From the IMG/VR virus record IMGVR_UViG_3300037042_005486, positions 1 to 43,443 of that record: a stretch of 43,443 bases of DNA; one strand, given 5' to 3'. The notes below the pieces were generated by a model, which was not told the origin of the DNA, ran no database searches, and saw only the letters and a program-made list of their open reading frames with translations. A program made the position numbers and the translations under genes. Below, in pieces: positions 1 to 43,443 of the stretch; positions within the stretch are counted from its first letter, which is position 1, and each line of letters begins with the position of its first letter. The DNA is from a virus.

Positions 1-107
1 ACATCGTCTTCTTTAAATTTCCAACAATCATTTAAAATAACACGACCAGTGTAATCTAAAATAGTTACACCGGTACATGAAGTTGAAATATCAAGTCCTA
101 AGATCAT
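1..107 (-). CDS. RuvC-like Holliday junction resolvase, N-terminal fragment
   Basis: This partial gene begins with ATG at 107 and runs off the left edge, giving about 35 residues. The start reads MILGLDISTSCTGVTILD, the first beta-hairpin of the RNase H/ASKHA fold. The pattern GLDxSxxxTG, with the first catalytic aspartate (Asp6), is typical of RuvC-like resolvases found in phages, where they trim branched DNA before packaging. There is no clear ribosome site: the 12 bases between the preceding fibre gene's stop and this ATG are AT-only apart from one C. The switch from fibres to DNA metabolism suggests the end of the structural block. An ASKHA kinase or another RNase H-fold protein could begin the same way, so the name is moderately sure. 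Confidence 0.6.
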   Translation of the reverse strand, partial: MILGLDISTSCTGVTILDYTGRVILNDCWKFKEDD

Positions 108-119
108 TTAAGTATTATA

Positions 120-3086
120 TCACGGAATTGAACCAGATATAGCAAATAATTGCGCTGCTAATCTATCAATTGCCTGCTTTATTGTGGTTGGATCCGGATC
201 TGTCCAATGCGCAGCATTTGCTGGGACATAAGAAATATTACTAGCTGTTATTGTTGTAAATAAGGCAGTTGAACCAGTTACAGTTGAACCACTAATTGTT
301 GTGAATCTAGCTGTTGAGCCTGTAACATTTGAACCAGTTATTGTTGTTGCAGTTGCTGTTGTTGTAGATACTAGATTTGCTCTTATTGTTTCAAAATCTG
401 CAACAGCACCAAGTAGTGTACCAAGTGTTGAAGTTGTTTTATTAAATACAGAATTTGAATAGGAGAAAGCTCCGCCTATTGTAACTTTGGTTGGAAAACC
501 ACTAACATCTAGCGTTGTTGAATCAACCATTACTACTATACTACTTGGCGATACTGAAGTTACTGCAGGACCGCCACTACTTGTAGCTACAACAGCACAA
601 TCGTTTATTCCAAGTGTTCCAGAAATAACAACAGGAGAATAAGTTGTAATACTGTCTCTAATAACGACAGATGCACTTGGATGATTTATTATAAAATTAG
701 AACCACTTGCCGATTGATTTCCGCCTTGGAAAGAAGTAATACCACCACTTACGATTAAAATATCTTTATTAAAATCACAACCGGTTGCTTGAAAATAAGC
801 AGTTGTTGCTTTTGTAAATGTATTGTTTATTTTACAATTTTCTAAATATAAACTTCCTGTTCCATTGTGAATCAAATTGCCAACAGCAATACCATATAAT
901 CTTATAGAAGAGCTAGGAGCAATAGATTGCGAAACAGTCATTGTTCCCGATAAATTAACTTCTCCACCATTTGAACCTTGTGCTGCACAAATAGTTGTAT
1001 TAAATTTACCCATTGTCACATTTTCAATGTAGGTTCCTGGATGTATAACAATTTGATCGCCGCCTTGTGTTGAAGCAGCAGAAATTGCAGCACCAACAGT
1101 TCTATATGGACTTAATAGAGTTCCATTGCCAGTAATATCATTTCCACTACCAGTTGAAACGTGCCATTCTCTACTATAAAGAGAAGAAGAAACAGTACCA
1201 ATTAAAGTACCAACAAAATTACTTGCTGTAACTGTTGTAAATTGAGCGGTTGTGCCACTAACGGTTGCCAAACTTGAATTGCCTGTTGTTGATAGAACAT
1301 TAAAACTACCTGTTCCTGTTACAGTCAAGGTGTGTGTAATTTTATCAAATGTAAATCGACTATCGGCACCAAATGAGCCAACATCGTTAAATTGAACATA
1401 AGAACTTGAACCAGCTGGAAGTGTTGTTCCGCCACCACCTGTTCCACCACCACCACCACCTCTAAAAGTGGATGCTTGATAAATTCTTGCTGCGTTTGGT
1501 GTATCAAAGTCAGTTACGTTACCCCTCATTACAAGGAAGCCAACCAATATTGCTGAACCCTTTGTATTATCGCCTTCTGTAAAGTTTTCAGTAGTTATAC
1601 CGGCAATTGCGTCATCCAAATTGGTATATCTTTGTTGTCCGTAATATACGAAGAGGGCACGATTAACGGCTTTTGGAAACCAGAAAACGCGTTGAACAGT
1701 AAAGTTACCTCCACCAACAGTTTGTAAGTTTCCATTTGCGTCTTGGTAAAGAGTTGGATCAACTGTTGTATAGCCAGCACCACCAACACCAGTATCAATA
1801 ACAGGACTTGAAGCACTTATATGTTCGCGGTATATTTTTGATATTGTTACGGCTGGGTCATCTGCTGCTAATACGATATTTGGTATATTTGGATTGGTAG
1901 AATAATTTCTACCTTCAACATATGAATCGCCTGCAGTTTTTGTTAAACTTAAACTTGAACCACTTGCAGCAAGAACGTGACCATTTATTTTTAATGGTCC
2001 TATTGCGCGTATAAAGTCTGCCGTGCTTGTTGCTAAACCGTAAGCAGTTGGCGGTGTATTCGTGGCACCATTTGTTATAGAACCACTTTGATGTAATACA
2101 CGACCAATAACAATTCTGTCTTTAAATTGCGCAAATGTTGGTGGAGTTGGACTTTGTAGTATTTCTCCGTCTTGATCAACAGAAATATAACTTATCTGTG
2201 CAGAACCTGAATAAAACAATGACTGACTAACATAAGCTGGCCAATTAACAAATTGAATTGTTGGGTAAGGATCCGAACCAGTTGAAGCATTATAAGTAAC
2301 AATTAAGCCAGAGCCAGAAGTTAAACTAAATGTTGTTGTGCCATTAACTGTTGATAATGCGCCACCATGTAATAGGCCGGTACTCAACGTGCTTTCTAAC
2401 CAACGTAAACGAGTTGTATTTGTAAAATTGGTTCCTGGCTGATATTGTGTAAAATACAAGTCATTTGTAGAGCCAGATGTATAAATATAACTTGCTGTTT
2501 GGTTTGATGGAATTGCAAGAGTAGAAACTGGTAACATTTGAACATATTTACCAACAGTCACGCCGCCACTAACATATAAGTCATTTTCTACTTCTGCATT
2601 AGAAGCAGTAATTGTTGTAAATTGCGCATTTGTACCACTTATAGCATTATTTGCTGTTAGTGTACCACTTAATAAAATACTTCCACTAAATTGATGCGTA
2701 TCAGCAGAATCATCGCCGAATTTAGTTGAACCACTTTGATAAATTACACTTGCTGTAATTACTTGAGTGTAATATTCAAAAGCAGTTATTGTGCCACTAA
2801 CTACTAAATTGCCTAAAATATTCGCATTAGAAGCAGTTAAGTTTGTTGTTTCAAGATTAGTTAAACCAGTAACAGAAGAGGAAAGAGAAACTGTTACGTC
2901 TCCGCTACTTCCACCACCGGTTAAATTTGTTCCAGCATTGACAGCTGTAATGTCGCCACTTCCACCACCGCCACTTACATCGGCTGCAACCCATTTTGTT
3001 CCATCATAAACAAGTGAATTGCCACTTACTGGCGTATTTTGTGGCCAAGGAACTGATCTAATATTAAAACCGTCATTAAAACTCAT
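120..3086 (-). CDS. Modular tail fibre with pectate-lyase-like beta-helix
   Basis: This 988-residue protein is probably a receptor-binding tail fibre. Residues 1-65 (MSFNDGFNIRSVPWP then a Gly-rich hinge and DITAVNAGTNLTGGG) match the start of the next fibre gene upstream. Residues 100-170 match a segment of the third fibre. Many copies of a short SGTxAQFTTxTAS-type repeat suggest a trimeric fibrous shaft. Residues 190-540 form a receptor-binding-like region ending in a poly-Gly linker (543-553). Residues 640-860 begin REWHVSTGSGND and GxxxSPYRTVGAAI, then IVIHPGTYIENV, the signature of a right-handed beta-helix of the pectate lyase fold. The C-terminus (TTIKQAIDRLAAQL) is a helix common in marine phage fibres. 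ATG start with AGAGGGAA upstream. Whether it cuts or only binds polysaccharide cannot be told. Confidence 0.8.
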   Translation of the reverse strand: MSFNDGFNIRSVPWPQNTPVSGNSLVYDGTKWVAADVSGGGGSGDITAVNAGTNLTGGGSSGDVTVSLSSSVTGLTNLETTNLTASNANILGNLVVSGTITAFEYYTQVITASVIYQSGSTKFGDDSADTHQFSGSILLSGTLTANNAISGTNAQFTTITASNAEVENDLYVSGGVTVGKYVQMLPVSTLAIPSNQTASYIYTSGSTNDLYFTQYQPGTNFTNTTRLRWLESTLSTGLLHGGALSTVNGTTTFSLTSGSGLIVTYNASTGSDPYPTIQFVNWPAYVSQSLFYSGSAQISYISVDQDGEILQSPTPPTFAQFKDRIVIGRVLHQSGSITNGATNTPPTAYGLATSTADFIRAIGPLKINGHVLAASGSSLSLTKTAGDSYVEGRNYSTNPNIPNIVLAADDPAVTISKIYREHISASSPVIDTGVGGAGYTTVDPTLYQDANGNLQTVGGGNFTVQRVFWFPKAVNRALFVYYGQQRYTNLDDAIAGITTENFTEGDNTKGSAILVGFLVMRGNVTDFDTPNAARIYQASTFRGGGGGGTGGGGTTLPAGSSSYVQFNDVGSFGADSRFTFDKITHTLTVTGTGSFNVLSTTGNSSLATVSGTTAQFTTVTASNFVGTLIGTVSSSLYSREWHVSTGSGNDITGNGTLLSPYRTVGAAISAASTQGGDQIVIHPGTYIENVTMGKFNTTICAAQGSNGGEVNLSGTMTVSQSIAPSSSIRLYGIAVGNLIHNGTGSLYLENCKINNTFTKATTAYFQATGCDFNKDILIVSGGITSFQGGNQSASGSNFIINHPSASVVIRDSITTYSPVVISGTLGINDCAVVATSSGGPAVTSVSPSSIVVMVDSTTLDVSGFPTKVTIGGAFSYSNSVFNKTTSTLGTLLGAVADFETIRANLVSTTTATATTITGSNVTGSTARFTTISGSTVTGSTALFTTITASNISYVPANAAHWTDPDPTTIKQAIDRLAAQLFAISGSIP
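2896..2966 (-). repeat. 71-base perfect direct repeat, copy in fibre at 120-3086
   Basis: This 71-base segment is identical to 4402-4472. It encodes the Gly-rich hinge and the GDITAVNAGTNLTGGGSSGD region of the fibre N-terminus. Near-identity of DNA between two diverging fibre genes indicates recent gene conversion or duplication, and a site for recombination. Confidence 0.88.
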
Positions 3087-3101
3087 TACTGTTCCCTCTT
3101 A

Positions 3102-4598
3102 TTAGGCAGATGTATCGCCGTATAATATATAGCTATTTAAATCATCAGAAACGATAGTAACAACAGCATAAAGACCAGCAGTTTTAAATTGCGATTGTCT
3201 ATTATTTAATGTAACACCAACATCATTTGCTACTGTTATTGAGCCAGTTCCTTTTTGACACAACACAACACTAAAGCCAACTGGGAGGCCGGCAGATATT
3301 GTTAATATTATTGGCGAAGAGCTACTCATTTGTAAAAACTTACCACTATCTTCACTGGTTAATATATAATCTCCCGAGGAAGATGTAAGAGAATATGTTT
3401 GACCATATAATGGTGCTCCATTTACACGAATACCATTTGATGAAGTTATAGTATCAAATATTGAATTTGAAGCTGTCAAGTTTCCACTTACATACAAGCT
3501 TGGATAAGCAATTAAACTATCAGCAGAGCTTGAATATGCTATATATGCCGCAGAAGGATTAGAGGATAAACTTGCGGTTCCATATAAAAGAACACCTTGT
3601 GTGAATTCTGCACTACTTGCGCTTAATGTTGTAAATTGAGCTGAAGTACCTGAGACGGAGGCTAAACTAGTATTTCCAGCTATATTTAAATCACTAGAAG
3701 CAGTTATTGCACCACTAACATATAAGCCTGGAAATATCTCTAGTTTATCGTAAGTATTTCTAAATCTGAGATGGGCATTTGCACCCAATTCGTTTACAGT
3801 TGGACCGACTCCACCACTTCCCCACAATATACCAGAACCATCAAGTGAAACGTGGTCTGTACCACCACTCAAAATAGTTAAATATTTATCACCAATTATC
3901 AAAGAGGATTGACTAATGGTATTAAGATGCGCAATACTGGCAGTACCATTTACATATAAATCGCCAGCAATATATGCAGAACTCGCAGTAATTTCAGTAA
4001 TTCCCTGTAGAATACTGCTGCTGGTGCCAAGAATAATATTGGTGGTTCCAATTGTTATTGAATTACTTTGAAGAGAAGAATTTGGTATATTACTTGCACT
4101 TATGGAACCATTATTTATTACTATTCCCGTTCCAGCACTGAATTGCGCTCTTACGTCATTTGTAAAAGTTGGTATTGCAGAGCCGCTTGGTAAATAAGAA
4201 GCAGTTGCAGATAATGTTGCAAAACTAGCCGAAGTGGAATTATTTGAGAAGCTGGCCGAAGTAGCATTAGTTGCAAAACTAGATGAAATAGAATTAACTG
4301 CAAAACTTGAAGTTCCATTTACATCACCACTAAGAGATCCGGTAATAGAAATAGATTCAACATTTATTAGATTAATTAAACTCGTATCCAAAGATAGAGT
4401 AACGTCTCCGCTACTTCCACCACCGGTTAAATTTGTTCCAGCATTGACAGCTGTAATGTCGCCACTTCCACCGCCGCCACTTCCACTCACATCAGCAGCG
4501 ACCCATTGACTACCATTATAAACAAGCGAATTACCGCTTACAGGATTATTTGATGGCCAAGGAACAGACCTAATATTAAAGCCGTCATTAAAACTCAC
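3102..4598 (-). CDS. Modular tail fibre, paralogue of the neighbouring fibre
   Basis: This 498-residue fibre starts with GTG at 4598, supported by the near-identical N-terminus (MSFNDGFNIRSVPWP) of the fibre at 120-3086 and by AGGAG about 11 bases upstream. After the Gly-rich hinge it carries Ser/Thr/Ala-rich repeats (SSFATNATSASF, ASxxLYVSGxxTAS) typical of beta-structured fibre shafts. Its last ~95 residues, from about LYGQTYSLTSSSGDY through LNNRQSQFKTAGLYAVV to the end, match the C-terminus of the fibre at 5766-7922, which ends INNRQSHTKTAGQYAVV. It therefore combines the head of one fibre with the tail of another. Expected location is the baseplate periphery or tail fibre tip. The role as an adhesin is inferred; no enzymatic motif is seen. 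Confidence 0.78.
   Translation of the reverse strand: MSFNDGFNIRSVPWPSNNPVSGNSLVYNGSQWVAADVSGSGGGGSGDITAVNAGTNLTGGGSSGDVTLSLDTSLINLINVESISITGSLSGDVNGTSSFAVNSISSSFATNATSASFSNNSTSASFATLSATASYLPSGSAIPTFTNDVRAQFSAGTGIVINNGSISASNIPNSSLQSNSITIGTTNIILGTSSSILQGITEITASSAYIAGDLYVNGTASIAHLNTISQSSLIIGDKYLTILSGGTDHVSLDGSGILWGSGGVGPTVNELGANAHLRFRNTYDKLEIFPGLYVSGAITASSDLNIAGNTSLASVSGTSAQFTTLSASSAEFTQGVLLYGTASLSSNPSAAYIAYSSSADSLIAYPSLYVSGNLTASNSIFDTITSSNGIRVNGAPLYGQTYSLTSSSGDYILTSEDSGKFLQMSSSSPIILTISAGLPVGFSVVLCQKGTGSITVANDVGVTLNNRQSQFKTAGLYAVVTIVSDDLNSYILYGDTSA
4402..4472 (-). repeat. 71-base perfect direct repeat, copy in fibre at 3102-4598
   Basis: This is the second copy of the repeat at 2896-2966. Just past its end the two paralogues differ: one hinge reads VSGGGGSGD and the other VSGSGGGGSGD, a two-residue length difference in a GGT-type tract that could arise by slippage. 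Confidence 0.88.
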
Positions 4599-4599
4599 T

Positions 4600-5004
4600 T
4601 CATCCCACTCCTAAAGAGCCAGACCAATTATTTGTTAATTCTGTTGCTGGAATATTTGTTAATCCGGCTATAACACTTGCAGATACGGCAGTTCCGTTAT
4701 TGCTCATCAAATAAACACGAGTTACTTTTAAATCTGCTGCGAAACTTTCACCGGCAGATAATAAGAAAAAGTTACTTGTATTCTTTATGCCATTTTCGCT
4801 AAATCCAACACGCATTTGTACAGAACCTGTACTTGCATTTTTAACAATTAAACTTTTTGTTACTTGTGGAAAAGTTATTTCTAATGGAGTTGAACCACTT
4901 GCAGGAACTGCTAGTGAACTTGAAACCCAAGGAATACCAGAAACTTGATAGCTTGCTGCGTTTCCTATACCTGGTCTGTGTAAACTCATGAAATCTGTTG
5001 ACAT
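4600..5004 (-). CDS. Small beta-rich virion protein of unknown role
   Basis: This 134-residue protein starts at ATG 5004 with AGAGGA 8-13 bases upstream and a CTATTTATA element just before that. It has no signal peptide or membrane segment. Alternating hydrophobic strands (LEITFPQVTKSLIVKN, VQMRVGFSENGI, SFAADLKVTRVYLMSN) suggest a compact beta-sandwich. It lies between a LamG protein and a fibre gene and shares their Ser/Thr/Asn-rich composition, so a fibre-associated or decoration role is likely. The following fibre gene starts (GTG 4598) within 2 bases of this stop, suggesting coupled translation. I do not recognise a named family with certainty. Confidence 0.7.
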   Translation of the reverse strand: MSTDFMSLHRPGIGNAASYQVSGIPWVSSSLAVPASGSTPLEITFPQVTKSLIVKNASTGSVQMRVGFSENGIKNTSNFFLLSAGESFAADLKVTRVYLMSNNGTAVSASVIAGLTNIPATELTNNWSGSLGVG

Positions 5005-5020
5005 TATTATTATCCTCTGT

Positions 5021-5029
5021 TATAAATAG
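5021..5029 (-). promoter_or_regulatory. CTATTTATA element before the 134-residue gene
   Basis: The minus strand reads CTATTTATA, 16 bases before the ATG at 5004, followed by AGAGGA. It matches the elements at 11232-11240 and 32330-32338. The reverse complement (TATAAATAG) resembles the T4 late promoter box TATAAATA but points away from the gene, so its role is uncertain. Confidence 0.4.
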
Positions 5030-5049
5030 AATTTATTTCTCTTATTATC

Positions 5050-5769
5050 TTATAAACCAAATCTATTTTTAATTGCATTAAAATTTTGAGTTATTTCTTC
5101 TTGTATAAGAGCGCGGTTATATACTTTCAATGACTGAATCTTTCCGTCAAAGAAGAAATCTGTTCTACCACCACCAAAATTATATTTTTGTGTAGTATTA
5201 TCAGAATAATAATTCTGTGTGTCTGGAGAATATGTGGTGGATAAATTTGAATTTAAATAAAAAGATAAATTACTTCCACTTCTAGTGAGTGTAAAATTCT
5301 TCCAAACTCCGTTTGCAAGAGTACCAGTAGTTGTTGTTAATACTTCAAGATATGAACCAGTTGTATATTTCCAAGTTCTAAAATAATTTCCATATTGATA
5401 AATGACAAATCCACCTGTTGCTTGTCTATAACCATTTGTTTCAAATATTGCTTTATAAGTTTCAGTAGTTACATCCGGTGCAATCCAACCTTCAACAGTA
5501 AAATCTGAAGAAAAGACATTCGTAGAAGCACTTATATCAGTATAGTCATCGGTTCCATCAAAATTTAAAAATCCAGAATTACTATTTGTATAAGTAACAC
5601 CATTAATTAATGTTGACGTATTTGCTTGTCCACTTAAATCAATCCAATTTGTTCCACTTCCAGAATAACTTCCAGGATTTCCGGCATCAATATGCAACAC
5701 CAGCCCGCCAGTAACAACGGACAATACTTGTGTTGACGATGAACCTAACAATCCAGGATACAACATCAT
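5050..5769 (-). CDS. LamG/concanavalin-like jelly-roll protein
   Basis: This 239-residue protein is essentially one LamG-type (concanavalin A-like lectin/glucanase) domain. Diagnostic strands in order are GLVLHIDAGNPGSY (about 27-40), WIDLSGQ (42-48), FLNFDGTDDY (67-76), FTVEGWI (86-92), then LKVYNRALIQEEITQNF near the C-terminus, the standard ending of this phage and bacterial family. It likely binds glycan or stabilises fibre tips outside the virion. Its ATG overlaps the stop of the upstream fibre gene by 4 bases (ATGA); a second in-frame ATG lies 3 bases on. Only weak GGAG is present upstream, so translational coupling is likely. The fold is well supported; the ligand is unknown. Confidence 0.82.
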   Translation of the reverse strand: MMLYPGLLGSSSTQVLSVVTGGLVLHIDAGNPGSYSGSGTNWIDLSGQANTSTLINGVTYTNSNSGFLNFDGTDDYTDISASTNVFSSDFTVEGWIAPDVTTETYKAIFETNGYRQATGGFVIYQYGNYFRTWKYTTGSYLEVLTTTTGTLANGVWKNFTLTRSGSNLSFYLNSNLSTTYSPDTQNYYSDNTTQKYNFGGGRTDFFFDGKIQSLKVYNRALIQEEITQNFNAIKNRFGL

Positions 5770-7922
5770 AAAGTTGTATCTCCAACAAATACATAAGTAT
5801 TCGCAGAAGTTCCGACTATGGAAACGACAGCATATTGACCAGCTGTTTTTGTGTGGCTTTGGCGATTATTTATCGATACACCAACAGCACCAGAAACTGT
5901 AACTTGACCGGCACCTAATTGACAAAGAGATACAGTAAACCCTGTTGGTAATCCAGTTGGTACAGTTACAGTTACTGCAGAACCAGAATTAACATTTAAG
6001 AATTTTCCACTGTCCTGTCTAACAAGTGTATAATTTGTTGTTGAAGAAGTCAATTCCGCTACTTGTCCATATATTGAACTACCGCTTACAAAGATACTTC
6101 CTGTTACAGTTAAATTACCTGATATTATTGTGCTGCCGGCTACGTCAAGCTTAGAATTTGGGCTAGATGTTCCAATTCCAACATCGCCAGCGCCATTAAT
6201 TGAAAGTCGTGTCAGATTTCCGCCTGTTCTTAATTGTAAAGTATTTGTAGGATGAGTATAGACTACGCCACCTTGAATATTAGTTGCTGGACTTCCAAAG
6301 AATACACCTCCATCACTTGCTGCAGGTGTTAGTATTTGAAGAAATGCAGAAGAACTATTTTCTAGTGTAATCAAGGAGTTTGCCTGACTCGTAACAGAAC
6401 CGGCTGTTCCTCTATGCACATGCAACAAATTATCGGGTGATGCTATGCCTATACCGGTATTGCCATTAGCATCAATAATAAATGGAGTAGAATCTGGATT
6501 TGTTGAATCCTCAATTCTTATTGATTCTCCAGTTGATCTTTGTGTTATTCTTAACGCCGCATTCGTTGAAGAGACATCAATAACGGCATTTCCAGAGCTT
6601 GATATAAACAAATTGCTCGCTGTTACTGTTGTAAACTGTGCAGTTGAACCAGTTATGCCAACGGAAGCAGTTATAAAATTTGTATTAAATGTATTAACAC
6701 CAGTAAATGTATTACTACCGGTTGTTGTTACATCTCCTCCACCACCAGAAACTCCCAAATAAGATGAACCAGAAATAACACCGGTTACAGTTAAATTACC
6801 TGATATTGTTGTATTTCCATTTATTTGACTACCAGAAGTAGATACTAGTAAAGTAGCTCCAGTATAATTACCGGGAAAATTATTTATAGCTCCACCTAAC
6901 GCGACTATGCCATTCGCATTTACTTTAAATTGAGAAATAAGTGGCACTTCAATACCTGCACCAGATGAAGTGTGAAATCTAAATTGTCCCTCGTCTCCAT
7001 TAAAATAAAATAATCCTGCACTACCGGCTTGACGACGAAAAAACTTTAAATTATTAAAGCTATAATAAACATTTTCACCAATCCATGCATTATTTAAAGA
7101 ATATGGTTGAAATTCTAGTGATCCAACTTTAAGTGTAGAATTATTTATATTATAATTTGGAATATCAACAACAGATGATGTAAGTCCTGTAAATTCAGCA
7201 GTTGTTCCACTAAGTGTATTTGTTGTATAATTATAAATTAAATTTGTTGAACCACTAAATGTACTTCCACTATTAAATTGAACAGTGGTATTTGTACCTC
7301 CCGGTGTTCCACCCGATGAAGTTGGAAGACCAAGATAAGATGAGGCAGAAACTGTTTGGAATGCACCAAGGCCACTTCCAGTTAAGTTTCCACTTACATA
7401 TAAGCCAGGATAAACAACTATTTTATCTAAAGATGCAGTATAAAGAACATATGCATAATCTGGAAATTCTGCAAGATTAACAGCACCATTAACAACAAGG
7501 TTACCAGAAACTTCTGCACTAGAAGCAGATATTGTTGTAAATTGGGCAGTTGTTCCACTAATTGTGTTATTTGCAGTTAAAGTACCGCTTAATAACATGC
7601 TGCCACTAAATTGATGAGTATCGGCAGAATCGTTACCAAATTTTGTTGAACCGCTTTCATATATTATACTAGCACTAACAACTTCTGTATGATATTCTTG
7701 AGCCGTTAACTTACCACCAACAACTAAATCTCCGGTAATACTTCCATTTGTTCCCGTTAGAGACGTAACAGTTAAATTATTAAAAGTTGAACCAGTAATA
7801 TAATTAAGAACCTGTTGTAATGTAGCCTTTTGAGTTTGACTATCGCTATTGTCAACTACTGGAATAATATCTGCGGAAGACAATCCTGATGATGCTGTTA
7901 GTTCTGAAATTTTTACTGACAT
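5766..7922 (-). CDS. Modular tail fibre with GxxGIGT-type repeats
   Basis: This 718-residue fibre starts MSVKISELTASSGLSSADII followed by PVVD, an N-terminal motif frequent in phage fibre and structural proteins. Residues 75-140 (EYHTEVVSASIIYESGSTKF onward) closely match residues 104-166 of the fibre at 120-3086. Two copies of a collar/fibre repeat are visible: GNTGIGIASPDNLLHVH (about 487-503) and GDVGIGTSSPNSKLDV (579-594). These belong to the large beta-prism-like repeat family seen in phage fibres and bacterial adhesins. The C-terminal ~95 residues match those of the fibre at 3102-4598. ATG start with TTGAGGA upstream and a CTATTTAAT element further up. Likely a trimeric receptor-binding fibre; the target is unknown. 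Confidence 0.8.
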   Translation of the reverse strand: MSVKISELTASSGLSSADIIPVVDNSDSQTQKATLQQVLNYITGSTFNNLTVTSLTGTNGSITGDLVVGGKLTAQEYHTEVVSASIIYESGSTKFGNDSADTHQFSGSMLLSGTLTANNTISGTTAQFTTISASSAEVSGNLVVNGAVNLAEFPDYAYVLYTASLDKIVVYPGLYVSGNLTGSGLGAFQTVSASSYLGLPTSSGGTPGGTNTTVQFNSGSTFSGSTNLIYNYTTNTLSGTTAEFTGLTSSVVDIPNYNINNSTLKVGSLEFQPYSLNNAWIGENVYYSFNNLKFFRRQAGSAGLFYFNGDEGQFRFHTSSGAGIEVPLISQFKVNANGIVALGGAINNFPGNYTGATLLVSTSGSQINGNTTISGNLTVTGVISGSSYLGVSGGGGDVTTTGSNTFTGVNTFNTNFITASVGITGSTAQFTTVTASNLFISSSGNAVIDVSSTNAALRITQRSTGESIRIEDSTNPDSTPFIIDANGNTGIGIASPDNLLHVHRGTAGSVTSQANSLITLENSSSAFLQILTPAASDGGVFFGSPATNIQGGVVYTHPTNTLQLRTGGNLTRLSINGAGDVGIGTSSPNSKLDVAGSTIISGNLTVTGSIFVSGSSIYGQVAELTSSTTNYTLVRQDSGKFLNVNSGSAVTVTVPTGLPTGFTVSLCQLGAGQVTVSGAVGVSINNRQSHTKTAGQYAVVSIVGTSANTYVFVGDTTL

Positions 7923-7942
7923 CTATAAATCCTCAATATGTT

Positions 7943-7951
7943 ATTAAATAG
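7943..7951 (-). promoter_or_regulatory. CTATTTAAT, variant element before the 718-residue fibre
   Basis: The minus strand reads CTATTTAAT 20 bases before the ATG at 7922, followed by TTGAGGA. It is a looser match to the CTATTTATA series, and fits only if some variation is allowed. Confidence 0.3.
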
Positions 7952-7958
7952 TTTTATT

Positions 7959-8210
7959 TTATTCTAATATTAGAAATTCGCCGTCTTCACTCAAAAGATA
8001 AGTACCGTCTTCTGTTGATAAGGTTGTAGGCGGAACTATTGGTCCAGAACTACCAGATGGTTCAAACAAAAAGTCGTTTATTTTAACACCATCTTGAGAA
8101 ATTGAATCGTTGTTATAATATACACTACCAGAATAAGTAAAAACTCTTACTCTTGGATGAGCTTTTATGCGATTTACAAATATGTCGCTACTTTCAAATT
8201 TTTTTAACAT
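7959..8210 (-). CDS. Small virion protein with C-terminal TEDG/SEDG repeat
   Basis: This 83-residue protein starts MLKKFESSDIFVNRIKAHP, an N-terminus I recall from short proteins beside phage tail genes in environmental viruses. A short beta segment follows (VRVFTYSGSVYYNND), then a proline-rich linker (GPIVPPTT) and an end made of two similar units, STEDGTYLL and SEDGEFLILE. That repeat resembles tips found on other phage tail proteins. It starts one base after the stop of the 318-residue gene, with only a weak TGGAT ribosome site, so coupled translation is probable. It is probably a virion or fibre-adaptor component; no function can be assigned. Confidence 0.68.
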   Translation of the reverse strand: MLKKFESSDIFVNRIKAHPRVRVFTYSGSVYYNNDSISQDGVKINDFLFEPSGSSGPIVPPTTLSTEDGTYLLSEDGEFLILE

Positions 8211-8211
8211 T

Positions 8212-9168
8212 CTATAAATCCATTTTCAATTTAAATGTATAACTATCTAATTCTCTTTTTCTTACAGGATTTGCTAATTTAGCAACACCTATTAAATTTT
8301 TTTGCTCATCATATATTGCTATTTTTGATATATAAGTTGTTTTATTAAAGTCAGGCTCTTCATCAACAAAGGAAGAGCTAGTCATGTTTTTTATTAATAA
8401 ACTACTGTTTTCTATATATCCATAACTACCAGTTATTATTTGTTGAGTTTGTCCATGTTCAATATATGTTGGATTGTTTGAATGATTTAATTCACCTTGA
8501 TGAGCGTGTGCTAACATGGTTATCGTTGGTATATAATTTATACCTTCAAAATCTAGAAGAAAACTAGAAGATGGGACTAAATTAACCTCTGATGAACCGG
8601 TATTCATAAAATACTTCCATGATGGTTCATAGAAAGAAGAATCAATTCCAAATCTATCGGTATAAGTTGGATGCAATGACCACGAGCCAGTTAATAATAT
8701 AAAGCCTTCTTTATATAAAACAACACCAGCAACACTTCCGGAACCATTACTTCCACTTGGTCCAACTTGTATTAATTCTCCATTCCTATTTATGTCTTCT
8801 AGTTCTGCTATAAGAGTTCCTGTTACGTACCATTTACAATTCACACTACCTTTGCGTATTGAAGAGCCATAAAAAATAGATGGTACAGATACAAGACTTA
8901 ATTCTTGTGTTTCTTTATCACCGAAAGATGAACTATAAGCGAAATGAGGGCTAGAATATATATAATAATCTAATGTATTTTTTAATGCCTTGATATAATC
9001 TCTGTATTGAAAATCATAAACATGATATCTAATAACATTTGCGACGTATGGATATTCACTTCCAGTTATAACATCGCCATATTGAAATTGGCTAAAGTTA
9101 TTTGCCGAAACTGTTTTAAAGTTATTAAGATTTCCGTCTTTTGTTATAAATTGTTTTGGTCTTGCCAT
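8212..9168 (-). CDS. Virion structural protein, paralogue of the next gene upstream
   Basis: This 318-residue protein is probably a baseplate or tail-surface structural component. It shares with the protein at 9241-10260 a region around NHSNNPTYI (NYSSNPTYL there) and a C-terminal pattern: TYISKIAIYDEQKNLIGVAK then LANPVRK, against SYVTSVGLYSADNELLAVAK then LSEPLKK. Both end in a short beta strand (FKLKMDL and LRVRLDY). The overall composition is beta-rich with many Ser, Gly and Tyr. The ATG lies only 6 bases after a strong hairpin (9175-9201) whose 3' arm contains the only AGG-like ribosome site, so expression may be limited or regulated. No known enzymatic motif is visible. Confidence 0.75.
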   Translation of the reverse strand: MARPKQFITKDGNLNNFKTVSANNFSQFQYGDVITGSEYPYVANVIRYHVYDFQYRDYIKALKNTLDYYIYSSPHFAYSSSFGDKETQELSLVSVPSIFYGSSIRKGSVNCKWYVTGTLIAELEDINRNGELIQVGPSGSNGSGSVAGVVLYKEGFILLTGSWSLHPTYTDRFGIDSSFYEPSWKYFMNTGSSEVNLVPSSSFLLDFEGINYIPTITMLAHAHQGELNHSNNPTYIEHGQTQQIITGSYGYIENSSLLIKNMTSSSFVDEEPDFNKTTYISKIAIYDEQKNLIGVAKLANPVRKRELDSYTFKLKMDL

Positions 9169-9174
9169 AAATAA

Positions 9175-9201
9175 AAACTGCCTAAAATAAATAGGCAGTT
9201 T
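9175..9201 (-). terminator. Strong hairpin, terminator-like, over the ribosome site of the 318-residue gene
   Basis: A perfect 10-base inverted repeat (AAACTGCCTA and TAGGCAGTTT) with a 7-base loop lies between the two paralogous structural genes. On the minus strand the 3' arm is followed by TTATTT, giving a T-rich run that resembles an intrinsic terminator for the 339-residue gene upstream. The same arm contains the only AGG near the ATG at 9168, and the ATG starts 6 bases after the stem. It may end transcription, hide the ribosome site, or both. Confidence 0.7.
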
Positions 9202-9240
9202 CTTTGTTTTGTTGATTAATTGTAGATTTTTATCTAGCGA

Positions 9241-10260
9241 TCAGTAATCAAGTCTGACACGAAGAATCATTTCATTCGTCGGGTCTTTCTTTAGTGGTTC
9301 GCTCAATTTAGCTACGGCAAGCAATTCATTATCTGCAGAATATAGACCAACAGAAGTTACGTAACTAACTGGGTTATCTATTGCAGTATTTTTAACAACT
9401 ATCTTGCTTGAGCTTAGATAAGTTGGATTTGAACTATAGTTAAATTCATTATGATTTAATCTGCAGAAATAAATTGTTGAATTTAATTCTGTAGTATTAT
9501 TAAAATCAATATCTTGAATTCTTCTTCTTAGTGAATCAGCAGCAACTTGCATTGAGCTTGTTTGGAAAAGATTACTTACATCGCCGGTTGAACCAGTCAT
9601 TGTTGCGCCAACAAACAATGATGCGGTAAGTACAGCAATACCAGCTTGATAGAATAATAATCCTACACCAGTACCTTCTATAGCGGCCGAACTTGTATAA
9701 AGTATTCCATACTCACCAGATGGCGAGTTTACACGATATTCATTTTGAGCGCCATAATCTCCAACTGTTTTTAGCGTACCATCAAATGGAGTACTAAATG
9801 ATCCGGTACCGAGAACAAGTCTAAAGCTATCTTTTTTAATTTCATCTTTAACAAGAAGTCTTGAGAAATTTACAAAGAATACTTCTTTTAATTTGTCACC
9901 ACCTGCTAATATATTTCCGTCTCTATCAAACTCTAATATACTGCCAGTAACATCGTTACCAACAAGAACTTGAGCCATTTGATTATATACGTTTATTTTT
10001 TTAGCATTTTGTTGATTGCTTGAACTTGATAGTGCTGAATTTGGACTTAAACCAACAGTTATATCAAATATATGATTTGCAGATGAACTTAAGTAGGGAT
10101 AATCATAAACCGACTGGAACATGCCATGTGCATAATTTTTAATATTATTATCTGAATAAGTTCCGGAGACTATTGAGCCAGTAACTGGAATTGATTCGTG
10201 TAGTAATGTCCTTGTAGAAACGACGTCGTTGTTTAAAAATGTTTTATATATTGTAGCCAT
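9241..10260 (-). CDS. Virion structural protein, paralogue of the following gene
   Basis: This 339-residue protein starts MATIYKTFLNNDVVSTRTLL with AGGAG well placed upstream. It carries beta-rich Ser/Thr/Gly segments and the conserved FNYSSNPTYLSSS and C-terminal SYVTSVGLYSADNELLAVAK-type region shared with the 318-residue protein just downstream. A tandem duplication with divergence explains the pair. An intrinsic-terminator-like hairpin follows about 40 bases after its stop, so it may be the last gene of a transcription unit beginning upstream. Position after the long wedge and peripheral baseplate genes suggests an abundant outer baseplate or tail-tip protein. Function is inferred from context only. 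Confidence 0.75.
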   Translation of the reverse strand: MATIYKTFLNNDVVSTRTLLHESIPVTGSIVSGTYSDNNIKNYAHGMFQSVYDYPYLSSSANHIFDITVGLSPNSALSSSSNQQNAKKINVYNQMAQVLVGNDVTGSILEFDRDGNILAGGDKLKEVFFVNFSRLLVKDEIKKDSFRLVLGTGSFSTPFDGTLKTVGDYGAQNEYRVNSPSGEYGILYTSSAAIEGTGVGLLFYQAGIAVLTASLFVGATMTGSTGDVSNLFQTSSMQVAADSLRRRIQDIDFNNTTELNSTIYFCRLNHNEFNYSSNPTYLSSSKIVVKNTAIDNPVSYVTSVGLYSADNELLAVAKLSEPLKKDPTNEMILRVRLDY

Positions 10261-10278
10261 CTTATTCTCCTAAACTTA

Positions 10279-11214
10279 TCACACTTTTATGAATCTTACA
10301 GGAATATCAACTCTATATCCTGTTGTGGCACCGATTATTCTAACATTTGTATCAATATATTGAACTGTTGGTGTTCCAGTTGCAGCACTTATCGTGGTTG
10401 TGCCACCCAGTTGATCAAATAAGAATGTCGTTGTTTGCAAATCAATTGAGGATCTTATTGAGAATTCTAATTTTGTTCCTCTTGGACCAGTTATAACTTG
10501 ACCATTTCCGGCAGTATTAGTTAGATTATTGATCTCTTTAACGAAAGAAGAGTCGCTTCCAAGAGAAAAGAAATAGCTAGCTATATTATCATCATCAATA
10601 TACGAAGCTCTTGCAACAGTACTTCCATTCTGTTGTGGTGCGATAATGTTTCCAAGACGATTATCTATTTCAATAATATACTGAGTTTCAACCAAGTCAG
10701 CATCTAGTGCGTTGGTTGGAGATATTTCATAATTTGTATCTAAACCTTGGTCAATCTGTACGTAATTTTTTGATTCATTAACAGTTAAGCCTTTTAATAC
10801 ACCAACTACAGTATCGCCTGTTGTTGCTGAACTTATCATTGCATCTTCTGTGTCTTCATCTACCGCAACCATAAACGAACCATCAATATATCTTTTTGTT
10901 ACATTGTTTGTTTCGTTTAATTTTAAAACAGGAAGATATAAAAGGTTATTTCTTGATATACTCATTAATTTTGATTTAAGACCTGCGGCATTGTCCGTAA
11001 AAGCTTCTAATACAGGTGTTTGTAATATGCTTAAATCATAATAAGCAGAGCCACTCGCATTATTTTTATCATAAAGACGATAATTTATTTCATCATCTCC
11101 GAGAGCAAATTTAGCAACTCTAAAGCTTCCATCGCCTTTTGCTAATCTATATCTACCTGTATCTGTTAATACAGCGTCCAATATTATATCGCCTGAATTA
11201 TCAAGAAATGCCAT
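10279..11214 (-). CDS. Virion protein with LTDTGRxxLAKG N-terminal module
   Basis: This 311-residue protein begins MAFLDNSGDIILDAVLTDTG followed by RYRLAKGDGSFRVAKFALGDDEINY. The pattern LTxxGRxxLAKGxxxxxxFALGDDxIxY recurs in environmental T4-like phage structural proteins and has a weaker counterpart in the protein at 17955-18998 (LTQYGKHLLSRGKLKPVYYA then FFDDD). It may be a common virion docking module. The rest is beta-rich, with a C-terminal region (VQYIDTNVRIIGATTGYRVD) that looks like an immunoglobulin-like sandwich. ATG start with TAGGAGA upstream and a CTATTTATA element 17 bases before the start. Probably a baseplate or tail structural protein. Confidence 0.75.
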   Translation of the reverse strand: MAFLDNSGDIILDAVLTDTGRYRLAKGDGSFRVAKFALGDDEINYRLYDKNNASGSAYYDLSILQTPVLEAFTDNAAGLKSKLMSISRNNLLYLPVLKLNETNNVTKRYIDGSFMVAVDEDTEDAMISSATTGDTVVGVLKGLTVNESKNYVQIDQGLDTNYEISPTNALDADLVETQYIIEIDNRLGNIIAPQQNGSTVARASYIDDDNIASYFFSLGSDSSFVKEINNLTNTAGNGQVITGPRGTKLEFSIRSSIDLQTTTFLFDQLGGTTTISAATGTPTVQYIDTNVRIIGATTGYRVDIPVRFIKV

Positions 11215-11231
11215 TATATGTTCTCCTACGG

Positions 11232-11240
11232 TATAAATAG
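11232..11240 (-). promoter_or_regulatory. CTATTTATA element before the 311-residue gene
   Basis: The minus strand reads CTATTTATA 17 bases before the ATG at 11214, followed by CCGTAGGAGA. It has the same sequence and nearly the same distance as the elements before gp6 and the 134-residue gene. Confidence 0.4.
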
Positions 11241-11253
11241 TGTTTTATCAATA

Positions 11254-14200
11254 TTATTCTGTTTTATACTTAAATTTAAACTTAAATTCACATTTTTTAC
11301 CTGTTTGCTTTGAGGTAACAACCATCTTAAATGTCTTTCCCCAAGGAACAGCAACGTCAGATGCACCAAGTTTTATTTTTCGCAATGATTCTAGCGCAGT
11401 ATTGTCATTTTCAATTTGAGAAATTTCTTTATTTAACATAGCATGCTGAGATGCTGGTTTAATTTTTATAAATCTTCTTATTTCTTTTGTATTTGAATAA
11501 ATTGGCTTTTCAAATTCAAAATTTTTAATTACTGGAAATATCATTCCTTTTTCGTTTACCATTTCAACTTCAAATATCTGTGTGGGATTAGATATTTTAT
11601 CATGGACGTCAACGGTTCTAAAACAATAATAATATTTTTTATTTGGCTGTATTGAATCAACAAACGTTGCCGAACTTGCACTCTGTATTGATGCCGTGTC
11701 AACATCTGTATTGATGCTCTTTATATGTCCTTCTGAAAAGTCGTCATATGAAGAAGGTTTTTTATCCAATTTCATGACTTCAAATCTTTTAGCTATATCA
11801 TCTGACTTATATAAAACATTGTTTTTTAAATCTCTTGAATACAAAGACGTCGTATCTTTATCAGTAGATAATATGTTTATTGGTTCTAATTTTTCTTGTC
11901 CAATTCTTCCATTTAAGAATAATCCAATCTTATTATCCACTCCGAAATAAGGCACAAATAGTATTTCTGGAGATAGTGGAGGAGTGTCAGCAACGACTTG
12001 ATTTGTTGATAATAATTGAATTTCAAACAAATCTGCTTCTGGTAAGTTTTCAATATCAATTCTAAAAGAATTATCTGGTGTTCTTTCGCTGTTATATTTT
12101 TGCTTTATTTTATTTCCTAAGACAAACTGATATGCAAAAATTTTGTATGTATATTTTTTCTCATATTTAACTTGTGTGTCTATAATGTTCAATACATCTA
12201 AGTTTGGATTATTTGGAATCCAATAATTTTGTATTGGTGAGCTACTATTAATTTCATATTTAGATATTCTATAGGCAACTGTTTCGTTGTATGATTTTTT
12301 ACCATCTAAAATATCGCCATATGTTCTATAATTGTTTCTTACAAATGTATTTAATTTAGAGTTGAATATAATATTTCTTAAACCATTTACAAAACTCATA
12401 GAATTTGTATCGGTTCTCATGTATTTTCTTGTATCACCTATAATTGTAGAATTTGATTTATTTAAATTTATTGGTTCTTGCTTTATTTTCTCCAATAAAT
12501 CATAAATGTTTATACTGTTTATATTTTTTCTTTTAGAGCTAAATTTATTTAACACTTCAGGCTCTTGATCGCCTGGTTTAATTTTTTGTTCATACATCTG
12601 TTCAGTTATTACCGAATCTTTAGAAACAAATTGATTGTTTATATATAAATCATATAATTTTATAATAAAATTATCCATTAATTCTGAATCTATAAGAATT
12701 TTTGTCAAATTTGTTGTTTTATCTGTTGGTACTGATATCTCTACAGACATTGGAAACATGTATTTTTTCTTATTTATTTCATTTAATTTATCTGTTGAGT
12801 CTGACAAAAATATGATATTATTAAGTTTATTTTTATAAGAATTATGTAAAGAAAGATTACTAGACAATAGAGATGGGTAATTTAATCCAAATGAATCAAA
12901 ATATTCACCAATAGAATCTTTTATTCCGAAAATAATCTTTTCAGATTTATTTAACATGAATTTTTTTCCAGATTGAGATTTACCATCTAAAGATGCCAGT
13001 GATGTTAGAAAGTCTTTTTCTTCTGTGTTTTCTTCCAATATAGCATTTAAAACATACAAATTTGGAAATACATTTTCTTGTGAATTTTTATATTCATTTG
13101 TAGAAATTTTTTCATATTCTTTAATATAAAAATTATAATTTTGTTTTACATCTACGATAGAAGTGCCGATCAAATTTAAAGTATTTAATAATTCAGAATT
13201 TTCAAAAGGCATTTGTATAGAAAAAGTATTATCAATTAAATCAACATTTTCATCTACTAATTTTTCAAAATTAAAATTATTTTTATTTTGATTATTTATG
13301 GAACCAGTAAATTCATCACCCATTATGAAGCTTCTTTTAAACTTAGAAACTTCCTGTCCTTTTGTTAGTCTTAAATCAGAACCAAATTTAAAAAAATAAG
13401 ACTCCATGGATGCACTATTCAAAGTTGCTTTGTCTCCAAAGATACTAAGATTGTCGTTTTTTCTTATATAATCTTTTTTTATTTTTAATGAATTTTTATA
13501 AAATTTTAAATCAGAGTTAGCATCAAGAACATAAAAAGATCCATTAAAATTCTTAACATGATCAGAAACTAAACTTTTTTCTATTCCATAATCTCTTGAA
13601 AGATTTGATATTGGTACGGCGTAATCTACTCTATTAATTATTGTTGCTCTCCTACCAAGACCCAAGAAAGGCGAATCTTCAAATTGTAAAACAGTCGGAG
13701 TAATAGGCTGTTGTGTCTCGGAATCAAGAGCATTTATTGCATCTTCAAATGGGTCTACTGGTTCCGTAGTGTTTATTGTCTGTCCTATATTCGGATTAAA
13801 TGAAGGTATTAATGGCTTAAATGTTCCATCTATAATGTCTCTAACCCCATTTCTTCTACCAGAAAATAAGCCACCTCCAACGATTCCTCTTAAAGAAGCT
13901 GCTGGCTTATTTTCTGCTGTCCGTGCTTCATCACTAGCAATATCGTCATCTTTTACTTCTTGATTATTTATACTGGACAATATGGCTTCTAAATCTCTAC
14001 ACCCACTTCTGAAAGAAAGTGTATTTGGATTTCTAACTGCTTCAACACCTTCAGGTAAGGATTTGCCAGTTGATGTCCAACCTGCTTGATAATTCATTAT
14101 ATCATAGCTAAAACCTTGCTCTTGTGAAGGAGGGTCATAAGTACCCATTTCAGCATCAGAAGCGCCTTTATTCTTTAAATCTAGTATTTTATTTTCTATT

Positions 14201-14256
14201 TCTTTTTTTGCTGCTTCTTTTGCCGCTGCTATTGATTGTTGTTTATTTGTTGCCAT
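11254..14256 (-). CDS. Large baseplate-region structural protein with Fn3-like C-terminal part
   Basis: I place the start at ATG 14256 (MATNKQQSIAAAKE) because GGAGG lies 6 bases upstream; an in-frame TTG at 14268 lacks support. The 1000-residue product opens with a charged helical stretch, then long beta-rich Asn/Lys-rich regions. About 130 residues from the end, NKKYYYCFRTVDVHDKISNP has the YxxRxxDxxGxxS(N)P-type pattern of a fibronectin type III strand pair, and KKYTYKIFAYQFVLGN earlier resembles another. Fn3-like domains are common on phage tails and fibres. No transmembrane or catalytic motif is seen. Two large neighbours of similar style suggest they form a peripheral baseplate assembly. 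No named T4 counterpart is recognisable. Confidence 0.72.
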   Translation of the reverse strand: MATNKQQSIAAAKEAAKKEIENKILDLKNKGASDAEMGTYDPPSQEQGFSYDIMNYQAGWTSTGKSLPEGVEAVRNPNTLSFRSGCRDLEAILSSINNQEVKDDDIASDEARTAENKPAASLRGIVGGGLFSGRRNGVRDIIDGTFKPLIPSFNPNIGQTINTTEPVDPFEDAINALDSETQQPITPTVLQFEDSPFLGLGRRATIINRVDYAVPISNLSRDYGIEKSLVSDHVKNFNGSFYVLDANSDLKFYKNSLKIKKDYIRKNDNLSIFGDKATLNSASMESYFFKFGSDLRLTKGQEVSKFKRSFIMGDEFTGSINNQNKNNFNFEKLVDENVDLIDNTFSIQMPFENSELLNTLNLIGTSIVDVKQNYNFYIKEYEKISTNEYKNSQENVFPNLYVLNAILEENTEEKDFLTSLASLDGKSQSGKKFMLNKSEKIIFGIKDSIGEYFDSFGLNYPSLLSSNLSLHNSYKNKLNNIIFLSDSTDKLNEINKKKYMFPMSVEISVPTDKTTNLTKILIDSELMDNFIIKLYDLYINNQFVSKDSVITEQMYEQKIKPGDQEPEVLNKFSSKRKNINSINIYDLLEKIKQEPINLNKSNSTIIGDTRKYMRTDTNSMSFVNGLRNIIFNSKLNTFVRNNYRTYGDILDGKKSYNETVAYRISKYEINSSSPIQNYWIPNNPNLDVLNIIDTQVKYEKKYTYKIFAYQFVLGNKIKQKYNSERTPDNSFRIDIENLPEADLFEIQLLSTNQVVADTPPLSPEILFVPYFGVDNKIGLFLNGRIGQEKLEPINILSTDKDTTSLYSRDLKNNVLYKSDDIAKRFEVMKLDKKPSSYDDFSEGHIKSINTDVDTASIQSASSATFVDSIQPNKKYYYCFRTVDVHDKISNPTQIFEVEMVNEKGMIFPVIKNFEFEKPIYSNTKEIRRFIKIKPASQHAMLNKEISQIENDNTALESLRKIKLGASDVAVPWGKTFKMVVTSKQTGKKCEFKFKFKYKTE

Positions 14257-14277
14257 ATGTGCCTCCAAATAATTATA

Positions 14278-17200
14278 TCACATTCTTGTATTTCTTGATC
14301 TTCTCTGATTAATACCTGTGGTTGCGCGGCTATTAGTTCTCGGAGAAATATTTCTATTTGGAATATGATTGCTGCTTTTAAAATTATTATTTATATTTGA
14401 TTCTTGAACAGATAAAGATGTTGCATGAACAGCGGCAAAAGCTATTGCTGGAGTTATTGGTTTTCCAATTTTTATATTGACATTTTTATCTATATCTTTT
14501 GCAACTATGTCTCTAATGTCTCTTATGTTTGTTGTCTGCCTGTTACCAAAACTATCAGTTCTTATTATTTCAAGATTAGATGGAACCATACTAAGAGATG
14601 GTAAAGAAGGGCTAGACGACTCTCTGATTCTTATACCTGGAAATCCTTGTCTCAAGGAGTCTATTAAGTTGTCAATAAGAGGATTTGTAAAAATTATGCC
14701 TCTTGTTATTTCTGGTCGTTGATTTAACTTAGATGTTTTTATGATAAAATATTTATCATAAAATCTTTTTTCCATTTCCGACGAAGGGCGTATTCTTAAA
14801 TCAAAATTGCTAAAAGATTTTAAACGGCACAATATTTCTTTATCTCCAGAAATACTATCAATATATTGCCTATCTAATGTTTTCCATATTGGATTATTTA
14901 AATTTAAATTATTTGTTCCTTTTATTTTATGAAATCCACTTAAATATTGTACTTCCGCAAGCATTTCAAAATTAAAATAATTTATTGTTTTATTGTTGAT
15001 GTACTTTGAATAAACATCAGTATAGCTCAAATCGTTAATTATATTTGCAGATAGTTGACTTTGCGGTTTAAATATCAATGCTCTAATCTGATTTGGGATT
15101 TTATTTAACTTTGAGACACTAAAGGTTTTTTTATTATTAAATCCAATTACTTGACCATTAATTATCTTAACATTATTAATGTTGATAGTTGATAAATTTT
15201 TTACATAATCAAATTCAGAATTAGAAATAATATTGGCTATACTATTAGCTGAAGTTGTGGTGTATGAACGATTGTTTGATTGATTACTTCTTATGGCACC
15301 AGAAGAAAGAGAGCTCATTAAATTGTTCAAAGATTTTATATTGGTGTTTCCCAGTAGAACAGCAGAATCACTTACTTTGAATCTTTCTATAGTCAAACTT
15401 GCAAAGTTAGAAAATAAATTATTTATTTTTTTTGAAACAACAACCTGCTCTCTTATTGAGAGCTTTGCACGTTCATTTTGCGATAAATTTTGTCTTTCTT
15501 GTTGAATTGGAGAAATTAATTCGCGATTTTTTCCATTTACATCTAATTTAAAATTTAAAATATCAGCATACATAGAAATTGCTTTATCGTATTTATTTGG
15601 TAAATTATAAAAATTTTCTATCACTCTATTTTGAGTGCTTTGAACTACCGCTCTACTCACGGCATTTTGCTCAGTTTGTTGAACGCCAGAAAACACAACA
15701 GTTCTATTCCTAAAATCTAAACGCGTTGGAGATAAAAAAGAATATTTTATATTTTGTGGATCATCTGCAGCATCACTAAAATTTATAGTTGGAGTTTGTG
15801 TAGTGAAAAATTTCAACATTTCATTTGATACTCTTTCATCCATCACATCTCTATCCAATAGAGTTAAACCATCGTCGTTACTAGATACATTTTGTGTTGT
15901 AGAAAGATAATCAATATTATATGTTTTTAAGCTATTTGAATCAAATATCTCATCAAAAAAATTAGTAATTTTAAAACTTTTATTAGTTTTTGAACTTATT
16001 GGTGAAACCAAGGATACATCTGATGTGTTTTCCAAATCTATATCAAATGTTTTTGATATGGAAGATATGAAATAATCTATCAATTCAATTATTTTTGACA
16101 CAATACTTGGATTTGTAGAATTTGGCATCAAATTTGTAGATAAAAAATTAATTATTTTCGTTCTATCATCATCAGTTTGAATGCTTTCACTAAAAACATC
16201 CAAAGCAGTAGAAAAAATGGCTACAGAAGTTACCCATGGAGCGGAAATTGAATTAGTTCCACCGTATTCTTTTATTAAACGGCTAACTAATTGTGGTGAT
16301 AGTTTGTTTAAAACTATATCATAACCATAATCAGTTATAGCAGAATTGTTTGAAGTTTCTTGTGGTGAATCAATATGCGGATCTTGAGATTCTATTAGAA
16401 ATTTTCTCATTGTTGGCTTACTAATTTTATTATAATATTCAGTAAGCTGATTTTTTGCCAAACTTAAATTAAGCAATTGTTCTTTTACAACATCTGTAAC
16501 ACCATCTTCTATCTCAATCTCAACATAATATTGATATATGCCATCAGTTAGATTTTTAAATGTCTTATCAATACCGGTAAAATATCTTACAAAATCACTA
16601 TCATCAGCCATAAAAAGTTCAGTTTCTCTTATGCCAGCTTTTTGATTATTTGAGTTTATGAAATTTTTCCAAGATTCATCTCTTGTTTGTAAGATTAAAT
16701 CATCGGGTTCCTCGTTGTTTAGTTTTTCTAAATTTAATTTAGCAACAGAGTTTTTTAATGAAATATTGTTTTTTATTCTTCTTCTATAAACTTTTAAGTC
16801 TAAAATTTTTGTATTAGATATAGTCTCATTTTTAAAAGTTTGATTATTTGAATCATATAATTTTGAAAACTTAGAATAACTTTTTAAAAGATTAACAAAA
16901 TCAACTCCAAATAAAAATTTAACATTTCCATCTGAATCTACAGATGAAAACATGCTGCTAAATTGAGATACTTTTTCATTTGGCTTATAATCAACTGATT
17001 GTATTTTTGTAAATTGTTTTAATGTATTCTCAAGATTAAAAGAATTTTTTATTGGCTGTCCTTCTTTTTGATACTGTTGATTAAAATCTAAAAACATTCT
17101 TTGTATTTCAGCAAAATTTCTGAAATCTTGTATTTTAGTATTAGATACTGAGATTTTTGCAAGAGTTATTGAGTTAGCGGTTTCATCGTCGCCACTTCGC

Positions 17201-17937
17201 CATTCTCCAGCTTCATTTTGATGAACTGGTCCGGACCATGCAACTCCATTACCATCAACATAAACATAACTGTATCCTGCAATCTTAGAATTTTCTATAA
17301 CTATTTCTGACACAACTTTACCATTTTCTTCAAATGATTCGGCTATATCATAATCAATTTTTAAATCAGAGCATAATTTTTGTAAATCAATGGAACAAAC
17401 AGCAAAATATGCCAAGTGTTCAGGTTCTATTTTGTTAAGTAAAGTAAATTTTGTTTTATATGAAATTTCGTATACTTTTTCTCCATCACTATTAGTATAT
17501 GAAGGATAGTTTTTAATATTATTATTTTTAGCACTATCTTCAGATAATGAAATAACTTTTCTGGTTGTTTTGCTTTCTAATATTTGTAATAATTCACTAA
17601 GATTATTCTTACCAGTTAAGTATGAAAAAGCTTTAATTTTAAGATCGTCTTTACTTTTTTTGCCTCTTGAGAGATTGCAAAGTTGTATCATATCGTTTGA
17701 AAATGATAACGATTCTGTTACTTTTGGATCGGTTGACTGAATAACGTCTATTAAGATGTATTTTTTAATATTTATATCGTCAAACCAGCTGCCGAAAAAA
17801 TTATTATCCAATACTTCTTTTATGTTTAACTCAACATTTACTTCTAAACTATTAGAGCGATTTGATAATGTAATTTTTTCAATAGATACTCTTGGAAGTA
17901 TACCAGATAAAATTTCTTCTTGTGTTGTAGCAGCCAC
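14278..17937 (-). CDS. Giant structural protein of the baseplate cluster
   Basis: The start is GTG at 17937 (reading MAATTQEEILSGILPRVSIE) with AAGAGGT placed upstream. The 1219-residue product is rich in Asn, Ser, Lys and Ile. Residues about 225-275 hold a conserved-looking motif, YVDGNGVAWSGPVHQNEAGE then WRSGDD and SNTKIQDF, that I recall from large proteins in other environmental T4-like phages. The region upstream of it looks like beta domains and the remainder is mixed. No signal peptide, membrane span or known catalytic motif is seen. It lies between two genes with virion features, so a baseplate or long-fibre attachment role is probable but unproven. Confidence 0.7.
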   Translation of the reverse strand: MAATTQEEILSGILPRVSIEKITLSNRSNSLEVNVELNIKEVLDNNFFGSWFDDINIKKYILIDVIQSTDPKVTESLSFSNDMIQLCNLSRGKKSKDDLKIKAFSYLTGKNNLSELLQILESKTTRKVISLSEDSAKNNNIKNYPSYTNSDGEKVYEISYKTKFTLLNKIEPEHLAYFAVCSIDLQKLCSDLKIDYDIAESFEENGKVVSEIVIENSKIAGYSYVYVDGNGVAWSGPVHQNEAGEWRSGDDETANSITLAKISVSNTKIQDFRNFAEIQRMFLDFNQQYQKEGQPIKNSFNLENTLKQFTKIQSVDYKPNEKVSQFSSMFSSVDSDGNVKFLFGVDFVNLLKSYSKFSKLYDSNNQTFKNETISNTKILDLKVYRRRIKNNISLKNSVAKLNLEKLNNEEPDDLILQTRDESWKNFINSNNQKAGIRETELFMADDSDFVRYFTGIDKTFKNLTDGIYQYYVEIEIEDGVTDVVKEQLLNLSLAKNQLTEYYNKISKPTMRKFLIESQDPHIDSPQETSNNSAITDYGYDIVLNKLSPQLVSRLIKEYGGTNSISAPWVTSVAIFSTALDVFSESIQTDDDRTKIINFLSTNLMPNSTNPSIVSKIIELIDYFISSISKTFDIDLENTSDVSLVSPISSKTNKSFKITNFFDEIFDSNSLKTYNIDYLSTTQNVSSNDDGLTLLDRDVMDERVSNEMLKFFTTQTPTINFSDAADDPQNIKYSFLSPTRLDFRNRTVVFSGVQQTEQNAVSRAVVQSTQNRVIENFYNLPNKYDKAISMYADILNFKLDVNGKNRELISPIQQERQNLSQNERAKLSIREQVVVSKKINNLFSNFASLTIERFKVSDSAVLLGNTNIKSLNNLMSSLSSGAIRSNQSNNRSYTTTSANSIANIISNSEFDYVKNLSTININNVKIINGQVIGFNNKKTFSVSKLNKIPNQIRALIFKPQSQLSANIINDLSYTDVYSKYINNKTINYFNFEMLAEVQYLSGFHKIKGTNNLNLNNPIWKTLDRQYIDSISGDKEILCRLKSFSNFDLRIRPSSEMEKRFYDKYFIIKTSKLNQRPEITRGIIFTNPLIDNLIDSLRQGFPGIRIRESSSPSLPSLSMVPSNLEIIRTDSFGNRQTTNIRDIRDIVAKDIDKNVNIKIGKPITPAIAFAAVHATSLSVQESNINNNFKSSNHIPNRNISPRTNSRATTGINQRRSRNTRM

Positions 17938-17954
17938 TTTTATACCTCTTTACT

Positions 17955-18998
17955 TTAGCATTTCTTGACTTCATCTTCATTATAAGATGGAGAATATAAT
18001 TCACCTGACGTCATTTCATTCATTCTTTTTTGCTGTGCGGCGTTTTGTTCATTGTATTCGGCACAATCATACATTGGATCATATAGCTTATTGTTATCTT
18101 TCATGTTATTAATTAATTGGCAAATAAGATTTTTTTCTATTTCATTATCAATCAATATATTAAAAAAATTTTCAACTCTAAATTGATCACCATCTTTTTG
18201 TCGTTGTAAAGAGAAACCTTCTTGCTCTTCTACAACTTGGGGATCCAATAATATTCCATTTTTATAATCTTCATAGGCTTGATCAAAATGTAATGGAATA
18301 TAATTTTCTTCACCAGTTGATTCGTTATTTTCACATATAAACATTTCTATGTCAAAATTTTTCATTTCATTTTCAACATTTTTTTCCAATATTTCAATCA
18401 ATAGATAATCTTCTTCTAGTGCCACCGATGTTCCATCTGAATATCTTGATATATAAATCACTTCTTCTGAAGTCGGTGCTTCGCTTCCAGCTCTTTTTTC
18501 TGATAATATATAATCTATATCCTTTAATTGTAGAAGAGGTGTTTTTATTAATGGACTTGAATCAAGTGAACCTGATTGCAACAACGTTGTTGATTCTATC
18601 TCGCCATTCAACATAGTAATATTGAGCGATGCAACTTTATTATCTCCAAGATAAGAAGTACCGATTCTATTATTTAAAACATGATGCTTATCTGTTGTTG
18701 GAATAAGTTTAAGAGAATCTAGAGTTTCCTTTCCAGATTTAATTAATTCCAAATTTTTCTTTACTTGTTCTTCTATCCCCGTGAAGACATATTGAACTTT
18801 TGGTCTTGGCACACTTTTTATTCTATCAACAGCTGTTCCATTATTTTCTTCTACGCCGGCGTATTTAGCATCATATATAATATCATCATCAAAGAAAGCA
18901 TAATATACTGGTTTTAATTTTCCTCGGGAAAGAAGATGTTTTCCATATTGAGTTAATTCAATTTCAACAACTTCTTCTTTTTGATTAAAAAATGTCAT
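17955..18998 (-). CDS. Virion protein with LTxxGxxLxxGK N-terminal module
   Basis: This 347-residue protein starts MTFFNQKEEVVEIELTQYGK then HLLSRGKLKPVYYAFFDDDI. The LTxxGxxLLxxGKxxxxxxAFxDDDIxY pattern is a short N-terminal module seen in several environmental T4-like virion proteins and echoed at 10279-11214. The remainder is acidic (EEDYLLIEILEKN, ESTGEENY) with helical segments; the last 50 residues are Asn/Glu/Gln-rich and end in KKC. The ATG overlaps the stop of the upstream 2129-residue gene by 4 bases (ATGA) with GGGAG just upstream, a strong sign of coupled translation and so of equal dosage. Probably a connector or adaptor between baseplate proteins; function is inferred. Confidence 0.75.
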   Translation of the reverse strand: MTFFNQKEEVVEIELTQYGKHLLSRGKLKPVYYAFFDDDIIYDAKYAGVEENNGTAVDRIKSVPRPKVQYVFTGIEEQVKKNLELIKSGKETLDSLKLIPTTDKHHVLNNRIGTSYLGDNKVASLNITMLNGEIESTTLLQSGSLDSSPLIKTPLLQLKDIDYILSEKRAGSEAPTSEEVIYISRYSDGTSVALEEDYLLIEILEKNVENEMKNFDIEMFICENNESTGEENYIPLHFDQAYEDYKNGILLDPQVVEEQEGFSLQRQKDGDQFRVENFFNILIDNEIEKNLICQLINNMKDNNKLYDPMYDCAEYNEQNAAQQKRMNEMTSGELYSPSYNEDEVKKC

Positions 18999-21900
18999 GT
19001 ATTATTGCTCCCTGAAATATTCACATATTCTATTTCTACATCTACTTTTGCTGTTTCTACGAGGGAACAATAATCATAAGGCCAATTAAAGCTATATGGT
19101 GAAGGTGGCTTACCAGCTTGGATAGAAGGGAAAAGACCATCATCACTCGAGTCAGCTGTCATCTTATAATAGTTTATTTCTGCTCGTTTTTTAGCTTTAA
19201 AGATCAGAAATTTGACATCACTTGGCAAACCTTGACCATGGAAGAAATCAAACTGCGTATTCTTGTGAGAAATAACGCTCTTTTCTCTTTCGGCACGTAT
19301 TGCTATTTTTGGCATTACACCTTGCCAAATATCAGCAAGATCTTGTTTGTCAAGCTTGCTTGTAAACTCAGCAATATACATAACAAATGGTTCTACAGAT
19401 TCATTCAACAAGAAATCAAAGTTTGGCGGCAATACGTATTTATTCATTAAGCCTATCATTCTACTGATACTTGTTTCTTGTATGTTGCCTACACCTCTTG
19501 AAAAGTCTGCCAAACTTACTGCTGGCTTATTGGCAAGAACATTTGTTTTTTGATAGTTGAATATATTTTGATTTATTTTTATAAAATTATGGCCTTCTAT
19601 TTCAACAGTATCGTTTACTGTTAGAGTAGAAAATCCACCACCAAACCTTATATTTTTTCCTGTTGATGCTCTTTCAACATATGGTATTATGATTATTGCT
19701 TCTGATATATCTCTTGAATCAGCAAGTTCACCTATCTTCTTTGATAGCTTATCGTTTGCTGATTGAAAACCACATGCCTGCAGTAAAGAACCGGTATTTG
19801 TCTCACCAAACTGTCTTGTATCTGGATTCAATACACTAACAAGTTCTCGTGGATAACTTTCACGAAGTTCAAGAAATATACCTTTATTGCCCTCTGGTAT
19901 CTCTCCATAACCACTCCACATTCCTCTACCAAAACCACTGGCAGTTGGAGGAGTATGTATAAATCCCGGTTCATTCTTTAACTTTAAATCTGTATTAGAT
20001 TGTGTCAGAATAGTTGTGGAAGTTATAAATTCTTGATTTGAGAAATCTAGAACGGGAACTTCCATTTTTGGTGAAATGACCCACTTTTTAATACCTGTAC
20101 TATTTGTTGCAGTTCCAACGAGATTTCTCAAACTTCTCGTCACGGTATTAGAAAAGTTTTGAGAAAGATTTTCAAGTTGAACTGTTTGCTGTCTATTTTC
20201 TATTTGACCTTTTATGGTCACAGAAGATGCAAGAGGCATTGCGATAGAAGAATATAAACTACCAGAAGCGTATATACTATTATTCATAAAACTAGTATTC
20301 ATGAACTGTATTTCTATATCTTCAAATATTTCATCAAGTGTGTATTTTTTTGTTATAGATGGTTTAAACGATATTCTTGCGATTGAATCTCCATAATAAT
20401 AAGGAGGAGCATATGTGCAATATGCCGGATCTCTTAGTGTTTCTGACAGTAAGAAATTCGTGTTTATTGCTGAAGCGTCAGCATTAGAACCAGACCAAAA
20501 TGCAGGTCCAAAATATCTGCCACTCATTCTACCAAAATTATCGGCCAACGAAGAAGAATGAGCTTCACACATCACGATATCATTTTTTCTCAAAATGATA
20601 TCCATATAGTATGTTTTATCGCTGTCAAAAGAAAGGAAATCTGAATCTGGTTTTGATATAAAAGTGTTTAGAACTGAATCTTTTAAGAAAAAATTTATAG
20701 TTTCTGCTAAAAAGTTATTAATACTGAGAGTGTACAGAGGTGAGCCCTCGCTCAATTTTTCGAAAAAACCTTGAAAATTATATGCACCAACTAAACCATA
20801 ATCACTAGCATCGTAACTAAAACCTATTTCTTTGTGTTTCATCATACGATTTTCTGAACTCTGATTTGATGAAGACAGAGGAATATTTTGCAAGTTTAGC
20901 AATGATTCAAAAGATATTTTATATTCAGGTTTTTTCAACAAAGGTACAATAAAAGGACTTCTTGGAACACTACCAGTAAATATACTCCAATCAACTGCAA
21001 TACCAGACTTTATTAGGTTGTAAAATATTCCAGGAGCATATAATGGTTCTAAAAATGCACTTTCTTTCATAAACTGTGTAAGTTTATCATTTTCTTCTCG
21101 GAACATATACTCGTCTAATGAACCTGTTAAAAGCAGTCCTCCTCCTATAGCATTTGTGTCTAAATAAGACTGCTTTAAATAATTGACAAGTTGCAGACTG
21201 CGATCTTGTGGGTAAAAACCGTTATAGGGAAGAAGTTTTTTGACTCCATTGACAATTATACTTATAGTATCTTCTTGCGCCATTTCGCTGTTGTCACTAT
21301 CAACAAGTTTGATATAACTAAACTGTAAATCGTCAACATATTTTTGTAATGTTATTTTTGCTATGTCTCCACTGTATTCCATAATGAGATTAGATATTTC
21401 ATCTGATATTTTGAATTCTGGTATTTTAGAATAACTAACCAAGTCATCGTTTGATAGCGCTTTTACATCAACATAATAATCTTCATAAGAATCGTACCAT
21501 GGATTTTTACCAGATATTTTTTCTGTTAATCTGTTTAAACCAAGATCGTGCGTATTATTATTATATACAAGTGTAGTTGTATCGGTAACGCCAATCCGAT
21601 CTACAATCAAAGTACAATGTTTGTAAAAATATGAAGGATAAGCTCTCAAAGAAGAAGGATCATTAGTTGACTGCAGCGGATACATACCAGACGCTAAAAC
21701 AGTATTATAATCATCATCACGACCTGTTAAAAGTGCATTTTTAAAAAAATATACCTCCGGAGTCTGGTTCGCTGGCATGGTGTAATAACCATAGCGAGCA
21801 GCACCGGCGAGATATCCATAAGAATGATATGTGAAAATTTGATTACTATTTAATTCTGCAGAGTTTTGATATGATAAGTCTAAAATTGATTCAAGTAGAG

Positions 21901-24900
21901 GACCAGGTCTATCATTTTTAATATATTCTATCGCACTACTTTCAGTAACATATTCAAGAGCGGCCATGCTTGGAGTTTGGAATGGCAAATTATAAACGCT
22001 TTCAACTTGTTCTCCAAGTGAAGTTATATAATTTCTGCGAGTCCTCATTCTATCTTCTTGACTATCTCTCCAGAACGCACGTTGAGTTCCAAGTTGACGA
22101 TCATAGCCATCAACACTAAAGCCCGGTTGTTCGGTCATGTAGTCGGTTCTCATCCTCGTTTCTTTTAATCCAGTGTCAGATAATTTTGGCAATATAGTTT
22201 CACTATATGTATAACCAACAAGTTTTTCTATTGGATTTTCATTTTCATCTACAGTTCCATTATAGTATTCTAATAATGTATCGTATATTTGTCTTTCTTT
22301 TTTATTTAAACCTAATACATCATTTAATTCTTTGTTTGCAAAATATTGTAAATTATTTGCATATGTATGCGTTATTTCAAAACCAACATTTTGATCGGTA
22401 GAATCTTTTAATATAAATCTATGTTTTAATGGTTTATTGTTTGCATAAACAGGGCTTTCTTTTATGTTTAATAATGTACCTTGTTTTCTGCTTCCTGGAA
22501 GAGTTATTCTTACTGGTATACCATTTATATTTCTAGTAATAACCCTTGATCCTTCTGGGATCAAAGTTGAAACAATATTTGTATTTTCAGTGGTCAACTT
22601 TCTTGTTATCGGATGTTCGTTATTTCTTATAAATTTCCAATTTGATGCCTGATATGGACCATTGAAATATGTTGAATAACTTATTATTCCGCTATTTTGT
22701 GGGCGGATATTTACAGAAGAAGTAAAGTTTACAAGTTCTACATCCTTATTCCCAACTTCATCTATTAGTGTTAAATTATCTTCATTTATTCTTGTTGAAT
22801 AAATGTGTATTGGAGTTGGTATATTTATATTATCAAACTTGTGCTCAATGTATTTCTTTGGCTGCTTTCCATATGCCGACTTGCTAACTTTGAAAATTTC
22901 ATTTACTTCTTTTTCGCTTAATACTTTCTGCCATACTGAAATTTCATCTATGGCTGAACTGTTTGCTTGACCATATCTTCCAGCGGAAATAATTAATTTT
23001 GATATATCAAGTTTTTTATACAACTGAGTTGTTTCTGTTACCAACGCACCATCAACATATATTTTTGTTACAGTAGTATTTTGTGGAGTTGATATCACAG
23101 AACCATTGAACGTCGTCATTCTTCTTATAGCAGTACTAACATCACTCACTAATGTTATGTTGTGCCACAAAGAATCATTTATCCGTTGCTTTATTAGGAT
23201 ATCATTATCTGCATCTGAACCATTCACATAAAGATAAGAACTTGTTTGGGAAAAAGCAGCTTTTAAATAATTATCAGATGCACTGCCACTGTAATTAATC
23301 AGATCAAAAATATTATTTAAAGAAAATTGATATATAAGAGAATCTGCACCCATATCTCCTATAACATACATTCTTGTGGTATCATCTGGCTTCACAAACA
23401 TTCCTCTTGGAATATTTAATTTATCTCCTATATTTTTACTAGTTACCAATGTTGCACCCAATAAGCTCCAAGCGTTTGGCAAATAATACATAAATATGTC
23501 ATCTTGAGAATCCAAAGTTTCATTTCTCAGAATATACATATAGCGTCCATCATGAGAAAAAGATATTCCCGTATGACTTCCAACTGGTGTCGTTGAAGCA
23601 ATCGCTACAGTTCTGACAAATACCGCTGTTGTAGCGTCCCAAGGTGTTAATAGGTCGTATTCTGTAGAAACATCGCCATCAGAACGCACTATAAACATTT
23701 TTGTTCCATCAGGAGATATAAATAAATCTTGTGGAATTGCTATGGCACCAAAACTAAATGTTGATGCAGCACCAACAGTTGAAATATCCCAAGCAGTACC
23801 TAAATTGTATTGTTTTAATGTCCTTGGACTATTATTGGAACCAACAACGTACATTCGTGTTCCATCTGATTTAAAAAACAAACCAGTTGGTACACCTTCA
23901 TCTAATGTTACTGACAAAGAACGAACAAATGTTTTTGAAGTTATATCCCAAGCTGTTGACAACGAATATTGATGCACAGAATCAGCTTGAACACCAATAA
24001 CAAATAATCGAACACCACTAGAATCAATAAACATTCCAGTCGGACCATTCTCTTGAGCTAGCACAGAAGATGAATCAATAAAATTTAAACTTTCTAAATT
24101 TCTTCCAATACTTGTATCTTCTGGAATATTAAGCCAAAAAGATAAACTAAAATCTTTTGATGATATATCGCTAGATATATCACTTGCATCAATGTAGAAA
24201 TCATTACTTGATGTAAAGTTGAAATATTTTCTATCTCTATACATGGTATTTGTATAGGTACTAACAAACATTTCATCTTTATCTATAGCGCCACTTATAC
24301 CAAGATGATCTCCAAACGCACCTGTTAATTCAAATGATAAATCATTAAAGGTACCATTTGAATTGTACAAACTTGATGTAGAATATGGAAGATTATAGCT
24401 TTGATATTCTATTGGTTGCTGACTACTTGATATAGAATCAGCAATCCATTTATATCTTAAATCTGTTGCAGGAATTGCATGTTGAACCCAGAAATTATCA
24501 TATCTTGAGCCAGTGGAGGGAGAACTTCCTGTGAATACAATTTTTTGTAATGTATTTCTATTAATCGCATGTATTGTTGTTGCAATCACAGAGCCAGTGC
24601 CTGGTAATAACTTGTAAGTACTACCAGAGTTGAATTGAGCAGAGTGTTGAGTTAATTGATTGTAATATGGCTGTCTAACTTTTATATTTCTTGTAGTTAG
24701 AGAATTATTAGGAGAATATTCTTCTCCTTCTCTATCAAGTGCTCCGCGAGAACTTTCTTCTCTACCACCAGGAGCATTAAATCTTTGAACAAAAGTTGTT
24801 TTATCTTTATATTGTTTTCCTGATGCGTCAATTCTTGTTATATCTGGAAGGGAGTAAATACTAGTTCCGGTTACAAATTGAGTGGTCAAGGAACCACTTG

Positions 24901-25384
24901 CTTCAAATCCATCAACAATTAAATTATTTGTTGCTCTGCGACCAACACTTTGAACGACCTGATAATTGTGTTCAAAATTTCCGGCTATGTTTCCCGAGGT
25001 TTGAATGTTAGAAATGTTTATAGGGGATTTTGCTGTGTTTCCACGGGTCAAAATCGCTCTTGGTTTATGAGCTCCGTTTAAATCTGGCCCATACACTTTT
25101 ATGGAATTTATAGAAGAAGAAATTATATATCCTTCTGGTCTATTATCAGAATTATCGGTTCCTTCATTTAATTTAACATGACGGTGTTGATTTCCGCCAA
25201 CATGTTGATTGGTGAATGGGCCTTGTAATGGAGAATTTTCTATACCACCATATTCATCTTTGTGGTGATTAACTATATCAATATTATATCCAACACTAGA
25301 AGTTAATTCTGCTGCATATCCTGTTGTTACAGAAGAACTTACAACAGCAAATGGAAGTTTGCCTCTTGTGTTAATATCAGTCAT
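18995..25384 (-). CDS. Giant virion protein: LamG domain with inserted beta-propeller
   Basis: This 2129-residue protein starts MTDINTRGKLPFAVVSSSVT with TAGGAG upstream. Residues 35-115 (IDIVNHHKDEYGGIENSPLQ then GPFTNQHVGGNQHRHV) form an N-terminal region I recall from big structural proteins of environmental T4-like phages. Residues about 385-440 and 700-835 are two halves of one LamG jelly roll: FSLSFWLNIPED, then LWHNITLVSD, KIYVDGALV and AIDEISVWQKVLSEKEVNE. Between them, at 441-698, sit five repeats of about 50 residues (PxGxFxxxDGTxMYVxG...YxLxxAWDI) typical of a beta-propeller. The remaining ~1300 residues are of unknown fold and end in a predicted helical region (LADIWQGVMPKIAIRAERE). 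Probably a long baseplate-attached adhesin or tail-spike-like protein. Confidence 0.8.
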   Translation of the reverse strand: MTDINTRGKLPFAVVSSSVTTGYAAELTSSVGYNIDIVNHHKDEYGGIENSPLQGPFTNQHVGGNQHRHVKLNEGTDNSDNRPEGYIISSSINSIKVYGPDLNGAHKPRAILTRGNTAKSPINISNIQTSGNIAGNFEHNYQVVQSVGRRATNNLIVDGFEASGSLTTQFVTGTSIYSLPDITRIDASGKQYKDKTTFVQRFNAPGGREESSRGALDREGEEYSPNNSLTTRNIKVRQPYYNQLTQHSAQFNSGSTYKLLPGTGSVIATTIHAINRNTLQKIVFTGSSPSTGSRYDNFWVQHAIPATDLRYKWIADSISSSQQPIEYQSYNLPYSTSSLYNSNGTFNDLSFELTGAFGDHLGISGAIDKDEMFVSTYTNTMYRDRKYFNFTSSNDFYIDASDISSDISSKDFSLSFWLNIPEDTSIGRNLESLNFIDSSSVLAQENGPTGMFIDSSGVRLFVIGVQADSVHQYSLSTAWDITSKTFVRSLSVTLDEGVPTGLFFKSDGTRMYVVGSNNSPRTLKQYNLGTAWDISTVGAASTFSFGAIAIPQDLFISPDGTKMFIVRSDGDVSTEYDLLTPWDATTAVFVRTVAIASTTPVGSHTGISFSHDGRYMYILRNETLDSQDDIFMYYLPNAWSLLGATLVTSKNIGDKLNIPRGMFVKPDDTTRMYVIGDMGADSLIYQFSLNNIFDLINYSGSASDNYLKAAFSQTSSYLYVNGSDADNDILIKQRINDSLWHNITLVSDVSTAIRRMTTFNGSVISTPQNTTVTKIYVDGALVTETTQLYKKLDISKLIISAGRYGQANSSAIDEISVWQKVLSEKEVNEIFKVSKSAYGKQPKKYIEHKFDNINIPTPIHIYSTRINEDNLTLIDEVGNKDVELVNFTSSVNIRPQNSGIISYSTYFNGPYQASNWKFIRNNEHPITRKLTTENTNIVSTLIPEGSRVITRNINGIPVRITLPGSRKQGTLLNIKESPVYANNKPLKHRFILKDSTDQNVGFEITHTYANNLQYFANKELNDVLGLNKKERQIYDTLLEYYNGTVDENENPIEKLVGYTYSETILPKLSDTGLKETRMRTDYMTEQPGFSVDGYDRQLGTQRAFWRDSQEDRMRTRRNYITSLGEQVESVYNLPFQTPSMAALEYVTESSAIEYIKNDRPGPLLESILDLSYQNSAELNSNQIFTYHSYGYLAGAARYGYYTMPANQTPEVYFFKNALLTGRDDDYNTVLASGMYPLQSTNDPSSLRAYPSYFYKHCTLIVDRIGVTDTTTLVYNNNTHDLGLNRLTEKISGKNPWYDSYEDYYVDVKALSNDDLVSYSKIPEFKISDEISNLIMEYSGDIAKITLQKYVDDLQFSYIKLVDSDNSEMAQEDTISIIVNGVKKLLPYNGFYPQDRSLQLVNYLKQSYLDTNAIGGGLLLTGSLDEYMFREENDKLTQFMKESAFLEPLYAPGIFYNLIKSGIAVDWSIFTGSVPRSPFIVPLLKKPEYKISFESLLNLQNIPLSSSNQSSENRMMKHKEIGFSYDASDYGLVGAYNFQGFFEKLSEGSPLYTLSINNFLAETINFFLKDSVLNTFISKPDSDFLSFDSDKTYYMDIILRKNDIVMCEAHSSSLADNFGRMSGRYFGPAFWSGSNADASAINTNFLLSETLRDPAYCTYAPPYYYGDSIARISFKPSITKKYTLDEIFEDIEIQFMNTSFMNNSIYASGSLYSSIAMPLASSVTIKGQIENRQQTVQLENLSQNFSNTVTRSLRNLVGTATNSTGIKKWVISPKMEVPVLDFSNQEFITSTTILTQSNTDLKLKNEPGFIHTPPTASGFGRGMWSGYGEIPEGNKGIFLELRESYPRELVSVLNPDTRQFGETNTGSLLQACGFQSANDKLSKKIGELADSRDISEAIIIIPYVERASTGKNIRFGGGFSTLTVNDTVEIEGHNFIKINQNIFNYQKTNVLANKPAVSLADFSRGVGNIQETSISRMIGLMNKYVLPPNFDFLLNESVEPFVMYIAEFTSKLDKQDLADIWQGVMPKIAIRAEREKSVISHKNTQFDFFHGQGLPSDVKFLIFKAKKRAEINYYKMTADSSDDGLFPSIQAGKPPSPYSFNWPYDYCSLVETAKVDVEIEYVNISGSNNT
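23291..24064 (-). repeat. Five ~50-residue beta-propeller repeats within the 2129-residue protein
   Basis: This coding segment (residues about 441-698) holds five repeats centred on SGVRLFVIG, SDGTRMYVVG, PDGTKMFIVR, HDGRYMYILR and DDTTRMYVIG. Each is followed by a YxLxxAWDI-like strand in most copies (YSLSTAWDI, YNLGTAWDI, YDLLTPWDA). Spacing of about 50 residues fits propeller blades. A LamG half lies on each side. Confidence 0.75.
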
Positions 25385-25398
25385 TACTTGCTCCTAGC

Positions 25399-28300
25399 CT
25401 ATTCGTCAGTACAATCTTTTTTCTCAATAACTTTAAGTACATCAATCTCTAAATATCCACCCGAACCAATTTTTGTTATAGGTTTTATAACATCTAGGTT
25501 ACTTGGGTTTTTATTTACATATATTTGTATGTCTGTACCAAAATCTGTCATTCTTGTAAACTTCTTTTTATATTCTGTAGATAATACTTGAAATATTCCA
25601 TTTAGTTCACTACTTCTTTCGCTTCTTTCTTTCCACCAAATACAATTTGTATTTTCGCTTTGCGGAATTGGAGCGTGCCCATATTTCCAATTATATTTTA
25701 ATTCTCCGATTGTTTTAACTGAAGTTATTGGTGGTTCTGCCCCTAATTCTATTGAAGGCAATTTCCATGCATATTTATTTCTTTCTAATACATGACTTTC
25801 AACAATATCAGAAATATCTGGTGAAAAGTCTGCACTAGCGGGAATTAATTGATATGTCATTTTTGTTATAGCACTATCTATCCACTTAAAATAATCAACA
25901 TATTTTTCTAAGTCTGGAGTGTTTGAAATTCCTTCAAAGAACATCTGTCTTAATTTTACTAATTCTCTATATTCTCTCTCGTAACGGTATTGTGGCTTAC
26001 CAATTATATTATTAAATTCAGTTATTGTACCGAAAAACTTTATCATTTCTTCGGAAATGGTTTGATACATACTCTTTTCTAGAGCAAAATAATAATTTAC
26101 CGGTCTGGAATCTCTTGTGAATATTTCGTCGTCCTGATTTAAAATACTTATTAAATCAGAATTCATCATATTTTCTGGCAGTCTATGTTTCGCTATAGAA
26201 ATGTAGCCATTTTCTACCATTTCATTATTGTTTCTAAAGAAAAAATCACCAACAGCAGTATAAGTTTTATTAGCTATTTGTCCAATAATCCCATAATTAT
26301 TTGTCAAAGAACCACTAGAAATATCTAAAACTGTAAATTTTGCATCAAATGAATTTGTTGGTCCAATACCAGAACCATTATCTGAACCTGTTACAAGATT
26401 AAAATCCCAATGTAAAGCCAAAGTCTTATCTTGTGGAAGTTCATTCAAACCGCCACTATATAAAGTTTCAATATTTGAAATTGGAGAACTCTGTCCAAAG
26501 ATTGTTGGATCTTTTGCGTGTTGTTTTAAAATATCATTATCAAGATAAGAAAGCCAATATCTTACACTTGATAATTTTATATCACTATTGTGTATTATTG
26601 AGCCTGTAAAGTTTTGTCTATGACAGCCGGCATATATTCTTTTTGAATCAGCAAAATAATTTTCTGCTATCGCTTGTGGTATGGAAGCTGTTAAATATAT
26701 CTCATCTTGTATGAAATCTTGTATTGTATTTATTGCATAAAACTCAAATAAATAATCGCCAACATTAGCACCAATAACTTTTAAACTGTTTGGATATTTT
26801 TCATGTTTTAATTTAACAAAGATGTTCCATTTTTGATTTGTATATAAATCTCTTATCAATGAAGAAGTTAAATTTAATCCTAAATAAGATGAAGTTAAAT
26901 GAAAATAACCATCACTTGAATCCATATCTGGCTTGACAATATAAAGCTCTAAATTAGAAATATCAGAGCCATACCAAGTTGTATCAGCTGGATTAGTATT
27001 GTCTGCAGAGTGGATGCCAAAAATAGAAGAAGTTAAGAAATTTTTTGGAAAGTAAAACTTTTCAGATGGTGAGAAATTTAATGGAATCACTATTTCTGCT
27101 TCTAGAGTTGAGCCGTGATAAGATAATTCTGTGTCTCCAAGTATATAAGAAGTAGAGTTGGCATCTACACTTGAAGTCATTTGATATATGGTACCTTGAA
27201 CTCTGTCTTGATCGTTTAAGTTTATAAGTTTTTTCTTATAATAAGTATTTAAAAATCTATCGTCAAAAGTATAAACAGAATCATTTGAATATATATTAAG
27301 TTTTATTAATTCTTCATCAATACCAAAACATCTTAAAAGATTTCTTATTGATTTTTCTGTTCCTTTTGATTTCTGAATGTATGATAAATTGTTATAGATA
27401 TTTTGATATATATGATTTTTTATATTAAACAATCTTTCTTCATAAAGAACATTTTCATTTCTATTACCTAAATTTTCTAATATACTAGAATTGGTGAAAA
27501 GATCTTGCGTCATAAACCCCATAGACTCAAGGAGTTTAATTGCATATGGAAAAGCTCTTCCATTTCTATAAGACACTTCTTTTATTGAAGGAAGATATTT
27601 TATTTTAACAAATAATTCATCAAAATATGAACCAATTATTTGTGTTAATTCATACAATTTATTGCTATCATTGTTTTGATCGTCTTCAACTATCCACGCT
27701 GGAACAGTGTAATAAATCATAGAATTATTATCATTATCGTGTAGTGTTCCTAACTCTTGCTTTTCTGTCAAAAGAGATTGAACATCCGGGTGAGTTAGAT
27801 ATATTACAGGGTCTTTAAATTCTTTAGGGGCGGCTGCTGAATCAACTATTGCCGATTCTGTTGAGCGACTTCCAGAAGTATATCCAACCCAAAAACCGTT
27901 AGAAAATCTTCCAGAATAATCTAAAATTTTATTATCATATTTTGTATCAGTTGTAGTTTTATCATAAATTCCTTCATTAAATTTATAATATATACCTAAA
28001 TCTGTATTTGCAGTATCTGTGTTTGTTCCACCATTAACATCGGTAAACCAGAAGCGGGAAATTTCTTTTTCTGTTCTCTTGGATTTCCAATATCTAAATT
28101 CATCTAAAGAACCTGATAGTTTTCCAAATCCTAATGTTGCATTTCCTCCGCTAACTTGAGTTCCGAGTGAACCTATATGACCGAGCATCGGACCATAAAC
28201 TCTTGATATCAAGCTGCCGGTTATAGCTTTTTCATTCAATATACCATTTAAAAATAATTTAAACTCTATATTGCTTCCGCTATTGATAGCGGATAAAGAA

Positions 28301-29085
28301 TAATGCTGCCAATTTCCATTATTAATGTTTAAATTTTGACCTATAGAAAAATTTGAAATACCACTTGAGCCAGAAGATAATTCAATAAAAAATTTATCCT
28401 CTTCTCCTGATACACCGGGATGTATTTCTATTCTAAATCTTCCATAATCATTTCCGAAACTGCCACTATTCCAAAGATCAAATATTACTTGTTTGCTACT
28501 TCCACTTAAATCATCTTTTTTTAGCCAGAACTCTATAGTGAGACCTGCATTTCCATCTAAAAGTAAATTACTTTCTCTATTTTCAGTTGAATCTAAAATA
28601 TTAGAAGTTCCAAATAATTTAGAAACCTTGAAAGAATCCATACTAGGCGCAGTATTTGGACCACCTTTTATTAATATGTATTCTTTATTTGTTGGTTCAG
28701 AATAACCATCAGTGGACAAAGAAGAACTAGTACCATAAACAAAGCCAACATTTATATAACCATTATTTCTTGGATATTCATTATCAAATATATAATTTTG
28801 TAAATCAGAAGAATTTTTTGTCCATTTTAATTTTTCTGCAGAACTTCCATCATATGGATATTTTTTTGCTATTGATTCAATAGCGTCTGTGTAGTATTTG
28901 TTTGCAGATCCAAAGAAAGCAAAATTCTTTGGATCAGTATAATCAATTTCTGGTTTTATTAATTTTCGTTCTTCTAATTCTTGAACTATATATTCGCTAG
29001 ATTCTACATCTTTTGCTAAATCTTCAAAATTAGTAGAAGTTAGAATTTTTGTTGATTTTTTACCAAACAAATCTTTTAAAGACAT
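25399..29085 (-). CDS. Giant baseplate-region protein with LamG domains
   Basis: This 1228-residue protein begins MSLKDLFGKKSTKILTSTNF, then DPKNFAFFGSANKYYTDAIE and PYDGSSAEKLKW, an N-terminus I recall from large virion proteins of environmental T4-like phages. Residues about 150-347 form a LamG domain (LTIEFWLKKDD, WQHYSLSAI, GSLDEFRYWKSKRTEKEISR). A second LamG-like unit lies near residues 740-880 (KWNIFVKLKHE, IYAGCHRQNFTGS, LSSVRYWLSYLDNDIL). The C-terminal third is helical (EYRELVKLRQMFFEGIS, YVDYFKWIDSAITKM). Its ATG overlaps the upstream stop by 1 base (TAATG). Position two genes after gp6 makes it a positional candidate for a gp7-like wedge protein, but no homology to T4 gp7 is visible to me. 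Confidence 0.78.
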   Translation of the reverse strand: MSLKDLFGKKSTKILTSTNFEDLAKDVESSEYIVQELEERKLIKPEIDYTDPKNFAFFGSANKYYTDAIESIAKKYPYDGSSAEKLKWTKNSSDLQNYIFDNEYPRNNGYINVGFVYGTSSSLSTDGYSEPTNKEYILIKGGPNTAPSMDSFKVSKLFGTSNILDSTENRESNLLLDGNAGLTIEFWLKKDDLSGSSKQVIFDLWNSGSFGNDYGRFRIEIHPGVSGEEDKFFIELSSGSSGISNFSIGQNLNINNGNWQHYSLSAINSGSNIEFKLFLNGILNEKAITGSLISRVYGPMLGHIGSLGTQVSGGNATLGFGKLSGSLDEFRYWKSKRTEKEISRFWFTDVNGGTNTDTANTDLGIYYKFNEGIYDKTTTDTKYDNKILDYSGRFSNGFWVGYTSGSRSTESAIVDSAAAPKEFKDPVIYLTHPDVQSLLTEKQELGTLHDNDNNSMIYYTVPAWIVEDDQNNDSNKLYELTQIIGSYFDELFVKIKYLPSIKEVSYRNGRAFPYAIKLLESMGFMTQDLFTNSSILENLGNRNENVLYEERLFNIKNHIYQNIYNNLSYIQKSKGTEKSIRNLLRCFGIDEELIKLNIYSNDSVYTFDDRFLNTYYKKKLINLNDQDRVQGTIYQMTSSVDANSTSYILGDTELSYHGSTLEAEIVIPLNFSPSEKFYFPKNFLTSSIFGIHSADNTNPADTTWYGSDISNLELYIVKPDMDSSDGYFHLTSSYLGLNLTSSLIRDLYTNQKWNIFVKLKHEKYPNSLKVIGANVGDYLFEFYAINTIQDFIQDEIYLTASIPQAIAENYFADSKRIYAGCHRQNFTGSIIHNSDIKLSSVRYWLSYLDNDILKQHAKDPTIFGQSSPISNIETLYSGGLNELPQDKTLALHWDFNLVTGSDNGSGIGPTNSFDAKFTVLDISSGSLTNNYGIIGQIANKTYTAVGDFFFRNNNEMVENGYISIAKHRLPENMMNSDLISILNQDDEIFTRDSRPVNYYFALEKSMYQTISEEMIKFFGTITEFNNIIGKPQYRYEREYRELVKLRQMFFEGISNTPDLEKYVDYFKWIDSAITKMTYQLIPASADFSPDISDIVESHVLERNKYAWKLPSIELGAEPPITSVKTIGELKYNWKYGHAPIPQSENTNCIWWKERSERSSELNGIFQVLSTEYKKKFTRMTDFGTDIQIYVNKNPSNLDVIKPITKIGSGGYLEIDVLKVIEKKDCTDE

Positions 29086-30512
29086 TATTTATCTATCCTA
29101 AATTTAAAAGTTTCTTTTACTTCGTAGAAAGAATTATTATATTCAAATCCAAAAAATACTTTATAAGCATATCCTGGCTCAAATAATTTCATATCTAAAT
29201 CAAAATAATTTCCTTCTCTATCATATGAAGTTAGGGTGTGTTTATAACTTCCTGTTCCATATGCAATCACTTCATAATTATCGGCTATTCTAATAACTCT
29301 ATAATATAAATTTTCTATATTTGTTTTTTCAGGTTCATATGCAGCAACGTGATAAATATTAGAATCCCATAACTTATTTTTTACTTCAACTCTCATTCTT
29401 GCAAATTCAGAATTTTTATAAGATTGTTTCAGTTGAGGCATCGTCAATATATATTCTGGGATTTCCTTGTCGTCTGTAGCATCATAAGTATTTGTATATA
29501 TTACGGAGCCCGTATATAGTTGTGTTCCACTTAAGGTTGACCAAACATCATATAAATATTCGTAAGTTCCACTAATACCCACAGAAGCAGTATAGGTTCC
29601 CTCCGAATAATATCCTCCAGTTATGGAAGTAGCGGATGTTCCCAACAAAACTAATGGAGGCCCAATTGGTCCACTTGTTAGACTTCCGGAATAAAGACTA
29701 ACCAGCAATATTCCGGTTGATACAGATGGTATGTTTTTGAAATTACCTCTAACACTATTGATTAAAAATAATGTATTTAAATTTTCTTCAGATGGAAGCA
29801 AATCACTGCTTAAGTAAAATGAATTTCTTCTATCCTTGATTGAAGAATTGCTTCTTACTTCTATAATTGGTCTTTTATAAAAGAACTGACTTCTTCTGGC
29901 AAAGAATTTTTTAGTATAATAAGATTCTGTATCTGCCTCAAGCAAAGAAGATAAAGATATTAACAAACCATTATTTGGAGTAATGTTTGAGATCCAATTC
30001 TCCACTAAACCAGTTATATCAAGCTCTAAATCGTCAGAAGCATTTTCAATTAAATATTCTATTGAAGAAGATGGATATACATCTCCTCCTTGACTTATCC
30101 AAGCAGAGTTAGAAGAAGCACTAATCCAATTAGCAACACCAATATCAGAATATCCTTCCATGTCCAACCCAATGCCTTCTTGCCATGCTCCGGAGACGGG
30201 AGAAATTGAAACAGTTATATTATCTGGGGTTGAATCGCTATTTGAAGCATTACTTAATTTTAATATAAACTGACAGCTACCACTTTCAGAAATTATTTTA
30301 TTATTTCTATCTGATATTATATCTGATATTGGAAATTGAATCAAGATTCTTGACTTTTCATATGAACTGCTTGTTACTTGTCCATATATAGAAAATATCT
30401 CAAGAACATCTGACGCTCCCATGTTTGATAAGGTGCCACGGGTTGTCTGATTTTGCTTAAAAGCATCAGTTATTGTTGTATCTTTTTCTGCTATATATCT
30501 TTTAATAGACAT
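29085..30512 (-). CDS. DNRLRE-like structural protein
   Basis: I set the start at ATG 30512 (MSIKRYIAEKDTTITDAF), with GGAGA upstream; a TTG at 30515 is less likely. The ATG overlaps the gp6 stop by 1 base (TGATG). The ~475-residue product has the N-terminal pattern of the DNRLRE family: YIAEKDTTI, then SRILIQFPISDI, PVSGAWQEG, the tract IGVANWISASSNSAW, LDITGLVENWI and GLLISLS. DNRLRE modules are beta-sandwich domains of extracellular and virion proteins. The remaining ~250 residues hold beta-rich segments (TYTASVGISGTYEYLYDVWS) that look immunoglobulin-like. Adjacent gp6 and LamG proteins place it on the baseplate. Ligand is unknown. Confidence 0.75.
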   Translation of the reverse strand: MSIKRYIAEKDTTITDAFKQNQTTRGTLSNMGASDVLEIFSIYGQVTSSSYEKSRILIQFPISDIISDRNNKIISESGSCQFILKLSNASNSDSTPDNITVSISPVSGAWQEGIGLDMEGYSDIGVANWISASSNSAWISQGGDVYPSSSIEYLIENASDDLELDITGLVENWISNITPNNGLLISLSSLLEADTESYYTKKFFARRSQFFYKRPIIEVRSNSSIKDRRNSFYLSSDLLPSEENLNTLFLINSVRGNFKNIPSVSTGILLVSLYSGSLTSGPIGPPLVLLGTSATSITGGYYSEGTYTASVGISGTYEYLYDVWSTLSGTQLYTGSVIYTNTYDATDDKEIPEYILTMPQLKQSYKNSEFARMRVEVKNKLWDSNIYHVAAYEPEKTNIENLYYRVIRIADNYEVIAYGTGSYKHTLTSYDREGNYFDLDMKLFEPGYAYKVFFGFEYNNSFYEVKETFKFRIDK

Positions 30513-32314
30513 CAACTAATTTCTCCATATATATCAGAAACTGGGAATCGTATTTCAAAAATAATATTTTTTGGAGCCTCTATATATCTTCCGTCTCTAG
30601 ACATAAATCTATTTACATCAAAAAATACATCAGAATAATTTAATCCATTTTTCTGTTCTACTTTTACATTCTTAACGTCATTTACGCCTTTTACTTTTTT
30701 AAGTATATTATAAATATCAGTTATAAAAAATGCTTCTCCAATAAATTTAACTTTAGAATATTCATTTTGAAGAGCAGATACACAATCTCTAAGAACTTGG
30801 GAATTATCCGCTTCCAAATCAGAGACAACACTAAATTTAATTGATAAATTAACTATTTTTGCATCCAAAATGTCTATAGTGTCATTTATCATTTTATTTT
30901 TATTCAGCCAAACTTTTACATTTTCTTTAATTGACTGATTTGAGTTTGTTAGTTTACCAGTAGAATCTTCCGACACTACATATATGTTTATATTTCTTTT
31001 AAATGAATCATAATCTCTAACTATAGATGCTCTCTTGATACTTCCAAATTCTGGTGGCATATTATAAAGAAGAGCTTCATAATCTTTTTCTGTCACTGCT
31101 CTGTTTTGAGAACCAAAGGTATTATATACTTTAAATTTTAATTCTTCAGATGTAACAAGCGGAGTATCGCCAACTATTGGCTCTTCATTGTTTACTTCAA
31201 GAGAAGAGCGCACAGAATTTATTTTATTTGCATCTAAATTTCTTGAATCACCAAAATCAAATAAAGAACTAGCAACTGAATTTAATGTTCCGGCGCCAGT
31301 GTTGACGTTGTCAGAACTATTGGCTCTCGCAACGATTCTTAAAGTAGTATTTGATGGAACCACGCCTAGTTTATCGGATTTTATTAAATTATTTGGATCA
31401 AAATCTCTATCAGAAATATAATTTTTTCCATATAATTCTAATGTAACGGCAGAAGGATCTATCAGTTCTGAGTTATAAGTTTCGCTTGAAGCATCTCCAG
31501 TTCCAAACTGTAAAAAGGTTTTATCCTTTTCTCTTGTTGTGACAAATCTTCTAGGAACAGAAAATGGTTTTAATATACTTTTTACTTCTGCGTTTTCATC
31601 ATTATTATCACGATTTAAAATGGAACGATAAACAACATCTTGACTCAAATAATCAACTTCGTAATATTCATTTCCATCTAAGTCTATTACGGAAATAATC
31701 TCTGTTAGATAATCAATATTAACTGGTATTTTTAAAAATCTCTTGTATTCACCAACATCATAAAATGTTTGAGTTAGATATCCAGATTGTACTTTGCCAT
31801 GTGCCTTAATTGCATAAGTTAGCGGGAGGCCAGTTGTTTCGTTTACTGTGCCAACGACAATTTCATTGTCATCTCTATTGAAATATACATCTTCAGCTAG
31901 AGAAAAAGAAACACCAGTTTTATTTTTAAATGTACTATTTTTTTTCAAAATAGGAGCATAATTTAAATCAGGACCATCACCAAGAAGATTTGCAGGAACA
32001 AGGATGAAAAATGTCGCGATACCGTGTGATGAAGGATTTTCTGTATATTTAAATCCAAATGGCTTTGATAATTTAAGAATATTGTCAAATTCTGATGCTG
32101 TATCTAAAAATGTTTCATTAGCTGCATAATCTAAATAAAAAGATAAATTATCACCAACATATGCAACAGTATCAAGCATCAGACTTCCAAAACCTACTTC
32201 GCTAAAATCTTTATAAGTATCTGGATAATATTTTTTTGCATGCTCTACAAGAGCGTCTTTTATTGACTGAAAGTCTCTAGCCAAATAATCAATTGGTATA
32301 TTTTTCTTGGGCAT
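30512..32314 (-). CDS. gp6: Baseplate wedge protein, T4 gp6/baseplate J-like
   Basis: This 600-residue protein matches the T4 gp6 / baseplate assembly J-like family, the wedge component forming the inner baseplate ring and driving sheath contraction. Evidence is the N-terminus MPKKNIPIDYLARDFQSIKD, SEVGFGSLMLDTVAYVGDNL then SFYLDYAANETFLDTA and ILKLSKPFGFK at residues 40-90. VTEKDYEALLYNMPPEFGSI then KRASIVRD falls in the second half, with a C-terminal INDTIDILDAKIVNLSIKFS region. The length is close to T4 gp6 (660). AGAGGA is well placed and a CTATTTATA element lies 15 bases before the ATG. gp25 follows the canonical neighbour order just upstream. Identity is strong. Confidence 0.93.
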   Translation of the reverse strand: MPKKNIPIDYLARDFQSIKDALVEHAKKYYPDTYKDFSEVGFGSLMLDTVAYVGDNLSFYLDYAANETFLDTASEFDNILKLSKPFGFKYTENPSSHGIATFFILVPANLLGDGPDLNYAPILKKNSTFKNKTGVSFSLAEDVYFNRDDNEIVVGTVNETTGLPLTYAIKAHGKVQSGYLTQTFYDVGEYKRFLKIPVNIDYLTEIISVIDLDGNEYYEVDYLSQDVVYRSILNRDNNDENAEVKSILKPFSVPRRFVTTREKDKTFLQFGTGDASSETYNSELIDPSAVTLELYGKNYISDRDFDPNNLIKSDKLGVVPSNTTLRIVARANSSDNVNTGAGTLNSVASSLFDFGDSRNLDANKINSVRSSLEVNNEEPIVGDTPLVTSEELKFKVYNTFGSQNRAVTEKDYEALLYNMPPEFGSIKRASIVRDYDSFKRNINIYVVSEDSTGKLTNSNQSIKENVKVWLNKNKMINDTIDILDAKIVNLSIKFSVVSDLEADNSQVLRDCVSALQNEYSKVKFIGEAFFITDIYNILKKVKGVNDVKNVKVEQKNGLNYSDVFFDVNRFMSRDGRYIEAPKNIIFEIRFPVSDIYGEIS

Positions 32315-32329
32315 TAAAAAATCCTCTAA

Positions 32330-32338
32330 TATAAATAG
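32330..32338 (-). promoter_or_regulatory. CTATTTATA element before gp6
   Basis: The minus strand reads CTATTTATA 15 bases before the gp6 ATG at 32314, followed by TTAGAGGA. It lies in the short gap between the gp25 stop and gp6, where a promoter would be possible. Confidence 0.4.
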
Positions 32339-32342
32339 AACT

Positions 32343-32732
32343 TCATGAGGTTATAATATTACCATTTGATTCTATAGTTAAATTTACATCTGTTCCTAGT
32401 GGAATGATAAAATATGTTATAGTAATACTCAATAAAGAGCCATCAATATTAGTATTACCATAATCAATATTTTTAATAGCTATATATGGTGCATAAATTT
32501 GAATTTGATTTTTTAGTCTTTGTTCAAAATTTAATTTTAAAAAAGGACTATAATTTTCAAACAATAATCTCTTTATTCCTACTCCAAAATTACCATCCAT
32601 TATTCTTTCACCTGGATTGGTAAGGAGTAACATTAAAAAATTTTGACTACTTAATGTCTTTAAGTCGCTTATTAAAGTATAGCCTTGTTCAGTGCCCAAC
32701 TTTAACGGTAATTTTGGTCCATATCCAGCCAT
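32343..32732 (-). CDS. gp25: Baseplate wedge protein, gp25/GPW family
   Basis: This small protein belongs to the gp25/GPW family, which shares the fold of lysozyme-like baseplate proteins and nucleates sheath assembly. Evidence is NFLMLLLTNPGERIMDGNFG then VGIKRLLFE, the family core LLxTxPGERxxxPxFGxGIxxLLFE, followed by RLKNQIQIYAPYIAIKNIDY. I place the start at ATG 32732 (MAGYGPKLPLKLG), with TAGGA 9 bases upstream, giving 129 residues, close to T4 gp25 (132). A longer reading from GTG at 32759 would overlap the upstream stop and add nine unsupported residues. Next to gp6, as in most contractile-tail phages. Confidence 0.93.
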   Translation of the reverse strand: MAGYGPKLPLKLGTEQGYTLISDLKTLSSQNFLMLLLTNPGERIMDGNFGVGIKRLLFENYSPFLKLNFEQRLKNQIQIYAPYIAIKNIDYGNTNIDGSLLSITITYFIIPLGTDVNLTIESNGNIITS

Positions 32733-32755
32733 ATAATAATTTCCTACAATAATTA

Positions 32756-35700
32756 TCACACACCATATTTTTTATAGCCAGATAAGTCAAAACAATAATT
32801 TTTTAGTTCCTCTTTTATACTATCATTTTCTATATTTAAATCTAAATTTTCTGAGAATTCTAAAGATAACAACAACAAATCGGCACCCAATAAAACCATG
32901 CCTGGTATAGTTAATGGAGGCCCAACACCTATACCTACCGGTGGAACTCCAAAAACTGTTATTGGTAATTGAGCCATTGAATATATCGCTAAAGGACTTA
33001 GTGCTAATGGTAACTCAGAAGGTACAGGTGGACCACCAAAAGGATTTGGTATTTGAGATGCCAAACTTAGTGATAGTTTTACTGCGTTTCTCAATATTAA
33101 AGCAAGACTTATGTTTGGGTCTGTCATCTGACAGTAATACTGAAGAACATAAATCGCAGCTTTTAATGCTGATTTGGCAGCTAATGGAGCGTTAAATTCC
33201 TTAAAATATTCTGTCGTAGACATTCTTTCTCTAATATCTTCTAGTTCACTATTATTGTAGATTGAAGTAAACTTTAAATGAATAGAATTCATTATTTGCT
33301 TTCTAATGCTACGGAAAGGAGTAACGAATGTATCTCCAGAAAGTATTGAAATACTTGAAAGTATGGTTAGATTAGAAAGTAAATTTTCATTTGTAAATAT
33401 AGAATAGAAACTTTTTAACTCCTCGCTACAAGAAATTTTTAATTTTAATAAATTAGTCAATTCATTTGACTGTTCTATTTTTAATTTTGGTAAAAATTCC
33501 AACATATCTGATACAGTTTTTATATTAACTGTAGATACATTTATAGATTCTTTTATAATTGGAAATGCATTTATTACTCCAAATTTTCTCTTTCCATCTT
33601 CTGTTGGCTCTCCAATAAACGGAATTATATATGTTTTTTCATACTCATCTTTTCTAATTCTAGACGAAGGTTCTAATCCGATATCTATTAAAAAATCTTC
33701 TAAATAAAACTTGGCTTTTCCTTGAGAGCATAAAGAATCAAAATTTTCCCTAATTGTTTTACTTTGTTCATATTGAATTGATGTCTGTTCTTTTAAATCT
33801 ATATCTGGTATGTATACGAGTCTCATTCCATATTTTATTTCTTCTGAAAAATACTGATTTAAATTTTTATTTTTTTCAGGTGCGACACTCAATAAATCTT
33901 GAAATTTTGAAAATGGTTGTGCGCCATAACAATTTAGCTGCTTTTGTTTCAAAGCTAAATCAAATGTATTCCAACCTTCTGTTTTGACTTCTGGAACATT
34001 TACATAATGTTCTATTATCAAATTTGGACCTGGTTTTAATTTTTCTTTCTGAAGTTCTGTAAAGAGTCTTTTATCGCTGTCGACAGTGGTTACTTCTTGC
34101 AATTCAGTTTTTATTAAAAGCTCAGGAATTAACATTGATAAAAAGTCTTTATCTTCTACATTTTGCTGCTCATCACTACACTGCTCTGATAGAGAGTTTT
34201 TTATTTTTTCATTTGTAGAAGTTAAATAAGACAATTTATCAAATATTACAATCATTTCATTGTAGCAAATGTTTCTTAATTGTAATATTAATATTTTATT
34301 ATATTTTTCTTTTAATTCTGATTTTATACAAGAAATTTGATTTTCAACTTTTTTCTTGTATTGCTTATCTTGCTCGTCTAATGGACTTTCTGTGTATAAT
34401 TTTCCTAAATAGGAATTCATTATATCCATATCTTCTTCAAGCAAGGATATTTCAGTTTTAAGTTTTTTTATTTCTTTAAAAAGCTTACTATTTTCTGGTT
34501 TGTTTAATTCTTCAGAAAATATAAAACTATGTATATAATTTATATTATTTTGAGTTAATTGAATTAAACTATCTTTATTTAAAGAATTAAACTTATAATT
34601 TATTTCATTATATAATGTTTGTGCCACATAAGTAGGCAACATTAAATCATCAATTAATTTTTTATTATACTTAAAAACTCTTAGTGGAAAAATAGCTCTC
34701 ATGCAAACTTCCACACAAGCTGTTCTTATTAAGCTTATGTATAACCCGTCTATTATGCCAAACTTTAAATAGTTATCATCATCTTTCAGCATTTGTTCAA
34801 GAGTTTTTGTATCTACTATATCATTTTTTCTTTTATCTATTATTTGAGAAATAAATTGCTCTAATTCATATTTTCCAAATAATCCAGGATCTATTTTTAG
34901 ATCTTTTTGTTTTTTTGTTGGCTTTGGACAAAAATTGATATATTTCATTGGCGTATCAATATTGGGGCTCACCATTGGAGGAAGAGAGTTATTCTGCATC
35001 GCCAAAGACAATCCTGGAAATACCGAGTCTAGTCCGTCTTTAATTCCTGTAATATACTTTTCTTTTTGTAAAGAATCTAGATTGATAGGTTGTAACAATC
35101 CATCTTTCGTAATAGAATTAGCTATTTTTTCATATATTAAGGACAAAAAAGTATTATAAGAATCTGATGTATATTCAGCAAATTTTTTATCAAAAGCAAC
35201 TCTAACCGGTTGTTGTAAATTTGAATATTCTTGAATTATGCTGCTTTTTAGTATTTCTTTTAATCTTTCTTTTGTGTCTAGAGTTTCTTGATAGATTGAA
35301 TTTATATCAACATTTTCGTTATTTATTTCAAAATTAAATTTAACTATATTTTGGTTATTGACATTTCCTTCGTATAATTTTATTGTATTTTTGTTTTTAG
35401 AAAGAGTGTTTTCAATTTTCCAACAACTATCATTAAAAGAATGAAGAGCAAATTGAGAATTAGTTGTACTTGAATATCCTTTTGTACCGGTCAAAGATAG
35501 AGAAAGAGTATCGGTATCAGAATTAATAGACAGATTTTTAGAAGATTTATTAAAATTTTCAACAAATAAGCCGCCATATACAAATTTTTGCTCTTCTATT
35601 TCTATTGTATCTGGAGCTGTACCTGCTACGTATCCACCTTTATTAATTAAATCGTTGTATTCTGGATTTTCATATTCTTTTGGATCTTCAGATGATTCTT

Positions 35701-38700
35701 GTTTTAAGAATTTTTTTACTTCTCTTTTAACTGGTTTTTTAAGAACTAAATTAGAATAAACTTGGTTGCATCCATCTTTGAAATTATTTGCAATAATTTT
35801 AAAATTAATATCTACAATTTCTGAAGTTGCTTTTTCAACTGCTGAAATACTTTTTCCATTTGGCAATCTACCAATCAATAATGGCTTGAAAACTTTATCT
35901 TCTATTTTATTTTTTAATTCACCTGGAGAACAGCTTAAAAGATCTTGTATTAAATTTCTGTAAATATCATCAGAACCTACAACAAAAGGAACACTTGCTG
36001 CTATCGCTGTTGCTGCTTGATCTGCTGGAGTGTTTTTTGGTTCATAAATAAATTCAGGAGTTGTTGGATCTAGGCATTGCAAATTACTTTGATTTATATT
36101 ATAAGAAGAATAATAACTAGACATTGCAACCATCTCTTCTCTTACTAAATCCAATCCGGATGCTTTAGCTAGATAACTAAAAATTCCAGATAATCCACCT
36201 GGGACTAAAAGATATGTTAATTCTGAATGTTGTTTTCTGACGTATTCATCTGCTTGTCTTAGATCTTCTTCATTTGGACTTCCTGAAATCATTCTAATAA
36301 AAGCATCTGGCTGCATAATTTTACACAACTCAGAAATCAACTCAACTAAAGATTGTTTTATTTCTAATTCAGTTACAGAAGAGCTTTTTGTTGTACTCAA
36401 TATCTGTTCAGCATTATGACTGAACAATTGTTTTGTTTTAGATTTTGCTGTCAGATCAGTATTTCCAAAAACACCGAAATCTAAATTTATATTTAATGCA
36501 GTAAATTCTTCGGCTTTTAACGGGGGATTTAAAGATTTGGCTATGTTTATAAATGATTTATGATATTCAATTGGATCTATTTGTGGATTTTTATTTACAA
36601 AATCGTCTAAATCAAACTTACCTCTTCCAATCTGATTTAATGCCGATAAGGTAGCACCGGTTACACTTCCATTTGCGTCTCCAGTAAGAGCCGCACTTAT
36701 AAGACCCTTTATCCCTCCGCAAGTCAATAATTCATTTAATATTTTTAATATAAAAGCTACGATTGAATCAAGAATGATTTTTACAACCGTTAAATCTAGG
36801 CTTAATTTTACTTCTTGAAATAAATCTACTGTTGGAAATTTTGGTAATTGTAGAAAATTAAACGTCTCAAAACTAATGTTAAATAAATCTACAATACTAC
36901 ACAATATATCAACATTCAACCCATATCTTTCCATGAGATCTAGAAAATCATCAATCATCTTCATCTCTTCTGGGTTCATTTCTTTGCGGGCCATGGCCCT
37001 ATCTTCATCACTTTGAGATACGGATTCTTGTTCTGATTTTAGGTCACGATATTCTTTCAATTTATTTTCATATTGCTGCTGTAATGTATTTGTTGGATCG
37101 CCATTTTTGGATACTTTTTGATCTGCAATATCTAATGCTTTTCCCGGTTCTGTTCTTTTATCTAACTCGGCAAAAGTTATTTGCTTTCTTTCGTTATTTT
37201 TTATTGCATTTTCTAAGTCTCTCAACTCATCAAGAAGTTTCTTTTCTCTTTCATCTTTTATATTATTTATCTTAAATTCTATTAGTGCATTATAAAATTC
37301 AGTATAAACACTTTCGGGAAAGGCTTTCTTTAAAATGTTTTCTAATTCCGAGAATCTGAATCCTCTCAAGATGTCTCTGCAATTTCCTGCTTTTGGTAAA
37401 TAACAAGTTTGAAATTCTCTCAACAAGCAAGATAAATTAGTTCTAGCAAAAACTATATCTTGTAATTGATTTAGACTTTCAATACCCTGATTGGTGGTTA
37501 AATCACTTAGTTTTTTTATTATCTGTTCTAAAGAAATAGTATCTGCAAAAGAATCTTTTCTTGCTTCATATGGCCCATAAAAACCATTATTTAATAAGGT
37601 TTTTCTAAATAATTCATTTGAATTAGGATCTCTTATTAATTTAGATGACGGCGTATCTGCGCTGGATTCATAATAATATTTGCTATGCTGTAAAATTATT
37701 CTTTCGGCCTTATCACGACTTAAATTTTCTCTTGTTGAATCGTAAAAGGAGAGAGCATCTGGATATATATTTGGTAAAAAATATAAACTTGGAAAATTAA
37801 TAAAGTTAAAAGCTTTAGGATTTGAGTCTACAAGATTTTTATTTTTTGAAAACGGAGAAGCATCTTTAATAACATTATCATTTTGATATTTTTGCTTATT
37901 AATTTCAGTATCTGGTTGTAAAGATTGCGGAGTTGGACAATAAAACGGATCTATTTCAATTATATTATTATCAATATAATCTAAATCTGATAAAATTGCT
38001 AATATTGTAGGATTAAAGAAATCAAAAGAATTCTGTTCTCCAATTATATCTGCTCCGCCAATTACTGCCACGAACTTATTTGAAGTGTCCATTGAACTAT
38101 AAGGACTACCAAGTTTTAAAAATTGCTTATTAGTGAACTCAATTTTTAAAGGAGATAAAGCAGTTTTTTGTTCTTCAATAATTGATTCTTCTGTATCTCT
38201 TAAGTAAGTTAATCTAAAAAATAGATTTTCTTTTTTTAAATTTTTAGATTCAGAAGCAGAGTATATTTTTTCTTCAAGAAAATTATAACTTGTATATTTT
38301 GATTTAAAATCATTTAAAAAACTAAGAGCATTAATTTTTTCTTGTAATGCTGAACTCAGTTCTTTTCTTATGATGAAATCTAACAATTTCATTCTTAATT
38401 GAACAATTATTTTAAAATCATATTCTTGCTTTTTTGAAATTGAATCGTTATATGCTTTTTCTCCAATAACATTTATGATTTCTTGTAATTGGTATCCAGA
38501 ATCAACAAGCGAAGGAAAGGTACCAAATGGAAATATTTCTTTTCTAGATGGGGTGCTATCCGTGTATGATTCAATTAAATCTTCGGCATTTTTTAATCCA
38601 GGGATTTTTTCTGGTAATGAGTATAAATATTCTTGTTTTCCATTTTGACTTCCAGAAATACTTCCGGAAGTATTTGTAGAAATAGAATTTTTTATATAAA

Positions 38701-39316
38701 GTACTTTTTCTTTTACTTCTCTAACATATTCTTCAACAGATACTTCATAATTTGGATTTAGCGAAGGATCTAAATTTATATATGTATCGGCTAGTGAATC
38801 TAATTTAGTTAATAAAAAAGTCATATTGCTGTAATCATAAACAGCAGCTGAAACGTTTTTTAAATAAGTCTTTATTTCTTCTTCCTCAAAAATATCTATT
38901 TTTAAACTTTTATATGGCTTGGTCTCTAATAATTGTAAAATTGTGTTATTTGGATCTGTATTTGTGGCAGCAAATGCATCAAACTTTGAACCAAAATCGT
39001 CTATTGGTTCAGCGATAATTAAGTCTGAATTTGTTACTAACCCTTGCTTTATTAAGTTTTCTTTTGTTTCAGAAAATCTTTGTAAATAAACTTTTTTAAC
39101 AAGAATTGATAAACTTTCTTTATATTTTCTTTTATCTAATGAAGATACAATAGAATCGTAGCTTTGCTGTGGATTGATAAATTTTTTACCATCATCATTC
39201 AAGTCTATAGAACAATTTTTTAAATATTTTACTAATTTATTTACTTTTTTGTCAATAGTAGATAAATCAAGTTCAAAGCTTGTGGAAATTATATTTTTTT
39301 GCGCTGTTGTTCTCAT
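32756..39316 (-). CDS. Giant 2186-residue virion protein, baseplate hub region
   Basis: This is the largest gene in the window and fits no family I can name. It starts at ATG 39316 one base after the upstream stop, with no clear ribosome site, so coupling to the preceding gene is likely. The N-terminal ~150 residues are helical. A charged coiled coil spans about 690-775 (ERKQITFAELDKRTEPGKAL to LKEYRDLKSEQESVS). A hydrophobic stretch lies near 830-880 (SLDLTVVKIILDSIVAFILK then ILNELLTCGGIKGLI). A second coiled coil is at ~1610-1675. A Pro/Gly-rich hydrophobic patch lies near 2090-2153 (VFGVPPVGIGVGPPLTIPGM then VLLGADLLLLSLE). The hydrophobic parts could be membrane-active during DNA delivery. 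Position between hub and wedge genes suggests a hub-associated or tape-measure-like role. Confidence 0.72.
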   Translation of the reverse strand: MRTTAQKNIISTSFELDLSTIDKKVNKLVKYLKNCSIDLNDDGKKFINPQQSYDSIVSSLDKRKYKESLSILVKKVYLQRFSETKENLIKQGLVTNSDLIIAEPIDDFGSKFDAFAATNTDPNNTILQLLETKPYKSLKIDIFEEEEIKTYLKNVSAAVYDYSNMTFLLTKLDSLADTYINLDPSLNPNYEVSVEEYVREVKEKVLYIKNSISTNTSGSISGSQNGKQEYLYSLPEKIPGLKNAEDLIESYTDSTPSRKEIFPFGTFPSLVDSGYQLQEIINVIGEKAYNDSISKKQEYDFKIIVQLRMKLLDFIIRKELSSALQEKINALSFLNDFKSKYTSYNFLEEKIYSASESKNLKKENLFFRLTYLRDTEESIIEEQKTALSPLKIEFTNKQFLKLGSPYSSMDTSNKFVAVIGGADIIGEQNSFDFFNPTILAILSDLDYIDNNIIEIDPFYCPTPQSLQPDTEINKQKYQNDNVIKDASPFSKNKNLVDSNPKAFNFINFPSLYFLPNIYPDALSFYDSTRENLSRDKAERIILQHSKYYYESSADTPSSKLIRDPNSNELFRKTLLNNGFYGPYEARKDSFADTISLEQIIKKLSDLTTNQGIESLNQLQDIVFARTNLSCLLREFQTCYLPKAGNCRDILRGFRFSELENILKKAFPESVYTEFYNALIEFKINNIKDEREKKLLDELRDLENAIKNNERKQITFAELDKRTEPGKALDIADQKVSKNGDPTNTLQQQYENKLKEYRDLKSEQESVSQSDEDRAMARKEMNPEEMKMIDDFLDLMERYGLNVDILCSIVDLFNISFETFNFLQLPKFPTVDLFQEVKLSLDLTVVKIILDSIVAFILKILNELLTCGGIKGLISAALTGDANGSVTGATLSALNQIGRGKFDLDDFVNKNPQIDPIEYHKSFINIAKSLNPPLKAEEFTALNINLDFGVFGNTDLTAKSKTKQLFSHNAEQILSTTKSSSVTELEIKQSLVELISELCKIMQPDAFIRMISGSPNEEDLRQADEYVRKQHSELTYLLVPGGLSGIFSYLAKASGLDLVREEMVAMSSYYSSYNINQSNLQCLDPTTPEFIYEPKNTPADQAATAIAASVPFVVGSDDIYRNLIQDLLSCSPGELKNKIEDKVFKPLLIGRLPNGKSISAVEKATSEIVDINFKIIANNFKDGCNQVYSNLVLKKPVKREVKKFLKQESSEDPKEYENPEYNDLINKGGYVAGTAPDTIEIEEQKFVYGGLFVENFNKSSKNLSINSDTDTLSLSLTGTKGYSSTTNSQFALHSFNDSCWKIENTLSKNKNTIKLYEGNVNNQNIVKFNFEINNENVDINSIYQETLDTKERLKEILKSSIIQEYSNLQQPVRVAFDKKFAEYTSDSYNTFLSLIYEKIANSITKDGLLQPINLDSLQKEKYITGIKDGLDSVFPGLSLAMQNNSLPPMVSPNIDTPMKYINFCPKPTKKQKDLKIDPGLFGKYELEQFISQIIDKRKNDIVDTKTLEQMLKDDDNYLKFGIIDGLYISLIRTACVEVCMRAIFPLRVFKYNKKLIDDLMLPTYVAQTLYNEINYKFNSLNKDSLIQLTQNNINYIHSFIFSEELNKPENSKLFKEIKKLKTEISLLEEDMDIMNSYLGKLYTESPLDEQDKQYKKKVENQISCIKSELKEKYNKILILQLRNICYNEMIVIFDKLSYLTSTNEKIKNSLSEQCSDEQQNVEDKDFLSMLIPELLIKTELQEVTTVDSDKRLFTELQKEKLKPGPNLIIEHYVNVPEVKTEGWNTFDLALKQKQLNCYGAQPFSKFQDLLSVAPEKNKNLNQYFSEEIKYGMRLVYIPDIDLKEQTSIQYEQSKTIRENFDSLCSQGKAKFYLEDFLIDIGLEPSSRIRKDEYEKTYIIPFIGEPTEDGKRKFGVINAFPIIKESINVSTVNIKTVSDMLEFLPKLKIEQSNELTNLLKLKISCSEELKSFYSIFTNENLLSNLTILSSISILSGDTFVTPFRSIRKQIMNSIHLKFTSIYNNSELEDIRERMSTTEYFKEFNAPLAAKSALKAAIYVLQYYCQMTDPNISLALILRNAVKLSLSLASQIPNPFGGPPVPSELPLALSPLAIYSMAQLPITVFGVPPVGIGVGPPLTIPGMVLLGADLLLLSLEFSENLDLNIENDSIKEELKNYCFDLSGYKKYGV

Positions 39317-39317
39317 A

Positions 39318-40280
39318 TTAGTTTGTTTTATTGTAATAACTGTTTATATATTTGTAAGGATTCTTTGTTAAATAGTTTTTCCTTAAGTTTTCTATATTTG
39401 GTACTTTTTTTGTAGCAGCATCAAATATTGTTAATTTTTTTATATTTTCATCAGATTCTATTATGTCAGCAATCAAATCCGGATCGGTATAACGAGGTAA
39501 CGGACCTTGCGAAAAAATATCAAAATGTGTGTGCCCCATTAGTGAATTGTATATTTTAGATTGTTGTATTGTGATTTCTTGTATTAATGAATGTAAATTT
39601 GTTATTTCATTTAAAACTTCATTTAAAAATTCTTGAAGATTTTTTCCCAAAACTAATGGATGTAATTGAGTTTCTACTTCAACAGAATTATTGGCTATCA
39701 AGTGTATTCCACTATAATCTCTTTTGGGGTGAGACGGGGGCATAGTTTCTTTGTTAGCTGGAAGCGGGGTATCGTTCTGATCTATGCCGGTTATTATCTT
39801 AACAGTTCCGCGAGAAAATAATCTTACCTCGTCGGCCTTTAGAGCTATAGCTGACGCATTTTCTGCTCTAGGATCTCTTATCCTTGCACCAAAATTAGAA
39901 TCAACATTTGTTTGTTCGCTAATTTGTATTAAAGCAGAATCATAATAAAATTTAGGACTAAAAGTCATCTTGCTGGCCGTTAATGGTGGCGGCTTATTTT
40001 TGATGGCAGTACCCATTCCAGATACGAGCGTAATAGTAGAATTATAGGTTGCTTTTGCTATTTCTGGCGTATTTTGTGTGGCACCACCAAGTATTATATG
40101 AGTATTTAAATCCGATGTTATTACATTTTCATCTAAAGCTCTTTCATAGTCTGCTGGCTTTTTTAAATTTACGTAAATAGAGGGTTTTAATTTACTTTGT
40201 TTATCTATTTCTATATCAATATCTCTTTTTTGAGATTGATTTATTATTGGACTCAAGGTATTTTCGCGGCTAGCTACCAT
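39318..40280 (-). CDS. Baseplate hub/puncturing protein, gp5 beta-helix-like
   Basis: This 320-residue protein resembles the C-terminal needle region of T4 gp5-type hub proteins of environmental T4-like phages. Around residues 115-200, DSALIQISEQTNVDSNFG, ASAIALKADEVRLFSRGTVK and GIHLIANNSVE fit a beta-helix with IxLxA and VRLxxRxxxKI repeats. LVLGKNLQEFLNEVLNEIT follows, then a histidine motif GHTHFDIFSQGPLPRYTDP near 249-267 that could bind a metal at the spike tip. ATG 40280 follows AAGGA. The C-terminus continues 50 residues past that motif. It would sit at the tail tip and puncture the outer cell layers. Lysozyme is absent here; the neighbouring gene at 40306-41832 may supply wall cutting. 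Confidence 0.78.
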   Translation of the reverse strand: MVASRENTLSPIINQSQKRDIDIEIDKQSKLKPSIYVNLKKPADYERALDENVITSDLNTHIILGGATQNTPEIAKATYNSTITLVSGMGTAIKNKPPPLTASKMTFSPKFYYDSALIQISEQTNVDSNFGARIRDPRAENASAIALKADEVRLFSRGTVKIITGIDQNDTPLPANKETMPPSHPKRDYSGIHLIANNSVEVETQLHPLVLGKNLQEFLNEVLNEITNLHSLIQEITIQQSKIYNSLMGHTHFDIFSQGPLPRYTDPDLIADIIESDENIKKLTIFDAATKKVPNIENLRKNYLTKNPYKYINSYYNKTN

Positions 40281-40305
40281 TATAATTTCCTTTTTTCTTT
40301 ATCTT

Positions 40306-41832
40306 TTATGAACTTAATTCTTGTTCTGAAGAAGTTTCATCTGGATTTTGTTCAAAAGAAGTTTCTTCTTCTACAGTTTTTACTTGCGATGTTGGATTGC
40401 TTGAATCCCACTTTCCTTCATCTGGGTCTTTTAAATTTGACTCATCAACCAAAGTATATCCGAGTTCCTTTGGATCACCGCCACTATGCACAGTGTTAAT
40501 AAAACGATTCCATTCTGTGGGTGGCATTGTTTGACAGCCGGCACTATATGGAGATGTTTTGCCGCCAGAATGAAACAACATTCCCGGATCGCCCCTACTC
40601 TCATTACCATCATTAAACAAGCCATCATCATTAGTGTCTCTTTCAAACAATCCGGATGTACCAAATTGCATTCCCAAAACTCTACCTCTTTTCGGGCTAA
40701 CATACGTTCTATATCTCATATATCCAGGCTTCAATCTTCCTAAGTGTGGCATATTCAGATCTACTTTTCTCTGTTCAACAGGATCCATGTAAAGACCGAT
40801 AGGTTCTGTGTTTCCAGTATACTGATCAACTCTTTTGTTGCCACTAGCGTCTTTCCATATTAAATAAAAAACGTCATCATAAGCTCCCATTCCTCTGTTT
40901 ATTCGCGTATTTGTAGATAAACGAAGTCCAACAATATTTTTTTGATTTGCACCAGCTCTAAAGGTGCCTCCATTTAATGGAATAAATGCAGAAAAATAAT
41001 CATACTTTTCAGTTTCAGTTTTTGACGCAATATAATCTCGTATCTTGCTGGGAACTCCCGCAATAGGTTCGGCAAATGGGCCAGCACTAGAGCCACTAAC
41101 AATTTGTGCAAGTAATGCAGCAATATTTGCAGTGGTTTGTTGAGCTATTGTTTCAAGCTCAGAAGCTGCCTTGAGAAACCTTTCTCTAAATGATTTCAAT
41201 AAATTTTTCAGTTCTTCAAACCCCTCTTCAAATATATCATTATCATACATTTTTTCATAATATCCGGATATTTTGTGTCCAGATGAAATATGTGGTTCTT
41301 GAAAATAATGAATCCTTACTTTTGTACCGGGCAAAGGCGGGGCGCAAGTTGTTCCATTTGTATATAAAGGTGCAAAAGTAGAATGCGTTGCAACGCAATC
41401 ATAATATTGTTTAATTATATTGATTTCATCAAAACTTTTAGGCTTATCCTTAAAAAAAGAAGAAGAATTTTTATCTAAATTTTTTAGTTCAATCATTAAA
41501 TCTTCAGGATTTATTTTTGAACCTTCATCGTGAATTGGATCTCTTATTTTAAGTAAATAATCTTCTAAAACTTCCCCAATTTTTAAATTCAAATGAGGAA
41601 GAGTATAACGAGTTTTTAATTCACCAACAGGAGGCCAATTTTCAAGAACAGTTGCATTTTCAACAACTCTTGAAATCGGTACTTGCGACAACAATTTTGC
41701 TGTCTCATTTAAAGTTTGGAATCCTGATGTTGGATTGTTGTTTAATGTAAACGGATGCTTTGAAGTAGTGGGTAAAACAGAATTTTGCTGTCTCTTTATA
41801 TCTTGTCTAGATATCGTCTTGTCATTTGCCAT
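40306..41832 (-). CDS. Hub/spike protein with L,D-transpeptidase-like C-terminal domain
   Basis: This 508-residue protein has two recognisable parts. Residues about 150-190 (CAPPLPGTKVRIHYFQEPHI) resemble the OB-fold start of gp5/VgrG-type hub proteins. Residues 297-448 form a peptidoglycan-active-looking module: QKNIVGLRLSTNTRI, AYDDVFYLIW, GYMRYRTYVSPKRG, an acidic loop RDTNDDGLFNDG (398-409), then GMLFHSGGKTSPYSAGCQTM and EWNRFI. H421 and C433 stand where L,D-transpeptidase (YkuD-like) domains have catalytic His and Cys (HxxxxxSxGC). Such enzymes form or cut bonds in peptidoglycan; a virion copy would act at the wall during entry. The acidic tail (residues 485-508) is low complexity. ATG start with GAGGAG 10 bases upstream. 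Substrate and activity are unproven. Confidence 0.8.
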   Translation of the reverse strand: MANDKTISRQDIKRQQNSVLPTTSKHPFTLNNNPTSGFQTLNETAKLLSQVPISRVVENATVLENWPPVGELKTRYTLPHLNLKIGEVLEDYLLKIRDPIHDEGSKINPEDLMIELKNLDKNSSSFFKDKPKSFDEINIIKQYYDCVATHSTFAPLYTNGTTCAPPLPGTKVRIHYFQEPHISSGHKISGYYEKMYDNDIFEEGFEELKNLLKSFRERFLKAASELETIAQQTTANIAALLAQIVSGSSAGPFAEPIAGVPSKIRDYIASKTETEKYDYFSAFIPLNGGTFRAGANQKNIVGLRLSTNTRINRGMGAYDDVFYLIWKDASGNKRVDQYTGNTEPIGLYMDPVEQRKVDLNMPHLGRLKPGYMRYRTYVSPKRGRVLGMQFGTSGLFERDTNDDGLFNDGNESRGDPGMLFHSGGKTSPYSAGCQTMPPTEWNRFINTVHSGGDPKELGYTLVDESNLKDPDEGKWDSSNPTSQVKTVEEETSFEQNPDETSSEQELSS

Positions 41833-41833
41833 T

Positions 41834-42121
41834 TCATTCTGTCTCCTCTATTTCATTATAGAGACTCTCTTTATCTTCTTTATTTAAATCCCCATACTTA
41901 TCTTCATCGGTCTTTTTCATTAAAGATATCAGTTTAACAAGCTGCTCATTTGAGCGTTGAAGAGTTTCTAGATATTTTGCTGCAACCATTCCAGTCGTTG
42001 CATAACGGTCTTGTTGCTGACCAATATATTGGGCGACATCTTCTAGTAATTCTTGGGCAGCTTCACGATCTTTGTTTATATTCTCTATTGCTTGATTTAT
42101 TAATTCGTCTTTAGATTTCAT
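41834..42121 (-). CDS. Small helical protein of unknown function
   Basis: This 95-residue protein is almost wholly helical and charged: MKSKDELINQAIENINKDRE, then QELLEDVAQYIGQQQDRY and VAAKYLETLQRSNEQLVKLI. It has no cysteine pair, membrane segment or enzymatic motif. It lies between the late sigma factor and the hub gene, and its stop overlaps the next gene's ribosome site region, indicating coupled translation. The pattern (AKYLETLQRSNEQLVKL) is one I recall from small proteins near late or packaging genes in environmental T4-like phages. It could be a packaging or late-transcription accessory factor, but no family assignment is safe. No clear ribosome site precedes its ATG. Confidence 0.65.
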   Translation of the reverse strand: MKSKDELINQAIENINKDREAAQELLEDVAQYIGQQQDRYATTGMVAAKYLETLQRSNEQLVKLISLMKKTDEDKYGDLNKEDKESLYNEIEETE

Positions 42122-42140
42122 ATTAATAAATATATTTTAA

Positions 42141-42872
42141 TTAGATTTTTCCGTCATCCCATGTTCTTTTAAATTGTTTGTATTTTTGTCTTATTTTATT
42201 GAGATTGTTGACAACTTGCTTTGTATTTAAGTCGGTAATTTCTCTCACGTATAAATAAATTGCTTTTTTATTAAAAATTTCTATTGAATCGGGATTTTGC
42301 AACAAAACACATATCGCATCTAATACTTTTTTCTCGTTTACCTTTAAATCTAATTTTTTCCATTCTTCTATTTCTGTCCATAGATGATTCCAAAATTCAT
42401 CTGTTTCTCTTTTATTATCAGTTTCATTATATATAACTAAATTATCATAATCTAGTTCTTTTTGATGTTCGGCGTCATCAAGAAAAAGTTCTTTTTTGTT
42501 TTGACGACTTACTTTTTTAACTTTATGAATAAACCAATTTTTAGTTATAACGCTAAAATAACTAAAAGCTTTGGAACCCTTAGAGGGATCAAATTTCTCA
42601 AGTATTGTTGTTATCCAAATTTTACATTCTTCTTTTAAATCTTCTATATTCGGAAGAGTATTAAATTTATATGTAAAAACAATCTTGTTGACCATTTCAT
42701 TAAATGCTGGGCCAATAAGAGATCTATATAGATCTTGCCTTATTTTCGTGTCCTTTGTTGAAGAATACAATATTATGGCGTTTTCATGTTCCTGAGTAAA
42801 ATACAGTTTTTCCTGTTGCTGTGGAGAGTTTTTCTTCGCTCTTCTTGTCCTCGGTTTCGCTATTTTCGTCAT
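42141..42872 (-). CDS. gp55: Late-transcription sigma factor, T4 gp55-like
   Basis: This protein is a T4 gp55-type sigma factor that redirects host RNA polymerase to late virion-gene promoters, normally with the sliding clamp and a gp33-like coactivator. Diagnostic sequence is EECKIWITTILEKFDPSKGS then KAFSYFSVITKNWFIHKVKK, the conserved sigma region 2 core of the gp55 family. The C-terminal part is helical (EKKVLDAICVLL, LNKIRQKYKQFKR). Start: GAAGAGGATT precedes two adjacent ATGs (42875 and 42872); 42872 has the better 6-base spacing. A GTG at 42902 would place the AGAGG directly against the start and is less likely. About 89 bases overlap the upstream gene. At ~243 residues it is longer than T4 gp55 (185). 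Confidence 0.9.
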   Translation of the reverse strand: MTKIAKPRTRRAKKNSPQQQEKLYFTQEHENAIILYSSTKDTKIRQDLYRSLIGPAFNEMVNKIVFTYKFNTLPNIEDLKEECKIWITTILEKFDPSKGSKAFSYFSVITKNWFIHKVKKVSRQNKKELFLDDAEHQKELDYDNLVIYNETDNKRETDEFWNHLWTEIEEWKKLDLKVNEKKVLDAICVLLQNPDSIEIFNKKAIYLYVREITDLNTKQVVNNLNKIRQKYKQFKRTWDDGKI

Positions 42873-43173
42873 CATAATCCTCTTCAATAATTTCTTGCTC
42901 ACCCTCTAATAATTCCATCACTTCTTTATATTTCTTCATATAATTTCGGAAATCTCTTGAGTGACGAATAAGGTTTTTTAGAGTTTCATCGCCATAATAC
43001 ATTTCAAGTTCATAGATAAAATTAATATGTTGATCAAATTCATCAAGTCTTTCATATAATTCAATTAAATTATTAGAAACAAAATTTAATCTAAATACCA
43101 ACTTATAACAAAACCACCCCAGTAGAGTGGTTGAAATTGCTAATAATATCGCTAATAATACTAATATTGTCAT
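42784..43173 (-). CDS. Membrane-anchored acidic protein of unknown function
   Basis: This 129-residue protein has an N-terminal hydrophobic span (MTILVLLAILLAISTTLLGW, continuing FCYKLVF), then a helical region (LIELYERLDEFDQHINFIYE) and a strongly acidic tail (EIIEEDYDDENSETEDKKSE). It overlaps the FmdB-type gene stop by 4 bases (ATGA). Its last ~89 bases overlap the start of the sigma gene in another frame, so the acidic C-terminus and the basic sigma N-terminus share DNA. An inner-membrane anchored coiled-coil, perhaps spanin-like or host-membrane modifying, is possible. No family is recognised. Confidence 0.65.
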   Translation of the reverse strand: MTILVLLAILLAISTTLLGWFCYKLVFRLNFVSNNLIELYERLDEFDQHINFIYELEMYYGDETLKNLIRHSRDFRNYMKKYKEVMELLEGEQEIIEEDYDDENSETEDKKSEEKLSTATGKTVFYSGT

Positions 43174-43424
43174 TCCGGTTTATACTCTATTTTCCTTAGT
43201 TCATCTTTTTCGCGTTTTATCTCTTCTCGCGCTTCTTCAATGTAGTTGTCTACAATAGAACCAGGTTTTTGTTTTATTTCTTTCTTGATTGTACCACTAA
43301 AATGTGGAAGTTTTAACAATGTTTGTTCGTTGCAAACTTCACATTCGCTCTTTTTTTCTTTCATTCCATGATAATATTCAAATGTATTATCACATTTATC
43401 ACAGTGGTATACATATCTTGGCAT
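43170..43424 (-). CDS. FmdB-type zinc ribbon protein
   Basis: This 84-residue protein begins MPRYVYHCDKCDNTFEYYHG and has two CxxC pairs (C8/C11 and C28/C31) forming a zinc ribbon, the pattern of FmdB-family putative regulatory proteins (MPxYxYxCxxCxxxFE). Such short ribbons occur widely in phages, including T4-like ones, and bind nucleic acid or protein. The rest is basic and charged (KKEIKQKPGSIVDNYIEEA). The family start is complete, so the ATG at 43424 is kept although only GCGA-like bases lie upstream. Its stop overlaps the next ATG by 4 bases, suggesting coupled translation. A link to late transcription is plausible because the sigma gene follows, but that is inference. Confidence 0.82.
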   Translation of the reverse strand: MPRYVYHCDKCDNTFEYYHGMKEKKSECEVCNEQTLLKLPHFSGTIKKEIKQKPGSIVDNYIEEAREEIKREKDELRKIEYKPE

Positions 43425-43443
43425 ATCATTCGCTTACAAATAC

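Follow-up and report, generated by a model that had tools for sequence, protein, structure and literature searches.

Gene context of a 2129-residue baseplate-region protein

The window, the whole stretch of DNA that was analysed, is a virus record of 43,443 bases. The feature under study sits within a single open frame of the window, at positions 18995-25384 on the minus strand, which encodes a 2129-residue protein termed here P0001. The open frame, the full-length relatives (L002-L037) and the gene order mark P0001 as a probable baseplate-region structural protein. Relatives were found at 36 loci in a search of viral contigs. The C-terminal part of P0001, residues 1271-2129 (18998-21574, minus strand), forms a conserved scaffold with about 44 invariant columns in a 25-row alignment. 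Comparison of this scaffold with solved structures gave no relative and only a chance match to Rab-18.

In the direction of transcription, P0001 is the last of a series consisting of a gp25-like gene, a gp6-like gene, a 476-residue gene, a 1228-residue gene and P0001 itself, and this order is kept in most relatives. The gp25-like gene (138 amino acids; 32343-32759, minus strand) matches the baseplate wedge family phrog_261 with an E value of 4e-17 and is named gp25 from its size and position. The gp6-like gene (600 amino acids; 30512-32314, minus strand) is assigned to the baseplate wedge through phrog_10646 and phrog_6 and the baseplate wedge protein of Flavobacterium phage immuto. The 1228-residue gene directly upstream of P0001 (25399-29085, minus strand) has a LamG domain of its own at residues 175-343 (Pfam, E 2.9e-10). 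It is separated from P0001 by 14 bases in the window. In many relatives, for example L008, L010-L028 (L011 and L025 among them) and others, the 1228-residue protein and the P0001 homologue are fused into a single open reading frame of about 3000-3900 residues.

In gene order, the place of P0001 corresponds to that of gp7 in T4-type baseplate clusters. No sequence match links it to T4 gp7 or to any named baseplate family, and P0001, its C-terminal region and the 1228-residue neighbour have no match to a named PHROG. A baseplate role is likely because, in most relatives, the gene comes after those for the gp25- and gp6-like baseplate proteins, and P0001 is likely to be a large subunit of the baseplate region in a phage with a contractile tail. 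The initial annotation had called P0001 a virion protein; synteny with the baseplate genes speaks for this and is its sole support.

Other open frames of the window lie near this cluster or resemble tail components. A 2186-residue protein encoded at 32756-39316 adjoins the baseplate genes and has no Pfam or PHROG match. The frames at 3102-4598 and 5766-7922 have in common a C-terminal domain of about 100 residues (phrog_21978), perhaps a tail-fibre C-terminal module. Near the structural cluster, at 42141-42902, is a gene resembling late sigma transcription factors (phrog_234, E 4e-06).

A LamG domain divided by a propeller

The LamG domain of P0001 consists of two separated parts. The first, residues 381-428 (24101-24244, minus strand), ends with the strand FSLSFWLN and is 57-66% identical to the unbroken LamG domain of two relatives, L003 and L004. 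The second, residues 690-840 (22865-23317, minus strand), includes a C-terminal helix, and was delimited by profile matches and by a LamG-rich structure model. Alone, the second part matches Laminin_G_3 with an E value of 2e-07; a Pfam search with only the first part has no hit to this profile. The intact segment of residues 370-850 scores 31.2 bits, its best stretch covering only positions 90-151 of the Laminin_G_3 profile. When residues 381-423 are joined to 687-837, at a joining point picked from the alignment to L003, the match to Laminin_G_3 (PF13385) is continuous over positions 4-151 of 151, with 46.7 bits against a cut-off of 27.6 bits and an E value of 5e-12. The full-profile match is obtained only once the insert is removed. 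The initial annotation had proposed a LamG-like pattern split over two stretches, and the end-to-end match of the joined halves bears this out. The motifs that it named, FSLSFWLNIPED (residues 412-423), LWHNITLVSD, KIYVDGALV and AIDEISVWQK, are all present.

Between the two parts is a predicted five-bladed beta-propeller, residues ~429-689 (23318-24100, minus strand), a segment that is absent in L003 and L004. Five repeats of 51-55 residues were aligned in it, and these begin at residues 448, 499, 551, 604 and 659. On the minus strand they correspond to residues 448-498 (23891-24043), 499-550 (23735-23890), 551-603 (23576-23734), 604-658 (23411-23575) and 659-688 (23321-23410), and their consensus approximates P-x-G-(M/L)-F...DG-x-(K/R)-M-(Y/F)-(V/I)...Y-x-L-x-T-x-W-D. 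Searched alone against profiles, the insert matches PD40 at 23.3 bits, above the cut-off of 20.9, and a phmmer comparison relates it to the YVTN propeller of the archaeal surface-layer protein 1l0q (E 1.3e-06). The five propeller-type repeats of about 50 residues described initially are thus recovered. On these comparisons, the pattern seen in P0001 is beyond chance. The interruption itself stands, with shifted boundaries: it had been placed at nucleotides 23291-24064 (residues 441-698), with LamG resuming at residue 700, and the insert is now put at about 429-689 with a restart of LamG near 690.

Two AlphaFold2 models of residues 370-850 were made, model 1 with a propeller-rich alignment (A4) and model 2 with a LamG-rich alignment (A6). 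In model 1 the insert is predicted at a pLDDT of about 80-98. It has 20 strands, of which one comprises residues 434-440 (24065-24085, minus strand; strand E65-71 of the model) and the other 19 fall into five groups, in the order expected of five blades. As read from this strand order, the strand of residues 434-440 would close the ring by joining the last blade. The best solved match to model 1 (VIA-align) is the host-recognition device of phage phi11, 5efv, with Z 18.1 over 238 residues at 3.8 A; NHL domains rank next, along with 6iab, the P68 tail fibre (Z 17.3). The PDB matches are a mixture of binding and enzymatic propellers. The prediction of a closed propeller with five blades for the insert is thus a highly confident one. 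The LamG part of model 1 is poor, and unreliable because A4 held only three LamG relatives.

In model 2 the situation is reversed: LamG is improved and the propeller, which alignment A6 itself gaps, is poor. The LamG parts have pLDDT values mostly of 56-95; in the second part these range from 38 to 95 and are mostly above 70 past residue 729. The best matches are ConA-type jelly rolls (Z 12.3-13.5, 157-177 residues aligned) that run over model positions ~3-474. Because these matches span the full range of the model, both LamG halves contribute to one domain with the middle looped out, and the halves are predicted to form one ConA-like jelly roll. The LamG of model 2 also matches the binding domains of clostridial neurotoxins. 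These matches are confined to the lectin-like jelly-roll subdomain of the neurotoxins, and nothing points to a toxin function.

Neither of the two models has both domains confident, each fold being confident in a different one. The initial expectation from structure prediction is accordingly realized for the propeller blades (model 1) and for the two halves within one jelly roll (model 2), and not as a single joint model. Separate LamG halves, or residues 441-698 devoid of propeller blades, were looked for as contrary outcomes and neither was found.

Empty sites, divergence and rarity of the nested arrangement

The relatives of P0001 display the same site in its uninterrupted form. L003 and L004, respectively 68% and 63% identical to P0001, have an unbroken LamG domain at this position with no propeller. 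Residues 428 and 695 of P0001 correspond to nearly adjacent residues in L003 (837/840) and L004 (842/845), with two residues between them, and the LamG sequence reads across the empty site as ...SFWVNFPNS-ASNGEKTLLVYSGS.... The unbroken domain of L003 matches Laminin_G_3 at 53.8 bits (E 3e-14) over profile positions 4-150 of 151. More distant relatives, L005 (33%) and L008 (30%), also have LamG at the site and no propeller. In L007 and L009 (51-53% identical) neither module is present, and 545 residues are reduced to 33-34. Neither LamG nor the propeller was detected at the site in most other relatives. Both are present in L002 and L006, two contigs of identical sequence here.

Three natural states thus occur at one site as judged from the alignments: nothing, LamG, and LamG with a propeller inside. 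At the level of sequence, the nesting of the propeller in the LamG domain of P0001 is proved by these relatives. That the insertion falls in an early LamG loop, as first suggested, is confirmed by the empty sites of L003 and L004, by the match of the joined halves and by the two structure predictions.

Insertions are also seen elsewhere in the same protein. FG-GAP_2 (integrin-type) propeller repeats are located at about 8478-9797 of L003, at a position corresponding to residues ~177-190 of P0001, and at about 8772-10151 of L004, corresponding to residues ~283-295. L002 has an extra insert of about 100 residues at residue ~176 (about 8448-8897 of the contig), which has no Pfam match.

Sequence divergence rises from scaffold to LamG to propeller. 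Identity to relatives is 63-93% in the scaffold and 38-66% in LamG; the propeller is 31% identical or absent. Between P0001 and L002, the scaffold is 63-93%, LamG 46-47% and the propeller 31% identical; for five neighbouring genes (p138, gp6-like, p476, p1228 and p347), identity to L002 is 81-90%. Such a gradient is the pattern expected for exposed, exchangeable recognition modules, and weaker constraint can equally lie behind the faster divergence. The propellers of the window and of L002 are each closer to propellers of unrelated open reading frames than to one another. The two may have been acquired independently, but divergence between copies of one strongly conserved repeat would give the same picture.

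The nested arrangement is rare in the material searched. A total of 303 loci, which include viral contigs and 28 bacterial loci, the majority of them from SAR11 single cells, were translated and searched with profiles of the P0001-type propeller and of these LamG domains. Only five of 223 open reading frames with the propeller also have LamG. Three of the five are nested: those of the window, of L002 and of L155, the last being the copy of L002 on the second contig. The remaining two are both from L075 and have LamG and propeller side by side. In this sample, then, nesting is found only in P0001 and one relative (on two contigs), by a LamG profile that can miss divergent domains. Related propellers of the cultured phages CRP-9, ICBM2 and S-SKS1 are likewise not within a LamG. 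No relevant literature was found on LamG together with a propeller in phages, which, coverage being partial, is weak evidence of absence. Propeller repeats of the P0001 type are also carried by L128-L154, whose contigs are attributed to single-cell genomes of SAR11 (Pelagibacteraceae).

Related proteins and possible roles of the nested modules

The closest structural parallels to the insert are two phage proteins. The receptor-binding protein Gp45 of the Staphylococcus aureus phage phi11 (5efv), a host-recognition protein, has a five-bladed propeller, the fold predicted for the P0001 insert, and together with the P68 tail fibre (6iab) it is the top structural match, at 9-11% identity over the aligned residues. 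For the phi11 propeller a role as GlcNAc-binding or receptor site has been proposed; the GlcNAc site was modelled, as soaking and co-crystallisation failed (PMC4901313). Unlike P0001, the phi11 protein is a separate homotrimer with stem, platform and tower, and its propeller is outside any lectin fold (PMC4901313). The resemblance of P0001 to the phi11 type is a fold match of the propeller alone, at 9% identity.

Sequence relatives of the propeller are found in marine phages. In Synechococcus phage S-SKS1, the wedge protein at the gp7 position, downstream of gp6, has a propeller of the P0001 family (27% identity, E 3e-20). The propeller occupies residues 1130-1380 of the open reading frame, and residues 3-1120, directly before it, match a baseplate wedge PHROG. 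The S-SKS1 protein differs from P0001 in that no LamG was found around its propeller, and P0001 for its part has no match to wedge PHROGs. The S-SKS1 locus (L123, 596-7458) is an unannotated gp7-like wedge region after gp6, in two frames of 710 and 1601 codons, with the propeller near its end. Proteins of other marine phages and SAR11 genomes (L038-L117, L127-L154 and Roseobacter phage CRP-9) contain homologous repeats of about 50 residues with 22-42% identity. These propellers, unlike that of P0001, are alone or in tandem, with LamG beside them only in L075 and never nested.

The nearest nested lectin-propeller protein found is the Vibrio cholerae sialidase (1w0p; Asp-box propeller type 2), which combines a lectin-like jelly roll with a propeller by domain insertion and is nested the opposite way (PMC2716378). 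The sialidase is an enzyme, unrelated to phage baseplates in role, and its propeller blades are parted by the inserted lectin; in P0001 the propeller sits within the lectin fold. Modular phage adhesins are known, and the propeller nested in LamG is a new variant of them.

P0001 is probably a large baseplate-region subunit with a lineage-optional LamG domain and a propeller in a LamG loop, its modules reaching outward to bind the host and alter the adsorption range. Some lineages carry the LamG (ConA-like) domain at one surface site of the scaffold. In the phage of the window, a predicted five-bladed propeller has entered the loop after the LamG strand FSLSFWLN. Its first and last strands are predicted to be neighbours in the blade that closes the ring, and the propeller could thus occupy the loop and leave the jelly roll unbroken. 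The stacked modules may extend outward and bind glycans or proteins of the host surface, and their gain, loss and divergence would alter the adsorption range. Sequence comparison establishes the nesting, the empty sites and a divergence that increases from scaffold through LamG to propeller, and the two folds are predicted by the models; receptor binding by the modules is inferred. The combined surface-binding head proposed initially, here as an adsorption head, is a reasonable inference.

An explanation that is rather unlikely, though the best of the alternatives, accepts the nesting and takes the modules to be structural decorations or assembly interfaces that act as spacers, subunit contacts or stabilizers, with no part in host binding. 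The gene lies among baseplate genes, and propellers and LamG folds are frequent mediators of protein-protein contacts, both of which would suit such a role. However, both modules are dispensable, many relatives having neither, and no other part of P0001 diverges as much; a function in variable recognition accounts for this better than one in conserved assembly.

It is improbable that the propeller is an enzyme, of a lactonase or glycan hydrolase-like type, acting to trim the surface of the host while LamG binds carbohydrate for it, in the manner of sialidases. Weak similarity to SGL, Lactonase and Arylesterase and the combination of lectin and propeller domains in sialidases (PMC2716378) are in its favour, but in P0001 the three Pfam hits are below the cut-offs and extend over no more than a portion of one or two blades, and the PDB matches include binding as well as enzymatic propellers. 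That the LamG halves are unrelated or decayed pieces around an ordinary tandem propeller, with no joint jelly roll, is very improbable: the first half alone falls below Laminin_G_3 and LamG confidence is low in model 1, but it is contradicted by the relatives with an empty site, by the unbroken profile match of the joined halves and by jelly-roll matches that take in both of them.

P0001 is a case, proven by sequence, in which domains of a phage baseplate-region protein are nested at two levels, and its natural intermediates have no LamG, LamG only, or LamG with the propeller. Entry into loops by domains with nearby ends is a route by which recognition folds could be added with the virion scaffold undisturbed. 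The intermediates are also matched natural constructs, available for testing whether stacked modules alter receptor choice. For annotation, a propeller insertion explains why LamG domains of this kind are missed or scored as half domains.

A more tentative extension, which falls short of an even chance, is that the LamG loop has served repeatedly for docking, with different propellers exchanged into it by lineage, and that other sites of the scaffold take FG-GAP propellers. The baseplate protein would then resemble a pegboard on which recognition modules are swapped and stacked and host range is changed. This reading is drawn from the propellers of the window and L002, 31% identical beside a scaffold of 63-93%, and from the FG-GAP propellers in L003 and L004.

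Follow-up and report, generated by a model that had tools for sequence, protein, structure and literature searches.

Based on our analysis of the 43,443-base virus record IMGVR_UViG_3300037042_005486 of IMG/VR (the window, i.e. the whole stretch of DNA under study), we suggest that the gene at 40306..41832 on the minus strand encodes a tail hub/spike-type protein of 508 aa, and that residues ~297-467 of this protein are probably a YkuD-fold cysteine L,D-peptidase which opens peptidoglycan at entry. This ORF, the gene order around which is shared with relatives, begins with an N-terminal module (residues 1-262; 41047..41832) common to relatives with differing C-terminal domains, as judged from alignment A10 and BLAST. 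It is followed by the enzyme domain (residues 297-467; 40432..40944), delimited by a family profile, two predicted models and fold matches, and by an acidic C-terminal tail (residues 476-508; 40309..40407; alignment A5), all on the minus strand. The full protein had no Pfam, PHROG or PDB match at the sequence level.

The proposed catalytic residues, i.e. H421 (40570..40572, minus strand) as the general base and S430-A-G-C433-Q434 (40531..40545, minus strand) as the nucleophile motif, are located in the segment GMLFHSGGKTSPYSAGCQTM (residues 417-436; window 40525-40584). A first-pass annotation, made from the sequence alone, had named H421 and C433 as the catalytic pair of an L,D-transpeptidase-like domain, preceded by the motif VGLRLSTNTRI and an acidic loop, and all of these elements are present as it stated, the motif at residues 301-311 and the loop, DTNDDGLFNDGNESRGD, at residues 399-415. 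The range given there for the domain, 40489-40944, corresponds to residues 297-448 and falls inside the domain, but it loses the last strand, since the predicted domain extends to about residue 467 (in the full-length model this strand spans residues 456-463 and is followed by a short helix to 467). The D-x-N-x-D-G part of the loop (residues 399-410; 40603..40638, minus strand), recognized as a sequence pattern, is a putative element resembling a calcium loop, and 69 of the 157 family ORFs described below have a loose form of it ahead of the catalytic His.

The enzyme domain belongs, as a divergent member, to the large phage family phrog_3000/phrog_33083, and the match is not a chance one. A tblastn search of 50,697 phage records matched six of them, all at the C-terminal domain of the window protein, namely the crAss-like phages cr8_1 (E 5e-5) and cr271_1 (E 3e-4) and Bdellovibrio phage phi1422 (E 8e-5), each present twice in the records. 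These phages encode stand-alone proteins of 177-205 aa, each of which matches phrog_3000 (unknown function); both crAss-like proteins match phrog_33083 (endolysin) as well. Profile scans of viral contigs gave at least 103 confirmed relatives and then 268, with 80 kept each time. Single-sequence scans returned no relatives, neither for the hub and needle against viral contigs nor for the hub C-terminal part against genome contigs. Sequence searches of solved structures found no relative of the enzyme domain (the best hits in one search were nanobodies, E 0.2) or of the product of the needle gene at 39318..40280.

Among 30 family members scanned, phrog_3000 was found in 29, the missing one being the window domain, and the "endolysin" phrog_33083 in 20; the phrog_3000 model gave no match to the window protein. 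Nevertheless, when the 29 relatives (alignment A3 minus the window) were made into a profile, it found the window ORF (E 1.9e-21, 73.7 bits) as well as the hub of a related contig, L093 (E 3.1e-18). With this window-free profile and a threshold of E <= 10, none of 2100 shuffled window ORFs and none of the 104 other window ORFs of >=60 aa was reported, nor were the hubs of two further related contigs, L091 and L092.

At E <= 1e-5, the family profile matches 157 ORFs, the window ORF among them, from 156 sources (six duplicates were left out of this count, and L091, L092 and L094 are the sources that gave no match). Most are stand-alone proteins of about 200 aa, which is lysin size. His followed by S-x-G-C is present in 157/157, Gln directly follows the Cys in all except L040, and the residue two positions after the Cys (C+2) is T or V in 155 as counted. 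Loci of the first scan were chosen by a pattern that fixed the His and not the Cys, so for them the conservation of the Cys is an unselected observation; those of the second scan could be chosen by either His or GCQT. In alignment A7, H, S, G, C and Q are invariant in 41/41 sequences, which supports the catalytic pair proposed earlier. A further histidine, in the column of S379, is kept by 38/41 members and absent in the window and L093. In one family member PG_binding_3 was matched weakly, at an E of 0.0028 that does not pass its cut-off. Tlde1 (PF10908) was reported for 1/30 relatives, at E 0.11, and did not match the window domain. One viral contig contains a tandem pair of family copies (L065:854-1543 and 1488-2093), the first of which has a hydrophobic C-terminus, probably membrane-spanning, as is also seen in L030.

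The fold was approached by prediction. AlphaFold2 gave the full protein a pLDDT of 59.9 overall, with ten-residue blocks of 64-91 over residues 291-470, and the domain alone, modelled with 41 sequences, a pLDDT of 79.0 and a pTM of 0.79. When Foldseek candidates from the PDB were aligned with the full-length model using VIA-align 2, 21 of the 22 top rows were YkuD-type (Z 10.3 to 7.1), comprising Pgp2, Csd6, Bd1075, Ldts, YkuD, YcbB, DpaA and Tlde1a. The best row was Pgp2 (Z 10.3, rmsd 3.6, 127 aligned), followed by Csd6 and Bd1075; row 23 (Z 5.3) concerns a long helix in another region. For the domain model, 32 of the 33 top rows were YkuD-type at Z 7.8-5.4, with row 34 at Z 3.1, although values below 8 are modest alone and such a range can reflect a common arrangement. 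The sole exception in both lists is 4xxt, whose title is silent on its type, and titles not being explicit in every case, Pgp2, Csd6, Bd1075, YcbB and 1zat are structures which we partly take to be YkuD-type. Foldseek against the PDB gave no match at E <= 0.001 with either model, the best being Tlde1a (E 0.027); this protein occupied ranks 1 and 2 for the domain model (E 0.027, 0.078) and ranks 2 and 4 for the full-length model, with LdtMt1 at rank 3. In the BFVD, five viral proteins were matched at E < 1e-6, one of them named Lysin, and DUF5675 proteins appeared at ranks 6 and 14.

The C-terminal domain is predicted to have a YkuD-like fold, as had been proposed, and the best PDB matches of the models are L,D-transpeptidases and L,D-carboxypeptidases. 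In the YkuD arrangement, the His closes one strand and the Cys immediately precedes the next; the placement of H421 and C433 on the predicted strands agrees with this.

Comparison of sequence profiles tied the domain to a phage lysin family, through the 29-relative profile (E 1.9e-21), and not to L,D-transpeptidase profiles. PF03734 matched neither the window protein nor the enzyme domain. In hhalign, only the stretch around S-x-G-C aligned with E. coli LdtA-E plus DpaA (E 0.17) and with LdtA, B, C and E alone (E 0.092), and a non-catalytic stretch aligned with DpaA alone (E 0.0098, probability 4%); none of the three alignments was significant. The window does not have the motif H...(S/T)HGC with Arg at C+2: its S-A-G-C-Q-T shows the His, Ser, Gly and Cys, without the histidine of HGC and without the arginine. 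This arginine is present in E. coli LdtA-E, while DpaA, a hydrolase, has Ala at C+2. As there is no sequence-profile match, we label the domain "YkuD-fold" and not a PF03734 member; the relation to YkuD rests on the predicted fold and the arrangement of the catalytic residues.

The surroundings of the gene belong to a baseplate module. On the same strand lie a spike/needle-like gene (39318..40280; 320 aa), a gene for a 2186-aa protein of the same module (32756..39316) and, downstream of the hub gene, baseplate wedge gp25 (32343..32759; PF04965 E 1.5e-8, phrog_261 E 4.3e-17) and a gp6-like baseplate wedge protein (30512..32314; phrog_10646, phrog_6 and phrog_219, E 1.8e-15 to 5.1e-14), and upstream of the hub gene a late sigma factor-like gene (42141..42902; phrog_234 E 3.9e-6). 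With its GTG start taken as correct, the last overlaps the preceding gene (42784-43173) by 119 bases. In the needle, a 32-residue PLVLG..L..FLN segment aligns with a spike-like protein of a Flavobacterium phage (pairwise E 0.0012), and with that of Microcystis phage Mel-JY01 only at E 0.11. The gene thus lies between a spike-like gene and a late sigma factor, in keeping with the baseplate position assumed for it earlier, and gene order says that its product is likely to sit at the tail tip. No OB domain (PF04717) was matched in the window protein, the N-terminal model of which is poor, and for this reason the protein is named hub/spike-type by position; its N-terminal module may hold the OB fold of a hub, as a candidate only.

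Elsewhere in the window, the region 11254-29085 encodes several proteins of great length: those of 1004, 1219 and 1228 aa have no PHROG match at E 0.001, and a further one measures 2129 aa. The tail-fibre-like proteins at 3102-4598 and 5766-7922 have in common a C-terminal piece of ~100 aa (phrog_21978, phrog_21510), perhaps a common chaperone or tip. In Mel-JY01, a separate gene annotated as chitinase (L166:11924-12955) is located near gp25 and a spike-like gene, and may represent an alternative wall enzyme in this position.

The 2186-aa neighbour, used as a query, brought in four related contigs, L091, L092, L093 and L094; the needle alignment returned the same four and no others. Gene order round the hub gene is conserved in all four, with identities to the window of 83-90% for the wedge protein, 80-93% for the small gene at 41834, 74-89% for gp25, 73-87% for the sigma factor, 59-63% for the needle and 45-60% for the 2186-aa protein. 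The hub of L093 is 55% identical to the window hub from end to end and has the same enzyme domain. In L092, only residues 6-216 of the window hub are matched, and the C-terminus is a Peptidase_M15_3 domain (E 3e-12) that also matches the endolysin phrog_894 (E 4e-28). The hubs of L091 and L094, identical in sequence, are matched only at residues 26-262 and carry a third C-terminal domain, for which no convincing Pfam, PHROG or PDB match was found in L091. By eye this domain presumably has a CHAP/NlpC-type look, which we do not claim. The third-domain hubs are found at L091:7521-9059 and L094:4282-5835, and phage ctUh1700 (MW202637.1) has a similar stretch (E 6e-6) in a gap without annotation.

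BLAST matches of the window hub therefore end at residue 216 for L092 and at residue 262 for L091/L094, and the N-terminal module shows 34-59% identity among relatives. The acidic tail (EETSFEQ-like) stands behind the enzyme in the window and L093 and behind the exchanged domain in L091, and not in L092. One tail gene slot with differing wall enzymes, as read from these alignments of three distinct relatives, suggests that the phages swap their entry tool. The pattern looks like a wall-enzyme cassette and constitutes the strongest argument for function; another wall peptidase occupying the same slot in related phages also speaks for the earlier idea of a wall-opening peptidase in a tail gene.

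A second hub bearing the same enzyme is encoded by an unrelated 642-kb phage (LR756502.1). This 504-aa protein has the enzyme domain at its C-terminus, together with a Phage_base_V OB domain (PF04717, E 1.4e-5, over the cut-off) and the hub family phrog_430 (E 1.5e-14); hhalign of the window N-terminal module against it gave nothing. In a 42-row tree, the three hub enzyme domains do not form one clade, and forcing them together was 16.4 log units worse (p-AU 0.012). This favours two independent fusions of the enzyme to a hub, albeit with long branches in the tree (2.49 for the window/L093 stem and 1.63 for the second hub). More tentatively, with doubt slightly outweighing confidence, we propose for the contractile tails of this phage group a cassette site between the N-terminal hub module and the acidic tail, where different peptidoglycan peptidases would be swapped in, along with at least two independent entries of YkuD-fold L,D-hydrolases into hubs.

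In the proposed mechanism, sheath contraction would drive the spike through the outer membrane, whereupon H421 would activate C433 for attack on the stem peptides, the likeliest target being the L,D bond mDAP3-D-Ala4 or one related to it. Water would then free the acyl-enzyme, resulting in a local opening for the tube. Presence in the virion, catalysis, the preference of hydrolysis over transpeptidation and the bond cut are what we infer. Hydrolysis is the better guess because the window has Thr where many transpeptidases have the C+2 Arg. In DpaA, the arginine found in many LD-transpeptidases is replaced by the buried Ala145 (PMC10653827), its lack being tied to the amidase role in a review (PMC12729407), according to which YkuD enzymes include carboxypeptidases and endopeptidases. 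The suggestion that hosts with 3-3 cross-links are the target was dropped, as nothing in the analysis bears on 3-3 specificity. Such cross-links would not be required, since on chemical grounds a donor-side cut at mDAP3-D-Ala4 would also sever a 4-3 cross-link. If this is true, an L,D-hydrolase of this kind would open ordinary 4-3 cross-linked walls via the donor mDAP-D-Ala bond.

The same domain might instead be a transpeptidase or a D-amino-acid exchanger, remodelling the wall instead of cutting it. Its predicted fold is that of transpeptidases, and the best Foldseek match of the domain model, Tlde1a, has both carboxypeptidase and exchange activity (PMC9638812). We consider this unlikely, as the arginine that many transpeptidases have at C+2 is missing, the slot is occupied in a relative by a hydrolase family (M15), and entry, as we infer, needs a hole. 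That the fold is inactive and was retained for wall binding is very improbable: although the window has lost the histidine of 38/41 members, H, S, G, C and Q are all present both there and in L093.

A different objection concerns the placement of the enzyme, since the gene might encode a late lysin or a tail assembly protein within the baseplate cluster, outside the hub. The window protein has no OB or hub match and most family members are stand-alone and lysin-sized, but there is little probability of this reading either, given that the 262-residue N-terminal module and the acidic tail are kept while the enzyme changes, that the spike-like gene adjoins, and that another phage has an OB-domain hub with the same enzyme.

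YkuD lysins as such are already known, and rare among catalogued phage lytic domains. The PhaLP table gives 10 YkuD domains among phage lysins (PMC8310338), a virome endolysin table has YkuD n=3 (PMC5017753), and one YkuD case is given for a gut phage endolysin with 15 domains (PMC13284279). No YkuD domain in a phage baseplate hub was found described in the open-licence literature searched by title and start of abstract, which is no proof of absence. Our results tie a diverged family that numbers at least 157 ORFs, beyond Pfam's reach, to the YkuD fold. Moreover, with wall enzymes being exchanged in a single tail gene, the entry tool seems to be modular and often a peptidase, and such hubs offer a testable new source of cell-wall enzymes.

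The direct sequence relatives of the window domain are the phrog_3000/phrog_33083 proteins of crAss-like phages and phi1422, which have the same H...S-x-G-C-Q; the window domain is only 18-30% identical to them and is fused to a tail module, not stand-alone. The L,D-carboxypeptidases Csd6, Pgp2 and Bd1075 and the amidase DpaA share the predicted fold, used by them for hydrolysis, and DpaA, like the window, has no arginine at C+2. However, these are cellular enzymes, the window has SAGCQT versus SxGCxR, and no significant sequence-profile link connects it with the E. coli YkuD-fold enzymes. Tlde1a, a T6SS effector whose L,D-transpeptidase fold is altered and which is the top Foldseek match of the domain model, is delivered by a phage-tail-like machine, but is a separate secreted effector with about 11% identity and a weak E of 0.027. 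The hubs of T4 (gp5) and Anabaena phage A-1(L) (gp15) likewise place a wall hydrolase at the tail tip. Unlike the window protein, gp5 carries a lysozyme, whereas lysozyme, endoglucanase and peptidase domains, with no YkuD-type one among those described, are named for gp15 in PMC10966104, where its peptidase domain is stated to lyse host cells, a precedent for a peptidase in a hub.
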